NCBI GenBank assembly: GCA_001247695.2
Contig: LGRX02034770.1
Span: forward strand, 1-64,000
Source of the DNA: Cymbomonas tetramitiformis
Lineage: Eukaryota > Chlorophyta > Pyramimonadophyceae > Pyramimonadales > Pyramimonadaceae
Direction of reading: 5' to 3'
DNA length: 64,000 bases
Position numbers and translations under genes: made by a program. The notes under the pieces were generated by a model. It did no database searches, was not told where the DNA came from, and saw only the letters and a program-made list of their open reading frames with translations. This document shows, one piece after another, positions 1-64,000 of this stretch. Within the stretch, counting starts at the first letter, position 1; each line of letters opens with the position of its first letter.

Positions 1-2800
1 TGGTTCCTATATCGCGCGAACTTGCGGAGTTCTCGCGTTTTAGGAATTATTCAAGGGCAGCCACCACACACCTGCGAGGGCGCTGCTCGGGCAAAGCATG
101 CACGGCTTTCATTGTGTACGTAGGATGATAGGCATGTGCACAACTGCAAGGGGTGGGGGCAGCTGGCCTCGGTATGTATGGTTCCTATATCGCGCGAACT
201 TGCGGAGTTCTCGCGGTTTAGGAATTATTCAAGGGCAGCCACCACACACCTGCGAGCGCACTGCACGGACAAAGCATGCACGGCTTTCATTGTGTACGTA
301 CGGGGGATGATAGGCATGTGCACAACTGCAGGGGGTGGGGCAGCTGGCCTCGGTATGGTTCCTATATCGCGCGAACTTGCGGAGTTCTCGCGTTTTAGGA
401 ATTATTCAAGGGCAGCCACCACACACCTGCGAGGGCACTGCACGGGCAAAGCATGCACGGCTTTCGTTGTGTACGCACGGGGGATGATGGGCATGTGCAC
501 AACTGCAGGGGGTGGGGGCAGGTGGCCTCGGTAGGTATGGTTCCTATATCGCGCGAACTTGCGGAGTTCTCGCGTTTTAGAGCGTCAAGGGCAGCCACCA
601 CACACCTGCGAGGGCACTGCACGGGCAAAGCATGCACGGCTTTCATTGTGTACGTGTAAGGATAGGCATGTGCACAACTGCAGGGGGTGGGGGCAGCTGG
701 TCTGGGTATGGTTCCTATATCGCGCGAACTTGTGGAGTTCTCGCGTTTTAGGAATTGTCAAGGGCAGCCACCACACACCTGCGAGGGCACTGCACGGGCA
801 AAGCATGCACGGCTTTCATTGTGTACGTGTAAGGATAGGCATGTGCACAACTGCAGGGGGTGGGGGCAGCTGGCCTCGGTATGGTTCCTATATCGCGCGA
901 ACTTGCGGAGTTCTCGCGTTTTAGGAATTATTCAAGGGCAGCCACCACACACCTGCGAGGGCGCTGCTCGGGCAAAGCATGCACGGCTTTCATTGTGTAC
1001 GTAGGATGATAGGCATGTGCACAACTGCAAGGGGTGGGGGCAGCTGGCCTCGGTATGTATGGTTCCTATATCGCGCGAACTTGCGGAGTTCTCGCGGTTT
1101 AGGAATTATTCAAGGGCAGCCACCACACACCTGCGAGCGCACTGCACGGACAAAGCATGCACGGCTTTCATTGTGTACGTACGGGGGATGATAGGCATGT
1201 GCACAACTGCAGGGGGTGGGGCAGCTGGCCTCGGTATGGTTCCTATATCGCGCGAACTTGCGGAGTTCTCGCGTTTTAGGAATTATTCAAGGGCAGCCAC
1301 CACACACCTGCGAGGGCACTGCACGGGCAAAGCATGCACGGCTTTCGTTGTGTACGCACGGGGGATGATGGGCATGTGCACAACTGCAGGGGGTGGGGGC
1401 AGGTGGCCTCGGTAGGTATGGTTCCTATATCGCGCGAACTTGCGGAGTTCTCGCGTTTTAGAGCGTCAAGGGCAGCCACCACACACCTGCGAGGGCACTG
1501 CACGGGCAAAGCATGCACGGCTTTCATTGTGTACGTGTAAGGATAGGCATGTGCACAACTGCAGGGGGTGGGGGCAGCTGGTCTGGGTATGGTTCCTATA
1601 TCGCGCGAACTTGTGGAGTTCTCGCGTTTTAGGAATTGTCAAGGGCAGCCACCACACACCTGCGAGGGCACTGCACGGGCAAAGCATGCACGGCTTTCAT
1701 TGTGTACGTGTAAGGATAGGCATGTGCACAACTGCAGGGGGTGGGGGCAGCTGGCCTCGGTATGGTTCCTATATCGCGCGAACTTGCGGAGTTCTCGCGT
1801 TTTAGGAATTATTCAAGGGCAGCCACCACACACCTGCGAGGGCGCTGCACGGGCAAAGCATGCACGGCTTTCATTGTGTACGTGTAATGATAGGCATGTG
1901 CACAACTGCAAGGGGTGGGGGCAGCTGGCCTCGGTATGTATGGTTCCTATATCGCGCGAACTTGCGGAGTTCTCGCGGTTTAGGAATTATTCAAGGGCAG
2001 CCACCACACACCTGCGAGCGCACTGCACGGACAAAGCATGCACGGCTTTCATTGTGTACGTACGGGGGATGATAGGCATGTGCACAACTGCAGGGGGTGG
2101 GGCAGCTGGCCTCGGTATGGTTCCTATATCGCGCGAACTTGCGGAGTTCTCGCGTTTTAGGAATTATTCAAGGGCAGCCACCACACACCTGCGAGGGCAC
2201 TGCACGGGCAAAGCATGCACGGCTTTCGTTGTGTACGCACGGGGGATGATGGGCATGTGCACAACTGCAGGGGGTGGGGGCAGGTGGCCTCGGTAGGTAT
2301 GGTTCCTATATCGCGCGAACTTGCGGAGTTCTCGCGTTTTAGAGCGTCAAGGGCAGCCACCACACACCTGCGAGGGCACTGCACGGGCAAAGCATGCACG
2401 GCTTTCATTGTGTACGTGTAATGATAGGCATGTGCACAACTGCAAGGGGTGGGGGCAGCTGGCCTCGGTATGGTTCCTATTTCGCGCGAACTTGCGGAGT
2501 TCTCGCGTTTTAGGAATTGTCAAGGGCAGCCACCACACACCTGCGAGGGCACTGCACGGACAAAGCATGCACGGCTTTCACTGTCTACGTAGGATGATAG
2601 GCATGTGCACAATTGCAGGGGGTGGGGGCAGCTGGTCTCGGTATGGTTCCTATATCGCGCGAACTTGCGGAGTTCTCGCTTTTTAGGAATTTTTAAGGGC
2701 AGCCACCACACACCTGTGAGGGCATTGCATGTGCAAAGCATGCACGGCTTTCATTGTGTACGTACGGGGGGTGATACTGTAGGCATGTGGAATGGTGATT
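1..2800. repeat. Satellite array with 881-bp higher-order repeat
   Basis: The stretch is built of ~171-181 bp monomers, each containing a CTATATCGCGCGAACTTG core, a CACCACACACCTGCGAG block and a GGCATGTGCACAACTGCA block. Core spacings in the first unit are about 178, 178, 181, 171 and 173 bp, summing to 881 bp. The five-monomer block then repeats at 882 and 1763 with only a few substitutions, while monomers within a block differ more from each other. Copies decay from about 2600 and end near 2780. The array is open at the left edge. All ORFs here are by-products of the repeat; none is called as a gene. Confidence 0.95.
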
Positions 2801-3066
2801 TGTGTACATTATCATATGTGTGTGGATGTGTCGTGTGTGTCTGTGTGTGAGTGTGCATAAATGTGGATGAACCTTAGATTAATTCAAAACCCACGGGGCA
2901 TGATAGCGCTAGCGAGGATGCGTCGTGTGCGGTAATGCCATGAGTAGAATTGAGAGTGAGACGGATACTAATGTTCCGCGTATTCGTTGAGCACCATCAT
3001 ATGACAAGTTTAAAATTTAGGGTAAGCATTAATTCGGTCGCATTATGTCGCATTTCAAGCACATTT

Positions 3067-3318
3067 CAAGGTAGCGTTTGCGCGAAGGTCATTTCTGCAA
3101 AAACTTTTCAGATTCTAGATCGTGAGATATGAGCGATTTAAGTATATGCTTAAGTATGAGAGAAGATCTTGCGTTAGCGACCATAACTTTTCCATCACAT
3201 GGCCAATTTAAATTTTGAAGTGCCCAATATATTTAAAGTGGTCAGGGCGACCTATTCATCAACTAAAATATTTTTGAAAGGTTTTTGCAAAAATGGCCTT
3301 CGCGCAAACGCTACCTTG
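3067..3318. repeat. Inverted repeat with 44-bp arms
   Basis: The arm at 3067-3110 (core GGTAGCGTTTGCGCGAAGG) matches the reverse complement of 3275-3318 with only scattered mismatches. About 165 bp lie between the arms. This is the layout of a small foldback or MITE; no target-site duplication was found. Confidence 0.75.
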
Positions 3319-3877
3319 ATTTCGACTTGTGTTGATGTTGACGTTGATGTCGAGGCGAACAAAATGTGCATTTCTTAGGGGGTACATTGCGTTGGCGCTC
3401 TGGCGCTCTGGCGCGGCGCGCTCTGGCGCGGGGCGCTCTACAAAATTTGCATTTATTAGGGGGTACACAAAACCCCGGAAAAAAGGTTATCGAGGAATAG
3501 ATAAGTGCAAAATGGGGAATAGAAATTTCGATCTGTTTTTGGGGAATATGTTTGTGACACATGCACATGCGTCTAATATCACCGTTTGAATTATTTTGCC
3601 CCCACGACCCCACCTCGGTTCACTTGGTTATTGCAAACATGAGGAAGCCTCCGAAAAAGTACGGCAGGGTGTGCCTTTCTTGCGACAACGGCGGGTATCG
3701 TTGTACTGTTGAACACACTGATGGTATGCATTTTATTGTCCTCTATTCAAGAAAGAGGACAGGGTAAAAGATTCTCCATCAAAAATGAAAGGTGCGTCGC
3801 CCTTGCTTTCCACGGTTCCCTTGTACAGTTGACTACATAATAAGTGTTAGGAACAACTTTGTTTGCGCAAGCAAGAT

Positions 3878-4015
3878 TACGGGGCTTTCATTGAACCAGA
3901 TACGGGGCTTTCGTTGAACCAGGTACGGGGCTTTCATTGAACTAGATACAGGGCTTTCGTTGAACCAGATACGTGGCTTTCGTTGAACCAGATACGGGGC
4001 TTTCAGTGAACCAGA
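3878..4015 (+). repeat. 23-bp tandem repeat, six copies
   Basis: The unit TACGGGGCTTTCRTTGAACC plus AGA is repeated six times with one or two changes per copy. Confidence 0.9.
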
Positions 4016-4725
4016 TACGTAATTCTACGCGAGTTCCTGACCACGATACCGAGTGTGCAGGCAATTCTGCTCAAATTAGAAAGGGTTGGAAGCAAGATCC
4101 GTTCGGAATCTAGGATGCTTGACGGTTCTTGTGAAGGGGGTAATCATGGGCGTGATTCGAGCCAGCCAACTCGACTCACGCCCAACAGGGACGCATCTTG
4201 CACAGCATGAACATATCACGCATATCATATAAGCATAATAAACACATAATGGCCGTTTGGCAATGCAATTTCACCTCTAGCGGAAACGCGGATGTCAACC
4301 GCGTCCACGTTTCCGCTAGGCGTTTCTTCCCTCATTCGTGCGCTCGTTTGCAAGAGAGCCTGGGCAACGGATGAGGGAAGCGTTAGCAAAAATAGTATTT
4401 CGTATGCGTTGTTTTCCCTAAACAAATTGCACAAAATGAACGGTCAACCACACATCTCGTTGTGGGATGACGCGTTCATTTGGCGGAAGCGGGTGGAATT
4501 TAAGGAATTTGAAACCCGCAATAGTTGCGCTATGGGTTTTCATCTTCTTTGCGAAACGGGTACCCACATCATACTAAGTAGGAATATGTGATAATATTTT
4601 GAAGCAAAAGATTACTCAGATTAGTATACAATCTTAGAGATCTTTATTTCGCTGGACAGGGGCACACTCCCGGAGAGAAAGCCGTCCGCCTTTAGTTAAA
4701 ATTGCATATTTAACAAATCAGACAG

Positions 4726-4922
4726 TAAGTATTTTCTCTAAGTATTTTCAGACGTGTTACCAAAGTGACCAAAAACCGTTCGATCGCCAGTGTTGTCTCG
4801 CGTGTTGTCACCAAGCCTAAACTCACGATCTCACTCCCAAAGTGACCAAAAACCGTTCGATTGGCAATCGAACGGTTTTTGGTCACTTTGGGAACACGTC
4901 TGAAAATACTTGGAGAAAATAC
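4726..4922. mobile_element. MITE-like foldback element with long terminal inverted repeats
   Basis: Terminal sequence GTATTTTCTCTAAGTATTTT near 4729 recurs inverted at 4893-4922. Inside, a near-perfect palindrome is centred near 4865, with AAAGTGACCAAAAACCGTTC on both arms. CAGACAG occurs at 4719-4725 and 4923-4929 and may be a 7-bp target-site duplication, although three extra bases separate it from the left repeat. There is no coding capacity. Confidence 0.75.
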
Positions 4923-5160
4923 CAGACAGGTCTTTGCAACCAAGCCGACTTCAGTTCTCACATAAGTTACGTGACACGGTTTACGCCCTCCCGAATCTGG
5001 AATTCACGGCCGTGAATATTAAATTCGCGGCCGTGAATATCAAATTAAGGCTTCACTGCACGTCTACCCCACACTGTTTGCGAGTAAATTAGATTAGGAA
5101 AACATTTTCTAACGTTCGCAACGCACATAGATATATCATTTAGACTCTTAGGAAGTTTTT

Positions 5161-6380
5161 GAGCTCTTGATTGAGCCGATCCGTGGCCGCATCAGCTCAG
5201 TTTGCAGTCGCGACTGCGAGCTAAGCTGATAGGCCCTTATAAGTTTCATGCACATCGCATCAAAACTCAAACAGCGGAGGGGTTCTCGTGCGTTCTAGCG
5301 CACAATACTTGGCACCAATATTGCTAACAGCAATATTGGTGCACTCTCAAACGCACAACCTCTGATGTAAGCTATGCGCAAAACGCGTGCTGCACATCAT
5401 GGGTTTGGGTAAACCGCAAACCCAAACCCAAACATGCCAAACAGCAAAGGCTTCCCGTGAGTTCCAGCGCACGTAACTTTGCAAAAGTATCACTAAGATA
5501 TATATCTTTTAGTTGCCAAAGGCCTAAGGCCTCAAAAGCCTTGTGCACGAAGCCATCAATTTATTTCTTTGGAGATTTATTGGGTTTGTGTTCGAGTTTA
5601 CCCAAACCCAATACATGCCAAACTGAAAAGCAATTCCCGTGCGTTATAGCGCGCGAAACTATGCACACATATTTACAAGACACATATCTTTCAGTTCTCA
5701 GAAGCTCAAGGTTTGAGATAACTTGTTGGCAAAACCATCAATTTATTTCTTTGGCAGATCTATTGGGCTTGGGTTCGAATGTTTCCAAACCCAATACATG
5801 CTAAACAGCGAAGGGCTTCCCGTGCGTTCTAGCGCACGTAACTGCGTAGAAATATTGCCAAGATATTTATCTTTGATATATTCGAAGCACAAGGTCTAAG
5901 AAATTCTGTGCGCAAAATGGTATTACTATTTCTTTGACACAGATTTTAGCGTGATATACAAACTCATAAATCTGGGTCTAAGAAATAATATGTTAACTTC
6001 GCGCACAAGCTATCGCAAAACTTGCACTTCAGGAAAGTGAAATATATGCATCTTATCAATGTATTTTGCAAAGTTACGTGCGCTGGAACTCACGGGAAGC
6101 CCTTCGCTGTTTGGCATGTTTGGGTTTGGGTTTCAAACCCAAAAGGCATCATGCCAGCACGCGGCCGTCTTTAATATACTCAACGGCTTGCCATATGCTC
6201 TTGAGGGTGCACTGATATTGATATGAACAATATCACTGCCAAGTTTCGTGAGAAGATTCTCACGAAAACCCCTATTATGCAAAGCCGCAAGTGGTTGAAA
6301 CCATCTCACACCGCACCAACTTAGCTTGCAGTCGCGAAGGCTAAGCTGATGCGGTTGCGGATGGGGCCAATCGATAGCTC
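5161..6380. mobile_element. Large foldback element with internal modular repeats
   Basis: Both ends carry GAGCT, then a GATTG-type block, a CGCATCAGCT block and TTGCAGTCGCGA, in opposite orientation. Inside, a module containing CATGCCAAACAGCAAAGG and CCCGTG[CA]GTTCTAGCGCACG appears three times in direct orientation (near 5430, 5610 and 5790) and once inverted (6060-6140). The overall shape is a foldback transposon without genes. The single ORF spanning it (5457-5804) is repeat-derived. Confidence 0.65.
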
Positions 6381-7020
6381 AAACGAAAGGTATTCACCTA
6401 ATGAATACAAACGCTTTAGAATCGAATGGTGGAAAAAATTATGCTTCATGCTACATGCAAAAAATTGTTTAGAAGAAGGGGGTGTGCCAGACGCAAAATA
6501 TTGCACACGCTGAACCGCTTGCGCTTGTACCTCCGGGGTACCGACGAGCTCGGTACCGACGCGAGTGATAGTTCATATTGTAGTACAAACCGAAACGATA
6601 GATGGCATGGCTCGATGGCATGTGACATAATCTATATTCCCCCAAAACAGATCGAAATTTCTATTCCCCATTTTGCACTTTTCTATTCCTAAATCATTAT
6701 GCTACCCAAAACCCCCTAGACGTTCGTGCAAGCTGCTAGGGGGGGTCCGACCGAAAAACGTGCCGCTAGGGGGGATATCAAACGTCACGACCCGCACCCA
6801 TATACCGGTATTCCATCGGCCCGCATGCGGCCCGGAATGGTGAGCAACGGCCCCGGGCCGGGCCGCCACGGCAAGCAATGTACCCTGCGATATATATTCG
6901 TCATATATCGTGATGTCAACAGACCACAATTTTGAATTTACGTAATGTATCTTGATGGTCTTAAATAGCTTCCATGTCACCCGTAGGTTTCACACTTGTT
7001 ACTACACCTACAGTATACCA

Positions 7021-7070
7021 TACCGTACCGCACTGTGCCGTACCGTACCGTACCGTACCGTACCGTACCA
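7021..7070 (+). repeat. (TACCG)n microsatellite
   Basis: About nine tandem TACCG pentamers, two of them imperfect. Confidence 0.95.
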
Positions 7071-7572
7071 AGCATACCATACTATATTGTATACTCTACT
7101 GCACTGCACCGGTACTATCGCACTATTGCATATACCTGATACCTTATATGCGATAGCATATATTGCTACTATACTGTTTTTGGTAATTATAGAAATGCAT
7201 TCTTTCTGGGCTACTATACTGCATTGATGATGGAGTACTGCGATCATAATACCTTGATGGAGTACTGCGATCGAACAAAATTTTGAATCCTATTATAAAA
7301 ACCGGGAGCCCCCCCGCGGTGCCTCCCCGGTTACGAAAATATCAAGCGCACACGCCTTGAGAGAGCGCGTATTTCACTTAGTAACCTTTTTGTGACTATG
7401 CGCATTTGCCTAGAGCAAAACGTATTTTAATCGTACGCTCCTGGCTGATAAGTGATTCGTGTGTTTATGCAACGTATAATGAATGTGTAATTACGTATAT
7501 GATAGAATGCACGCGTGATGTAACGGCGCTTTTCATACATCAACGACACGCCGCCGACGACACTGTCGCAAT

Positions 7573-10312
7573 ATGCGGTGTAGCAATTTGTATACTGATG
7601 CCACCAACCTGAAATTCGCCGTGGCGATTGACGGGAAAGCATGCACTGTTTCCCCAAGATCCACCAGCCCGCTAGCATTTCATTCCGTCGATATTCGTAG
7701 CAATAGCAAACCGCATCGCTGGATCCGCGACCAGACACGACGCTCATCCATATGCACGAGAATCGAATCACCAAATTGTGTTAGGAACAGCAGTCAACGT
7801 ATCTATCATGGAGTCATGCAGACATCGCATCGCCAGCTGCATCGCATTCGTCTCTCGGATATGACTGCCACGGCATTTTCGAAAGAGTTTGGTAAGCACA
7901 TTGGAAATATAAATCCACAGTTGCAAAATGAGATGCCTATCTGGCTGCATATTCAAACTGAGGATGCCAAGATGAAATTGATCAGCGCATTTGAGGCGGA
8001 TCATTCATCAATCATTGATGATTTACCAGCGGCATCTGAGGTATGCACACCGGATGGGTGATGGCGCATGGCCATATCGTATATATTCCATGCGTGCGAG
8101 CTTATTTTTATCGTTATAGATTATGCATGCGTAACAATGTTTCATATAATAAGTGAGCGCGCGCAACCGAACGTGTATATAGCAATGACGTTCAGCGCGC
8201 CCATATTGACCAGAGGCGTTGATACCCAGTATATCGATACATGCACACACGTGATGCCGTGCTTGTGCGATGCATACTTTTGGTGGTACAGTGCATCCGT
8301 GAATACGCATTGCAGCCCTGCTGTATGCTCCGTCCGCGCTGCGGAAAATCGTCGCTCACGTGCGATATTTGCATGCGTGGCGTGTTAGTCGTACACATGC
8401 GAGTCGCGGTCCGGGCCATGTACTAAGTATCGAATTCATCTGCTCGGCACAATCATGCAGTGCTTTGTGCTGGTTGGTCAGATTATATATATATATATTC
8501 ACATGCTATCCGGTATATGGAAGCTGGTACGTTCAGCCAATATACGCAATACCGATCAACCTTTCTGCGTGCGGCACGAATGATTAAATAAACGTGTGCA
8601 TGTTTGTATATGCGCAAATGCGTGCGCGTGTGCATTTGTGTACATAGGCTTGCTGGTGCCAACGTGAGTTGATTCCGCGCGTGTGTTGTACGCGCGCGCA
8701 TGTGCGTGCGCATCGGAGTAGTGCGGGTGCGCGTCACCGTGCGGGTGTCAATGCGTATATGTGCATATTGCCAGTATGTGTGTGTGTGTGTGTTTGAATT
8801 TGAATTTGGGTTGGGAACATGTATGAGTTTGTGGTATCTTGTCACGGCCCCGCCCTGCTCCTGATTTGCTTCTCACATCCACTGGGATGATGGTGGGCTG
8901 GCTTTTGTTGGCCGATCTCATGTCGTTCAGTGTGTGTGTGTGTGTGTATAAGAGTTTGCGTGTGTATACAAGTTTGTGTAGATACTCAATGCACACAGAG
9001 ATGCACGGATATTTCGACATGCACAGTAGATATCTACGCTCGCGCACACGAAATGCACGAACGGATATCTACGCTCGCGCACACGAAATTCACGAACATT
9101 ACGCGATTGTATACACTCGATCGGTATGCTAATTAGGATACGTCTACGTATCGCTTGCATCAGCATTATTCGCGGTCCTCATGATGCGGCATCATGCCGC
9201 TTAGTAAGCGCTAGAGTGATTTTGTTAATTGACATGGTCGATATTCGGATGCGATCATCGAAATATCAAACCCATCATTGATGTGCGTCGATAACCATCT
9301 GCGCTCTTGATTTGAGGCTGCCTACGGGCGCATATACGACTGACCACATTATTGCCCAGCAATTACTAACCGTAATAATAGCATGCATGTGCGAAGTAAA
9401 TTATCTTGTGCGCTGAGGTAGCGGATATGCCTACTACCATTATATCCCTCTAAAAATACAATCACATTATAATCACAACAATGTACAGCCATGTGACTGC
9501 TACCATCACCACACATATGTTATACACAAAAACAGCACCGCCCGAAATGACCATGTGTACTCTTCTGTTGTGACGAGACTATCAGAACTCCTACGTAAAC
9601 CATATTCATCGTGATATAAGGCATATAATTATAAAAGTACAGCGCATCTGGATGAAAAATCGATCACACAACAATCACGAGGTCAATGCACAGGTACCCG
9701 TGGCACTCGATGAATTGCTCAAAACAGCGGGATCTCCTTCAATCTCTTCAGCCACACAACTAGGTCCGTCCCATCATCAACAGCCGTCACCACAATGTGA
9801 GCCAAAACAACATTATGATTACACGCACACTCACGCGGCCGGCATAATTATATTCATATATTTTGATTTTGAAGATTGAATATGATACATGATATTGTCG
9901 TATCCTCATCTTTTTGTAAGGCAATTTCCCCGCGTGGTATTCCTGCGTATGAGTAATACTACGAGGCCAGCTAGTACAGTATTACCCATAATACTAAGGA
10001 CTGATAGAGACTAAGTAACGAGTTTGGAAAAAAAGTACCTTAGTGCATGTCCATAGCCTACATATATAGTTACAAAGGTTTGATGGCGACTGCATGCATG
10101 CACAACTCACAGTTACATGCGCGCAATAATGTACAAAGTAATAGGGTGCACCCACCTCACTAAGATACTGACATAGCATCCGCGACCCATGCGAGTAAAT
10201 AATACATTATACGTGCCGCGCACACCGCACACACACACACATACGCACCCATCAATGTGCGCACACACGTACATGCAAATTGTCATGTTAATATGCTAAT
10301 GTGTGACTGGGT
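7573..10312. other. Region without a convincing gene
   Basis: Two plus-strand ORFs have less repetitive composition: 7573-8061 (162 codons) and 9652-9879 (75 codons). The latter half of the first, around MTATAFSKEFGKHIGNI, reads like ordinary protein, so an exon is possible. No family was recognised and no splice context is convincing. Confidence 0.35.
8590..9095. repeat. Alternating purine-pyrimidine tract with short tandem repeats
   Basis: Long runs of alternating GT/GC/AC (GTGTGCATG, GCGCGCGCATGTGCGTGCGC), two (GT)n tracts near 8778 and 8932, and a ~35-bp duplication at 9025-9095 containing GATATCTACGCTCGCGCACA. Confidence 0.85.
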
Positions 10313-11088
10313 ATGAGGAAACATCGTGCTCTGATTGACGCAGATAGCTTGCTTCAAGGTGATTGGAAGCTTCTAGATCCCGAATTTCCCGGAATCGATT
10401 GTATTCAGCAAAGTGCCAACGGGAGGGGTGCCTATACTTTGGGGCAGCTGTCGTTCAATATGGTCAGGCCACATGGGTTGGAACTGGAAATTACATCTCT
10501 GCATATAATATGCGGTCTCCATTTACAATTAGCGAGTCGACCGATGACGAGGATCTCCCAAATTTCCATGTTGTCGCTAGCTTTGTCACCACTGATGATG
10601 CCCAATATGCTGTCACGCCATTGCGTGGGAAATTGTGTTTGTTTGGACATTGTCGCCAATTCACCGAAAGTGCTGTCGATCGCATCGCATCCGATTTGAT
10701 TCGCTTTGTGGCATTTGATTCACATGTGACGATGAATGTCAACCGGACTGAAGTAGCGTTTGCTGGAGGCAGTTTATGCCCAATGGATATCGATCCTGAA
10801 CATCACCAGAGATGGAAACGCATGTTTGATAGCATTGATGATGATGATCGCTCCATAGGCAGACGGGTACCAACATGGTTTTCAAAGCTTTTCCCTGGTA
10901 CGGTTAATCCATTGTTTGAGCCAGCCACTGTCGATACCGAAGCATCAATGATAAAGGGCTGTATCAATTTTACTGCAAAAACTAATCTGCATGAAGGATT
11001 TTTTCATGTGCTTTTCATCGATGACGATTTTCTTGTCATGCGTGAAGGCAATACTGGTTCCATTGCAATGGCTTCTAAGGTGGAATGA
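10313..11088 (+). pseudogene. Possible PAP/fibrillin-like protein with a frame break
   Basis: Two overlapping frames appear to be one protein. The first, from 10313, gives a start plus a DADSLLQGDWKLLD segment. The second, open from before 10363 to 11088, gives about 220 more residues ending in HVLFIDDDFLVMREGNTGS. That end resembles the closing motif of plastid-lipid-associated (fibrillin) domains, where an acidic Asp-Asp-Asp turn is followed by Arg, Gly and a Gly-Ser hydrophobic end. The N-terminal GDWKLL also resembles the family's usual start. The frame change falls around 10420-10435, with no clear GT-AG intron, so a frameshift or assembly error is likely. In plants and algae such proteins coat plastid lipid droplets and thylakoids. 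The family call is tentative. Confidence 0.35.
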
Positions 11089-11231
11089 TATGGCAAGTTG
11101 GCAACATATGCAACAAAAACGATGGCGAGCAGTTAGTGTACGCAGTATGCAAATAATAATTGAAATCACATATCCCCAAATCACCATGTAATTTGCAAGT
11201 GATGTTTGCAAATGCGCGCGCACTGGGTGCA

Positions 11232-11487
11232 TCACGGAGACACAGACTTCCCCTGGGGGAGGGAGCCCTGGTCTTTCTGTCACCCCTCGACCTCAGGTGC
11301 CAAGTCAGCTCCGCCTGTCATCAGTGGTGGGGAAAATAAAACCCCTGTATTTTATTTTCATGTATCTTAGACTGCGAATCACCCGAGCACCTCGTCTCAG
11401 CTTCACAGTTTTTGTGGAGACTGTGAAAACACGCGTATAACCCACCGTCGTCCGTTATACCCACCGCATATTTCACTGTCTCTGTCA
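11232..11487 (+). repeat. 5' LTR of TR-GAG 1
   Basis: 256 bp, starting TCACGGAGACACAG and ending CTCTGTCA. It is nearly identical to 13540-13799, the main difference being a shorter C run. The first base pair is TC rather than the canonical TG. Confidence 0.9.
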
Positions 11488-11725
11488 GGTGTTGGGCCTC
11501 ACCACTGGCGAGGTTGCTTGCGCGTTCGAATTCTCTGATCCCGTACCTTGTGCGGTGACTTTAACACTTTCCACCAAATCCGGCTGAGCACCTTCGTCCT
11601 CTTTGCCGACATCTTCACCCCGCGTCCCCCTTGGCACCGGGAAATTATTCGAGCACCTTGTCCTCGACCTCACCCACCGTTACCACGCCAACTTTTTCAG
11701 AATTTCACGTTACGTACTTCCAGAG

Positions 11726-13272
11726 ATGTCCGCTGAGCGCATTTCACTTGCCAGCCGCCTCCGCGCTGCCCGACCCACGGGCGGGGCTTCCCCTACCCCC
11801 AGTGCCTCCAGTCCGTCTGCGGGGATTCTTCTGGCGAGCCGGTGGTGCCCATGTCCACGTTGATCACCCGCCCTACGCCGGTGTCACGTGCACCAACTGC
11901 TGTCGAGTTCCACCAGAACAGCGATGTATGGACGTCCACACCTGTGCGAGCCTCCCAACGAAAAGAATTCACTGAGAAAATGGACTACGCCTTCGCCTAT
12001 GGGGAGGAGCTGGCCAAGCTCCTTCGTTCGCATGGATTCAAGTCGAACGTGGGCCTCTCTTTGGATGGACCGGATTCCGAGACTGACTTCGCCGTCCTGC
12101 TGGCTAACATGTCCCATGTCTTCGGTCCCATCTCCCGCGACGAGGTCTTCAAACTTCTGGATCTGGACTTCGAGTACGAGTCCTACCACTACACCATCAA
12201 CGAGCTCATTTTTTCCGTGCTCCCCACGGTTCTCCGCGGCATGGCGCTCTCCCTCTACGAGGAGTCCGCCGAGATTTTCCCGCACGACGGGCGCTGCGCT
12301 TTGCAGCGCCTTCGCTACCAGGTCGAGGGCATTGGCGACCCAGACACCCATCGTTTTTGGGTCCGCCTTCGCTCGACTGTGATTGACGAGACCATCGAGC
12401 CCGCCCCTCAATTGGCTGTCGTGCGCACCCTCGCGGACAAGCATCGCCGGCTGTACCCCGATTACACCGACCGAAGCCTGGTGGAGGACGTGTACACCGT
12501 CCTCCGATCGTCCGCGGCCAAGTCCCCCTACGTTACGCCATTGTATCTGGTGGTGCTGCGCGAGCTCAGCACCAACAACAACTTCACCTTCGCCTCCCTC
12601 ACCCTGCGGCTTGGTAAGGTCTTCCGCGACGAGTCCGCCCTTGCCCGACTCTCCGCGCCTGCCCTGCCTTCGTCTGGTGGTGCTACCCGCACCGGTGGTG
12701 GTGGCGGGAAGGAGCCTGCTTTTCACTCCCTGAGCAGGCGCAAATTCGTCCCGCCCGAGGGGACTTGGAAGAAGAACGACATGGGCGGACGCTACTTGGT
12801 GTGGGACGGCACTGGAAAGCCGTGCGTGACGTGCTTCCGCCTGTGGGCCGTCACGACCGGCCACATGGACTCCGACGGCATTTGCCCCTACGTCTGTGTC
12901 CAGGCCTTCGCACCAGGGCGTGCTCCCGCCCTCGCACCCCGTGCTCCGCCCAAACCCCCTTCCATGTCCGCATGGCCGCCCTTGGACGCGCCGCAGGCCC
13001 ACGCCCTCCGCGAGCTCGAGCCTGCACCGCAGGATGCGGCTCCTCCGCCTGACGCGGCTGCACTATCTGTCCGCTTCGCGGTTGAGCCGCCCCCTCATCG
13101 CGGCATCGACTCTCCCAAGGGGGCACCCACGGCTTACACCGACAGCGATGACGACGCGCCCGCGGCGCTTTCCATCGTGCAACACGAGGACGATGACGTT
13201 GACTGGCCGGCCTTCCGGTCCACCCCGTGGATCCCATCCTTCAGCGGGTCTGGCAGCGGCAGCTCCAAGTAG
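11726..13272 (+). CDS. Gag-like protein of TR-GAG 1
   Basis: The main open frame runs from an ATG at 11851 to 13272 (473 residues). An upstream ATG at 11726 opens a frame whose start (MSAERISLASRLRAAR) aligns with the start of the TR-GAG 2 gag (MASTRREGLGSALRAAR). The ancestral gene therefore probably began at 11726 and has a frame break near 11840. The N-terminal ~280 residues are helical and capsid-like. A putative zinc site follows with spacing CX2CX9HX6CX3C (from PCVTCFRLW to ICPYVC); the TR-GAG 2 copy has the same spacing, which differs from the usual CCHC knuckle. A Pro/Ala-rich linker leads to an acidic tail with DWPAFRS, also conserved. Strong GC bias at third positions supports coding. 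Role: presumed particle-forming protein. Confidence 0.8.
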
Positions 13273-13539
13273 GCATCGTGTTCCACATCGTCGCCGATCG
13301 CCGACACCAAGATGTGTGGACCTCCGTATGTCAGTTAGACTTTAGTAGACAACTCAAACCTTCGATGCCTGACTCAGTTAGCCTATAGATTGTTCCGGGC
13401 CAGCGCCCAAGCGGGGATCCGCAGCTAGCTGGACTGAGAAAGGTCCCATTGGGCCTGTAACTATCTGTATGGTTTAGGGTTAGGGCTTTCTAGCTTGCAT
13501 GCCTGCTTTGGCACCTCACCTCTTCGGGGTGAGGTGGTG

Positions 13540-13799
13540 TCACGGAGACACAGACTTCCCCCCCCTGGGGGAGGGAGCCCTGGTCTTTCTGTCACCCCTC
13601 GACCTCAGGTGCCAAGTCAGCTCCGCCTGTCATCAGTGGTGGGGAAAATAAAACCCCTGTATTTTATTTTCATGTATCTTAGACTGCGAATCACCCGAGC
13701 ACCTCGTCTCAGCTTCACAGTTTTTGTGGAGACTGTGAAAACACGCGTATAACCCACCGTCGTCCGTTATACCCACCGCATATTTCACTGTCTCTGTCA
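13540..13799 (+). repeat. 3' LTR of TR-GAG 1
   Basis: 260 bp matching the 5' LTR. It is preceded by the polypurine tract at 13525-13539 and followed by the GTGCA duplication. AATAAAA lies at about 13646 and could serve in polyadenylation. Confidence 0.9.
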
Positions 13800-13804
13800 G
13801 TGCA

Positions 13805-16269
13805 CCGTCGCTTATTATGCAATGATGATGTTGCACAACTTGTGATGAATCGTCAGTCGTCAATACGCACTGTCTAATTTGCTCTCGTGGTGCGAAACAC
13901 ACACTATTTTTAATACTTAGATACGTTCTGTGGGTCTTGTGAGAATACGCAAGCAAATAATGCGCCATCCCGAAAGTCTACACCCCGGTGCGAGTGATAG
14001 CAATAAACATAGCGTATAAATGCCAACACGGATAACGCGGCAAACAATTTTGATACATATTCAGCCTGGCACAATATCCTAGCCTCTACCCTGCACAGTA
14101 TATATACTGACTTAATGTATATCATTCCCCGAACTTCGAACTCATGATCGCCATGTCGCAAACGCGTGCACATTGGGCCTTCCGAAGATTTTGAAAATTT
14201 TTATTCAAAATTTGGGCGGATACTTAACCCCCAAAATATGTCAACGATTTTCGAAAAATATGGGGTATAAATTCAAAATATGTCAAATTTTCAAAAATAA
14301 AGCGCCATGGGCGGTTCCAGTGGTCGTATTTGAGGTAGAAATATGGAATTTATGGTAGATTTTAAGGTGGAAATATGGAATTTAGGTAGAAAAATGGAAA
14401 ATTTTTGAAAAATGTAGGGCCCTTTTCAAGGGTTGGCAAAAACATTTGGGGAGGACTAGGAAATTTTTCAAAAGAAAATTTGGGTGATTTTTAAAAAAAT
14501 CCTCGGATAGGGCAACGTGCACATGGTGGGACAAACACTCAAATTACTGCCAAGAGCTGCTGTAACTCCTCAGTCACCAAATGAACCATTAGATGACATA
14601 TCGATGCTCTGCGGTATGATCCAACGTAGCATGTATGTGTGCGTGCTCGGCATGACATCCATCGATGTCCTCAAATATCTCAATAAGTCGTCTCGTGGGT
14701 GCATTTTCATCTAACATAAAAATAAACACGAATTCCGAAACAAAGGGCCCATTCGAAAACTGTTTTGTCGCTCGAGAGCAATATTCGCAACTTGATGTGG
14801 AGAATATGCGCTCCGGAAAATACATACCAGGAAATAAGCAACGCGATAACAACAACAAGAAGATAGTGAGCGAGGTGCGCATTAAGAAGCACTCTCATAT
14901 AGAAAATACTTAGGCATTCAGCCTCCAATGTATCTCTGTCCAAACTATGCATACAAGCTCATTAAGAAATATGTGTCTGTTATCAAGCTCATCAAGGACT
15001 ACGCAACGCGATAGTAAACACCACAGAATAGAGTGCGCAATCAGGAGCACTCTTGCTGTTTAAATACTCAGGCATTCAGCCTCCAACATATCTGTGCCCC
15101 AGCTATACAAACTAGCTCATCAATAAATAGGTCTGCAACCAAAGCCCATGGGTTTTCTCATATATCTCTGTGCTAGCGCGCATTCACAACGCGCGACTTC
15201 CTGCCATAGTGGGGGACCCAGACTTGCGTGTCTGGGTCCCCACTCTCAAGTGAGTAGGGACTTTCTGTTACTAACGCTGCGCGCTTGCTCACAATAATAA
15301 TCTGCTGTCCCGTGAGAAATTGAAAAAGTGCTACTGAAAAGCTGTCCGTTCGGACTCTCCAATATCATCTCCATAGATCTGTCTCGTAACCTCCAAACTG
15401 CCAGTCTCCTGTCCGTGCGTCGCGCTCTCACCTCTGCGCGACCACCACCTGTGTCACAGTATCTCACTGCCTCCCACGATCGTGCCCACGTCGTCAATCG
15501 TCTCCCAAATATCTGCCACATGCACCATCGGCTGTACTCTAGATTCTCTGTCACATCTGAAACCAGCCATACACTGTCATCAGCAGTCTGCATCGCGACT
15601 ACGTCATAAGCAAGCCAGTGCCACATACGATACTCTGTCATGCGTACGTCACACCTGTGTCACAATGTGTCACCAGCTGGACAACCCGGCTTCCGTCCCA
15701 TGAAAAGCCGGCGTTTGTTACAGCCAATCACTGTATTAGTTTTCAGAGGGTTTAATTGGATGGAGGCATCGGTCGATGCAGTTGTAATGCGCGCTTGCCT
15801 TTATTCATCGCAGCCGCAGTGCTCAGCTGAGAATGCAAGACATCGCTGGTAAAAGGAATGTTGGGTGAAAGAATGCAACAATGCATCGAGCACCCCATAT
15901 ATTTGCATGCAGAGGAACTACGGTAGTGCGCATGAACCGTTACTTGCATACTTCGAGTTGCCTTGCTAATAATCCTCGGTACTAAAGGACCGTGCACCAT
16001 CTGGAGTTGCATCGCATATTATATCAGAAATATGCTAAGCAAATTAAAAACTTCATTTATGCAAAAATTCTATGTTTGATACATATTACCTATTTAGAAA
16101 GCTGTGATCCCTACCTAACAAGAGCACAGAGTTTTCTAGTTTTAATCAACTACGGTGAGATAGCCATTCATCCAGCTTGTTGTTGAAGAGCCTCCGTTTT
16201 AAATGCCTCTCTACCCAGTACATCTGCCGTCCATATGTTCTATGGTTTAAAATTCAGGCCGATCCTGGC
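13805..16269. other. Non-coding region with AT-rich and duplicated segments
   Basis: 14,170-14,510 is A/T-rich. A ~165-bp segment is imperfectly duplicated (near 14,837-14,990 and 15,003-15,130, shared GGCATTCAGCCTCCAA). The two overlapping ORFs at 15,246-15,641 lie on opposite strands, and neither resembles a known family. Confidence 0.5.
15212..15241. repeat. Perfect 12-bp-arm hairpin
   Basis: GGGGACCCAGAC and its complement are separated by six bases. It may be a transcript end or an insertion footprint; nothing further supports either. Confidence 0.8.
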
Positions 16270-18410
16270 TCAACTGGCTCGCGATGAAGAGGTATTCATT
16301 GTCTTTGAGTGAAAGTCAGCACAATCTGACTCAAAAGCGGCACATCTGATTGCAAGACTACCCTCTGCTGACAAGTATCCCTCATCTACTTTGAGGGAAG
16401 ACGAATATTGTGGGTCCTCTGGGTAGTGAAGGTCCTCATCTAGCTCCTCTGTCTCTGCTGGGAAATCAGTTTCCTCAAAGTCCAGGGCTACGTCACCAGG
16501 GTCAACACGTGAATCGATCGATTCGCTTCGGAAATTCTCGCAGTGATGCGCAACCGGCCCCAAGCTTGCCCGGACTACCCGGCCTGCACCGAAGCTCTCA
16601 CGAGCCGTTTGCGCATCCATAAAGTTGATGGAGTGTCCGGCAACTGCCAGGTCATGAAGCTGTTTGATATACACATATGGAAAGTGGTAGTCGAAACCTG
16701 CGATTGGGCAGTGACGATACAGCTACATTCAGAGACACGTAGAGGAAAATTCTTGCTCGAATCGAATCAATCAACACTGTAAAACGAACTGAAACGAGAG
16801 TTGCGACTGATGAGCAATAAGCCTCCCCAAAGCCAAAGCCCGCAAGACATTCTCAAATGACTCGAACTGCAGCTTCAGATATTCGGCATTACCTGGAAGA
16901 ATGACGTCTTGAACGCAGGCGCAAGTAAAATACCCTGCAGATACACCTAATGACTTGTGAGCTGCGGGTGAACCGTGCTATTACATTGCGCGAGGCTCAG
17001 TAAACTGTTCGAGTGACTTGCCACTGCGAAACTCACTGGACCGTTCACAGTGTCAGCTGATAACAATCCCTGTTGAGAGCGTTGTGCTACAGGGTTTTCG
17101 TAAGCTCCCCTAAACCCTTAACAAATCTCTCCAAGAAGATCCATCAGAGTGTTCAAAGGTCGACTTAGAGCGTATCGGACCAAAGCTGATACTTCCCGGA
17201 CGGTCACTCAGGGGATGCGGGAAATGTTGCGGGCGCTAGGAAGCGATGGGAACACAGACCTCGCTTGTCCCTCTGCTTCCCCACTAGAGGGCAGTCGGGA
17301 ATCCGCAGCAGAGTGCCAACGTGCCAGTAGCTCTTGATAAACTGATTTGGCAATTTGGGAATCGGATCCGACGGTTGATAAACTGTGTACGTACTTTCCT
17401 GAGGCCAAAGTGAAAAGAAAGCAATCTGGAAAGTGTCAGATGACATGAAAGCGCAGTAGAACCACAACTTGTGGCCGGGACCAAGCTGACAAACCTGACA
17501 CGCATGGCGTATTGAAACTGCCAATCCTTGGTATGAAAAGCGAAAGCCTACGCACCCGCAATAATCTGTTGTAAGCCCTCTTAAAACGCCGATTGCCGAC
17601 GCCAGGCGTTCCGAAAGTGAAAACTTTGATTGGCAGCTTCGGAAAACGAGTTTTCAAGTCGTAGGCGCAGATCACGGCGAGTGCACCACCCATGCTGTGC
17701 CCAGATAGTATGACGGTGGTATCCTTCGAAAAGCTTTCTATAAATTTCAAGATGTCCTGGCAGACTGATAGGTATCCGGAATAGAACCCTCTGTGCACGC
17801 GCCGTTTTCTTTTCTCTTCCCCGATCGCCACCTGTAGCGCGAAGGGACCAAAATATAAAAAGCAGAAGAACCAGTTACAGTTTTATGCTTGATGCCTACC
17901 ACAAGGCTGAATATGCGCTAGGCCCGAGGGACGACAATATAAACCTGTGACAAATAATACGATTACGGCAGGCGAGGGAGTTCGTCCTAATTTTGTCTTA
18001 CACAGGATTGTAAATTTGGCATGTTGGCTGTTCGATACCTTTGCAAAATCCAAGTCCCGAAAGAAATCTCGGACCGAATCATTGCCAGCGAAAGCTATGT
18101 AGGCGATATCTGCGGCGTGGTCATGGTATGTGATGCCATGTATGTTCGAAGACGCGTTGTTGAACAGTTCACACTCAAACATGTCGAACTTCACAATCTG
18201 AAACATTCTCATTACGTATGCCCGGTCATCAGCGTGAATGAAGGCGACATATGCTAAGTTCGCCACGCGGGCATATTGCCTGAGGTCGTATAAGGAGACG
18301 CCAATTCTTGACAACTTCGAGGTAAGCTGTTGCTTCTTCGTTTTATGCACCATAGACAAGGCGGCGGACAAAACCTGTAGTTCACATCCGTGGAAGCAGT
18401 AGATTAACAT
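16270..18410 (-). CDS. Class 3 (alpha/beta-hydrolase) lipase, multi-exon
   Basis: Hydrolyses ester bonds of acylglycerols. Exons inferred on the minus strand: from about 18,410 to 18,039; 17,831-17,552; from 17,382 to about 17,233; and about 16,713-16,270. The first intron is GTATCG...CTACAG, phase 0; the second starts GTAGGC and ends ACACAG, phase 1. All catalytic elements are visible: the oxyanion strand IAYIAFAGNDSVRDF, then VHRGFYSGY, the nucleophile elbow GHSMGGALA, FGTPGVGNRRF, the Asp loop SDPIPKLP followed by YWHVG, and in the last exon AVAGHSINFMDA as the likely catalytic His. The last exon adds an acidic tail. An ORF at 18,484-18,744 may hold a further 5' exon, so the true start is uncertain. 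The donor of exon 3 is the weakest junction. Confidence 0.8.
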
Positions 18411-19724
18411 CAGTTTGAAACCGCTAAAGCCAAAATGAGCTGGTATTTACCAACACTACCAACCTTCAAAAGAAAACAAGAACTTAACATCCCAGGGAAA
18501 CCATGCATGCCTTTTTTCCAAGTGAGCCAGCTGTTGAAGTCCCCCTTGACTGTAGGCGATCTTCAGCTTGCCCGCCGGCGGCAGTCGCAACCTTAGGTGC
18601 AGGTTGCTGAACCTTTTGGTTGACATTACTTTCTCCATTATTTACAGTTTCTGTATCCATACGAAGAGGATGGAAGAGTCGGAAGAGCGCTTGACTATTT
18701 CGGAGACCGAGTACAAACCCTAAATTTGCACGGGGGAAATTCAAGTCGAATACTGCTCTTCTGTAAGGTCACAAAACGCTCAGAGTTTGATGACACAAAA
18801 TTCAGGTTAAGTCTCAGCAACTGCCGTCTATCGTGAGGCCGTGACTCGGAATTTGACGATACGAAGCGTAAACCAGATCCCAGCAAGTGCCTCTTGAACG
18901 AGGCCGAAACTCTCAGAGTCACCCTGAAACAAGTTTTGGTCCTTTGACTTATCTTTCATGTGGAAAGTAGACTAGTATGTGTGCTAGTTGCGCATAGTAG
19001 TCAATTATCTTTGGCAAAAAGCCCTTCAACAATGCGAAAAACCCCAGCGAACACGAATAGGTTCCAGCAGTACAGGTTTATTCCGCTTGGCTGGAACAAA
19101 ATTAACGGATAATTGAGTCAGCTACAAGCCTATTGCGGAATTATTTAACACAATTGCTTAAGGGTAGAAACTACTCTGGCTGAGACCACGAGCCTCCGGA
19201 CGCGATTTTTTCACTTTTTTAAGGATTTTTTTATTTTTCTGTATTACACCGGAGGCTCTGGTACTTTTCGCGTGAGGCCAAAAAAAAGGTTCTCCGAATG
19301 CTTCAAAAACTTCACAGTTCCGAGAATGTGGTTAGACAAGCAGAAGTTCTGCTTGGAGCAGGGTCAAAAAGTCATCAGGCTCTTCACAAACACTGGAAAC
19401 AGGATTTTTACAGTAAACTCTGGCAGACAGCAAAACTGTAAATCTTACAAAGTGCATAACTTTTCAATGAATGCTCTATTTTCGATCATCTAACCATCAT
19501 TCCAAACTAGATTTTCACCCCCGTGTCGAGTATGCACGTGGTTACCTTAAATTTCATCTCTAGGCATATGAAGTATCTCGCCTCCCGGTCCCTAGTGGAG
19601 TCAAACACTCCCACTTTCGGAATCAACCGCGATGTTGCGCTAATATGTTGACACGTATATCGATTTCACCTGACATGTCGATATATAAAATCATATAGAT
19701 ATTGATAATGTTCACTTCAACGAG
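18411..19724. other. Intergenic region between lipase and RecQ genes
   Basis: Contains the possible lipase 5' exon on the minus strand (18,484-18,744, with an internal ATG before DTETVNNGES). There is also a short inverted repeat at 19,190-19,261 (GAGCCTCCGG and its complement around a T-rich loop). Nothing else was recognised. Confidence 0.5.
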
Positions 19725-20417
19725 TTACATACTTTTTCTAGCCTTCTGACTTCGGCTACGCGCCGTGGTCGGTACTACCGGCTCTGTCTTTCTCCTTTTC
19801 TTTGAAGTCGTATGTTCCCTTACCCTGCAAATGTCGCACTTGCTATTGCAATTCGCCTTTCCGATGTTCACATCTCCAAAATACATTGCTATCTTCTTGT
19901 GGCGGCACATCTTTTTCTCGTCACAATATTCCTTCATGATTTTCAAGCGTTCATGACCCACATCCTGTGTTTGTGCGTTAGTAAGGGACGCAGCAAGCTT
20001 ATTAAAATCTTGTGCCGAGTATAACAACAAACATGTGCTATCATTTCCATCTCTACCCGCTCGTCCGATCTCTTGAACGTACCCATCAAGTGAATGCGCC
20101 ATTGAGTGATGCACAATCCACCGCACATCCGCTTTATCAATTCCCATCCCGAAAGCCGTTGTCGCCACCACTACCTTGGTCGCCCCTTGCATCCACCTCA
20201 TGTACACTTCGGACCGCTCGAAATCTTGCAGATCCCCATGAAAATATCCAGCTAGAATTTGTTGTGTCATGAGCCAAGTTGCTAATTTCTCACATTGCTC
20301 CTTTGTGTTACAGTACACTATACCCGATGTTCCCGTCCCATCTCCATTTTCCCGTCCCGATGTTCTCCACCTAGGGTTTTCATGCCTACATAAGATTACA
20401 AACGTGTCACAAGCAAG
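19725..20417 (-). CDS. RecQ-family DNA helicase, 3'-terminal exon
   Basis: ATP-dependent 3'-5' DNA helicase involved in recombination and repair. The exon covers helicase domain 2 and the RecQ zinc-binding region. It shows GIVYCNTKEQCEKLA (motif IV), VVVATTAFGMGIDKADVRW (motif V) and QEIGRAGRDG (motif VI). A zinc-site pattern KKMCRHKKIAMYFG then CNSKCDIC follows, and the protein ends in a basic tail (KKRRK, SRSQKARKSM). A putative acceptor (TATAG) precedes the first codon at 20,417, and 693 nt fit phase 0. The ATPase half (motifs 0-III) is not seen in the next kilobases, which are ~180-bp satellite. The gene is therefore either truncated or its upstream exons lie beyond the repeat. Confidence 0.85.
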   Translation of the reverse strand, partial: LACDTFVILCRHENPRWRTSGRENGDGTGTSGIVYCNTKEQCEKLATWLMTQQILAGYFHGDLQDFERSEVYMRWMQGATKVVVATTAFGMGIDKADVRWIVHHSMAHSLDGYVQEIGRAGRDGNDSTCLLLYSAQDFNKLAASLTNAQTQDVGHERLKIMKEYCDEKKMCRHKKIAMYFGDVNIGKANCNSKCDICRVREHTTSKKRRKTEPVVPTTARSRSQKARKSM

Positions 20418-20539
20418 CTATAGCACGCGCAAGTGCTTTAGTTTTGTACACGCTAGATAAGGACTAGAGGCACAAATATCACCTTATGTGACGTTTCCAC
20501 TATTCAAGTTGAAGTTCTAGAAGTTACAAATCTCAATTG

Positions 20540-21570
20540 TCTCTATTCGCTCCTATGGTCATAGGACACCCCCAAATCCCTTTAGGCATCTCAAAACAAA
20601 CCCCCATAGGTATGCATAACTCAAAGTAATATGCATAAGGAACCCTTCGATAAAGTCCGCACCTCCATCGCGGTTTCATGGCTAAAGATTTGGGTGTGTC
20701 ACACTTGACAAATCTATACCGCAATCGCGCCTGCAAGCATATTGCACCCCAAATACCTTTTAGACATCTCCAAACATCCTCCCATACGTTCGAAAAACGC
20801 AAATTACTGAGCATAACGAACCACCGGAAAAAATCCGCACCTCCATCCCTGTCCCACAGCTCAAGTTATAGTCGTGTCTAATGCGCCCATTATATACCGC
20901 AGTAGCGCCTGCACGCATATTGCACCCCAAATACCTTTCAGGCATCTCCAAACATCCCGCCATACGTTCGAAAAACGCAAAGTATTGAGCATAAGGAACC
21001 ACTGGAAAAAATCCGCACCTCCATCCCTGTCCCACAGCTCAAGTTATACGAGTTCGAGATGCGACAATTCTATATCACCAACGCGCCTGCACGCATATTG
21101 CACCCCAAATACCTTTCAGACATCTCCAAACATCCCCCCATACGTTCGAAAAACGCAAAGTATTGAGCATAACGAACCGCTGAAAAAAATCCGCACCTCC
21201 ATCCCTGTCCCACAGCTCAAGTTATACGAGTTCGAGATGCGACAATTCTATATCACCAACGCGCCTGCACGCATATTGCACCCCAAATACCTTTCAGACA
21301 TCTCCAAACATCCCCCCATACGTTCGAAAAACGCAAAGTACTGAGCATAACGAACCACTGAAAAAAATCCGCACCTCCATCCCTGTCCCACAGCTCAAGT
21401 TATACGAGTTCGAGATTCAACAATTCTATATCACCAACGCGCCTGCACGCATATTGCACCCCAAATACCTTTCAGACATCTCCAAACATCCCCCCATACG
21501 TTCGAAAAACTTAAAGTATTCAGGTTAAGGAACCGCTGAAAGAAATCCTCACCTCCATTGCTGCCCATCG
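20540..21570. repeat. ~180-bp tandem satellite, about six copies
   Basis: The unit contains GCGCCTGCACGCATATTGCA, TCCAAACATCCCCCCATACG and CCGCACCTCCATCCCTGTCC. The first motif recurs near 20,724, 20,905, 21,083, 21,263 and 21,443. Central copies are almost identical and the edge copies diverged. ORFs here are repeat by-products. Confidence 0.9.
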
Positions 21571-23401
21571 CTTGATTTCTCAGCGACCCCAACTCGTCGC
21601 ATCAAGCAGAGTAAGTCGAGCCAGAAAGGAACTTCATGGGGATGTTAAGGAGCACCCTCGAGGTTTCAGTATATCGTGGACCGCTTAATCAACGAACTTT
21701 CCTAATAGCTGAATATTATATGCTGCGCGCGGTAACAGTTACATTTTTTTCAGTATACAGTAAGCATACAAAACAGGCGTTTCCGCGGTTCGCGGAGGTT
21801 TTCTGGAAGGAAAAGGTAGCGAAATTCAGGCCAAAACACGAAAAGAACCAGAGGTTACGAGCTGCTTTCCATTGTTGTCTGTCGAGAATCGCGCGATCGG
21901 CCGCGCGCAGCCGAAGCTCGTACACTCTGACGAAGCCCGAGTGAGTGCGGCTCTGGTGCGCCGAGGTATCACGCCCGGCTTCTCCTTTGTTAGCGTCGCA
22001 ATCGGGACGATAATTTGTGACGACGGCTCACAATCGCCGAAAATGACGAGGAATGACGATTTCGGCGATTGAGCGGCCGATCGAGAACGTTTTTCCCGTT
22101 CGGACCACTGTTTTCGCCACTCCGCAACTTCTCATTTAGTTTTTCCGACGCTAGCGAAAAGGGCTGGTCTTGACGACTTGATGCATATGAACCATGTTTG
22201 CGTGATACTAAGCATATGGGTCATATGTTATTCCCAAGGCTGTTAGTATCACGGGAGTACCAACAATCTCGGGATCGGTAAGCCATTCTCAACATTTGAG
22301 ATGCCATGAGCTTCGCCCTTCAGCGCAAAGTTTCCACTTCTCAAGTAAAACGGTTTCAACGGATTTTCGCTTGTATCTTTGAATTTGCAACTTTGAGTTA
22401 GGTAAAAGTAAAAGCGAGAATGGCCCGATCTTGAAGACTCTTATGCATCCGTTGCGCACATCCGATATCACCCCCGCACGAACGGGGGTATAGCGGATGC
22501 GGTGTGAAGCGCTACAAGGTGTGAGGCAACGAAATGAGGCTCGTTTTCAAGAATCTTCTCGCTAACACGTAGGACACCGTTTGAACAATTTGAAGTATCA
22601 GTATACTTCCTAAAAGTGGCTTATACTAATACATGAAAGGCTTTCTTACGCTTCGAAAAAATGAGTTAAGCGAATTTTAGGTTGAACATACGATTAATGC
22701 ATCCAGAAAACTACGAATTTTTTGATCTGAATCGGTCATTGCGATCTGGTGGGTGTTTTTTCGGCGCACCGTTTGTAGGGTGCACCGAGAAAATGGCTTT
22801 TTTATGAATTAATTTCAACAATTCACCATAAATAGAGCATTTCGCGCTAGGGGGAAATTTTTTGTGGAGGTTGATCCTCAAGAGGCATACTTTCACCCAA
22901 AAAATACTGGATGCCCAAAATATCACTTTAGGGGTGTTACATCAGCAGTATTAGGTGGGTATCTCACCCTAAATTTGCAGTGGGGAGTGCCCGCATGTTA
23001 CGACCAAAATGAATGGATACAACCTATAGACTTGTAAAGCGACCATATTAGGCCCCTAGAGGGGTGTGTTAGGGACTCAAAAAAAAATCAAATTCTTGCG
23101 TGTCAAATTCATTTTAGGAGGTTTTTAATGTGCAGGGCGTCAGATTTTGCTGGTTACCAGTGGGAATTTCTTTTTTTCAAATGACACGCAAGAAATTCCT
23201 ACAATCCTTAAATTAGGACCCTAACACATCCCCCTAGGGGCCCTAAGTGCTCCCTTACCGGTCTATAGGTTTTAATGTCCACTATGGACTCAAACCCAAA
23301 CTCGAAATTTCAGGGTTTGCAGTGTAAAATATCGGTATGGATGCATACGCTCGCAAAATATTTGATATATGCATCTAACCGATGCAAAAAAAATCAGATA
23401 T
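21571..23401. other. Non-coding flank of the Mutator-like gene
   Basis: No supported gene. Short hairpins occur at 22,202-22,250 (GTGATACTAA arms), near 22,446-22,488 (CATCCG...CGGATG with CCCCCG arms), and near 22,760-22,790. A larger foldback is listed separately. Confidence 0.5.
23021..23271. mobile_element. MITE-like foldback element
   Basis: The left end, AACCTATAGAC followed by GGCCCCTAGAGGGGTGTG, and the right end are inverted copies with ~80-bp imperfect arms (also TTCTTGCGTGTCAAA). About 50 bp separate the arms. There is no coding capacity and no clear target-site duplication. Confidence 0.65.
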
Positions 23402-25819
23402 CTAAATAACGTTACCATACTTATCATTTGCTAAGTCACTTCCACCGGCATACGTTCCTACTACCTTGCCGGTGGCCGCGTTCCTACTAGCCTTGTCAAG
23501 CCGTTTTTGCAGTCTGCGAGACTTGCCACTGTAGGACCGCCGCGCTTCAGCCGCGTGTGCCCTCTTCTCATCCATCACCTCGTCCAAAAGTTGCATGGTC
23601 GCCGGTGGCTCGATGCCGAGCCTCCTACAAAGCTTCTGTCGGTATCGATGGCCCATGTTCTTCGACACGATGGCATGGCAGCAAGCCCAACCATAGACCC
23701 CTGACTGCCCATTCTGTTGTGCCTTCCCGCCGGGAAGGTACCCCCGCACCACTATGCCGTTGATGCTCTCGTTCGTGTTGGTGTCGGTGTCGTGCATCTG
23801 CTTCAGAATAGTCTGCTTGTTGGCGAACTTCTCGAAGACACCCCGAATGCCCTCGTAGTACCCGGCGGGTTCGTCTCGCACCAGGAACTTGCCGTGCGGC
23901 AAGTGGATCTGCCAATTGGGCTTGCAAGACTCCACGCCACACCAAGGGTAGAAGGAGCCATCGGGTCGAGGTGCACGGTACCGTCGACATGCCTCATGGG
24001 TGGGGTCGATGTTAAATGCGTGGTCGACGATGTTGAGCAAGGCCCCGCGGATCCACTCGGCCTTCTCGTCATCGGTCTCGAAGCCAGGAATGTCCTCAAT
24101 CACCGCGACGGACTTGATGACGTACCGATAGACCTTGTTGAAGTAGTCGATGACCGTCTTGGATAGTGTACTCCCCTTCCAACCCTTCGCCTTCCGCAAC
24201 TCCTCCAAGTCCTTGTAGAGCAACTTCTGTAGATGGTTCGGGTCCGACAACTTCTCTACCGGCTGCAGCTTACGAGGAACATCACCAACGGGATCGTTGA
24301 TGGCCGCGATCATGTTGGAGTCTTCGTCTGCAGTGAACTTGGCAACGCGGGCCTCGGTGAAGTCACAAGGTTGGCAGAACTCGAAGGCACCAATGGACTT
24401 GACACAAAGGACAGCACCCGCGGCTTCCATCGCCTTTGAAGCACCACGCCACTCAGGATCGGAGTCACAATTGACACCACGTGCTCCTCGCCAGCAATCG
24501 TGTTGAGGGGGAGGAGCTTGTTTGCCAGTGTCATCGTTAGGTTGCCTTTCCGCACGTTCACAAGTGGAGCACATTTTATCAAAGATAGAGCATGACAATA
24601 TCTTCTTAGATAATGCGCCCACAAGCACAAACATTCCAGCGAAGGAAGCATAAGACCGGCCAGAACCACGTGTTGGCCAAGCACAGTCCCCAGTTGCCGA
24701 GAGTTGAACGACACCATTCTCGATGTGGCCTTTCTCCTTCGTGACCAAGGCCTCCTCTATGAGGGCATTCTTACAACACTCAATGGCCATCTCAGTGACC
24801 TCCTTGCCCACGCGGCGTTGCAGTTGGCCGTGTGCAGTACGATGCAGCTTGAACTCGATGCCCAAGGAGGTGAGGAATTTCTCAACCTTAGCTGGTGCCA
24901 ACCCAGCATTCTGCTCGGCGAGGGCATGCAATAGGTTAACCTCATAAGTTTTATCGTTGTCTATTCGCATCGAAGTTGGCAAAGTGACCTTCTCAACACA
25001 CACTGTGCAACACATATGAATGTTGCTGGCAAGACCAGAGCGTGATGGAGGTTGCGATGTGCTTGGTAATATTTTTCCTACGTCATTAACGAAACATATA
25101 CAAGTATTAAGTAAATATAGTTAGATACCGTTGGTAACTATACACAAGAATACTTAAATTGAGAAGTTACTGCTAGGTAAATAAAACGACGGCTACCTTT
25201 TAAACATTTTGCACAGCGCACATCTACTTTCAAGAAGTCTATGAGACAAGCAAGATCTAATATCACTCGTTGTCCTCTTAAGGCCTCTAAAGCTTCTTCG
25301 AATCTTGGTATAGCTGTAGGCTCTCGTCGCTTCTGCGGAAAAGAAAACACAACCGGCCGGTTACCCTCAGTCCTGGTTAGGACACAACTAAAATGACAAA
25401 CAGATAGGATGAGAACATTTCGGTACCTGCAAAGTAGAATGCTGACGATTGCGGACGTGCGCAAGTCGCTGAAACAACTGCGACTTCACCTTCACCGCTA
25501 TCGCCGGGGAACGTGAGGCCACAGCAGCAACGGAGGTAGTCTCATGGCTCACAGGGAGGACCGGGATGGGAGTCGAAGCTGGAGGGATCTCGGAAGCCGC
25601 AACTTCTAGCTCCAAAGCTATCGGTCGCATTGGTGATGCTAGCACAGGTCTTCCATCAATCAACATAGGGGTGGGCTCAGCAGTGACGCTGACTGCTGGA
25701 ACCTCCTCAACTGTAAGTGTGGGAGATGCCATCGTCTCCTCTTCGCGGGCTTCCTCCCTAAGCCTATTCAGCCTCTCCATCTTCTCTTTATCTAACTTCC
25801 TCTTTCTACCAACTGGCAT
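23402..25819 (-). CDS. Mutator-like (MULE-type) transposase, three exons
   Basis: DDE-type DNA transposase. Exons: 25,819-25,427; 25,332-25,197; 25,077-23,402, giving 734 residues. Intron 1 is GTACCG...CCGCAG, phase 0. Intron 2 is GTAGCC...GACGTAG, phase 1. Both joins keep the frame. The N-terminus (MPVGRKRKLDKEK) is a basic start typical of these proteins. The middle exon carries GQRVILDLACL and a CAKC pair. The last exon carries GDCAWPTRGSGRSYASFAG (first catalytic Asp region), CSTCERAE, QHDCW, GASKAMEAAGA and TNTNESINGIV, the order seen in the Mutator-like transposase domain. The second Asp may lie in FTADEDSNM. No interrupting stop is seen, so the gene may be intact. Terminal inverted repeats of the transposon were not located. 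Confidence 0.75.
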
Positions 25820-26346
25820 CTTCGAAACTCGCAGTGTTCACACAAGAAATATGCAAAACAGTCACCGCTCCTTATATCCAGAGTAGGCCCCCTTCTTTGG
25901 GTCAATGCCTGGCCAAATGGCCCTGACTGCGTTCTCAACCCAGGTAGGATGAGGGGCCCGCTTCTTCCTCCCTCTCTGCGATAAGGAAACAATGGTGGGG
26001 GCTCAGGAAAGCGAGCGAACATGTCAGAGCCTAACCACGCAAGTCGAACGACCGACGGATAGGGAGTAAGGGAATAAGAAGGTGGGCATACCACTTCACG
26101 CCAGTGAGGAATTTGCTTGTAGAAGATGTTGCGTCTGGTCCAGTCGCCCTCATCCTTGGCAAGCTCACGACTGTTAACATCATCTATGATGTCTTGAACG
26201 TCAGACTGAGTGGGCTTATCTTGTATGGGGCAAAGTTCGGCATATGCCACTAGGAGGTCTACGGGTTTACTGATTCCGAGCGGCTCCGGAAATTCCGGCA
26301 GAATATTATCATCTCTCTTTCGTTTATTATCAGTCATAAGAGACAC
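25792..26346 (-). CDS. Unrecognised ORF upstream of the transposase, possible 5' exon
   Basis: 184 codons, of which the first ~80 (after MSLMTDNKRKRDD) read like real protein, with PVDLLVAYAELC and a Trp-rich ending DWTRRNIFYKQIPHWREV. After that, composition becomes Pro/Arg-rich as in an intron read-through, and a GTATGC donor follows HWREV. The 3' end overlaps the start of the transposase exon. It may be a 5' exon of the same gene or a second gene of the transposon. No family was recognised. Confidence 0.35.
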   Translation of the reverse strand: MSLMTDNKRKRDDNILPEFPEPLGISKPVDLLVAYAELCPIQDKPTQSDVQDIIDDVNSRELAKDEGDWTRRNIFYKQIPHWREVVCPPSYSLTPYPSVVRLAWLGSDMFARFPEPPPLFPYRREGGRSGPLILPGLRTQSGPFGQALTQRRGPTLDIRSGDCFAYFLCEHCEFRRCQLVERGS

Positions 26347-27312
26347 ACAGACAGCAGGTTTGAAACTGTTCAGCCGCTAAGCACAACCGTGAACACCCAA
26401 ACAGACGGAGGCTTGTGCACTGCATGCGTGCGACCGCTCAAAATTTTCGCCTCGATCTCCGTTGACCGAATTTCACGATACCGTTGGAAGCTCCTTGAGC
26501 AGACCTACACAGGGATATAGCACTTGTGGGGGTAATATATCCAATAAGAATACGCAAAATGGCATTTAAGTATGCCATATGCTTAACAACGATTTCTGAT
26601 TCGCGGCAGTTATTCGCTTTTGTCACAGAACATCGAAAATGAAACCTCACTGCACCCTACCCTTAATTCGTCGAGCTTGCGACTAAAATATCGATTAAAA
26701 AATTCTGGACCGACTAAAGTTACAAAAATCGTCCAAAATCGCCCAAAATAGCCCGAAATCGCGGGGGTGCGCGGGGCGGGGGGTACGCGGGCGGTGGTGA
26801 GGTGAAATGTTGGAATCCCTATAAATGAGCTGAAATGCAGCCTATATATGAGGATATATATGAGCTGAAATTCAGCCTATATATGAGGCTATATATGAGC
26901 TGAAATTCAGCCTATGTATGAGCTGAAATTCAGCCTATATATGAGCTGAAATTCAGCCTATATATGAGCTGAAATTCAGCCTATATATGACAATATGAGC
27001 TGAAATTCAGCCTATATATGAGGCTATATATGAGCTGAAATTCTGCCTATATATATATATGAGCTGAAATTCAGCCTATATATGAGCTTCAAGTAAAAAT
27101 GCAAGTAAAAATGCATTAGGAATATGCTAGCATGAATATATTGTGAATGCAAATAGCTTATTGAGAATTTACCCGAAAGTAGCATCGATACTGTGACACT
27201 GGGACTGGAACTGGCAACTGTGATAATTACAGGTATCACACAGGCTACATCAATAGGCATACTTCACGTCGGCAAGCTAAGGTTAGCTACGGTATTTGAG
27301 GTATGCATTATG
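26347..27312. other. Non-coding spacer with a minisatellite
   Basis: No supported gene. A G-rich patch lies at 26,760-26,800 (GGGGCGGGGGGTACGCGGGC). The minisatellite is listed separately. Confidence 0.6.
26818..27086 (+). repeat. ~23-bp minisatellite
   Basis: TATATGAGCTGAAATTCAGC plus CTA is repeated about eleven times with spacing variants. Each unit contains the palindrome GCTGAAATTCAGC, so the array can fold into many hairpins. Confidence 0.9.
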
Positions 27313-27317
27313 CTTTG

Positions 27318-27552
27318 TTATAGAACAGGAGATATATGACTATATATTGACTGTCACTGTGAAGCAGAAAAGGCAGTCGTGTCGAGCTGGTGAAGTCTAA
27401 AGTTGATAATAACAAATGTTGAGTAGACTTTAGGGTTCGGCAGCCGGTGACACAGTGACACGGACAGCACTGCAAGTGACAGCCAGGCGAGGGGTGACAG
27501 AAAGGTGCACCACTGCTCCCCCCCTATGGGGGGAAAGTTGGCATCTCCGTCA
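27318..27552 (-). repeat. 3' LTR of TR-GAG 2
   Basis: 235 bp. On the minus strand it starts TGACGGAGATGCC and ends TGTTCTATAA, so its 3' terminus is not the canonical CA. Confidence 0.9.
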
Positions 27553-27718
27553 CACCACCTCACCCCGAAGGCGGGAGGTGCACTGCAGGGCCAGCCGGTA
27601 CATCCGGACAGGCGGCTAAAAGAAATGTTGAATGTCAACTCAAAGAGGCCTTTCTCAACCTAGCTAGAAGCAAATCCATGCTGTGGCGCTAGTCGCATTC
27701 ACATCTCTAGTCCGATAC

Positions 27719-28511
27719 TTAGGGTTTCGGGAAGTCGCCATGTTCATCGCCGGTGACAGCGGAGGACTTGGGCAACCAAATCGGTGAAGAGCGGAAGGCC
27801 GGCCAGTCGGTGTCGTCCTCATCGTCAAGTGCGGCTCCGTAGCAGGCAGGCTCTTCAGGCTCATCGGGCGGCGGGAAGGCGTCCGCATCCTCCGCAGGCA
27901 CCACCAGAGCGCTGGTGCCGACGGGGTCGATCGCGTTGCCACCACCAGGTGCGAGCTCAGTGAGCCGCACGGAGTGAAATGCAGCAGCCGTCGGGCCCTC
28001 AACAGGTGGGGCAGGCGTGTCCACTGCGGGCGGTGGCAACGACATCACAGCAGCGGATGCGTCGAGGGACGGGCGGGAGGCGGCCGGCTTAGACATCTCC
28101 AAGTGCTTGTTGTTGGCGAAGGCCTCGATGCACACCCAGGGGCACGCACCACGCGTGTCGGGATGAGCGTCCGTGACGTTCCAGAGCCGGAAGCACACGG
28201 TGCAGGGGAACCCAGTACCCGACCACTTGCGGTAGAGCGAGTTGGGCGTGTCGGCCACCCACTTGCCCTCCAAGGGCGCCATGGATTGCTTCTGCGCCCG
28301 GAGGGCCATGGCAACGGGGCGAGGAGTGTGCTGAGGGGACTTCTGGCCGCCACCCTTGGGGCGGTAGCCGGAACCCTCGGGCGGAATGTCGGAAGCGGCG
28401 GGAGGGGCGGAAGAGGGAGAGAGTGTGGCGAGGGGGCTCTCGTCCCAAAATGCAAGGCGGATGCGGAGCGCAAGGCGGGCAAAGGTGAACGTGGCACCCG
28501 CCCGCAACTCC
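27719..28511 (-). pseudogene. Gag of TR-GAG 2, C-terminal piece
   Basis: About 264 codons separated from the rest by LARD 1. It resumes at the equivalent of TR-GAG 1 gag after YLVVLRE, with TFTFARLALRIRLAFWDES aligning to TFASLTLRLGKVFRDES. It keeps the zinc-like CX2CX9HX6CX3C site (PCTVCFRLW ... ACPWVC) and the DWPAFRSSP tail before a TAA stop. High GC contrasts with the LARD DNA on its flank. Confidence 0.85.
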
Positions 28512-28516
28512 CGCGT

Positions 28517-29149
28517 TGTCAGGGTCATGACCGATGACATATGTGTCATACATGTCATACGTGTCATACCTGTCAGACATGTCATATCATGTCATGTCAT
28601 GTCATGTCGTGTCATATATTAATATGACAGTCGACAGTACGATCGATCACGGCTGTACACGTCGAGTCGCGTCGTCATACATCATTATGACAGTCGTCAT
28701 TACAGTCGACGATGACTGTACAGGTCGCCAGATGATATGTCACATCATCTGTAATTATTCAAGGAAATACTTGAATGACATTGCCATCAAGAGTTCGTAC
28801 TCCGAACTCGAAGATGACAAAGCAAAGATACATCTTGTCGATTCTTCAAGAACCATCTTTCGCTTTTAGCATGTGCAGAACACGCATGCGCAACATGAAC
28901 GAACTAGTCGTTTCCACAATGCTGGTCGTTCAACCTACGTCTCGGGTTCACAACCCAATGGCGGTACCATCTAAGATGATGGAAGACGTAGGTACTTAAG
29001 TGAGGAAGCGTTGTGCTTCAGCAGCTGATTACTCAGAGACTGCACTCACATCCCGCTATATTGTTCACTTGTGTATGCTGTTCAACTGCACAGTGATTAT
29101 TGATAATATTGAATATTATAACAGGGCTCGCATAGCTCAGCCCTTAACA
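28517..29149 (+). repeat. 5' LTR of LARD 1
   Basis: 633 bp with TG...CA termini. The first 100 bp are dense in TGTCAT and its complement ATGACA, including ~10-bp tandem units. A second block has CGACAGTACGATCGATCA and TCGACGATGACTGTAC. These could be enhancer or transcription-factor sites in U3. Confidence 0.9.
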
Positions 29150-32100
29150 GTGGTATTCTAAAAGGCGTCAAGGCGCGACACTCGAGAACTCAAGTGGGTG
29201 CAGTGACAGGCGTAGTATATTTAATAGTGTTCGCAGGTTTGCAGGAGGGCGCATATACGACAGCGTTCGTAAATATTGAATATCTGCAGCCCGAATAATA
29301 TTTCGCATATCGACAGCGCATAAATTGCGCGAGGAGATTTTCCGCAGCGCACTTGCAGAAACAGCTGATCGCACATATACGCGATAAGGTGTGCATATGG
29401 CGCATATAGTCGCAGCAATGAAATGCACATGATAAATGGTTCGCGGATATATGCATGTTCGCAGATGCGACGCGAAAGCACAATCATCAGCGGAATAATT
29501 ATCCGCGCGGAATGTCATCAGCGCAACATACATACATGTGATGCGCAATGAACAACTTCCAGCATGCATGTCAGCGTCGCACTGTTCGCAATCATCAGCG
29601 CGTCGCACTGTTCGCAATCATCAGCGCGTCGCACTGTTCGCAATCATCAGCGTGCCCTAATGTATAAGTTATTTGCAGCGCGCTATGAATGATTTCAATA
29701 GATGACGATGATAATGTCAATATGATGCTGTGATCAACTTTACAATATACACTTACATCAAAATACTCTTCAAAATTACTAATACTCGCAAGCATATTCT
29801 GGATACATGCATAATTGACATCTGATGACATCCTATGCTTGCAGTATAATATTGTCGCAGCACACACACACATATACCCATTCACTTACAGCAATCATCA
29901 ATATACAGTGCATACATTTCTATATCATGCACACATCATACTCTGAATGACTGCAATGTTATGAATGGTACATACTTTATAATACTGCACAGCTTGATCA
30001 CGATAACAGCTGTGGTGCATAGACCACAAGCATATTGCAGTGAATGCTAGACTATATTCGAATATATGTTGCAAAGGGTGCCTGAAAGTAGTCTCAACAC
30101 CATAACTAGTTTGTCGTGTCCTGGTGGAGCCGAGATGCTCTCCAGGTAACATATACATTCTATGGTGGATTACTAGAAGGAATGCTCACCTGAGCTTCAT
30201 ATAAAATCTATCAGCAACTCATTTCATAATGAGAGTATCATGGAATTACAACCATCACTAAACTATATATATCATGTTAGATGTAATCAGTACATGGTAT
30301 GCTGACTGTCTGCATGATTGTTAGGATATTGTGATATCCATAAAGATACTGTAAAGTGTGTGCCAGCAAACACACACACACACCAGTACTAATCAGCAGT
30401 ACTATACACTGCACAAACACTAGCATTCATTATACATTGACATTCACTGACCCAGAATGAATATACTAATAACAATGTATACAATAATGTGGATAACATC
30501 CAGGAAACACATGTGCGTACTGGATGTCAGCAATGGCGATAGTAATGGTAACAAGATTAAACAACATGCTGTAGGGCTGGATGGAGAATATCTCCAGACC
30601 CGAAGGCAGTATCAGTGCTCAATATGCAGCTGGTAACTGCTGAGCACTGCCCATGCCATATTCACTATCGCTGGAGCAACATCAAAATCTACATTGCATT
30701 ATGACAGTTGATGCAGAACTGATCACTCACATGCATGTACCAACTCAGATCAGCAACCATAAATGAACTGACAAAGGTTTTGGACATACACACACAAACA
30801 TGGTGTTGTGTAAATACTGCTCAGATTATATCTAGCAGTGTCCAGATGTATTTGAACACAGAGATATCACTTGATATACTCGTTGTGTACATTCAAATAT
30901 ATCTCAGGATCTGACACAACTGTGAATCCATTTGCAGTTGATTTATCTTTATGTCACCAGAGAGTGCAATTGCCTCCATGGGTTTCAATCAGAAAAACCC
31001 ATATTTCATGTTCACCATACATGTTGAATTTTTGATATATTCACTATTGTGCCATGAAAATTATCATGTGCAAACGTGAAGAATGTTGCAGCATTTATTT
31101 AGCTTGCAACTCACACACACACTGAGATATGATATATATATATATACGGCTGAAAAAGCTATAAAATGGGTGAAAATGCTCCACGCATGATTTCAAAACG
31201 AAAAATGTGTGCCCATTTTATATGAAATTATGATTTTATACCTATTAAGGTATCAGGAAATCATAATGACACATGTCATATCTCGTGTAACACCCTAGAT
31301 ATTAGCTATGTAATATATAGGGGTATACATATCGCTGTAACGATATATCTCTCAAAATGCTGTACGTGAAACACATTTTGAAAAATTCGGATTGATTTTT
31401 TTTGCTGAAATGAATATTTATATATCAAATAACAATCCCTGAGCACAATAGCATGTGTAACGCCCTGTAACAACCCTAAATTTAAATGTGTGTGACAGGG
31501 GGTGTAACGTACCTCCTGAAAACCACCTTACGTCCATGTAAATATTAAATGCAGTTTTGCTTAAAAATCTTTGCAAAAACATTATACTGCATATTTTTTA
31601 CATGTATTAGGGTTACTGATATCATGTAACACCCTAATCACTGTATTGGGTAATAGGGCCACTGTAACCACACATGCCCTAAAATGCCGCCATTATTTGG
31701 AAAAACTTCGTTTTTTTGGCATTATTATATCATGCTAAATCATCATAGACATGATAATACTGTGGGCAACAACCCTAGAACTGTAGGGCAACAACCCAAA
31801 AACTGCAGGGCTACAACCCAAGAACTGTAGGGCTGCAACCCTAAAACTGTATGAGCCGCTTCCTATAAGGAATGCAAGCTATAAGCTATAAGCTATAAGG
31901 TATATAAACAACTGACTGCCTATGTATTCACACTTCCTCAAGGGGGGAAGAAGGTGGATAGGATTCACACATATCCATTTCATATTCCGATCTGGTGATT
32001 TCTGATGGATTGCTTTTGATAAAATCACTGCATCCACAAATAACGTTGAAATCTGTACAACGTTGAATCCACCATCACTAATAAAGTGTAAACTCGGATG

Positions 32101-34915
32101 GGAAACTATATTCCGATGACTATAAGTTGACTCTTGCTCAGCATCTACATTCTCGAGTAAGTTTGGAATGCTGAACTATATACATAACATATAACCTGAT
32201 ACCATGCTTAATTGCCTTTCCTGGATCAGAAGATGATAGTTATATAATGTATATATATATATATATATATCCCACCTGATGCACTTTGGCACTATAGCCG
32301 TACATAAGAGTGGGAAGGACAAGTGCATCGCTGTAAGACTGGTTGATATAGTCCCAGTGTTGAAGGCAGAATTTGGCACCCGAATAACAGCTGATAACTG
32401 TTGGGAGACCACCATTCAAGACCTTCCGAGCATAACTCCCTTGTCCTGAGATGCAAGTGAATTGTTCATAATATATTGACATCACATAAAAGCATTCTGA
32501 TAAAAACCCTATATATCCATGTGAGTTGTCATTACTACAACTGACATAGGTTTTGAATCGTCGAAATGAGTATAACTCCGATGTATTCATTAGTACAGAA
32601 TAGCTGTTGAGATTATTCCTCCGGCTGGATTGCAATCATTCACAATCCCTATACATTCCGGTGACAAAATATTGCACTGGACTGATCACCACATTGGTAT
32701 AATCTGTAATATATAAGTCACCAGAGAAAGCATTGCAATTAGCACAATGCTGTCTATACTCACAAAGATGAGTAACATATATTCTCAGATGTAATAAATG
32801 GAGGCACAATGTGACCTACACTAAAATCGCGTATGCTCGGGCACTGTATTGTGACCTGCGCTAAGATCGTATATGCATGGACACAACATGACTCGTGCCA
32901 ATGACGTGAACATATTTTATGCCACGACATCACATCTGAATTCAATAAATCACTCAGAGAGAAGGTGTTGACATTAGTGTAGCACCATTATACATATAGT
33001 CATGAGGATTTTAAAGAAGACACAGTCTCTCCGATATTGACAAACATGGTACATATATACATATATATATATATCCATGCTCTCTGATCATATATTTGAT
33101 GTCCCACAGCATACGATGATGGTAATAGCAAACCACTTCGCTGGAGGGTAGTGTTGTATTTTATACAACACATGCATGGGCACTATATGACCCACGCCGA
33201 TGACGTGAATTTGGGCTGCATCCCGAGATGTATTTGAACGGCGCTTGACAACCGCCTAGCAATACACTTCCTTGAGGGGGGAAGATGGTAAGCTAGAAAT
33301 ACAACTAAAAACCAAATAATAATAAAGACAAATAATAAAACAAGTAAGTTGCATCATTGTTTTTGTTTTGGTAAGCCTGGCTGTATACAGTCAAACCATG
33401 CAGAACTCCATGAAGTTGACACATACATCAGCCATGACATACATATGAGCTTGATTTTGAAGACCTAGACATTGTATACATCTGGTCTAGCATGTATCCA
33501 GACTAGAATTGTATACTGACACGGTGCAAGCACTATAGCCTCTGCCACCGATGATCATTGAAAAGGGCAACCATTCTTGATATTTCATACATATCATCTG
33601 ATTGTATCATTAAAGGTGTCAAGAGTACTCGATGCAATATGCAGGCCACGGTCTGAGTACAACACCTAGAAAGGTCAAAGCCACTGAGCTGACCAATGCA
33701 GCATAAATGCTAGCTGCCTTGAAGGCTATACAATAAGCCTATTACCCTTATGTCTTGATATGTATCCGTGTATTGGCATCTCTTTGAGGTAATTATGCCT
33801 ACTGAATGAGCCATACCAACCATCTTGTCTTCATTGATCATTACATATCTGATCATATCACCATTGAGCAATGCCTATTCTGTGAGATTATATATCACAA
33901 GGCATTTCATTAAGTGCACATTAAACAATTGTAGTGCAACAAAGATCATCAGCTCTCCATCATACCAAAAGGTTGAATTGTTGTCAATTGATTTTCAGAC
34001 ACCATTTCTCAAAGGTCTATTCATCATGAAAGACAGAGTCTGTGCAATCATGGCTATTCAGCCTCCGACATAGTTGCATAGCTATTTAGCTTATGACCCA
34101 ACCGTTGTTAAGCAGCCTCCACGCTATATGTCTAAAAAAATAGCAAGCAATCTCTTCGGTCATTCTCGGGCATAGAACAACCAAGCACAGCCAATTCAGG
34201 ATGTTTCCCCCGAAATTCTCCAAGAGTTACTCGTGTTTTCCATGTGTCATGTGAAACAGCCAATATACCGCCCTATGAAGGGAGTCATCTCCTTCAGTGA
34301 GGGGAAGTGGTTATGCTGTAAAGTTGACCAATCTGATCATCATAAAAGTGACAGACAGATTTGAAAAAATCGATTGAAACTTGTATTGAAATGACTATTC
34401 CTTAAAATAAGGTATTGCACCTAAGGGAATAAAGGTTTCATCCTCTGAAATAGGAAAAGAGCTTTACATTGACTCTAGTACCTGAATCCAGAATCACATC
34501 GAAAATATGTTCTATCCTGTGCATATAGAAAGTACATTAGATTCAGATTCTGAGCATACAAGTGAATTTTAATGCACTCAGGTATGTACTGAGTTGCAAC
34601 TGTCCAAAGTTTTCATTCTGACATCACTGTCTTATTTGTGGAATAGCATATAATGGTATAAATCATCCACATATAGATTGACATCATACTTGTGGTTCAT
34701 ATCATTCTGGCACATAAGACACGCATGCTTCATTGAGGAATCATGACTCTCTGAAAGTTCATTCTGGAATGTTTAAAAATTTATTGTCTCGACCATTAGG
34801 CCACGAAGTCTTGGGAAAAGGCAGACTACCGCAATCTGCAGCTGGTTTCCAAGCGCAGTTCATCCTCATTCTGGAAAGTGACAGAAATTTTATAGTCATA
34901 AAACAAGTCACAGCT
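29150..34915. other. Interior of LARD 1, no genes
   Basis: A/T-rich without a recognisable gene. Repeats seen: a 28-bp unit (GCGTCGCACTGTTCGCAATC plus ATCA) three times at 29,573-29,650, and a ~25-bp unit (GGGCTACAACCCAAGAACTG) about four times at 31,767-31,850. Confidence 0.7.
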
Positions 34916-37797
34916 CTATCGGATTGAAATGACACATTCATCATTCATACTCCTTTATCATAACAAAATCTCTGAATAGTGTTTGCCCAAAAATAAAATG
35001 GGCACCATTGAGATAAGTGATCATGTGCTGAGGAATATACACATATCACTAGGCAATGCCATGTTCTTTCATAATAAATGACATGTCAACCATCCACCAA
35101 CTACGAAGATACAACTCGTACTAAGTTGTTGTCATTACGGAAACTTCTTGATTGACTTTCCATTAGCTTCGATACCAAAGTTAACTTCGGTACCATCACT
35201 GATTTCTTTGTTCATCATGACAATCATTTTCCAGAACCGTTGTCTAAGTTGGGTACACTATAGTGACCCTGAACTGACAAAGTATGTGGGCTGCAATCTA
35301 GCGACTGCATTTGACATCATCTGGCATTAGCTACATTCAAAAACGTCAGGCATATTGCCAATATGACGTAGAGAGAATCAATGTTCAGATTGACATTATT
35401 ACCTCTAAAGCATTCGATGAGTAATCTCAGTCTGATTCTCTATCAAACCATTTTTTCACATAACATAATGATTGAATAACATCCTCCATCACCATCTGAT
35501 TGGTTTGATACATCTCTTTTTGCGAGGGGGAGGAAGAGTATAGATTCATTCATTTTCATACAGCTGCCACACCTTACATCATTGTGATTTTGCTTGAAAA
35601 ATTAAAGATCTTATCAAAAGTTCCAGCATCTGTGTATAGCAGCCATAAAGTTGATGACACGGTACATCATGCCGATTGAAACATCAAATGAAGTCTTATT
35701 TGACTTATTGACACATAAAGTTCATTATGAAGAAATCATAGATGCATATTTCTCCGGCTCTATCATATTATATGAAGGGCACTGACACTGGAGAACGATG
35801 GTTTTTCAAATGTGAATAAGCTATATTGTAAGCTTACGACCATCACTTTGACGTCAACAGCCTGAGATGCTGATTGTCGAAATTCAAGAGTTGAAGGATT
35901 TGATGAATCAACCTTGATACATGTGTTTTGATTGATGAATTGTCGATCCATGGTTTCTCCCCAAATCTAGAGAAGCTGGCACACAAGTTGTTGCCAATGT
36001 CTTAAGGAAAGCATCTGAGCAAAAGATTGCCAGTTGTGCCATCAGGCATCGAATTCCATAGACAGCAAAGCCGAGTGAGTAAATCCGCCACTCTAGCTAT
36101 TGCCCGTCATTCCTCCCAGATTCATGACAAGAGACAATTCATCAAAGTCATACACCAATGCATAAATCACATGCATGGTTGCACAGTTTGTATCCAAATG
36201 CCATTCCATCAAGGTTAAGCATCTTGACAGTAACTCTGGCCAACCAAAAGCCTTCCTGTCTTTGGATATCTTGAGCATTCTCATTTCCAGCTCCATTATG
36301 GACTAGGAAGCATTATGACTGTGCCTCGCCAGGACGCTAATCCTCAAAGCCGCATACTTGAGGCGAGCCTTATGAGACAGTGACCTTTGGCTTGTGGGGC
36401 GTCAACCCCTTATCAAATCAGTGAACACTTGTTAACACCTGGATAAATTTATCATGATGCAACTTAAGTGGGATTATAAGTTCTATATAATCATATCGTC
36501 TACGTATGCTGAAGGCATAACTGCCGCATATGCTCACAATAGGTCGCAGCTTCTATAACATTGTGGCTTCTGAGTCAAAAGCTGATAGCCAATAACTTTT
36601 GCCAATAATTTCCGACCTAATAATAATCAGGCCGTGGAAACATATACCCAAAAGGTTTTCGTCCATCGGTCAAATATATATATATCAGGGCTGCATCCCA
36701 AGAACTGCAGGGCTGCATCCCAAGAACTGCAGGGCTGCATCCAAAAGACTGCGATACACCTTCGGTGCAATGGGCTGCAACCCGAGAACTGCAGGGTTAT
36801 ATCCCTAACATGTTTATACCCTGCATCAAATTGATATGACAGGAGCAGGAATTGATCCTTCCTTGCTAAGGTGTAGTGAGCCTTGTACAAATCATACCCT
36901 TACACAGATACGCATATGCGGGTACCAATATCTGTGAAAAACTGCTAATGCTACCTTTGCCAAAACCGTGGTTTGTCATCGGATTTTTGGCCAGTCATCC
37001 GAGCTACCGGAGATATCGACTGAGGTAGACGGAGTTGTGATCCTAAGTTGTGCTTGACAAACATGACTAAAGAAATTTCACATTAGTACGTGACGAATTC
37101 ATTCTCACTCATCGCGATAGATGTTCGTCAAAGCGCGCGTACCGGACCAAATATTGAGGAGTTGAGCAGACCGGGTAAAGGATTATAAGTCCAATCCCGT
37201 TAAGCAGGGCCACTCCGTTTGCATTAAAATAAGCCCCAAAAATCGGGCTCCCCATTGCCGCCTGTGAACCTCCATAGTAGCTTCAGGAGGGGAGGAAGGG
37301 TTGGGTGCACTATATATAACTGTGGAAACATGTACCCAAGGGTTTTCGTCGATCAGTCATATATATAAGGCCGAGAATCGTGCGATTATAAATCGTTAAA
37401 TCGTGGGATCATCGTTCGCTAAAGCGACGACGGCTAGCGCAAATAATCCGTAACGTATACTTCGGATGCTTTGAATCGTCACTCTGACGCACGATACGTA
37501 TGGATCAATCAGTAATCCAGCGTCAATCTGCATCACGAAACGCAATTCATTGAACCTTCAAACGTCACTCTGAAATACGATACGATTTGCAGAAAGGTGG
37601 GCTACATCCTAAGAACTGTAAGGTGAGGGACTAAAGTGGACTCAGTTCCCCCCAATAACCTAAAAACACCATGAGGGACGCCTCAAATCGGTGTAAGAAG
37701 ACTGGTACCAGCAAAGAAGAAACAACAACAAAGACATCATAGACATATACAAAGGTATGCCCATTGTGAGGTCACAACTCTTTTAAGAGGGGAGATC
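34916..37797 (+). repeat. LARD interior 3' segment, copy 1
   Basis: About 2.88 kb highly similar and collinear with 42,975-45,822 in LARD 2. It contains the GGGCTGCATCCCAAGAACTG repeat (36,686-36,800) and CTACATCCTAAGAACTGTAA near the 3' LTR. Confidence 0.9.
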
Positions 37798-38418
37798 TGT
37801 CAGGGTCATGACCGATGACATATGTGTCATACATGTCATACGTGTCAGACATGTCATATCATGTCATGTCATGTCATGTCGTGTCATATATTAATATGAC
37901 AGTCGACAGTACGATCGATCACGACTGTACACGTCGAGTCGCGTCATACATCATTATGGCAGTCGTCATTACAGTCGACGATGACTGTACAGGTCGCCAG
38001 ATGATATGTCACATCATCTGTAATTATTCAAGGAAATACTTGAATGACATTGTCATCAAGAGTTCGTACTCCGAACTCGAAGATGACAAAGCAAAGATAC
38101 ATCTTGTCGATTCTTCAAGAACCATCTTTCGCTTTTAGCATGTGCAGAACACGCATGCGCAACATGAACGAACTAGTCGTTTCCACAATGCTGGTCGTTC
38201 AACCTACGTCTCGGGTTCACAACCCAATGGCGGTACCATCTAAGATGATGGAAGACGTAGGTACTTAAGTGAGGAAGCGTTGTGCTTCAGCAGCTGATTA
38301 CTCAGAGACTGCACTCACATCCCGCTATATTGTTCACTTGTGTATGCTGTTCAACTGCACAGTGATTATTGATAATATTGAATATTATAACAGGGCTCGC
38401 ATAGCTCAGCCCTTAACA
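37798..38418 (+). repeat. 3' LTR of LARD 1
   Basis: 621 bp. It differs from the 5' LTR mainly by a missing ~10-bp TGTCATACC-type unit and a few substitutions. Confidence 0.9.
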
Positions 38419-38423
38419 CGCGT

Positions 38424-38903
38424 AGCACAACCAAGTAAAGGGGGGCTACGTACGGTGACTTCTTGGCGGATTCGGACAACACGTGCCAAAGGTCCGCAAC
38501 GCGGTCCGAGTCGCTGTAGGTGGGCTTCAGCTTTTGGTGGCGGTCACCAAGGCGTCGAATCAGGGCAAGCTGTGGGGCGGGGTCCTCGATCTCGGTGAGC
38601 ACAACCGCCCGCAGCTGGGTCCAGAAACGCATGCCGTCGGAGTCGGGCACGCCCTCGACCTCGTAGCGCAGCCGCTGCAGTGCGTAGCGGCCGTCAGCGG
38701 GGTGGTGGCGGGCACATTCGTGATACACGCTGAGAGCGTTACCACGAAGTGGATGGGGTAGAATGCTGAAGAGGAGCTCGTTGACGGTCACGTGGTAAAA
38801 CTCGTGGTCATGCTCCAGGTCGAGAAGCTTCGCTGCCTCGTGATAAGACACGGGATACAGCACATGGGCCAATCCAGAAAGCAGGGCGTTGAAGTCAACG
38901 TCG
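38424..38903 (-). pseudogene. Gag of TR-GAG 2, central piece
   Basis: About 160 codons between the two LARD insertions, aligning without gaps to TR-GAG 1 gag. It runs from DVDFNALLSGLAHVLYPVS (compare ETDFAVLLANMSHVFGPIS) through GRYALQRLRYEVEG to KSPYVAPLYLVVLR. No stops occur inside, so the gene was intact when the LARDs inserted. Confidence 0.85.
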
Positions 38904-38908
38904 GCAGT

Positions 38909-39355
38909 TGTCAGGGTCATGACCGATGACATGTGTGTCATACATGTCACACGTGTCATACCTATCAGACATGTCATACCATGTCATGTCATGTCAGTCG
39001 GTCGTGTCATATATTTATGACAGTCGACAGTATGGTCGACCATGACTGTACATGTCGAGTCGCGTCATATATTGATATGACATTCGTCAGTACGGTTGAC
39101 GATGACTGTACATGTCGCCAGATGATAATGTCATATCATCAGGCATCCCTGCCATCGAGAGTTCGTATGTCGAACTCGAAGATGGCAAAGCAAAGATACA
39201 TCTTGAATACAAACAAGAACCATCTTGGCTTTTAGCATGCGCGGAACTCGCATGCGCAGCATGAACGAACTAGTCGTTTCCACAATGCTGGTCGTTCAAC
39301 CTACGTCTCGGGTTCACAACCCAATGGCGGTACCATCTAAGATGATGGGAGACGT
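38909..39355 (+). repeat. 5' LTR of LARD 2, truncated
   Basis: 447 bp matching the start of the other three LTRs. The R/U5-side ~150 bp are missing. Confidence 0.85.
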
Positions 39356-41682
39356 GCTGGATTCAGTGACCCGTAGGTCATAACTTATCTGACTCCCGTT
39401 AGCTGTACCAGTACTCGTACAATACTAGGTGACAGATCCCTAGGTCACAGACACCTTATATTCGTTTAACTCTTATAATCAGTTTACACTGGTATGAAAA
39501 CTATTCAGTGACCGCCCCGATATAATACGTTATATTATATCTCACAGGTTATGGGGTATTACCCCGCTTTTATCACTGTGTCACAACTATGAACACGCTT
39601 AGAAGGGGTCCCTCGGGCACCCCTGAAAGGCCTGTCACACCCCCCATGTTTATTTAGTCACCCTACCGCAGCCCATGTCAGACCCCGCCGCATTTGCCCC
39701 CATCGCGCCCGTCTCAGCCGACAGCAAACGCCCCAACCATGACCCCCTTTTTCAGTAATTGTCATTCCCCCCTTCAGTCACGGTCCTACCCCAGTTCATT
39801 GTCCGCTCGAGCGCCCGGAGCATATCACGTTCACCCTCCAGCTCAGATCTCCCTCCCAGTTTGAATCATGCACAACACCTCGCCAGGCGCTACATCGACG
39901 TCGCCGCGACCAGCCCGTGCCGATCCGAGAGCACCGCAGAGCGTCAAGCACGACATCACGCGAAGTGACATCACGACACGACCACACATGACGTCTCGGG
40001 AATGCATGACAGGGCATCCAAACGCAAGCGCGCGTTGACACCAAACGCCGCTGTCACTGGGAACCAATGGTCACAGGGCATCCGAAACGACAATGGCATT
40101 CACGGACTTTCACTATGCTCGCTTGAGTATTTAGCTAGCTCTGCTTTCGAAAAGTTAGATCCGAACCTTTCAAAACCATTCCGCGGTATAGTGATATTTG
40201 CCTCTTGTGGCCTAGTATTAAATGTGATATTTGCATACATATACTTTGAATCCACATGAGAGCTTTGTCACTAGCAGTTTGTAAGAGTCTGGTTCGGATC
40301 CCCAGAGTGCCGTCACGCCACTCTGACGTATGTGCGAAGTCGTGACGTTGTGCTTGTCTTATCTGTGAATTGCCCCCTGTGTTGCTCGTTTGCCTTTCCG
40401 CTTTTCATGCTTCCACCTGAGCCTGAATTTACAGTCTGCGAGTGCAAGTTAGGCCCGCGCCCGTTTTGCGAATCCACGAGCCGGCGCGGCAGAAGCGCGT
40501 TGCCGCCTGGCACGTTTTACGTGGCATAGCTGTAGAAACGCATGTCACCGTTCCGCAGCACTGGAGATCCTCAGCTGTCCGAAAACATTCGCGAATTCAC
40601 AACACGCTCGCGAATTCCCGCAGAGGGGCATTTTTCCCGTTGAGCGCCTAGCGGCGAGATAGCCCGAAGCTGCGTTTGTCATAAATTCACACCAGCGACG
40701 GCGAACCGTCTCAGGCACTCTCAGCGGTATTCACGCGTGTGCACGATGCGCCCGGCCTTTTGTGCGACATTTTGTACCATTTGCTATGCGAATTCGAACC
40801 TCGCAGGGCTTGCTTGCCGAGTATGCTCAAACCGGCATATATGACCGGCGTTTGGGAATGCACAACCGTAGCCGCGCCAACTCGAGCCGTGACACCTGAG
40901 TGTCGCTGTTTGACGAGGTTGTAGCCGCACCCATGTTTTTCCCTCAGTTTGTATGATGTTAACCTTTGTGAATTCGACCTGCGCAGGCTGTGGCAACGTT
41001 GAATTCCCCGAACGGACCTGTGTGACAGGTTGTGGGAATTCACGGCTTACGGCGCGCCAGCTCGAGTCCAAACACCCGACTGCCACCTTTCGACAGCATT
41101 GCAGCCGGATGTTTTTCCTTCAGTTTTCATTGTGTTTGTATTTGTGAATTCGACCCTTGTGGGCGTTGGCAGTGGTGAATTCCCCGACGAGCCTGTATGA
41201 CAGGTTGTGGGAATTCATGGTTGGCGACGCGCCAGCTCGGGCCTGGAGTGAATGCCCAATTGCAAAGTGTTGTTTTGTTCTGCTGGAACGGTATCACCTA
41301 ACAGGGTGCCGAACCTCTTCGTTGGTTTTGAAATATTTCTCGGATCTCCTTTGTTTTCACTTGTGTGTGAACTCCTATGTGATGGCACCAGGCTCGCGCG
41401 CGGAGTGACACGGCAGCCAGAGGCTCAGTGCACTTCAGGCCAGCTTGTGCATGCCTGACATGGTTTTTCAAACTTTGTAGCAAATTGGGTCAGCAACTTT
41501 TGTTGAGTGTGCTTCTGTTGTGACTCATCAGCACAGGTGCAGTGCTTCGCAGCCATGGCGCCTGAGACGCCAGCTTTGCGCAGCTCTGCGACCTTTCAAG
41601 TGCCATGCCAACTGCGACACCTGCTTTCGGCCCTTCCAGCCATACAGAGTCTCTCTCTGAATGGCTCGATGTGCAGATCTGA

Positions 41683-41870
41683 ATGAAGGTCTGTGTAGGT
41701 CGGTGTGTGTGCAGGTCTGTGTGTGTGTGTGTGTGTGGGCAGGTCTGTGTGTGTGTGTGCGTGTGCGTGTGTGTGTGCTGTCTGTGTCTGTGTGTGTGGG
41801 TGTGTGTGGGTATGTGTGTGTGTGTGTGTGTGTGCGCAGGTCGGTGTGTGTGCAGGTCTGCATTACATGA
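41683..41870 (+). repeat. (GT)n-rich microsatellite
   Basis: GTGTGTGT tracts interrupted by CAGGTC and CGTGTGC units. The ORFs on both strands are repeat artefacts. Confidence 0.95.
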
Positions 41871-42067
41871 AGGCTCTGTATGGCTTGGTGTGCAGGTCCA
41901 CAAAACCGACTTCACTGGTGGGTATCGACCCACAGCAAACGCACGTCACCCTCAAGCTCGCAGTCCACCGGCAGCAGTGACTCGCCGACTCCGCAAGCGC
42001 GCTCTTCCCTGCTCAATCTTATACCCCCTGTCTCCATTTCCCTGACTCCTGACTCCTGACTCCTGCC

Positions 42068-42972
42068 CTCACATGAAAGGCCTGTCAAAGGCGCGTTCTG
42101 CCCTGAAAGGCGCGTTTGCCTGAAACGCGCATATCGATGAAACGCGTGTGCCGCCTGAAATGCTCGATTCGCTGCAATGCGCCTGTCGCCTGAAACACGC
42201 GTATCGCCCGAAACGCTCGACTCGCCTGAACGACGCACACCAGCTGAAAGGCGTGTTTGCCTGAAAGGAGCGCTTCGCGCGAAATGTGCGCATCGCCTGA
42301 AATGCTCGATTCGCTGCAATGCGCCTGGCGCCTGAAACACGTGTGTCGCCCGAAACGCTCGACTCGCCTGAACGACGCACACCGGCTGAAAGGCGCGTTT
42401 CGCCCAGACGGCGCACATCATCAGAATGGCGCGCATCACCAGGATGGCGCGTGTCGCCTGAAAGGCATGATCGCCCGAAAGGCGCACTTCGCACGAAATT
42501 GGCGCGTCGCCTGAAATGCTCGCTTCGCTGCAATGCGCCTGGCACCTGAAACACGTGTATCACCCGAAACGCTCGACTCGCCTGGATGGCGCGCACCGCC
42601 TGAACGACGCACACCGGCTGATAGGCGCGTTTGCCTGAAATGCGCATATCGATGAAACGCGCGCATCGCCTGAAATGTGCGCATCGCCTGAAATGTGCGC
42701 ATCGCCTGAACTGTGCGCATCGCCTGAAATGTGCGCTTCGCCTGAAATGTGCACATCGCCTGAAATATGCGCAGCGCCTAAAATGTGCGCATCGCCTGAA
42801 ACGCGCGCATCGCCTGAAATGTGCGCATCGCCTGAAAATGTGCACATCGCCTGAAATGTGCGCATCGCATGAAATGTGCGCGTCGCCTGAAATGTGCGCT
42901 TCGCCTAAAGTGCGCATCGCCTGAAATGCGCGCATCGCCTGAAATGTGCGCGTCGCCTGAAATGTGCACAGC
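42068..42972. repeat. 18-bp minisatellite array
   Basis: The unit GCGCATCGCCTGAAATGT is repeated dozens of times. Copies are most regular at 42,650-42,972 and more varied, with longer super-units, at 42,068-42,640. Because 18 is divisible by three, both strands show long open frames (for example 42,069-43,001 minus) that are not genes. Confidence 0.92.
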
Positions 42973-42974
42973 AT

Positions 42975-45822
42975 ATCGGATTGAAATGACACATCCATCA
43001 TTCATACTTCTTTACCATGACAAATCTCTGAATAGTGTTTGCCCAAAAATAAAATGGGCACCATTGAGATAAGTGTTCGTGTACTGAAGAATATACACAT
43101 ATCACTAGGCAATGCCATGTTCTATTCATAATGAATGACATGTCAGCCATTCATCGAAAATACAACGCGTAGTAAATTGTTGTCATTACGAACACTTCTT
43201 GATTGACTCTCCATTAGCTTCGATACCAAAGTTAACTTCGGTACCATCACTGATTTCTTTATTCATCATGACAATCATTTTCCAGAATCATTGTCTAAGT
43301 TGGGCACACTATAGTGACCCTGAACTGACAAAGTATGTGGGCTGCAACCCAACGACTGCATCTGACATCATCGGGCATTTGCCACATTCAAAAACGTCAG
43401 GCATACTGCCAATATGACGTAGAGAGAATCAATGTTCAGATTGACATTGTTACCTCTAAAGCATTCGATGAGTAATCTCAGTCTGATTCTCTATCAAACC
43501 ATTTTTCACATAACATAATAATTGAATAACATCCTCCATCACCATCTGATTGGTTTGATACATTCTTTTTGCGAGGGGGAGGAAGAGTATAGATTCATTC
43601 ATTTTCATACAGCTGCCACAAATTGATTTACATCATTGTGATTTTGCTTGGAAGATTAAAAATCTTATCAAAAGTTCCAGCATCTGTGTATAGCAGCCAT
43701 AAAGTTGATGACACGGTACATCATGCCGATTGAAACATCAAATGAACTCTTATTTGACTTATTGACACATAAAGTTCATTATGAAAAAATCATAGATGCA
43801 TATTTCTCCGGCTCTATCATATTATTAGGAGCACTGACATAGGAGAACGATGGTTTTTCAAATGTGAATAAGCTATATTGTAAGCTTACGACCACCACTT
43901 TGACGTCAACAGCCTGAGATGCTAATTGTCGAAATTCAAGAGTTGAAGGATTTGATGAATCAACCTTGATACATGTGTTTTGATCGATGAATTGTCCATC
44001 CATGGTTTCTCCCCAAATCTTGAGAAGCTGGCACACAAGTTGTTGCCAATGTCTTAAGGAAAGCATCTGAGCAAAGGATTGCCAGTTGTGCCATCAGGCA
44101 TCGAATTCCATAAACAGCAAAGCCGAGTGAGTAAATCCGCCACTCTAGCTATTTGCCCGTCATTCCTTCCAGATTCATGACAAGACACAATTCATCAAAG
44201 TCATACACCAATGCATAAATCACATGCATGGTTGCACAGTTTGTATCCGAATGCCATTCCATCAAGGTTAAGCATCTTGACAGTAACTCTGGCCAACTGA
44301 AAGCCTTCCCGTCTTCGGATATCTTGAGCATTCTCATTTCCAGCTCCATTATGGACTAAGAAGCATCATGACTGTGCCTCATCAGGACGCTAATTCTCAA
44401 AGCCGCACACTTGAGGCGAGCCTTATGAGACAGTGACCTTTGGCTTGTGGGGCGTCAACCCCTTATCAAATCCTGAACACCTGTTAACACCTGGATAAAT
44501 TTATCATGATGCAACTTAAGTGGAATTATAAGTTCTATATAATCATATTGTCTACATATGCTGAAGGCATAACTGCCGCATATGATCACAATAGGTCGCA
44601 GCTTCTATAACATTGTGGCTTCTGAGTCAAAAGCTGATAGCCAATGACTTTTGCCAATAATTGCCGACCTAATAATAATCAGGCCGTGGAAACATGTACC
44701 CAAGAGGTTTTCGTTCATCGGTCGTATAAAAATATCAGGGCTGCATCCCAAAAACTGCAGGGCTGCATCCCAAGAACTGCGATGCGCCTTCGGTGCAATG
44801 GGCTGCAACCCAAGAACTGCAGGGTTATATCCCTAACATTTTTTTCCCTGCATCAAATTGATATGACAGGAGCAGGAATTGATCCTTCCTTGCTAAGGTG
44901 TAGTGAGCCTTGTACAAATCATACCCTTACACAGATACGCATATGCGGGTACCAATATCTGTGAAAAACTGCTAATGCTACCTTTGCCAAGACCGTGGTT
45001 TGTCATCGGATTCTTGGCCAGTCATCCGAGCTACCGGAGATATCGACTGAGGTAGACGGAGTTGTGATCCTAAGTTGTGCTTGACAAACATAACTAAAGA
45101 AATTTCACATTAGTACGTGGCGAATCCATTCTCACTCATCGCGATAGATGTTCGTCAAGCGCGCGTACCGGACCAAATATTGAGGAGTTGAGCAGACCGG
45201 GTAAAGGATTATAAGTCCGATCCCGTTAAACAGGGCCACTCCGTTTGCATTAAAAATAAGCCCCAAAAATCGGGCTCCCCATTGCCGCCTGTGAACCTAC
45301 ATAGTAGCTTCAGGAGGGGAGGAAGGGTTGGGTGCACTATATATAACTGTGGAAACATGTACCCAAGGGTTTTCGTCGATCAGTCATATATATAAGGCCG
45401 AGAATCGTTCGATTATAAATTGTTAAATCGTGGGATCATCGTTCGCAAAGCGACGACGGCTAGCGCAAATAATCCGTAACGTACACTTCGGATGCTTTGA
45501 ATCGTCACTCTGACGCACGATACGTATGGATCAATCAGTAATCCAGCGTCAATCTGCATCACGAAACGCAATTCATTGAACCTTGAAACGTCACTCTGAA
45601 ATACGATACGATTTCCAGAAAGGTGGGCTACATCCTAAGAACTGTAAGGTGAGGGACTAAAGTGGACGCAGTTCCCCCCAATAACCTAAAAACACCATGA
45701 GGGACGCCTCAAATCGGTGTAAGAAGACTGGTACCAGCAAGAAGCGACAACAACAAAGACATCATAGACATATACAAAGGTATGCCCGTTGTGAGGTCAC
45801 AACTCTTTTAAGAGGGGAGATC
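42975..45822 (+). repeat. LARD interior 3' segment, copy 2
   Basis: Collinear with 34,916-37,797 with scattered substitutions and small indels. It ends in the same AAGAGGGGAGATC tract before the 3' LTR. Confidence 0.9.
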
Positions 45823-46429
45823 TGTCAGGGTCATGACCGATGACATATGTGTCATACATGTCATACGTGTCATACCTGTCAGACATGTCATACCATGTCA
45901 TGTCATGTCAGTCGGTCGTGTCATATATTTATGACAGTCGACAGTATGGTCGACCATGACTGTACATGTCGAGTCGCGTCATATATTGATATGACATTCG
46001 TCAGTACGGTCGACGATGACTGTACATGTCGCCAGATGATAATGTCATATCATCAGGCATCCCTGTCATCGAGAGTTCGTATGTCGAACTCGAAGATGGC
46101 AAAGCAAAGATACATCTTGAATACAAACAAGAACCATCTTGGCTTTTAGCATGCGCGGAACTCGCATGCGCAGCATGAACGAACTAGTCGTTTCCACAAT
46201 GCTGGTCGTTCAACCTACGTCTCGGGTTCACAACCCAATGGCGGTATCATCTAAGATGATGGGAGACGTATGTTACATAAGTGAGGAAGCGTTGTGCTTC
46301 AGCAGATCTTCTTACAGAGACTGCACTCACAAACCCGCTCATCCGTACACTTGCATTGCTGTCCAACTTTGCAGTGTTTCTTTGTATATTGATAATATAT
46401 TCACGGCGCCTGTATATCCAGCCGTATCA
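45823..46429 (+). repeat. 3' LTR of LARD 2
   Basis: 607 bp, starting TGTCAGGGTC and ending GCCGTATCA, followed by the GCAGT duplication. Its last ~100 bp differ from LARD 1 LTRs. Confidence 0.88.
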
Positions 46430-46794
46430 GCAGTGGCAGTGTCCAGAGTGAAGCCAGCGGGCATCTTGAGACCAGTGGACTTGAGGAATGACAGGAGATC
46501 GCTGCCGTACTGAAAAGCGTAAGCCAGCTGGTCGATGTACTCATCCTCGCGGCCTTCCTCCACGGGCGTGGTCCCCAACACGCCGGGGTCGTTGAAATAG
46601 TCGAAAGCCGTAGGGGCGTCGACCGATGATGTCGGCTTAGACCGCAATGAAGATGTCCCTACAATCCTGCGGCGTCCACGGGACGAAACAGGAGTACTCT
46701 GTGATCCTGAGGGCGAATGTGACGGGGTGGTGGTTACCCGCGTGCGGGCAGCACGCAGAGCCGAACCAAGACCTTCACGTCGGGTAGAGGCCAT
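46430..46794 (-). pseudogene. Gag of TR-GAG 2, N-terminal piece
   Basis: Starts at an ATG at 46,794 (MASTRREGLGSALRAAR) and runs without stops to the LARD 2 insertion point at GFTLDTATAD. YIDQLAYAFQYGSDLLSFL aligns with the TR-GAG 1 segment MDYAFAYGEELAKLL. Confidence 0.85.
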
Positions 46795-47050
46795 TGCGGG
46801 AATAAAATAACGTTTGTCCAGCGGTGAATTTGAGCACACGGGGTGTGCAGCAAAAAAAAAAACGGTGGTAGATGTCGAATAGATGTCGGGAGGCGGCTTA
46901 ATGTCTTGTCGGCCGGTGCTGATGTAAGGCGGTCCGGCGCTGATGTCGGGATGTCGGAGATGTCGAATAGATGTCGGTTAGAGTCGCAGGGCGCATAACG
47001 AACCAGAGAACAAAAACCAAGCTAACACTGAAGGTGCGTGGGCTATAACC

Positions 47051-47285
47051 TTATAGAACAGGAGATATATGACTATATATTGACTGTCACTGTGAAGCAG
47101 AAAAGGCAGTCGTGTCGAGCTGGTGAAGTCTAAAGTTGATAATAACAAATGTTGAGTAGACTTTAGGGTTCGGCAGCCGGTGACACAGTGACACGGACAG
47201 CACTGCAAGTGACAGCCAGGCGAGGGGTGACAGAAAGGTGCACCACTGCCCCCCCCCTATGGGGGGAAAGTTGGCATCTCCGTCA
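47051..47285 (-). repeat. 5' LTR of TR-GAG 2
   Basis: 235 bp, about one difference from the copy at 27,318-27,552. The 240 bp between it and the gag ATG are leader sequence. Confidence 0.9.
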
Positions 47286-47509
47286 CTTTGCCACAACGAG
47301 TAATAATCGGAGGTTTGATTTGGGGTCACCAGTCTGTGCGTTGTGTGGGGTCAAATCAAACAAGTAGAAATGCACATCCAAAAATATACGTAAAGTAATA
47401 CAAGTAATATAGAATCCGAATGAAAGTAGTTCAAAGAGGACATTGTTGGACTAGATAACCTTCAATGCATCATAATGGTCACCCATCACCGCAGCAGACC
47501 CATTGTATG

Positions 47510-48469
47510 CTATGCACACAGGTCGGCGGCATACTGGATATGATTCATACCAAGCACGGAACGCAACCCAAGGCATATGGCCATACACCAGGCCGGTGGT
47601 TTCTTGAGTGTATACATATTGATGTCGGTCTTCGCTTTTCGCCCAGGGCGTGGAGCTTTTGATGCGCTGAATCCCTTAAGCAGCCTCATAGCATCCCGCT
47701 CAGTAGCAATCTCCTCAGGTGCAGTGAGCTCTGCCAACTCGATTATTCCTATATCCCAAGAAGAATTTGTTGTAGAATCACACTGAAGACTGTGTGACGC
47801 ACGCTCACCAGATACTACGATATTGCGTACTTGCTGTCTAGTTAAAGAGCGACCGAAAAGAGAGGAGGTTCCAAACCAAGTTGGAAATGAACTGCGAAGC
47901 GCTGTTGCAGTCCGGGAAAAGTCTTGTCCCCCATCTTCAAAGAAGCATTTTAAGACAGCTTCGCGTTGTTCATTAGTCCGCTTGAGGTATGGCCCACGTT
48001 TACCCCGGCCCACGGTTCGAGGATTGACCGTGGAAAAGGGTTTTCGCCAACCCTTTTTCCGGCCACGCTTTGGCTTGCCCTTAATAAAAGGGCGCACAGA
48101 TGGCTGATCCGAAGCGGTGACAGTAGGTGGCGGATCCGAGATGACACGCGTTCCCGAAACAGCCCACTCGGAACGTCGTGCAGCCGTGGTGGAGATAGTC
48201 GGGAAATAGGAAGAAAGCTTGTTCACCTTCTTTTCATCGTTGCGCGTAGCATTCGTACCAGCGCACATGAATGTATGACAAGCAACAAGAACTTGAGAAA
48301 GAAACGCATGGCTGTTTATGCAGTCCTGCAGTCGCACAAACCCTACACACCGTGTCAATAAACTGAAACCTAATATCTGGAGGAATATTTGTGCAAGCCT
48401 TTCAGTTTCACAGTCGAGTGCAACAGTCGAGTGAGCGAGGCGGAGGGTGCGCAGGGCTGCGGAGCGCAA
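47510..48469 (-). CDS. Unrecognised basic protein, possibly DNA-binding
   Basis: 319 codons; a likelier start is the Met of MCAGTNATRNDEKK near 48,268, with the upstream part possibly intron or leader. The middle is strongly basic (KGKPKRGRKKGWRKP, VGRGKRGPYLKR), with GRKKG resembling an AT-hook. A helix-rich stretch EQREAVLKCFFEDGG...LTRQQVRNIV could be a helix-turn-helix. No domain was firmly recognised. It lies directly outside the TR-GAG 2 duplication. A host exon or a transposon-encoded regulator are both possible. Confidence 0.4.
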   Translation of the reverse strand: MRSAALRTLRLAHSTVALDCETERLAQIFLQILGFSLLTRCVGFVRLQDCINSHAFLSQVLVACHTFMCAGTNATRNDEKKVNKLSSYFPTISTTAARRSEWAVSGTRVISDPPPTVTASDQPSVRPFIKGKPKRGRKKGWRKPFSTVNPRTVGRGKRGPYLKRTNEQREAVLKCFFEDGGQDFSRTATALRSSFPTWFGTSSLFGRSLTRQQVRNIVVSGERASHSLQCDSTTNSSWDIGIIELAELTAPEEIATERDAMRLLKGFSASKAPRPGRKAKTDINMYTLKKPPAWCMAICLGLRSVLGMNHIQYAADLCA

Positions 48470-49150
48470 CGCAGGCCCTCGTGGAGACGATGAGTTCTAG
48501 CACGAACCTGCAGGTTCGGTAGAGAAATAACACTAAATTTATGGGAGAAGTAGAATAAGAAAAGAATCCAGAATCCAGAATCCGAAGCCCAAACCAGTCC
48601 AGTCCAGTTAATAGATAGTTTGAAACACATATAGGGTAGAATATTCTATATATCCGTGTTTTAATACTATCGTTGTACGCAAAAATATGAGGCTCAAACG
48701 GTGATAATATGTCTGTAAAGATATAACATATGAGAGTCTGCGAGTCTAAGTAGCTTATGCTACGTGCGCTGTGTAAGTCTGTACGAGTACGGCTACGGTG
48801 ATGCTCGAGTACTCTAACACGTGGCTCGCAGTCACTATCGCTGTGACTCGCGGTCTCTGTCGCTATGACTCGCGGTCTCGAGCCGAATAATAATGCAGTC
48901 ATCTGTCACATGCATCGAGGAATGTCATACAGGGGGCAGTACGATATATCTAGTCCCCCGTGACACCACCACATTCTGTGGATGTGTGTGGCAGTGGCAT
49001 GATAATGTCAGACAAGCAATATATCATAATACTCAGAAACGGAGCCAGCAGAGATACAGGCATTTGCGTTGGCAAGAACTGGTCCTACTGGTGCCTCCGG
49101 GTCTTTAGAAATAGACATGCTCGCAGAGGCCCACCTTCCCTCGCCTCGGG
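48470..49150. other. Spacer downstream of the copia-like element
   Basis: No gene. The CGAGTC/CTCGAGT-rich stretch at 48,730-48,890 is mildly repetitive. I searched by eye for a 3' LTR matching sequence right of 55,800 and found none. Confidence 0.4.
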
Positions 49151-52100
49151 TCACCCTATAAAGTTCTGCCGCTGCAGTGATGCTAGGACAATCTCATCCT
49201 GTCGTTGCTGTTGTTGTAGTTGTTGCTGCTGGGCATACAGCTTCTGTGCTTCAGCTGCTCGTAGCTTCTCAACCAGCTTAACACGCCGGTCCTTAATATC
49301 CAAGAGGCGGGCAGTGAACTTGTCAATAATGGGAACCCCGTGTTTGGTGATAGGAAGGGCTTTTGTGAAAATGTCAGACTGATTGTCATCAGTCGGAATC
49401 CAGACCGGTGTAAACTTCCTGAGGGGCCCCTGACACCAGTTCCTAACCGCGTGGTACCGAACCGCAATGTGTTTGAGCTTAGAAGAGAGTGCCCGCTGAG
49501 TGACTAGAGTCTAAACTGCTGAGTTATCTACGTTGATGGTGATGGGCTCAGCTGAGGGAAAGAACTCTGTCAGTGTGTTGTAGATGGCCAGGGCGGAGGT
49601 GCAGGCTTCTGACATGGCAACGTACTCTGCCTCTGTAGAGTGAAGGGCAGTGCATGACTTCTGCTTCTTTGACCACCGGTCAATGAGCATACCGTGAAAG
49701 TAGAGACAGTAGCCGGAAACTGAGTTCCGTGTGGCAGTGTCTCCTGCATGGTCTGAGTCACAGAACGCGGTGAGCTGGGGTGCTGCAGGGTCAATAGCCA
49801 TAGCAAGTGACTGTGTAGTCCCTGGTGGAATAGGCATAGTGTAGGATCCGTTTGGCAGCGGTGAGGGCTTCAACTGTGGACTGGTGGCAGAACTGAGCCA
49901 GATATGTGACGTGGTAATATATGTCGGGTCTGACTGTCCTGGCTAACCAGAGCAGAGAGTAGATCAAGGATCTGAGGGGTGTCTCAATGGACCTGTCAAT
50001 GGCATCAGGTGGGGGAATGGGGAGGGAGAGACCCTCTGCCATCGGTGATCGAGGTGGCTGCTTATCCGTGGCTATGCTGAACTTAGCACACAGATCTGTG
50101 ATGCTCCGCTCGTGTGAAAGCTCAATCCTGGTCGGGTATGACTCTCCTGTAGGAAGTGTCTCAGTCTGAACATCAACTCTGAGCTGGAGGAACTGGTTGA
50201 GGACACCAGAGTAGGTGGCCTGGAATGTGGACATGATATCAGTGTGAAAGCGGGCTCTGGACAGCTCATCGGCACAAGCCACAATGAAGTCATCAACGTA
50301 GATGAGGACTATGAAGAGCTGACCGTCAATCCAGCCGATGTACAGGCACTCGTCATATGTGGACCTGCTGAGTGTAGGGTAGCGGTCTGTCATGAATCTG
50401 TGTGCGGTCTCTGACCAGAGTCTGCCTGAGGTCCGATGTCCGTAGAGTGCCTTCTTCATATAGGCACCTACATATCCTTTGGGATGGATGTACCCCTTCG
50501 GAAACCTGACATAGTACCGCTCATCCTCAGGTATTAGAGCCTGGAGGAAAGCCTGAGAGACATCATAGTGGTATGGCATGAGTCTGTGTTTCAGGCAGAG
50601 CGCTAGTAGGAGTCTGAAGGTGGTGAGCTGAGGTGTAGGGGCAAAGGTCTCCGCCTCCTCATAGAAGGTGCGGTCCATGTCTCCTCTGGTGGTGCATCTG
50701 GCCTTGAACTTGTCAAGGGAGCCGTCTGTCAGCTTGTTGAGCTTAAAGACAAACTTACTGGGGAGGACGGTGGAGCCTGGGGAAAAGGCGGTGACTGGAT
50801 CGGCCCTGTCTGGCTGAAGTATGCCGTCAATCTCTGACTGGATGGCTTTGTGCCACTGTCTCCAATTAGGGCTGAGCCGAGCCTGTCCGTATGTGGCAGG
50901 GTCTGGCTCGTCCATGAAGGCATCACTCGGGAAGTCTGCGGGGTCCGAGTCTGCATCCCTGAGGGCAAGGAGCATGGCCTTCTGGTCTGGGGAGATGATG
51001 ACAGCATCGGTGTCTGCATACTGGGTGGAGTGTGAGTCAGCAGAGTCGAAGTACGCCTGGTATCTGTGCTGGACCTGAGGCTTATGGTCTACAGACACGA
51101 TGACTGCAGGGTGATACTTCTGTCGGTCAGCTGGCTTAGCCGAGCACATAGCAAAACACGGGTAAAAGACATTAGGTGCCCCATGTTTGTGTCTGTGCTT
51201 GAGAAAGCTGATGAGAGTGGCATAGTGGCTTTTGGCCAGCTGGAGATAGTGTATGAGCTTTACCCAGACTGGATGTCTGAGTTTAGCACACTGGACCTTG
51301 ACATAGGCAAAGGTCTCTGACTCGTGGGTGCTGCATGCAAGCTCGAGGATGTCGGGGGAGGAGAGGGCTGTGGGGTGTCGGATAGGGTACAGCTTCTTTG
51401 TGAAGATAGCTGTGGAGGCGGGATCAACCAGAGTGTTGTGTGTGTTGGCAAGTGTCTTAGCCATGAGAGCAGGGTCAGTGACAAACGTAGGCCTAGAGAG
51501 AGCCTTGAGTTTTCCTTTCACTGTGGCAAGGCATAGATAGTTGCCAGGTGTGAGATTCCCGACATAGCGGTAGGGCTTGCTCTTAGGCTGTAGCTTAGCC
51601 GAAGTGTCAGCTTTAGCTCCTGCCTTAGAGCGCTGTGCGGGGTCCTGCCAGACATTGCACTCGGACCAGAAGGGCCGGAGCTCGGTGTAGTCGAAGTGAC
51701 GGCCGGTGTATCTGAGGTGAGGTGTGTCCATTCCAATGTGCCTGTTAGGCATAACATTGAGGACTGTGTTAATGGCATGGAGTGCAGCAAGAGGCCATGT
51801 GTACAGCGGGGCATCATATGTGCGCATGGTGCTGTTCATGATCTTCTGCATGTCTCTCCAGAGCACCTCAATCTGAGCCTGGAACTCGTGCATGTATGGC
51901 GGACCGGTCTCATGACGCATGCGGTACTGTCGGAGGAGTGTCTTCATCTCCTCCGATGTGTACTCTGTGGCACAGTCTGTGTGGAAAGTGATGGTCTCTG
52001 GTGTGAAGCCGTGGGACTGAATGTCATCAAGGACAGTCTGGAGGTGGAAGTGTTGGCCTCCCTTAGAAGGTGAGGCATATCCGAAGGCCTTTTTAGTGAC

Positions 52101-53553
52101 GGGGCACTTAAAGGCACTGATGAAGACTGACTCGTCGTAGCCAGGGGGTTTGCATGGGCCCCAAATGTCAGCAAATATGTGCTGAAATGGCTTGGACTGT
52201 TCCCATTTGACAGGCCGGTGGTTGGCTGGCAAAGCCGGAGGTGGTCTGCGGTTGGCTCTGTCAAATACATTAAAGGGTCCTGGGCGCTTGGCATTCCAGG
52301 TGTTGCAATGAGCACATCCGCAGCCTGACAGGATAGTCCTGAGTGTCTTCATGGAGAGGTGTCGTCTGGGCACTGCAAACTGAAGCCCCTGTGAGAAGAG
52401 GTGAGCAATGTACTGGTGTGAGTAGTGGCCCAGACAGGCATGGAGGTACTGATGAGGGTCAATCCTGGGGACTGTGGTGGCATCCTTGAAAAGGATGATG
52501 GTGTCGAACGGAGCCCCCTGGATGAAGACACGGTCAGCACCGCCCTCCTCTCCTGCATCTGTGAGGTCCTGGGGGGAGTAGGTACCAGCTCGAGGGCGGG
52601 AGAAGAAGCCGGGTGTGCCTGCTGGGATGGTGGCTATCTCCTGAAAGTGATAGGTGAGTGGCCACCAGGCTGCAGATGGTGAGTTGGTGACTTCCGAAGA
52701 CACACCGTGTATGAGGTGTTATTAGGGTCTAACCAGAAGTCCTCTAGCATCTTCATCAACATCCTTTGGATGATGGAGTTGATGAAGGGCGGGTTGGCCC
52801 AGAAAGAGCGCCCGCACCAGACATGATCTTCAGCAGGGTCCTCGAGGGAGTAGTAGTGCTGGCACTGTGTGTTACCCCGTGGGTAGGGGATGCCGTCCGT
52901 GTAGAGGTCTGTGTCGCAATAGCCATGTGGACTGTGCTGAGCAAACTCTCTGTAGGCGGACCTAGCAAACATCCAGTCGACTGTGCCCTTCTCTGCAAGC
53001 TCCGAAGGGGCAGGCTGCAGGAGGGGTCTCCTCTGTGCTATGGAGTGGGCAGATGGGGTGGCTCGCCAGCTGCTGGGGTGTACAACATAGTCTCTGCCAG
53101 TGTCATAGAGGTCAAAGAGAGAAGCACCGTGGTGCCATGTGAGGTCGATGAAGTCAGGGGAGCGGGCCCAGTGTCTGAGCATCTGGCGGACTGAGAGGAG
53201 GTTTGGGGCATTTGGATCATAGAAGGCTTGGAGAAAGGGGAGTGTGATCCAAGTGCCGTCGGTGTACTGGAAATCAATGGAGGCTGTGCCGACACTGTGA
53301 GGCTTGTAATGCTGATCCGAGGCTGTGGTCATGCTGGAGGTGCACGGGGACAACTCAGTGAAGAGCTCCCTGTTGTTCAGGAGGAGATGTGAGGCTCCTG
53401 AATCTACAAGGAGGTGTCCGTGCGTGTTGGAGGCACGGCGGCCTTTCCCAAGCAGAGGGAGGAAGACCGGTGTGCCGTGGGGACAGTGCGGGGCACTGTC
53501 GGTGCAGCTGAGGTCTCTCCCCACGGCGCTGCAACCGCAGGGTCGTAGACCTC
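49151..53553 (-). pseudogene. Ty1/copia-type pol polyprotein, decayed
   Basis: Domains in copia order: aspartic protease (HLLVDSGASHLLLNN, ~53,420); GAG-pre-integrase with HHCC zinc site (HACLGHYSHQYIAHL ... CGCAHC); integrase core (HIFADIWGP, FHTDCATEY, then a Glu in AQIEVLWRDMQ); reverse transcriptase (YHYDVSQAFLQALIPEDERY, YVDDFIVAC at ~50,290); RNase H (AFCDSDHAGD, HSTEAEYVAMSEA); and the typical end RALSSKLKHIAVRYHAVRNW ... TDDNQSDIFTKALP with a Gln-rich tail. Placing integrase before reverse transcriptase defines the superfamily. Damage: a frame change near 52,700, another near 49,800, and an in-frame TAG at 49,511-49,513. LTRs were not found, so the element may be old or truncated. Confidence 0.9.
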
Positions 53554-55932
53554 AATGCTGGTCCCAGGGGCCCAAATGGTGGTCATCAAAGACCTCAAAC
53601 TGGGCCCAATCCTCATTAGGGTCGTCGGTGCAATATGAGGGGTGAGTCATGCTGTAGTTCTCCAGGAACTGATTAATGTCTATTCTACTAATTTTTGGGC
53701 GGGTTAACAATACCTAAGAGCGATATTCGAGCACTCTAATATCCACAATAATTCGAGATATCGCATAAAACCCATGCTTGGCAATGTTGATTGTAGTAAG
53801 TTTTGTGTGTGGAAACTTTAATTTCTGCTACTTGGATGGGTGTACCGGGCTGAAATGGCGTTCAAAGTTAGGGCGGGTTGGCCCAAAAATTACGGCGGGT
53901 TAATCCCTAACTTCGTTTATTGTTGCTCCGCGTAGGCTACGTGGTGGTCCCAAGCCACTAAGTGACAATATTTGAAGGAAGTTTTATGTTTTGTGACCTT
54001 AAGTTTCGATATAGAGTACTTCCCTATCGGTATAGACCAATCCTCAGCCCAAAATGTGTGGCGTTCTGCCAACTTTTGGGGGGTAATTTTGAAGGTTGAT
54101 AAACGCCTGTTGTTCCTACTTTTTGCCCGAAGTCGATTACCAATCCTCAGACCAAAGTGTCTGGCGGAGTTCTGCCAACTTTTTTTGGGTAATTTTGAGG
54201 GTTGATACACGCCTGTTGTTCCTACTTTTTGCCCGGAGTCAATTACGCGCGCGATATCGTAGAAATGCCTAGGTATTGGTAACCCGCCGTAACAACGTGT
54301 TACGGCGGGTTAACCCGCCTTTCGCAGAATAGACATTAAGCTGATGGAAGGAGGGAGATGGCATAACTGAGAAATCCCACTGAGAGTGCTCTGGGGAGTG
54401 TGAGCTGTTTGGCCGTGGCCGAGGTGTGTCAGTGCGGATCGAGGTGTCTGCCATGAACTGTTTCCACTTAGTAGTGGTCTCCGAGGTGTCCTCCTGAGAT
54501 TCAGGGATAGGAGGGAAGTGGAAATCCGGTGTGACGGCACAGGCCTGCACTGTGGACGGGACCGGGGGCTGCATGTGTGTGTCTGAGGTAGCAGCCAGCC
54601 GGTCAGTGTCCACCAATGCAGGCAGGGTGCCCGCTGTAGCCCGTGTAGTTGCCCTATCGGCAGTGGGCTGAGCAGGCACCGTACCGTCAGTGTCGGATAC
54701 TGGAGGAGGAGGAGGAGGAGAAGGTGTGTGTTGGGGCGGATAGCCCTCGGTGTCTGACTCGGAGCCTGAGTCGGAGACATCGGCCCACAGGCCAATACTC
54801 TCAATCCCGGGGTATGTACAATCCAAGGGGGCTGGGGAGCTGTCAGGGGCACCGAGTGTAGGCGGTTGCTCGAAGGCCACTGTAGTGTCGGCCTCGAGAG
54901 CTGTGCTGAGGGATGCAGGGGTGTCAGCGGTGGTTGCACCGTCAGTATGGACGGTGTGATCGGTGGGCGTGCCCACAAGCGCCTCATCGGCACTGTGTCC
55001 CAGGGGCGGTGTGGAGGCAGCTGCTGGCTCACAGAGTGTGCTGGGAGCTGCGGTGACACCACCGGAGGGCAAGTGTGGCGTGTGGTTGGCCGGTGCCGTA
55101 GCACTGGCGGAGGCCGGCTGAGGTGAGGCAGTAGCCGGTGCCGTGGCACCACCGAGGGCCGGCTGAGGTGAGGCAGTAGCCGGTGCCGTGGCACCACCGG
55201 AGGCTGGCTGTGTGGAGGCAGTAGTCGGTACCGTGGCACCACCGGAGGCTGGCTGTGTGGAGGCAGTAGCCGGTGCCGTGGCACCACCGGAGGCTGGCTG
55301 AGATGAGGCATTGGCCGGTGCCGTGGCACTGGCAGAGGCCGGCTGTGAGAAGGTGGTAGCCGGCCGAGGTGACATATAGAATGTGTATGTCAGTGTTATG
55401 TGCAAAAGTGTGAGGAGCATAGCAACCGTGAAAGAGAACCAGTGCATGGCAATGGCTACTAGGGTGCGTGTGACCGAGGGAGTGTTACAGCCAGGCTGTG
55501 GTGTGGCGGTGTGTACGGCAGCAGTGTGAACCGGGTCCGTATGCGTGCCCTCCCAATGCATCCCCATCCCAGGCACTGCAATATGGATGCATGCAGTGTC
55601 AGGTGCAATTGTGGTGGCTGGGGGGATACCAATGGCCCGAGGCTCAGGCTGGTGGCAGTCGGGGGGTGGTGATGGTGGTGGGAGGGGAGTGGTGGAGGTG
55701 GGAGGGGTGGTGGCAGTGTCCAGAGTGTCCTCGGAGATGGTGGAGGCCACTGAGGTGCTGCCGGTCAGGAGGTCAGTCAGGTAGGGCACAGGGCACTGGG
55801 TGTTGCAGTCCACGGTGATGTCTGTCTGGACTGGGGCGGTGGCGGTGTTGTTGGCCGAAGCCAGTGACTCCCTAAAGTGCCACCTTTTGATTTTGCTTGT
55901 TCGCCGCGATGGGCACGCTGTTTTGTATCATT
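53554..55932 (-). pseudogene. N-terminal (gag-position) ORF of the copia-like element, split by a MITE
   Basis: The frame is open from about 55,930 to 54,339. After removal of the MITE at 53,674-54,338 it continues in the same frame (FHQ then FLENYSMTHPSYC) to a TGA at about 53,553. Beyond that TGA the protease frame continues directly. No ATG is seen near the 5' end, so the start is lost or non-ATG. The protein is Pro/Thr/Ser-rich, with about seven degenerate repeats around QPASGGATAPATAS (55,080-55,370). It has one hydrophobic helix (FSFTVAMLLTLLHITLTYTF) and no CCHC knuckle or recognisable capsid domain. This is unusual for a copia gag; a surface or linker role is possible but unproven. 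Confidence 0.55.
53674..54338. mobile_element. 665-bp MITE inserted in the copia-like ORF
   Basis: The ends TAATGTCTATTCT and AGAATAGACATTA are perfect 13-bp inverted repeats, and the similarity continues with GGCGGGTTAAC and CAATACCTA. The flanks AACTGAT (53,667-53,673) and AGCTGAT (54,339-54,345) look like a 7-bp target-site duplication with one change. Inside, a ~107-bp segment is tandemly duplicated (54,030-54,245, with CTGTTGTTCCTACTTTTTGC). There is no transposase. Confidence 0.8.
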
Positions 55933-56189
55933 TATGTATTTTAGATTTTCTGAATTTAAAAAGGTGGCAGATTAGGCCATATTCCCATTATCTATATATA
56001 GTCCGTAATATGACCTAATCTGCCACCTTTTGATTTCGCTGTTATGAATCGCGGTTCTATCCATGGGGTATCACCCAGGTTATTTACGGGAAATATTTTT
56101 TATTGTTCACCGCAAATTATGTAGATAATTAATTTTGAATTTCTCTTCCGATATCTTATCATTAATTCTAAAAAATCCCCCCGAAGAAA
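55933..56189. other. Boundary between copia-like element and viral block
   Basis: Contains the palindrome listed next and a partial duplication of GCCACCTTTTGATTT (55,887 and 56,022). This is the left limit of the virus-like genes; no attachment site was recognised. Confidence 0.5.
55957..56031. repeat. Long palindrome, left copy
   Basis: Arms AAGGTGGCAGATTAGGCCAT and complement flank a short A/T loop. The same palindrome occurs at 63,178-63,262. It may act as a transcript-end hairpin, an element terminus or a small insertion. Confidence 0.85.
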
Positions 56190-57352
56190 TTACGGGGCTG
56201 GAAGAACAGGAGTTAACTTCAAGAAAAATCTAATAACATCGGTGTTAAAATCTTGATACAAAGAAGAAATACTAAGCTCCAAATCATTCTCCTCAAGTAA
56301 ATTTGAAGATGCAACTAATGTATCTTTCTGTGCTTCTGTTGTAAAGATACCTAAACCTTCACAATTTAAAATATACTTGTCTATAATATTCTCATTCACA
56401 GCTGTATCAGCGTGTTGAATTTTGAAATTAGCTACTGGAGAACCGGTTTCAGATCCTGCTAACTGAAATTCACACAATACACCAAAAGTATTTGAAGGGA
56501 ATGTCAATATTCGAGTTGTACCTTGACCAGCTGTACAGTAATCACTCACCTTTAAGAAAACCAGAGATTTGGGGTCAGCCAGCTAATTCCACCAACTTGC
56601 GTACCCCCCCCCGCCAGCGCCAGCGTCCTATGGAATCGGTAAGAATTAGCAAGTATTTTCTTTCAATCAGCCAGCAATTCTCTTAAAAGTCCAATGATAA
56701 ACACTTAAAAAGGCGACATTTTCAAAATTTTCCGCCTGCGGCGCCAGCACCCATATTTCTTATTTTCGAGAATTCCATAGCTCAAAAAAACCAGCCAGCT
56801 TTTCTCGACAACTTCCCCAAAAGCTGGCTGGTTTCTTATCGCCGGGTTTTCTTAAAGGTGAGTGATTACTGTAGGTTGTATTCTAGGAAAATTAGACATA
56901 TCAAGATTTTCATATTGTAAAGTTTTTGTTGTTAACTTATTGCAATCTATATCATTACAACCTATGATATCACCTAACATGTTAATTCTAAAAAATTGAT
57001 TTGATGGTATAACAGGTCGTTTACGAAACTCCAAAGCATACACTGAATTAACTTCTGATAATTCAACCAGTGATGTATTCAAATCTATAAATGTTGAACC
57101 AGCAGATTTTGACCCTTGTAATTCTAAATTTGTCTCGGAACTTAATTGTGCAACGTTGACAATTCCACCATTGATTCTTGCATTTCCATCTACTTCTAAA
57201 CCGGAAATTTTTACACTTGCTCCAGCGGTTGCCGGTTCCAAAACATTATTTGTTTCGGTCCATTTTGAACTTTGTACAGGATTATATGTTTGACCATTAA
57301 CGGTATCACATGTTAAATTCTTACAAACTAAACTTTGTCCAAAACTTGACAT
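56190..57352 (-). pseudogene. Virion fibre-like protein with MSSFG tag, interrupted by a MITE
   Basis: Read across the insertion at 56,536-56,871, the gene is a single 274-residue frame; as it stands it is cut into a 166-codon N-terminal part and a 3' part. It begins MSSFGQSLVCKNLTCDTVNG, sharing the tag and the LTCDTV phrase with the 640-residue neighbour. Repeated short beta-like phrases (VKISGLEVDGNARINGGIV, TNLELQGSK, FFRINMLGDIIGCNDIDCNK) suggest a fibrous trimer shaft. Role by analogy: surface fibre. Upstream GATAT just before the ATG fits the block's TATA-like start. It is the last gene of the block and was inactivated after integration. Confidence 0.7.
56536..56871. mobile_element. 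336-bp mariner-type MITE in the viral fibre gene
   Basis: The terminal inverted repeats begin CAGTAATCACTCACC, and 27 bp are perfect on both sides. Both ends are flanked by TA (56,534-56,535 and 56,872-56,873). A CAGT start with TA duplication is the hallmark of Tc1/mariner-type elements. It contains a further hairpin (AAACCAGCCAGCTTTT and complement, 56,785-56,835) and no coding capacity. Excision leaving one TA restores the frame of the surrounding gene. Confidence 0.85.
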
Positions 57353-57365
57353 ATATCATATGTAC

Positions 57366-57905
57366 CTATTTAAATTTCACGCGGTATCGTTTAAAGTGTT
57401 TTATATGTGATATACCTAACAATCCTATAGCGTTAGGATAAACCAATACCGAGCCTTCTGTTACTTCACCGGTCGCTGGTAATATTAAAGGAACGTCGGA
57501 ATATTGTGTTGTGGCAACCGAACCGCCTATACCGGTAGCACGTTGTGGTTGATTATGATAATCGGACGTACCGTCTGGTTTAATTATTCCTATAAGTCTG
57601 GCATCTGCTGTGCTCATTTGGGTGGACGTAGCCCCTGTATCATATATTAAAATGACGTTTGCACCGGTCCCACCCTCTAATGATACGTTCACCCTAGATT
57701 GACGTTGATTTGTTTTTGCTTTTGTTTTTGGTAAGTTCTGTTTACTATATCTAACTACGTTTCCTTGGGCGTTAGCAATATTTCTTACCTTGCATCGAGT
57801 GTTTGCGAGTCTTCCATTTATAATTCCTTTAATTCTCATACCGACACCATCTTGAACGACGGTTTCACAACTTGGTAAATTAGGATTATTTTGCTTTACA
57901 GGCAT
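57366..57905 (-). CDS. Retropepsin-like aspartic protease of the viral block
   Basis: 179 residues. The active-site motif is visible in VILIYDTGATSTQMSTADA (hydrophobic-DTGA-T). The second conserved element of retropepsins is AIGLLGISHIKHF (compare ILGMDFL-type motifs), with a flap-like glycine region between (ATGIGGSVATT). About 80 basic N-terminal residues (KQNLPKTKAKTNQRQSR) precede the domain. It likely works as a dimer, since only one Asp motif is present. It lies 11 nt downstream of the long fibre gene and upstream of the interrupted one, in a run of structural genes. A role in capsid or fibre maturation is therefore plausible but inferred. There is no link to the copia protease: sequence and context differ. 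Confidence 0.7.
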   Translation of the reverse strand: MPVKQNNPNLPSCETVVQDGVGMRIKGIINGRLANTRCKVRNIANAQGNVVRYSKQNLPKTKAKTNQRQSRVNVSLEGGTGANVILIYDTGATSTQMSTADARLIGIIKPDGTSDYHNQPQRATGIGGSVATTQYSDVPLILPATGEVTEGSVLVYPNAIGLLGISHIKHFKRYRVKFK

Positions 57906-57916
57906 TTACAATATAT

Positions 57917-59839
57917 TTACAATTTAAATGACGGTTGTAAATAACATATAACTGCATTTGGCGATGCATGAGTTACGGTTTCCATACAGCACCCGATTAC
58001 ACCATTAGTCGCCGCAACTGCTGCTGAATTTACAACACCGTTTGCTTGAGCTCCTAAAAGCTGGCCCTTGGTGTACGAACCATCAATACAGTTAACAGAA
58101 CAGAAACCGCTAATAAGTACAAAACAAGAATTACCTGCAAGACTATCTTGGACACATACACCTATAACACCGACATTGGTATTAGTAGCTGTGTTTGTTG
58201 CTGCATAGGGTTTGATACCATTGATGTTAGTGCTTACATCGTCAAAAGAAAGAACAGTTCCTGATGTTATTGTAGAAGCTGTTGTGTTTACCATCGTATA
58301 CACTTGGCCTATGAATGTGTTTGGTGATGTAGTCTTCCTATAAGCACTTGTGAGTTGGGTTAATGGAATACCATCAGTCGTTATCGAAGATGTGTCTGGT
58401 GTTGTGTAAGCCCAATCAATGCTGTTCGTGATTCTTATGGCCGTCGTATCCAAATCTGAAGTGAGGTTGATTGAACCACCGGTATTTCCGACAGCAAGGA
58501 CCTGTGATAAACTTGGAACACCGCCGCCACTAGAAACAGGACCATATCGGACCTCATTGGATGCTGTGTCATAATGCAACATTTGTGACTCGCTTGCTGG
58601 GTCGGGAGACAATCTTATAGGTCTGATATAGCAACTACTTGCGACACCGGCATTCAATTCAATTCCGCTTGCGTTCAAAACAATTGTGTTATCTGTGTTT
58701 ACCGCACTTTGAGTAGAGTTTTGTCCTGCCAAAGCACCTAGGTTTATGGAATTCTCACCGCAAGCAAATTCCCCAGAGAAATATCCAATATTCACTGCTT
58801 TATCTTTGCAGTTAACCTGACCGCTATCGTCACCGATTGCCACAACAAATGAACCGCAGTTATTGTTACCTGCACCAGAACCAATAGCAATCGTATCATT
58901 ACTGGTTGTATTATTGATGGACAATGCATTCCTACCTATAGCGATAGAACGGTCTCCAATGTGGTCGGCGTTTGTATACCCTTGAGTCTGCTCTCCTATT
59001 GATACTTTACCTAAACCGCCAGAGCCACTTTCAATTCTAAGATTATTTCCACCGAGTTTCTCTTGATTGACAATCATTGTACCGGTACCTGTGTATGAAA
59101 CATCAACTACGTCGCTTGTAGCACCTCGGGTAGTCACATCTTGGAGTGTAGATGTATCAGGTTGGACGGGGAGATTTATTAAACCTGAGCCATCACCGAC
59201 AAATGCAGATGCACTGATACTATTTGTCGTCGTGCTACCTTGGTCGGTGACCGATTGTAGATTCTGATTTGCACCAGAAGGTAAGTTTGTCAAAAGGCTT
59301 CCATCTCCGCGATATTTGCCTGCAGTCAATGTGATATCACCGCTGTTGAGCACGAGTGGACCGTCGTTGATTAATAGACCACTGCCGAATGGCTCTATAT
59401 TGATTGTCGTTTGCATACATGCAATTTCATTAATACCGGTTTCCCCAATTGAGACTCGTGTTTGTTCAACAGGGTCTAAGCTTTTAATCTCGAAAGAAGC
59501 ATCGAGGTCATCGAGACCTGCTGAAAATCGTGATTTGGAAACCGGGTTGTTCAACACGAAGTCGTTGAATTTGATTGATGTGTGTACTTTTAGCGACCCA
59601 TCTGTCAACAAGGACATTTGTTCTCGTTCATTCAATGGGTCTTGAGTATCTATGAATTTGATATCGTTCTGGTAGCGTATGTCCGAACCGATATGCATCG
59701 TCTCTAACGGCGAGTCTACGCTGCCTATAGTTTGGCACACAACTGTATCGCACGTTAGTGTATCGGTTGTCCCTGGGGCTGCTACATAGTCTTTGCCGTT
59801 AATTTTTTCAACTATTAGATTTGAACCGAAAGCTGACAT
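57917..59839 (-). CDS. Long fibre/adhesin-like virion protein with MSAFG tag
   Basis: 640 residues. The N-terminus MSAFGSNLIVEKINGKDY is shared in pattern with two other genes. The body is beta-rich and repetitive. FVGDGSGLINLP and GDGSLLTNLP are of the type seen in phage and algal-virus tail fibres. SIAIGRNALSI, DTIAIGSGAGNNN and FVVAIGDDSGQ resemble the left-handed roll of trimeric adhesin heads (YadA-like AIG repeats). The C-terminal third (from about residue 420) is a separate globular region rich in Ser/Thr and ends in AVICYLQPSFKL, which could be a receptor-binding or trimerisation domain. It starts right after a TATATA tract. The gene is intact. Confidence 0.75.
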   Translation of the reverse strand: MSAFGSNLIVEKINGKDYVAAPGTTDTLTCDTVVCQTIGSVDSPLETMHIGSDIRYQNDIKFIDTQDPLNEREQMSLLTDGSLKVHTSIKFNDFVLNNPVSKSRFSAGLDDLDASFEIKSLDPVEQTRVSIGETGINEIACMQTTINIEPFGSGLLINDGPLVLNSGDITLTAGKYRGDGSLLTNLPSGANQNLQSVTDQGSTTTNSISASAFVGDGSGLINLPVQPDTSTLQDVTTRGATSDVVDVSYTGTGTMIVNQEKLGGNNLRIESGSGGLGKVSIGEQTQGYTNADHIGDRSIAIGRNALSINNTTSNDTIAIGSGAGNNNCGSFVVAIGDDSGQVNCKDKAVNIGYFSGEFACGENSINLGALAGQNSTQSAVNTDNTIVLNASGIELNAGVASSCYIRPIRLSPDPASESQMLHYDTASNEVRYGPVSSGGGVPSLSQVLAVGNTGGSINLTSDLDTTAIRITNSIDWAYTTPDTSSITTDGIPLTQLTSAYRKTTSPNTFIGQVYTMVNTTASTITSGTVLSFDDVSTNINGIKPYAATNTATNTNVGVIGVCVQDSLAGNSCFVLISGFCSVNCIDGSYTKGQLLGAQANGVVNSAAVAATNGVIGCCMETVTHASPNAVICYLQPSFKL

Positions 59840-59864
59840 TATATATTATATGCTTTTTAATAAT

Positions 59865-60230
59865 TTACGGTGGAGTGTCTACAATTTTCATAAAAATTTG
59901 TGCAGGTGTATTGGCAGCAGTAGCTCTGTAACCGTACAACTCATTGTCTGTTACATTTATAGGAGGTGTATTTGTTGGACCTGTGACAATTGGCAACCCA
60001 CCTATTCTAAATTTGCTTAGTTTGCCCGCCATGTTGAACTCTGCAATACCGGGGTCGCCGCTCTGACTTGCATCGAAATCTAAGGTAACTTCAGTTCCTA
60101 ACAAATTGAAATTAGTTCTTGCTTGGGGTACAGCCCCATTTTTACCATCACGACCGATGGTCATTCCTCGACCAGCGAAATTATCTGCATTGACTTTTGA
60201 TGCATTTAGTTCATTACCAAATGAGCTCAT
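59865..60230 (-). CDS. Small MSSFG-tagged virion protein
   Basis: 121 residues starting MSSFGNELNASKVNADNF, then GRGMTIGRDGKNG and a compact beta-like C-terminal half ending IFMKIVDTPP. The tag and the following N-K-[VI]-N pattern match the start of the 640-residue fibre. It looks like a short member of the same family carrying a different head. Its start codon follows TATATATA directly. Confidence 0.65.
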   Translation of the reverse strand: MSSFGNELNASKVNADNFAGRGMTIGRDGKNGAVPQARTNFNLLGTEVTLDFDASQSGDPGIAEFNMAGKLSKFRIGGLPIVTGPTNTPPINVTDNELYGYRATAANTPAQIFMKIVDTPP

Positions 60231-60245
60231 TATATATATAATAGA

Positions 60246-60566
60246 TTATGAAAAAAACAGAGGAACCGGTTTCAACAACCGACTATTCAATGGATGTTCC
60301 ATCGGGAAATGGAACATTTCCATTTCTTTTGACACTTTTTGATTGTGCCCTAAAGTATAAGATTTGTATCCAGCCAGAGGATGAACGTTGCTAATCCTAA
60401 ATGGTGGATATGTGATGTCATTGATTGTTTTACACGGGAGTTGTTGCATCATAACCGGTCTAAAACCTGACATTTGAAACATCGTCGCGGTATGAATCTG
60501 TTTGTCCACGTTGGGTCCTACATCTTTTATCATGTTGTAACTGCTTAATCCTGGCTGTTGAGCCAT
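60246..60566 (-). CDS. Unrecognised 106-residue viral ORF
   Basis: Gly/Pro/Met-containing protein starting MAQQPGLSSYNMIKDVGPNV and ending LLKPVPLFFS. No signal peptide or membrane helix. Spaced 15 nt from the next gene and 23 nt from the capsid candidate, so it is very likely a co-expressed structural or accessory virion component. No family was recognised. Confidence 0.6.
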   Translation of the reverse strand: MAQQPGLSSYNMIKDVGPNVDKQIHTATMFQMSGFRPVMMQQLPCKTINDITYPPFRISNVHPLAGYKSYTLGHNQKVSKEMEMFHFPMEHPLNSRLLKPVPLFFS

Positions 60567-60589
60567 GTTTGTATACTATTAACCGCTTT

Positions 60590-61924
60590 TTAAAATACAG
60601 TTTCGATCACACGGTTTTGACCGATACGAAGAACTGCGGTCGTTTCGCAAATAATCATGGTTTCGTTTGTTGTAAGTACCGTTTGTAGCGGGTCTACTGG
60701 TGATGCAATAGAAGTTTGATAGTACATTGAACTTGATAATCCTCTGCTATCTAAACCAGTTAAATTTCTTACACCCATTTCTGAGGGAAGATTCAAACGT
60801 ACCATAGGAATGAACTGATTATTGAGCCAATCTTCATAACTGTTAATCTTACAACCCGATAGCATACCGTAGTTGTCCGCTTTAGAGATAGTCAGCAGAT
60901 TGAATGCTGCAAGAGGGTCGACTCGATAGTTAGGCACAAACAAGTTGTTGATATTGAACTGTAGAGCACCCAATCCACCTGCTGAAAACTGAAAGTATGA
61001 GGGTAGGTAGGCTGTTCCACATGTATTTGCCAATTTGATAAGTCCTTTGTTTTTTTCTCTATAATCACTAGGCCTTTGCACAGCATATATGTTATTAATG
61101 CATTGTGAACTCAAAGAGAACCTTGTCGATTTGGCCATACCACCAGCTCCTTCGAAAAATGTAAAATAATTGAGGTAAGGAATTTCCAAGAATCCATCAC
61201 GCAATTTTGATTCCACCGCTGCGTCGTAGACCCCTGAACTAAACGTGATCGTCTCAACGGTAAAGTAAAGTTTGTCCAATTTAAAATTGCCTTTCGATAC
61301 TAATTCTTCTTGAGCTTTCGTGTCAATTTCAAAACCAGGTGTTTTTGTTTTTTGCCAACACCCGAGGACTTCTGGACCTGCAAGGTATAGCCTTATCTGG
61401 ATCGGTGGGCAACAGCTGGTATCAATGTATGAAGGTTCAGCTTCACCCAAAAACGTTAGCCATTGATTCAAAATATATGGACGAGGTGTGCTGTAAAAGC
61501 CCTCGGCTACAGAGATTTCTTGATTCTTAAGAACCCTTTGATAAGTCATTTCTTTGCTAAGAGTGGTTTTGATAGTATCAAGTACGCAACTGACCGTGTT
61601 GTAGGATTGAAAACCAGTGGTCAACTGCTGCCCTCCGGCGAATATTTCCATTCTTTGAATCAGTTTCTCGATGCCATTGGGGAGCGTCGTATGTAATTCA
61701 TCAGCAACATCTCCGTCGTTTTGAAATGCTAAAGGCGTTGTACATGAACCTAAACAATGCATGGCTAAACTCTTCATGTTTACAATTGAATTAACGGGTA
61801 AATTTAGTGTAATAGTACTATACCTTGATGCTTCGGTAAGATTAGTAGTCTCTAATCTGAAGTAATTAGTTGAATATGAATTCATTTTCGATAAGCCGTA
61901 AGCAAGACTCATTGGCAGACTCAT
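60590..61924 (-). CDS. Candidate major capsid protein (jelly-roll type)
   Basis: 444 residues. The segment IEKLIQRMEIFAGGQQLTTG followed by YN resembles the first-jelly-roll signature of double-jelly-roll capsid proteins, in which a hydrophobic strand ending in GG is followed by a polar turn and a Tyr. Polar beta-strands recur through the sequence (STITLNLPVNSIV, IQIRLYLAGPEV, KLYFTVETITF, MIICETTAVLRIG). There is no signal peptide. Its central position next to the penton candidate supports the role. Length is at the short end for polinton-like virus capsid proteins, so a minor capsid role remains possible. An A/T-only tract (TATAATATATATAC) precedes the ATG. Confidence 0.5.
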   Translation of the reverse strand: MSLPMSLAYGLSKMNSYSTNYFRLETTNLTEASRYSTITLNLPVNSIVNMKSLAMHCLGSCTTPLAFQNDGDVADELHTTLPNGIEKLIQRMEIFAGGQQLTTGFQSYNTVSCVLDTIKTTLSKEMTYQRVLKNQEISVAEGFYSTPRPYILNQWLTFLGEAEPSYIDTSCCPPIQIRLYLAGPEVLGCWQKTKTPGFEIDTKAQEELVSKGNFKLDKLYFTVETITFSSGVYDAAVESKLRDGFLEIPYLNYFTFFEGAGGMAKSTRFSLSSQCINNIYAVQRPSDYREKNKGLIKLANTCGTAYLPSYFQFSAGGLGALQFNINNLFVPNYRVDPLAAFNLLTISKADNYGMLSGCKINSYEDWLNNQFIPMVRLNLPSEMGVRNLTGLDSRGLSSSMYYQTSIASPVDPLQTVLTTNETMIICETTAVLRIGQNRVIETVF

Positions 61925-61950
61925 TTTTGTATATATATTATAAAGATATA

Positions 61951-62964
61951 TTATAAAATATCTGAGAGACCAGCAGGTGCCAATTCTTCAACTTTAATAC
62001 TTAAAGAATAATTGATAGAACCGTCTGACGCTTGAGTCGGAGATGCCAATGTGATTAATCTTGCTTTGGAATCTGTAAGTGTGATTCTAAATGAAGTAAA
62101 TTGAGACCCAGACACTTCAATAACAAAGTTGTCGTTTGGGTCTATATATCGTATGAAGTCTGTCGTTGTGTCACTAGGCAATAGTATTTTCGCCCAGATA
62201 TCAGAACTAATCATTTCATTACTATTGGTGAAGGTAGAAAGATTGGTTGATTCAATATTGTGTGTTGGTAACGATGTTATCCTAAGGTACAATGCATCGT
62301 TGGTTTGAATGTTGCAAGGGTATATTGAATCTCTTTGTTCAGGTGATGAATTATTTGAATCAAACAAGTCTAAGAGGTCAGACACTTTACTCATACCTGC
62401 CGTACTACGGTTAACACGGCCACCGAGTACTTGGTCGGAATCGTTGTATTTGCCTGCTCTGGAAACTGAGGTATTTAAGGCAATGTCTAAAGGAGACCCA
62501 GGTATTGCGTTGAAATCACCGCTAACGCTAAATGCTACGAGTTTGATAGTGGGCTGAGCTGGTGTTAATGTTATACGAAATTTGTTTTCGAAATTTTGAA
62601 CATTTCCGCTTCCGCCATCGTAAGTGACGGTTACTGAATTGATGATTGTTGTGGCACCGATGGCCTTCATTAATTCAGTCTCTAACAAAGATGTAATTTG
62701 ACTTAATTCTGTATAATTTGCATAACGTATTTGCACTTCCGTTAAAGTTTCATCTTCCGTATCACCCACATAGAAGATGCCATTGGTCTCGTTGATACTA
62801 TACCATGTCTTTGCACATGAGAAAGTATTCAAAGTTAATCTCAATTTTGTTTGTGCTCTGTAATTTATCAGTTGAGTGGGTATGTTCATTTGCAAAACAC
62901 GTGCGTCTCCATTGCTATTGTCTTCGGAAGACAAGAATAGTGTTCTTGTGCTAATTACGCTCAT
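61951..62964 (-). CDS. Candidate penton/minor capsid protein
   Basis: 337 residues. The start SVISTRTLFLSSEDNSNG, then LRLTLNTFSCAKTWYSINE and NGIFYVGD, follows a pattern of minor capsid/penton proteins of small eukaryotic dsDNA viruses. There, an N-terminal arm with a short Ser/Asp-rich strand leads to a jelly-roll whose early strand contains W/F-Y-x-I-N and N-x-F. The C-terminal half is beta-rich (NFVIEVSGSQFTSFRITLTD, GSINYSLSIKVEEL). It overlaps the preceding 70-codon gene by 14 nt. The call rests on pattern and position. Confidence 0.45.
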   Translation of the reverse strand: MSVISTRTLFLSSEDNSNGDARVLQMNIPTQLINYRAQTKLRLTLNTFSCAKTWYSINETNGIFYVGDTEDETLTEVQIRYANYTELSQITSLLETELMKAIGATTIINSVTVTYDGGSGNVQNFENKFRITLTPAQPTIKLVAFSVSGDFNAIPGSPLDIALNTSVSRAGKYNDSDQVLGGRVNRSTAGMSKVSDLLDLFDSNNSSPEQRDSIYPCNIQTNDALYLRITSLPTHNIESTNLSTFTNSNEMISSDIWAKILLPSDTTTDFIRYIDPNDNFVIEVSGSQFTSFRITLTDSKARLITLASPTQASDGSINYSLSIKVEELAPAGLSDIL

Positions 62965-63163
62965 CTATATTAATATAACAATTATCTTTTATAGAATCAA
63001 CAGTATCCCGCTCTAAAGGAATTGGTTCTTCAATGTTTCCAGTACAAAGGTCATCGTAAAATTCTGGACGTTTGATATAATCATCTACAAGCAATTCTAC
63101 ATGAGCTTCTTTAATATCGGGGTATTGAAGGTTGGCTAAGCGTATCAATTCTTGACGGTCCAT
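62951..63163 (-). CDS. Small acidic viral ORF overlapping the penton candidate
   Basis: 70 residues, starting MDRQELIRLANLQYPDIKEA, mostly helical and acidic. It ends inside the start of the downstream gene (14-nt overlap), which suggests coupled expression. No family was recognised. Confidence 0.6.
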   Translation of the reverse strand: MDRQELIRLANLQYPDIKEAHVELLVDDYIKRPEFYDDLCTGNIEEPIPLERDTVDSIKDNCYINIDERN

Positions 63164-63177
63164 CTTATTATCATATA

Positions 63178-63262
63178 AATCAAAAAAGGTGGCAGATTAG
63201 GTCATATTCCCATTATCTTATACATAACCATAATATGACCTAATCTGCCACCTTTTTTGATT
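63178..63262. repeat. Long palindrome, right copy
   Basis: 31-bp arms (AATCAAAAAAGGTGGCAGAT onward) flank a short A/T loop. The sequence is the same as the palindrome at 55,957-56,031. The stop codon and last five codons of the lipase-like ORF lie within its right arm. It therefore sits exactly at a gene end, as would a hairpin marking transcript 3' ends. Confidence 0.85.
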
Positions 63263-64000
63263 CTTCAAACAACTCCTTGTCTTGGTCAGCACGACCCGTG
63301 GCTTGACGTATCATCTCCGTGATTGGGTCATAGACCGGCACTTCCGTTAACGGTTTTTGTTCTATAGGATTCAGTCCCAATTTTCCACGTATATAATTCT
63401 TCTCACCTAAGCTTTCTTTGACACCCATAACATTCATGAAATCTGTGAAATTCACATTGGGAGTTTCTGATAGTAAGATTGGTTCTAATAAACCTTGAGT
63501 GGTCCTAAAGATACGTTCGTCGTTGGTGTCAGTCGGTGTGTAATATCCAAGGTACCCTCCCACAGCCGAACCTGTCATGGCGTTGGCAAAGCCGTAACGA
63601 GACCTCGCTGTACTAACCCGCGTAGACTCCGGTGCATCTGAGTACATCTGTTCCACGCTATGTAATTTTGTCAAATCGTTTTCCGTACCTACCTTTGGAT
63701 TGACGTGCACGATATCGTAATTGCTTTTAGCATGTGGTTTCAACCGGGCTGGTAATGACACTAAATCGCCTTCTGTTGAGTACAACACCTGCTTTTCCGT
63801 AGGAGTGTTCATCGGTTCTTGCATAGGATTGATTGCTGGGTTGAAATGATGCCCTTCTACGTTGTTAACTTCGGCTATATAATTGCTTTGACCACCTCCA
63901 TTAGAGTGACCAGTCACAGATAACTTATACCCACCGTATTTACTTTTGACATCGTCAAATCGTTGTTGTGCTTCTTGATATCTTGATGTACTACGTTGTT
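63240..64000 (-). CDS. Lipase-like alpha/beta-hydrolase ORF, 5' end beyond the window
   Basis: The frame is open from its TAG at 63,240 to the right edge (253 codons seen). GTG at 63,917 is an internal Val, not the start. The strand-elbow motif YKLSVTGHSNGGG, with GxSxGG around the presumed nucleophile Ser, is typical of class 3-like lipases, and the preceding KSKYGG with a helical DDVK segment fits. The following ~200 residues are Asn/Thr/Pro-rich and lack an obvious Asp/His pair. They include VGGYLGYYTPTD and a Glu-rich end EESKKVAD. Such hydrolases in virions could attack host membrane lipids on entry; that role is inferred. It reads toward the rest of the viral block. Confidence 0.6.
   Translation of the reverse strand, partial: QRSTSRYQEAQQRFDDVKSKYGGYKLSVTGHSNGGGQSNYIAEVNNVEGHHFNPAINPMQEPMNTPTEKQVLYSTEGDLVSLPARLKPHAKSNYDIVHVNPKVGTENDLTKLHSVEQMYSDAPESTRVSTARSRYGFANAMTGSAVGGYLGYYTPTDTNDERIFRTTQGLLEPILLSETPNVNFTDFMNVMGVKESLGEKNYIRGKLGLNPIEQKPLTEVPVYDPITEMIRQATGRADQDKELFEESKKVAD

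Follow-up and report, generated by a model that had tools for sequence, protein, structure and literature searches.

Identity and state of the element

In the window, the whole 64,000-nucleotide stretch of the Cymbomonas tetramitiformis contig analysed here, the block of minus-strand genes at 56,190–64,000 was shown to be one end, carrying the virion genes, of a polinton-like virus (PLV) that is endogenous and inactivated. Positions 55,958–64,000 form the left end of this element, on its capsid-gene side, and its genes continue to the right of the window, as a preliminary description of the DNA had anticipated, up to contig base 75,936, where the right terminal sequence lies. Overall, the locus is very probably best explained as an inactivated PLV copy of subfamily W, with the virion, integration and palindrome workings proposed below. 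The element type is already known: Gezel-like (PgVV-like) PLVs of Cymbomonas, with the clades PLVA and PLVB, were published in 2023 (Gyaltshen et al. 2023, PMC10675990). From the published genome we infer with high confidence that the element is of this PLVA/PLVB kind and that its host is C. tetramitiformis. Heliorhodopsin gave 60 matches on 49 contigs here, compared with the 51 scaffolds given for it in PMC10675990. The available part of that paper describes elements that are likewise endogenous, A/T-richer than their flanks and rich in capsid copies, with pPolB, a DDE integrase, terminal inverted repeats, a long DUF2190-like ORF and lengths of 19.5–29.5 kb; the same part makes no mention of a PLV protease, palindromes or target-site duplications. 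The PLVA/PLVB pairing of a pPolB or TVpol-type polymerase with a DDE or Tyr recombinase was found as an rve integrase in the window copy and as DNA polymerase B (PolB) in relatives, and the window element and the Gezel-like PLVs are probably the very same elements.

The composition of the block agreed with the preliminary description, which had called it A/T-rich beside GC-rich retroelements: GC content was 0.394 at 55,958–64,000 and 0.526 at 45,001–55,800, and the GC-rich sequence beside it belongs to a Copia-type retroelement (RVT_2 E 6e-23, rve E 1e-8). Five ORFs (640, 444, 337, 179 and 166 aa) and a sixth that the window edge truncates at 252 aa were longer than 144 aa, the longest ATG-initiated ORF obtained on the same strand over 200 mononucleotide shuffles. 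The nine genes originally counted are present as nine ORFs but amount to eight genes, since two ORFs are pieces of one. The repeats said to bound the block also exist, as palindromes of about 75 bp, but they recur inside the element and do not mark its ends (Table 1).

Table 1. Features of the element within the window
Feature	Position	Strand	Basis
Palindrome class P2, broken left end (half copy near 55,880)	55958..56031	.	
Fibre-like gene, 3′ piece (119-aa ORF)	56190..56549	-	74% identical to residues 165–276 of the C3694 276-aa protein
MITE, 336 bp, TA duplication, 27-bp inverted ends	56536..56871	.	Missing at the same site in C24865 and C3694
Fibre-like gene, 5′ piece (166-aa ORF), N-terminus MSSFG	56852..57352	-	70% identical to residues 1–163 of the 276-aa protein
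Retropepsin-like aspartic protease, 179 aa, DTG active site	57366..57905	-	Profile and alignment
Spike/cement-like protein, 640 aa, N-terminus MSAFG, DUF2190/Phage_cement_2-like C-terminus	57917..59839	-	Matches of orthologue L015
Small spike-like protein, 121 aa, N-terminus MSSFG	59865..60230	-	No match in family search
Conserved 106-aa protein	60246..60566	-	97–99% identical in 8/8 other copies; no family match
Major capsid protein (MCP), double jelly roll, 444 aa	60590..61924	-	Structure model and PDB matches
Minor capsid (penton) candidate, 337 aa	61951..62964	-	Adjoins MCP; conserved
Palindrome class P2, upstream of capsid operon	63183..63257	.	
Class-3 lipase gene, 3′ part; gene runs to contig base 64,589	63240..64000	-	PF01764

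The window copy is inactive: a MITE splits its fibre gene, its helicase frame is split, it has lost its left end, and compared with a longer relative it lacks about 5.6 kb that includes PolB. It retains about 20 kb, against about 25–26 kb between the terminal palindromes of longer subfamily W copies. The terminus motif is absent from the window, the left junction showed no long terminal repeat, and only the right end is kept, whereas the relatives C24865 and C3694 have terminal inverted repeats. Two homologous terminus motifs gave 503 and 422 matches in the genome (control, 0 and 0), so the genome holds hundreds of element ends. Of the other contigs listed for both the capsid gene and the W-type helicase, 25 in all, 22 have the same divergent layout as this copy, with 8.6–9.7 kb separating the two genes; C2901, C18535 and C4717 deviate. 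On the strength of this layout, and of the integrase/N6-methylase arrangement that C18263 has in common with this copy, a one-off inversion of the right half was rejected.

Virion genes

The capsid call of the preliminary description was borne out by structure. The model of the 444-aa protein (pLDDT 84, pTM 0.86) matched the double-jelly-roll capsid proteins of PBCV-1, an iridovirus and faustovirus as well as vaccinia D13 (best E 2e-15), identifying it as the double-jelly-roll MCP that PLVs carry. The virus interpretation had been staked on a jelly-roll fold and on viral hallmark genes in the extended locus, and both were found. For the adjoining 337-aa protein, median dN/dS was 0.26 (33 pairs); its structure model reached a pLDDT of only 32 and was not usable, a PDB profile search returned no match, and its assignment as a single-jelly-roll penton is unproven.

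Among the remaining virion genes, the orthologue L015 of the 640-aa protein matched Chlorovi_GP_rpt (E 2e-4) and, over residues 511–626, PF09956 (E 0.046), both below cut-off; PF09956 (Phage_cement_2) we take to be the former DUF2190. In place of the 121-aa spike-like protein, C3694 has an unrelated-looking 148-aa protein. Coiled-coil ORFs on the contig of the window showed no similarity to the coiled-coil ORFs of C3694. The 119- and 166-aa ORFs are a single gene, intact at 276 aa in C24865 and C3694 and interrupted here by the MITE, presumably of the Tc1/mariner-like class. The lipase exceeded the PF01764 cut-off in its longer frame, the window part alone falling below it. In the working that we propose, a linear dsDNA virus would build a double-jelly-roll capsid; a common MS(S/A)FG tag stands at the N-terminus of its three spike/fibre proteins and probably serves to dock them to the vertex, and the lipase may aid entry.

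Integration and replication genes

To the right of the window we detected the lipase, an rve integrase and N6-methylase-like, UL9-like primase-helicase and ATPase-like genes. Of the hallmark genes suggested at the outset for this region, the integrase and the UL9-type helicase are present, PolB was found in relatives only, and the ATPase call is confined to motifs. The integrase matched PF00665 (E 2e-7; 31.4 bits, cut-off 32.6), carries D105-D176-E212 and has a median dN/dS of 0.10 (6 pairs). The helicase exceeded the PF02399 cut-off (E 2e-26) and gave a PDB match (E 2e-10). PolB of the relatives matched PF03175 (E 1.5e-37). The ATPase-like protein, of 310 aa, has an AKRGTGKS motif and an AAFFDD stretch; a PLV packaging ATPase would be of the A32/FtsK kind, but this protein had no match to a packaging-ATPase Pfam family and none in a PDB search. 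A DD35E integrase would insert the genome and generate the 6-bp target duplications that were present in both relatives read at both ends.

With an rve integrase, PolB (in relatives), terminal repeats, 6-bp duplications and a double-jelly-roll capsid, the elements resemble Polintons/Mavericks, and the combination of PolB, rve integrase and 6-bp duplications was indeed found in relatives. They differ in their PLV-type gene set, with a lipase and a UL9-like primase-helicase, and in having a retropepsin-like protease where Polintons/Mavericks have an Ulp1-type cysteine protease. These shared features, the hundreds of copies, and the C3694 element, whose near-identical ends enclose no integrase, PolB or ATPase and suggest that copies can be mobilised in trans, would suit a capsid-bearing DNA transposon that spreads only within the genome and makes no virions. 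We consider this unlikely, given that the virion genes are under purifying selection (median MCP dN/dS 0.10, 26 pairs), that no stop interrupts 93 of the 95 capsid genes with the highest scores, a biased sample, that spike, lipase and capsid genes have been swapped between element classes, and that metagenomes contain close relatives (86% identical). IMG/VR scans with the MCP, an MCP alignment and two relatives gave no match, nor did PHROGs at E 0.001 or better.

A retropepsin-like protease in the capsid operon

The protease predicted in the preliminary description proved correct. Its DTG is invariant in all ten aligned sequences, its profile matched HIV-1 protease (E 1e-4), and a DTG active site, a GxGG flap and an LLG segment lie within one domain of about 100 residues, as in the retropepsins of HIV-1, FIV and LTR retrotransposons. 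Unlike these, it is encoded by a gene of its own within the capsid operon of a dsDNA virus and has an extra conserved basic N-terminal region. Single-sequence Pfam scores were below cut-off, while the relative P0043 reached the cut-offs of PF13650 and PF13975. Database searching turned up only five relatives of the protease. No protein scanned had a Pfam match to an Ulp1/adenovirus-type cysteine maturation protease.

Going by the sequence, it is possible, at somewhat less than an even chance, that the putative protease acts in virion maturation or in cleaving the spike proteins. It may instead, though this too is tentative, be a domesticated retroelement fragment or act on a non-virion target such as PolB or a protein of the host. 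The element is adjoined by retroelements whose protease domains are related (RVP_2 E 9e-11 in L010), and the median dN/dS of 0.325 (20 pairs) is above that of the capsid; moreover, 46 of the 65 N-terminal residues are invariant, compared with 34 of 114 in the protease part, suggesting that the former may be what matters. Against this, the gene is complete and stand-alone inside the capsid block in all nine copies fetched, one of which has a stop, and relatives at 46–65% identity retain the DTG.

In the literature searched, we found no description of an HIV-type protease in a PLV capsid operon. Most PLVs are described without a maturation protease in the available parts of two sources (PMC4642659, PMC7805220), Gosseviruses, with a cysteine protease, being the exception (PMC7805220). 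Gossevirus-group PLVs and Maveriviricetes virophages are likewise small, endogenous and capsid-bearing, and they too encode a protease close to their capsid genes, but theirs is of the cysteine type, as far as the accessible text of these reports goes (PMC7805220, PMC10120064, PMC8547959). A retropepsin in the capsid operon makes virion maturation in PLVs testable with purified proteins.

Palindromes ahead of transcription units

Palindromes of 65–75 bp, which fall into three or more sequence classes, lie ahead of nearly all transcription units examined; we found no description of them in the literature searched. They are probably, albeit with some reservation, promoters or operators, a role they would play for the transcription units that follow. 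Their hairpins are strong (z −4.7 to −13.2) and several also sit 3′ of a gene's end, and mimivirus transcripts end at hairpins, all of which would fit transcription terminators or RNA-processing hairpins. That reading is nevertheless unlikely, because palindromes occur between divergently oriented genes, a setting that contains no gene end, and all three convergent junctions examined (one copy each) lack them.

Still less probable is a role as origin-type sites to which the UL9-like primase-helicase of the element itself would bind. The helicase does match the herpesvirus origin-binding protein, and the palindromes, like herpesvirus origins, have an A/T-rich centre flanked by dyad arms; yet their class is not tied to the helicase, since helicases 94% identical to that of the window have P3 upstream and 76%-identical ones have P2. 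Twenty helicase-upstream regions thus disfavoured the predicted binding.

Palindrome class is uniform in the window element (7/7 sites) and in the P1 copies read. One class per element does not hold generally: four W copies have P3 before the helicase and P2 before the capsid operon, C18263 is a further exception, and the region upstream of the C6 capsid operon yielded no P1. It is a doubtful but conceivable reading that in this PLV lineage a retropepsin, perhaps from an LTR retroelement, replaces the cysteine maturation enzyme used by Polintons and virophages, together with a small set of interchangeable dyad operators that drive the transcription units and would let capsid modules move between element classes keeping their own operator; this joint reading is made less likely by the mixing of palindrome classes within some elements. 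The classes offer a handle on how endogenous PLVs are switched on and on capsid-module movement between element classes.

The 113-bp terminal palindrome was rejected as a solo MITE, being homologous to the terminus of the other class and ending a longer W copy. Cafeteria endogenous mavirus-like elements (EMALEs) also have a promoter motif whose type varies by element type and which recurs in several intergenic regions, according to the available part of that report (PMC8547959), whereas the motif of the present elements is a long palindrome that is repeated in the termini too.

Gene content and capsid fold of the virion block

The nine minus-strand open reading frames (ORFs) that the preliminary description had placed at 56,190-64,000 were all present, in element DNA of 39% GC adjoining retroelement DNA of 53% GC. 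The gene count was lower by one. On contigs C24865 and C3694 of the same genome, the fibre gene is one open frame of 276 aa; in the window copy it is interrupted by a 336-bp MITE (TA duplication; inverted ends of 27 bp). The two leftmost ORFs are thus a single split gene, and the block comprises eight genes. A structure model of the 444-aa protein, based on an alignment with 39 database relatives (pLDDT 84, pTM 0.86), had as its top PDB matches the double-jelly-roll capsid proteins of PBCV-1 (E 2e-15) and Singapore grouper iridovirus (E 1e-14), followed by faustovirus and vaccinia D13, with query-normalised TM-scores of 0.53-0.66 among the 50 matches listed. This agreed with its earlier designation, from motif patterns, as a capsid protein; it is the major capsid protein (MCP). 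The 337-aa protein (119 genome copies scored out of 1,607 candidates) gave a model of pLDDT 32 built from eight close sequences and no match in a PDB sequence search, and for these reasons it is an unproven penton candidate, named by position only.

The 276-, 640- and 121- or 148-aa proteins share N-termini of the form MS(S/A)FG..L and diverge past this tag. By analogy with adenovirus fibres, the tag is probably a common vertex-docking signal of spike proteins.

Rightward extension and termini

The contig extends to base 91,809, and the rest of the element lies right of the window (see table). Among the viral hallmark genes sought there, an integrase and a helicase were found, together with an ATPase-like protein that has the motif but no match to a packaging-ATPase family or to the PDB. 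PolB is absent from the window copy but present in C7916 and C24865. In the longer C7916 copy, PolB separates the ATPase from the right end and is 80% identical to that of C24865; this 5.6-kb stretch is missing from the window copy, whose frame splits could be assembly errors. The 141-bp end after the ATPase matches the corresponding end of the C7916 copy at 98.6% identity, which places the right terminus at contig base 75,936. At the left, the terminus has been lost, a half palindrome near 55,880 being followed by GC-rich Copia-type element DNA.

Palindromes of about 113-116 bp, with perfect arms of at least 16 bp, end the elements of both classes (W, that of the window element, and K, a related one). 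They could form terminal hairpins, an unusual feature in a genome whose replication is presumed to be protein-primed. ORFs of coiled-coil character were also observed in GC-richer DNA inside elements; those of the window contig had no family match and no similarity to those of C3694, and these ORFs are possibly captured cargo genes.

Features of the element, its copies and the window (L-handles, sequence stretches with local coordinates)
Feature	Location	Strand	Evidence
Lipase, remainder	right of window		Lipase_3, above cut-off
189-aa protein	right of window
rve integrase	right of window		slightly under Pfam cut-off; D105, D176, E212, spacing 35
N6-methylase-like ORF	right of window		below cut-off
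Coiled-coil-like ORFs	right of window
Primase-helicase	right of window		herpesvirus origin-binding protein match; three frames in window copy
C5-methylase-like ORF	right of window		E 0.012, below cut-off
ATPase-like ORF	right of window		AKRGTGKS motif
Coiled-coil ORFs, window contig	L009:4525-6356		GC 0.47-0.52
Coiled-coil ORFs, C3694	L016:5787-8345
Terminal palindromes	L012:3315-3430; L010:2324-2436; L031:4932-5044
PolB, C24865	L013:4896-8768		1,290 aa; DFNSMYP, KDMQNILYG, YFDTDS
165-aa SET-like protein, C24865	L014:918-1415		E 0.014, below cut-off
C3694 element	G000:C3694:9917-27137		17.2 kb; 6-bp duplication
Copia-type retroelement	window 49791-53524	-	RVT_2 E 6e-23, rve, Pol_BBD
ORF of Copia-type element	window 52634-53524		Dam methylase, weak match below cut-off (E 3e-4)
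Mutator-like transposase	window 23402-25015	-	PF20700 E 2.6e-41
RecQ helicase C-terminal piece	window 19725-20318	-	Helicase_C E 8e-18, RecQ_Zn_bind
A/T-rich stretch	window 29001-36000		GC 0.35-0.43

Copies and classes across the genome

We searched 851.7 Mb in 25,745 contigs. The best 95 of 1,762 candidate places for the capsid gene were all complete or almost complete and shared 94-100% identity with the window MCP, and 93 were free of stops, in a sample biased because the scored places were the best candidates. The K terminus motif matched 503 times (256 on one strand, 247 on the other; 0 for the reversed control) and the homologous W motif 422 times (201 and 221; control, 0). Within the first 100 of the 422 W termini, 12 convergent pairs on one contig had spans of 18.6-35.2 kb, and for six pairs the span was 25.1-26.2 kb.

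Both K elements read at both ends had 6-bp duplications, and terminal repeats were 99.8% identical over 539 bp in C3694 and 89.6% over 584 columns in C24865. The K order, as in C24865, is fibre, protease, 640-aa protein, small protein, 106-aa protein, MCP, 337-aa protein, lipase, 189-aa protein, integrase and PolB, next an ATPase on the opposite strand, and then the 165-aa SET-like protein, the adjoining primase-helicase and an N6-methylase-like gene. No integrase, PolB or ATPase was found in the C3694 element by tblastn; it is apparently a derivative mobilised in trans. Modules have been exchanged between K and W: the window MCP is 98-99% identical to six K copies and 96% to the seventh (C6), and dS between the window and C24865 is 0.055 for the MCP genes, 1.08 for the integrases and 0.71 for the proteases.

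The published C. tetramitiformis genome (914.3 Mb, 35,945 scaffolds) is described with heliorhodopsin on 51 scaffolds and with 178 PLVA and 1,340 PLVB capsid genes of polinton-like viruses (PLVs) (PMC10675990). We found 60 heliorhodopsin matches on 49 contigs and none in 14 control genomes. PolB, a DDE integrase and a long ORF, here weakly DUF2190-like, are common to our elements and the PLVs as described in the available text of PMC10675990. As the elements fit those PLVs, we infer that their type has already been published; by type, the window element is an ordinary, inactivated member of this endogenous group.

A retropepsin-like protease in the virion operon

For two features no description was found in the literature searched: the retropepsin encoded in the virion operon, and the palindromes that lie at the starts of transcription units and in the element termini. 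All nine copies examined have the 179-aa protease gene within the capsid block, one with a stop, and DTG is kept in 10/10 aligned proteases (seven of these copies and three database relatives). Only five database relatives were found. The protease profile covered the flap and LLG segment of HIV-1 protease, at E 1e-4 for tethered dimers and at least 0.046 for single chains, and most of the domain of FIV protease, at E 0.065 or worse; unrelated chains such as endoplasmin appeared in the same search at E ~0.1. As a single sequence the protein was below the Pfam cut-off (E 0.001), and its relative P0043 reached two Pfam cut-offs. The dN/dS ratio between the window and seven copies was 0.29-0.32; that against C18263 was 0.76 at a dS of 0.016, too small to weigh.

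In the available texts, a maturation protease is encoded by none of the PLVs of PMC4642659, and PLVs to date are described as lacking one, yet a cysteine protease is reported in Gosseviruses (PMC7805220; likewise PMC10120064). Polintons encode a Ulp1 cysteine protease (PMC11071308), in contrast to the retropepsin-like protease here. No report of a polinton or double-jelly-roll virus with an aspartic protease or retropepsin was found in the open-access literature as far as its text was available, the one mention concerning other viruses.

Palindromes at transcription-unit starts

The palindromes near gene starts fall into at least three sequence classes: P1 (about 65 bp, in K copies), P2 (75 bp, in W) and P3, a third kind. 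Hairpin z was -6.2, -13.2 and -4.7 for one representative each, and -6.0 and -3.3 for terminal palindromes. In K, palindromes were found upstream of the capsid operon (6/7 copies, none being found in C6), the integrase operon (5/5) and the primase-helicase (6/6), in the PolB-ATPase interval (5/5) and at the primase-helicase 3' end (5/5, C16064 by one analysis only), a site that in C24865 coincides with the start of the 165-aa gene; each C24865 terminal repeat holds three. In W (window contig and C7916), they lie upstream of the capsid operon and the C5-methylase, at integrase/N6-methylase, coiled-coil ORFs/helicase and ATPase/PolB, and, three of them, near the right end. P2 precedes the capsid operon in 13/13 further W copies as well as in the window and C18263. 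Convergent junctions carried none (0/3 examined, one copy each).

With W represented by the window and C18263 only, palindrome identity across classes was 0.43 at the same junction (34 pairs) versus 0.436 at different junctions (98 pairs), and it averaged 0.74 between different junctions within one element (34 pairs) and 0.82 at the same junction within a class (52 pairs). Each of 20 primase-helicase upstream regions (those of the window, of five K copies and of 14 others picked out of 105 scored so as to cover the identity range) held one class, nine P2, six P3 and five P1, and helicase identity did not predict which. Four W copies (C2758, C17733, C4535 and C16334) have P3 before the helicase and P2 before the capsid operon, and C18263 has P2 inside and P3 at its end, which counts against a simple regulon. 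The promoter motifs of virophage-like EMALEs are type-specific, a pattern attributed to different giant viruses (PMC8547959). A similar tie of the palindrome classes to giant viruses is possible, given that an integrated giant virus has been reported in the alga (PMC10675990). None of six PLV-related papers contained the string 'palindrom' in its main text (PMC12220804, PMC10120064, PMC4642659, PMC11071308, PMC12721341 and PMC10675990).

Other features of the window

The Copia-type retroelement adjoins the virus end. The second A/T-rich stretch, with no ORF of at least 180 aa among the ORFs listed, is possibly another decayed element.
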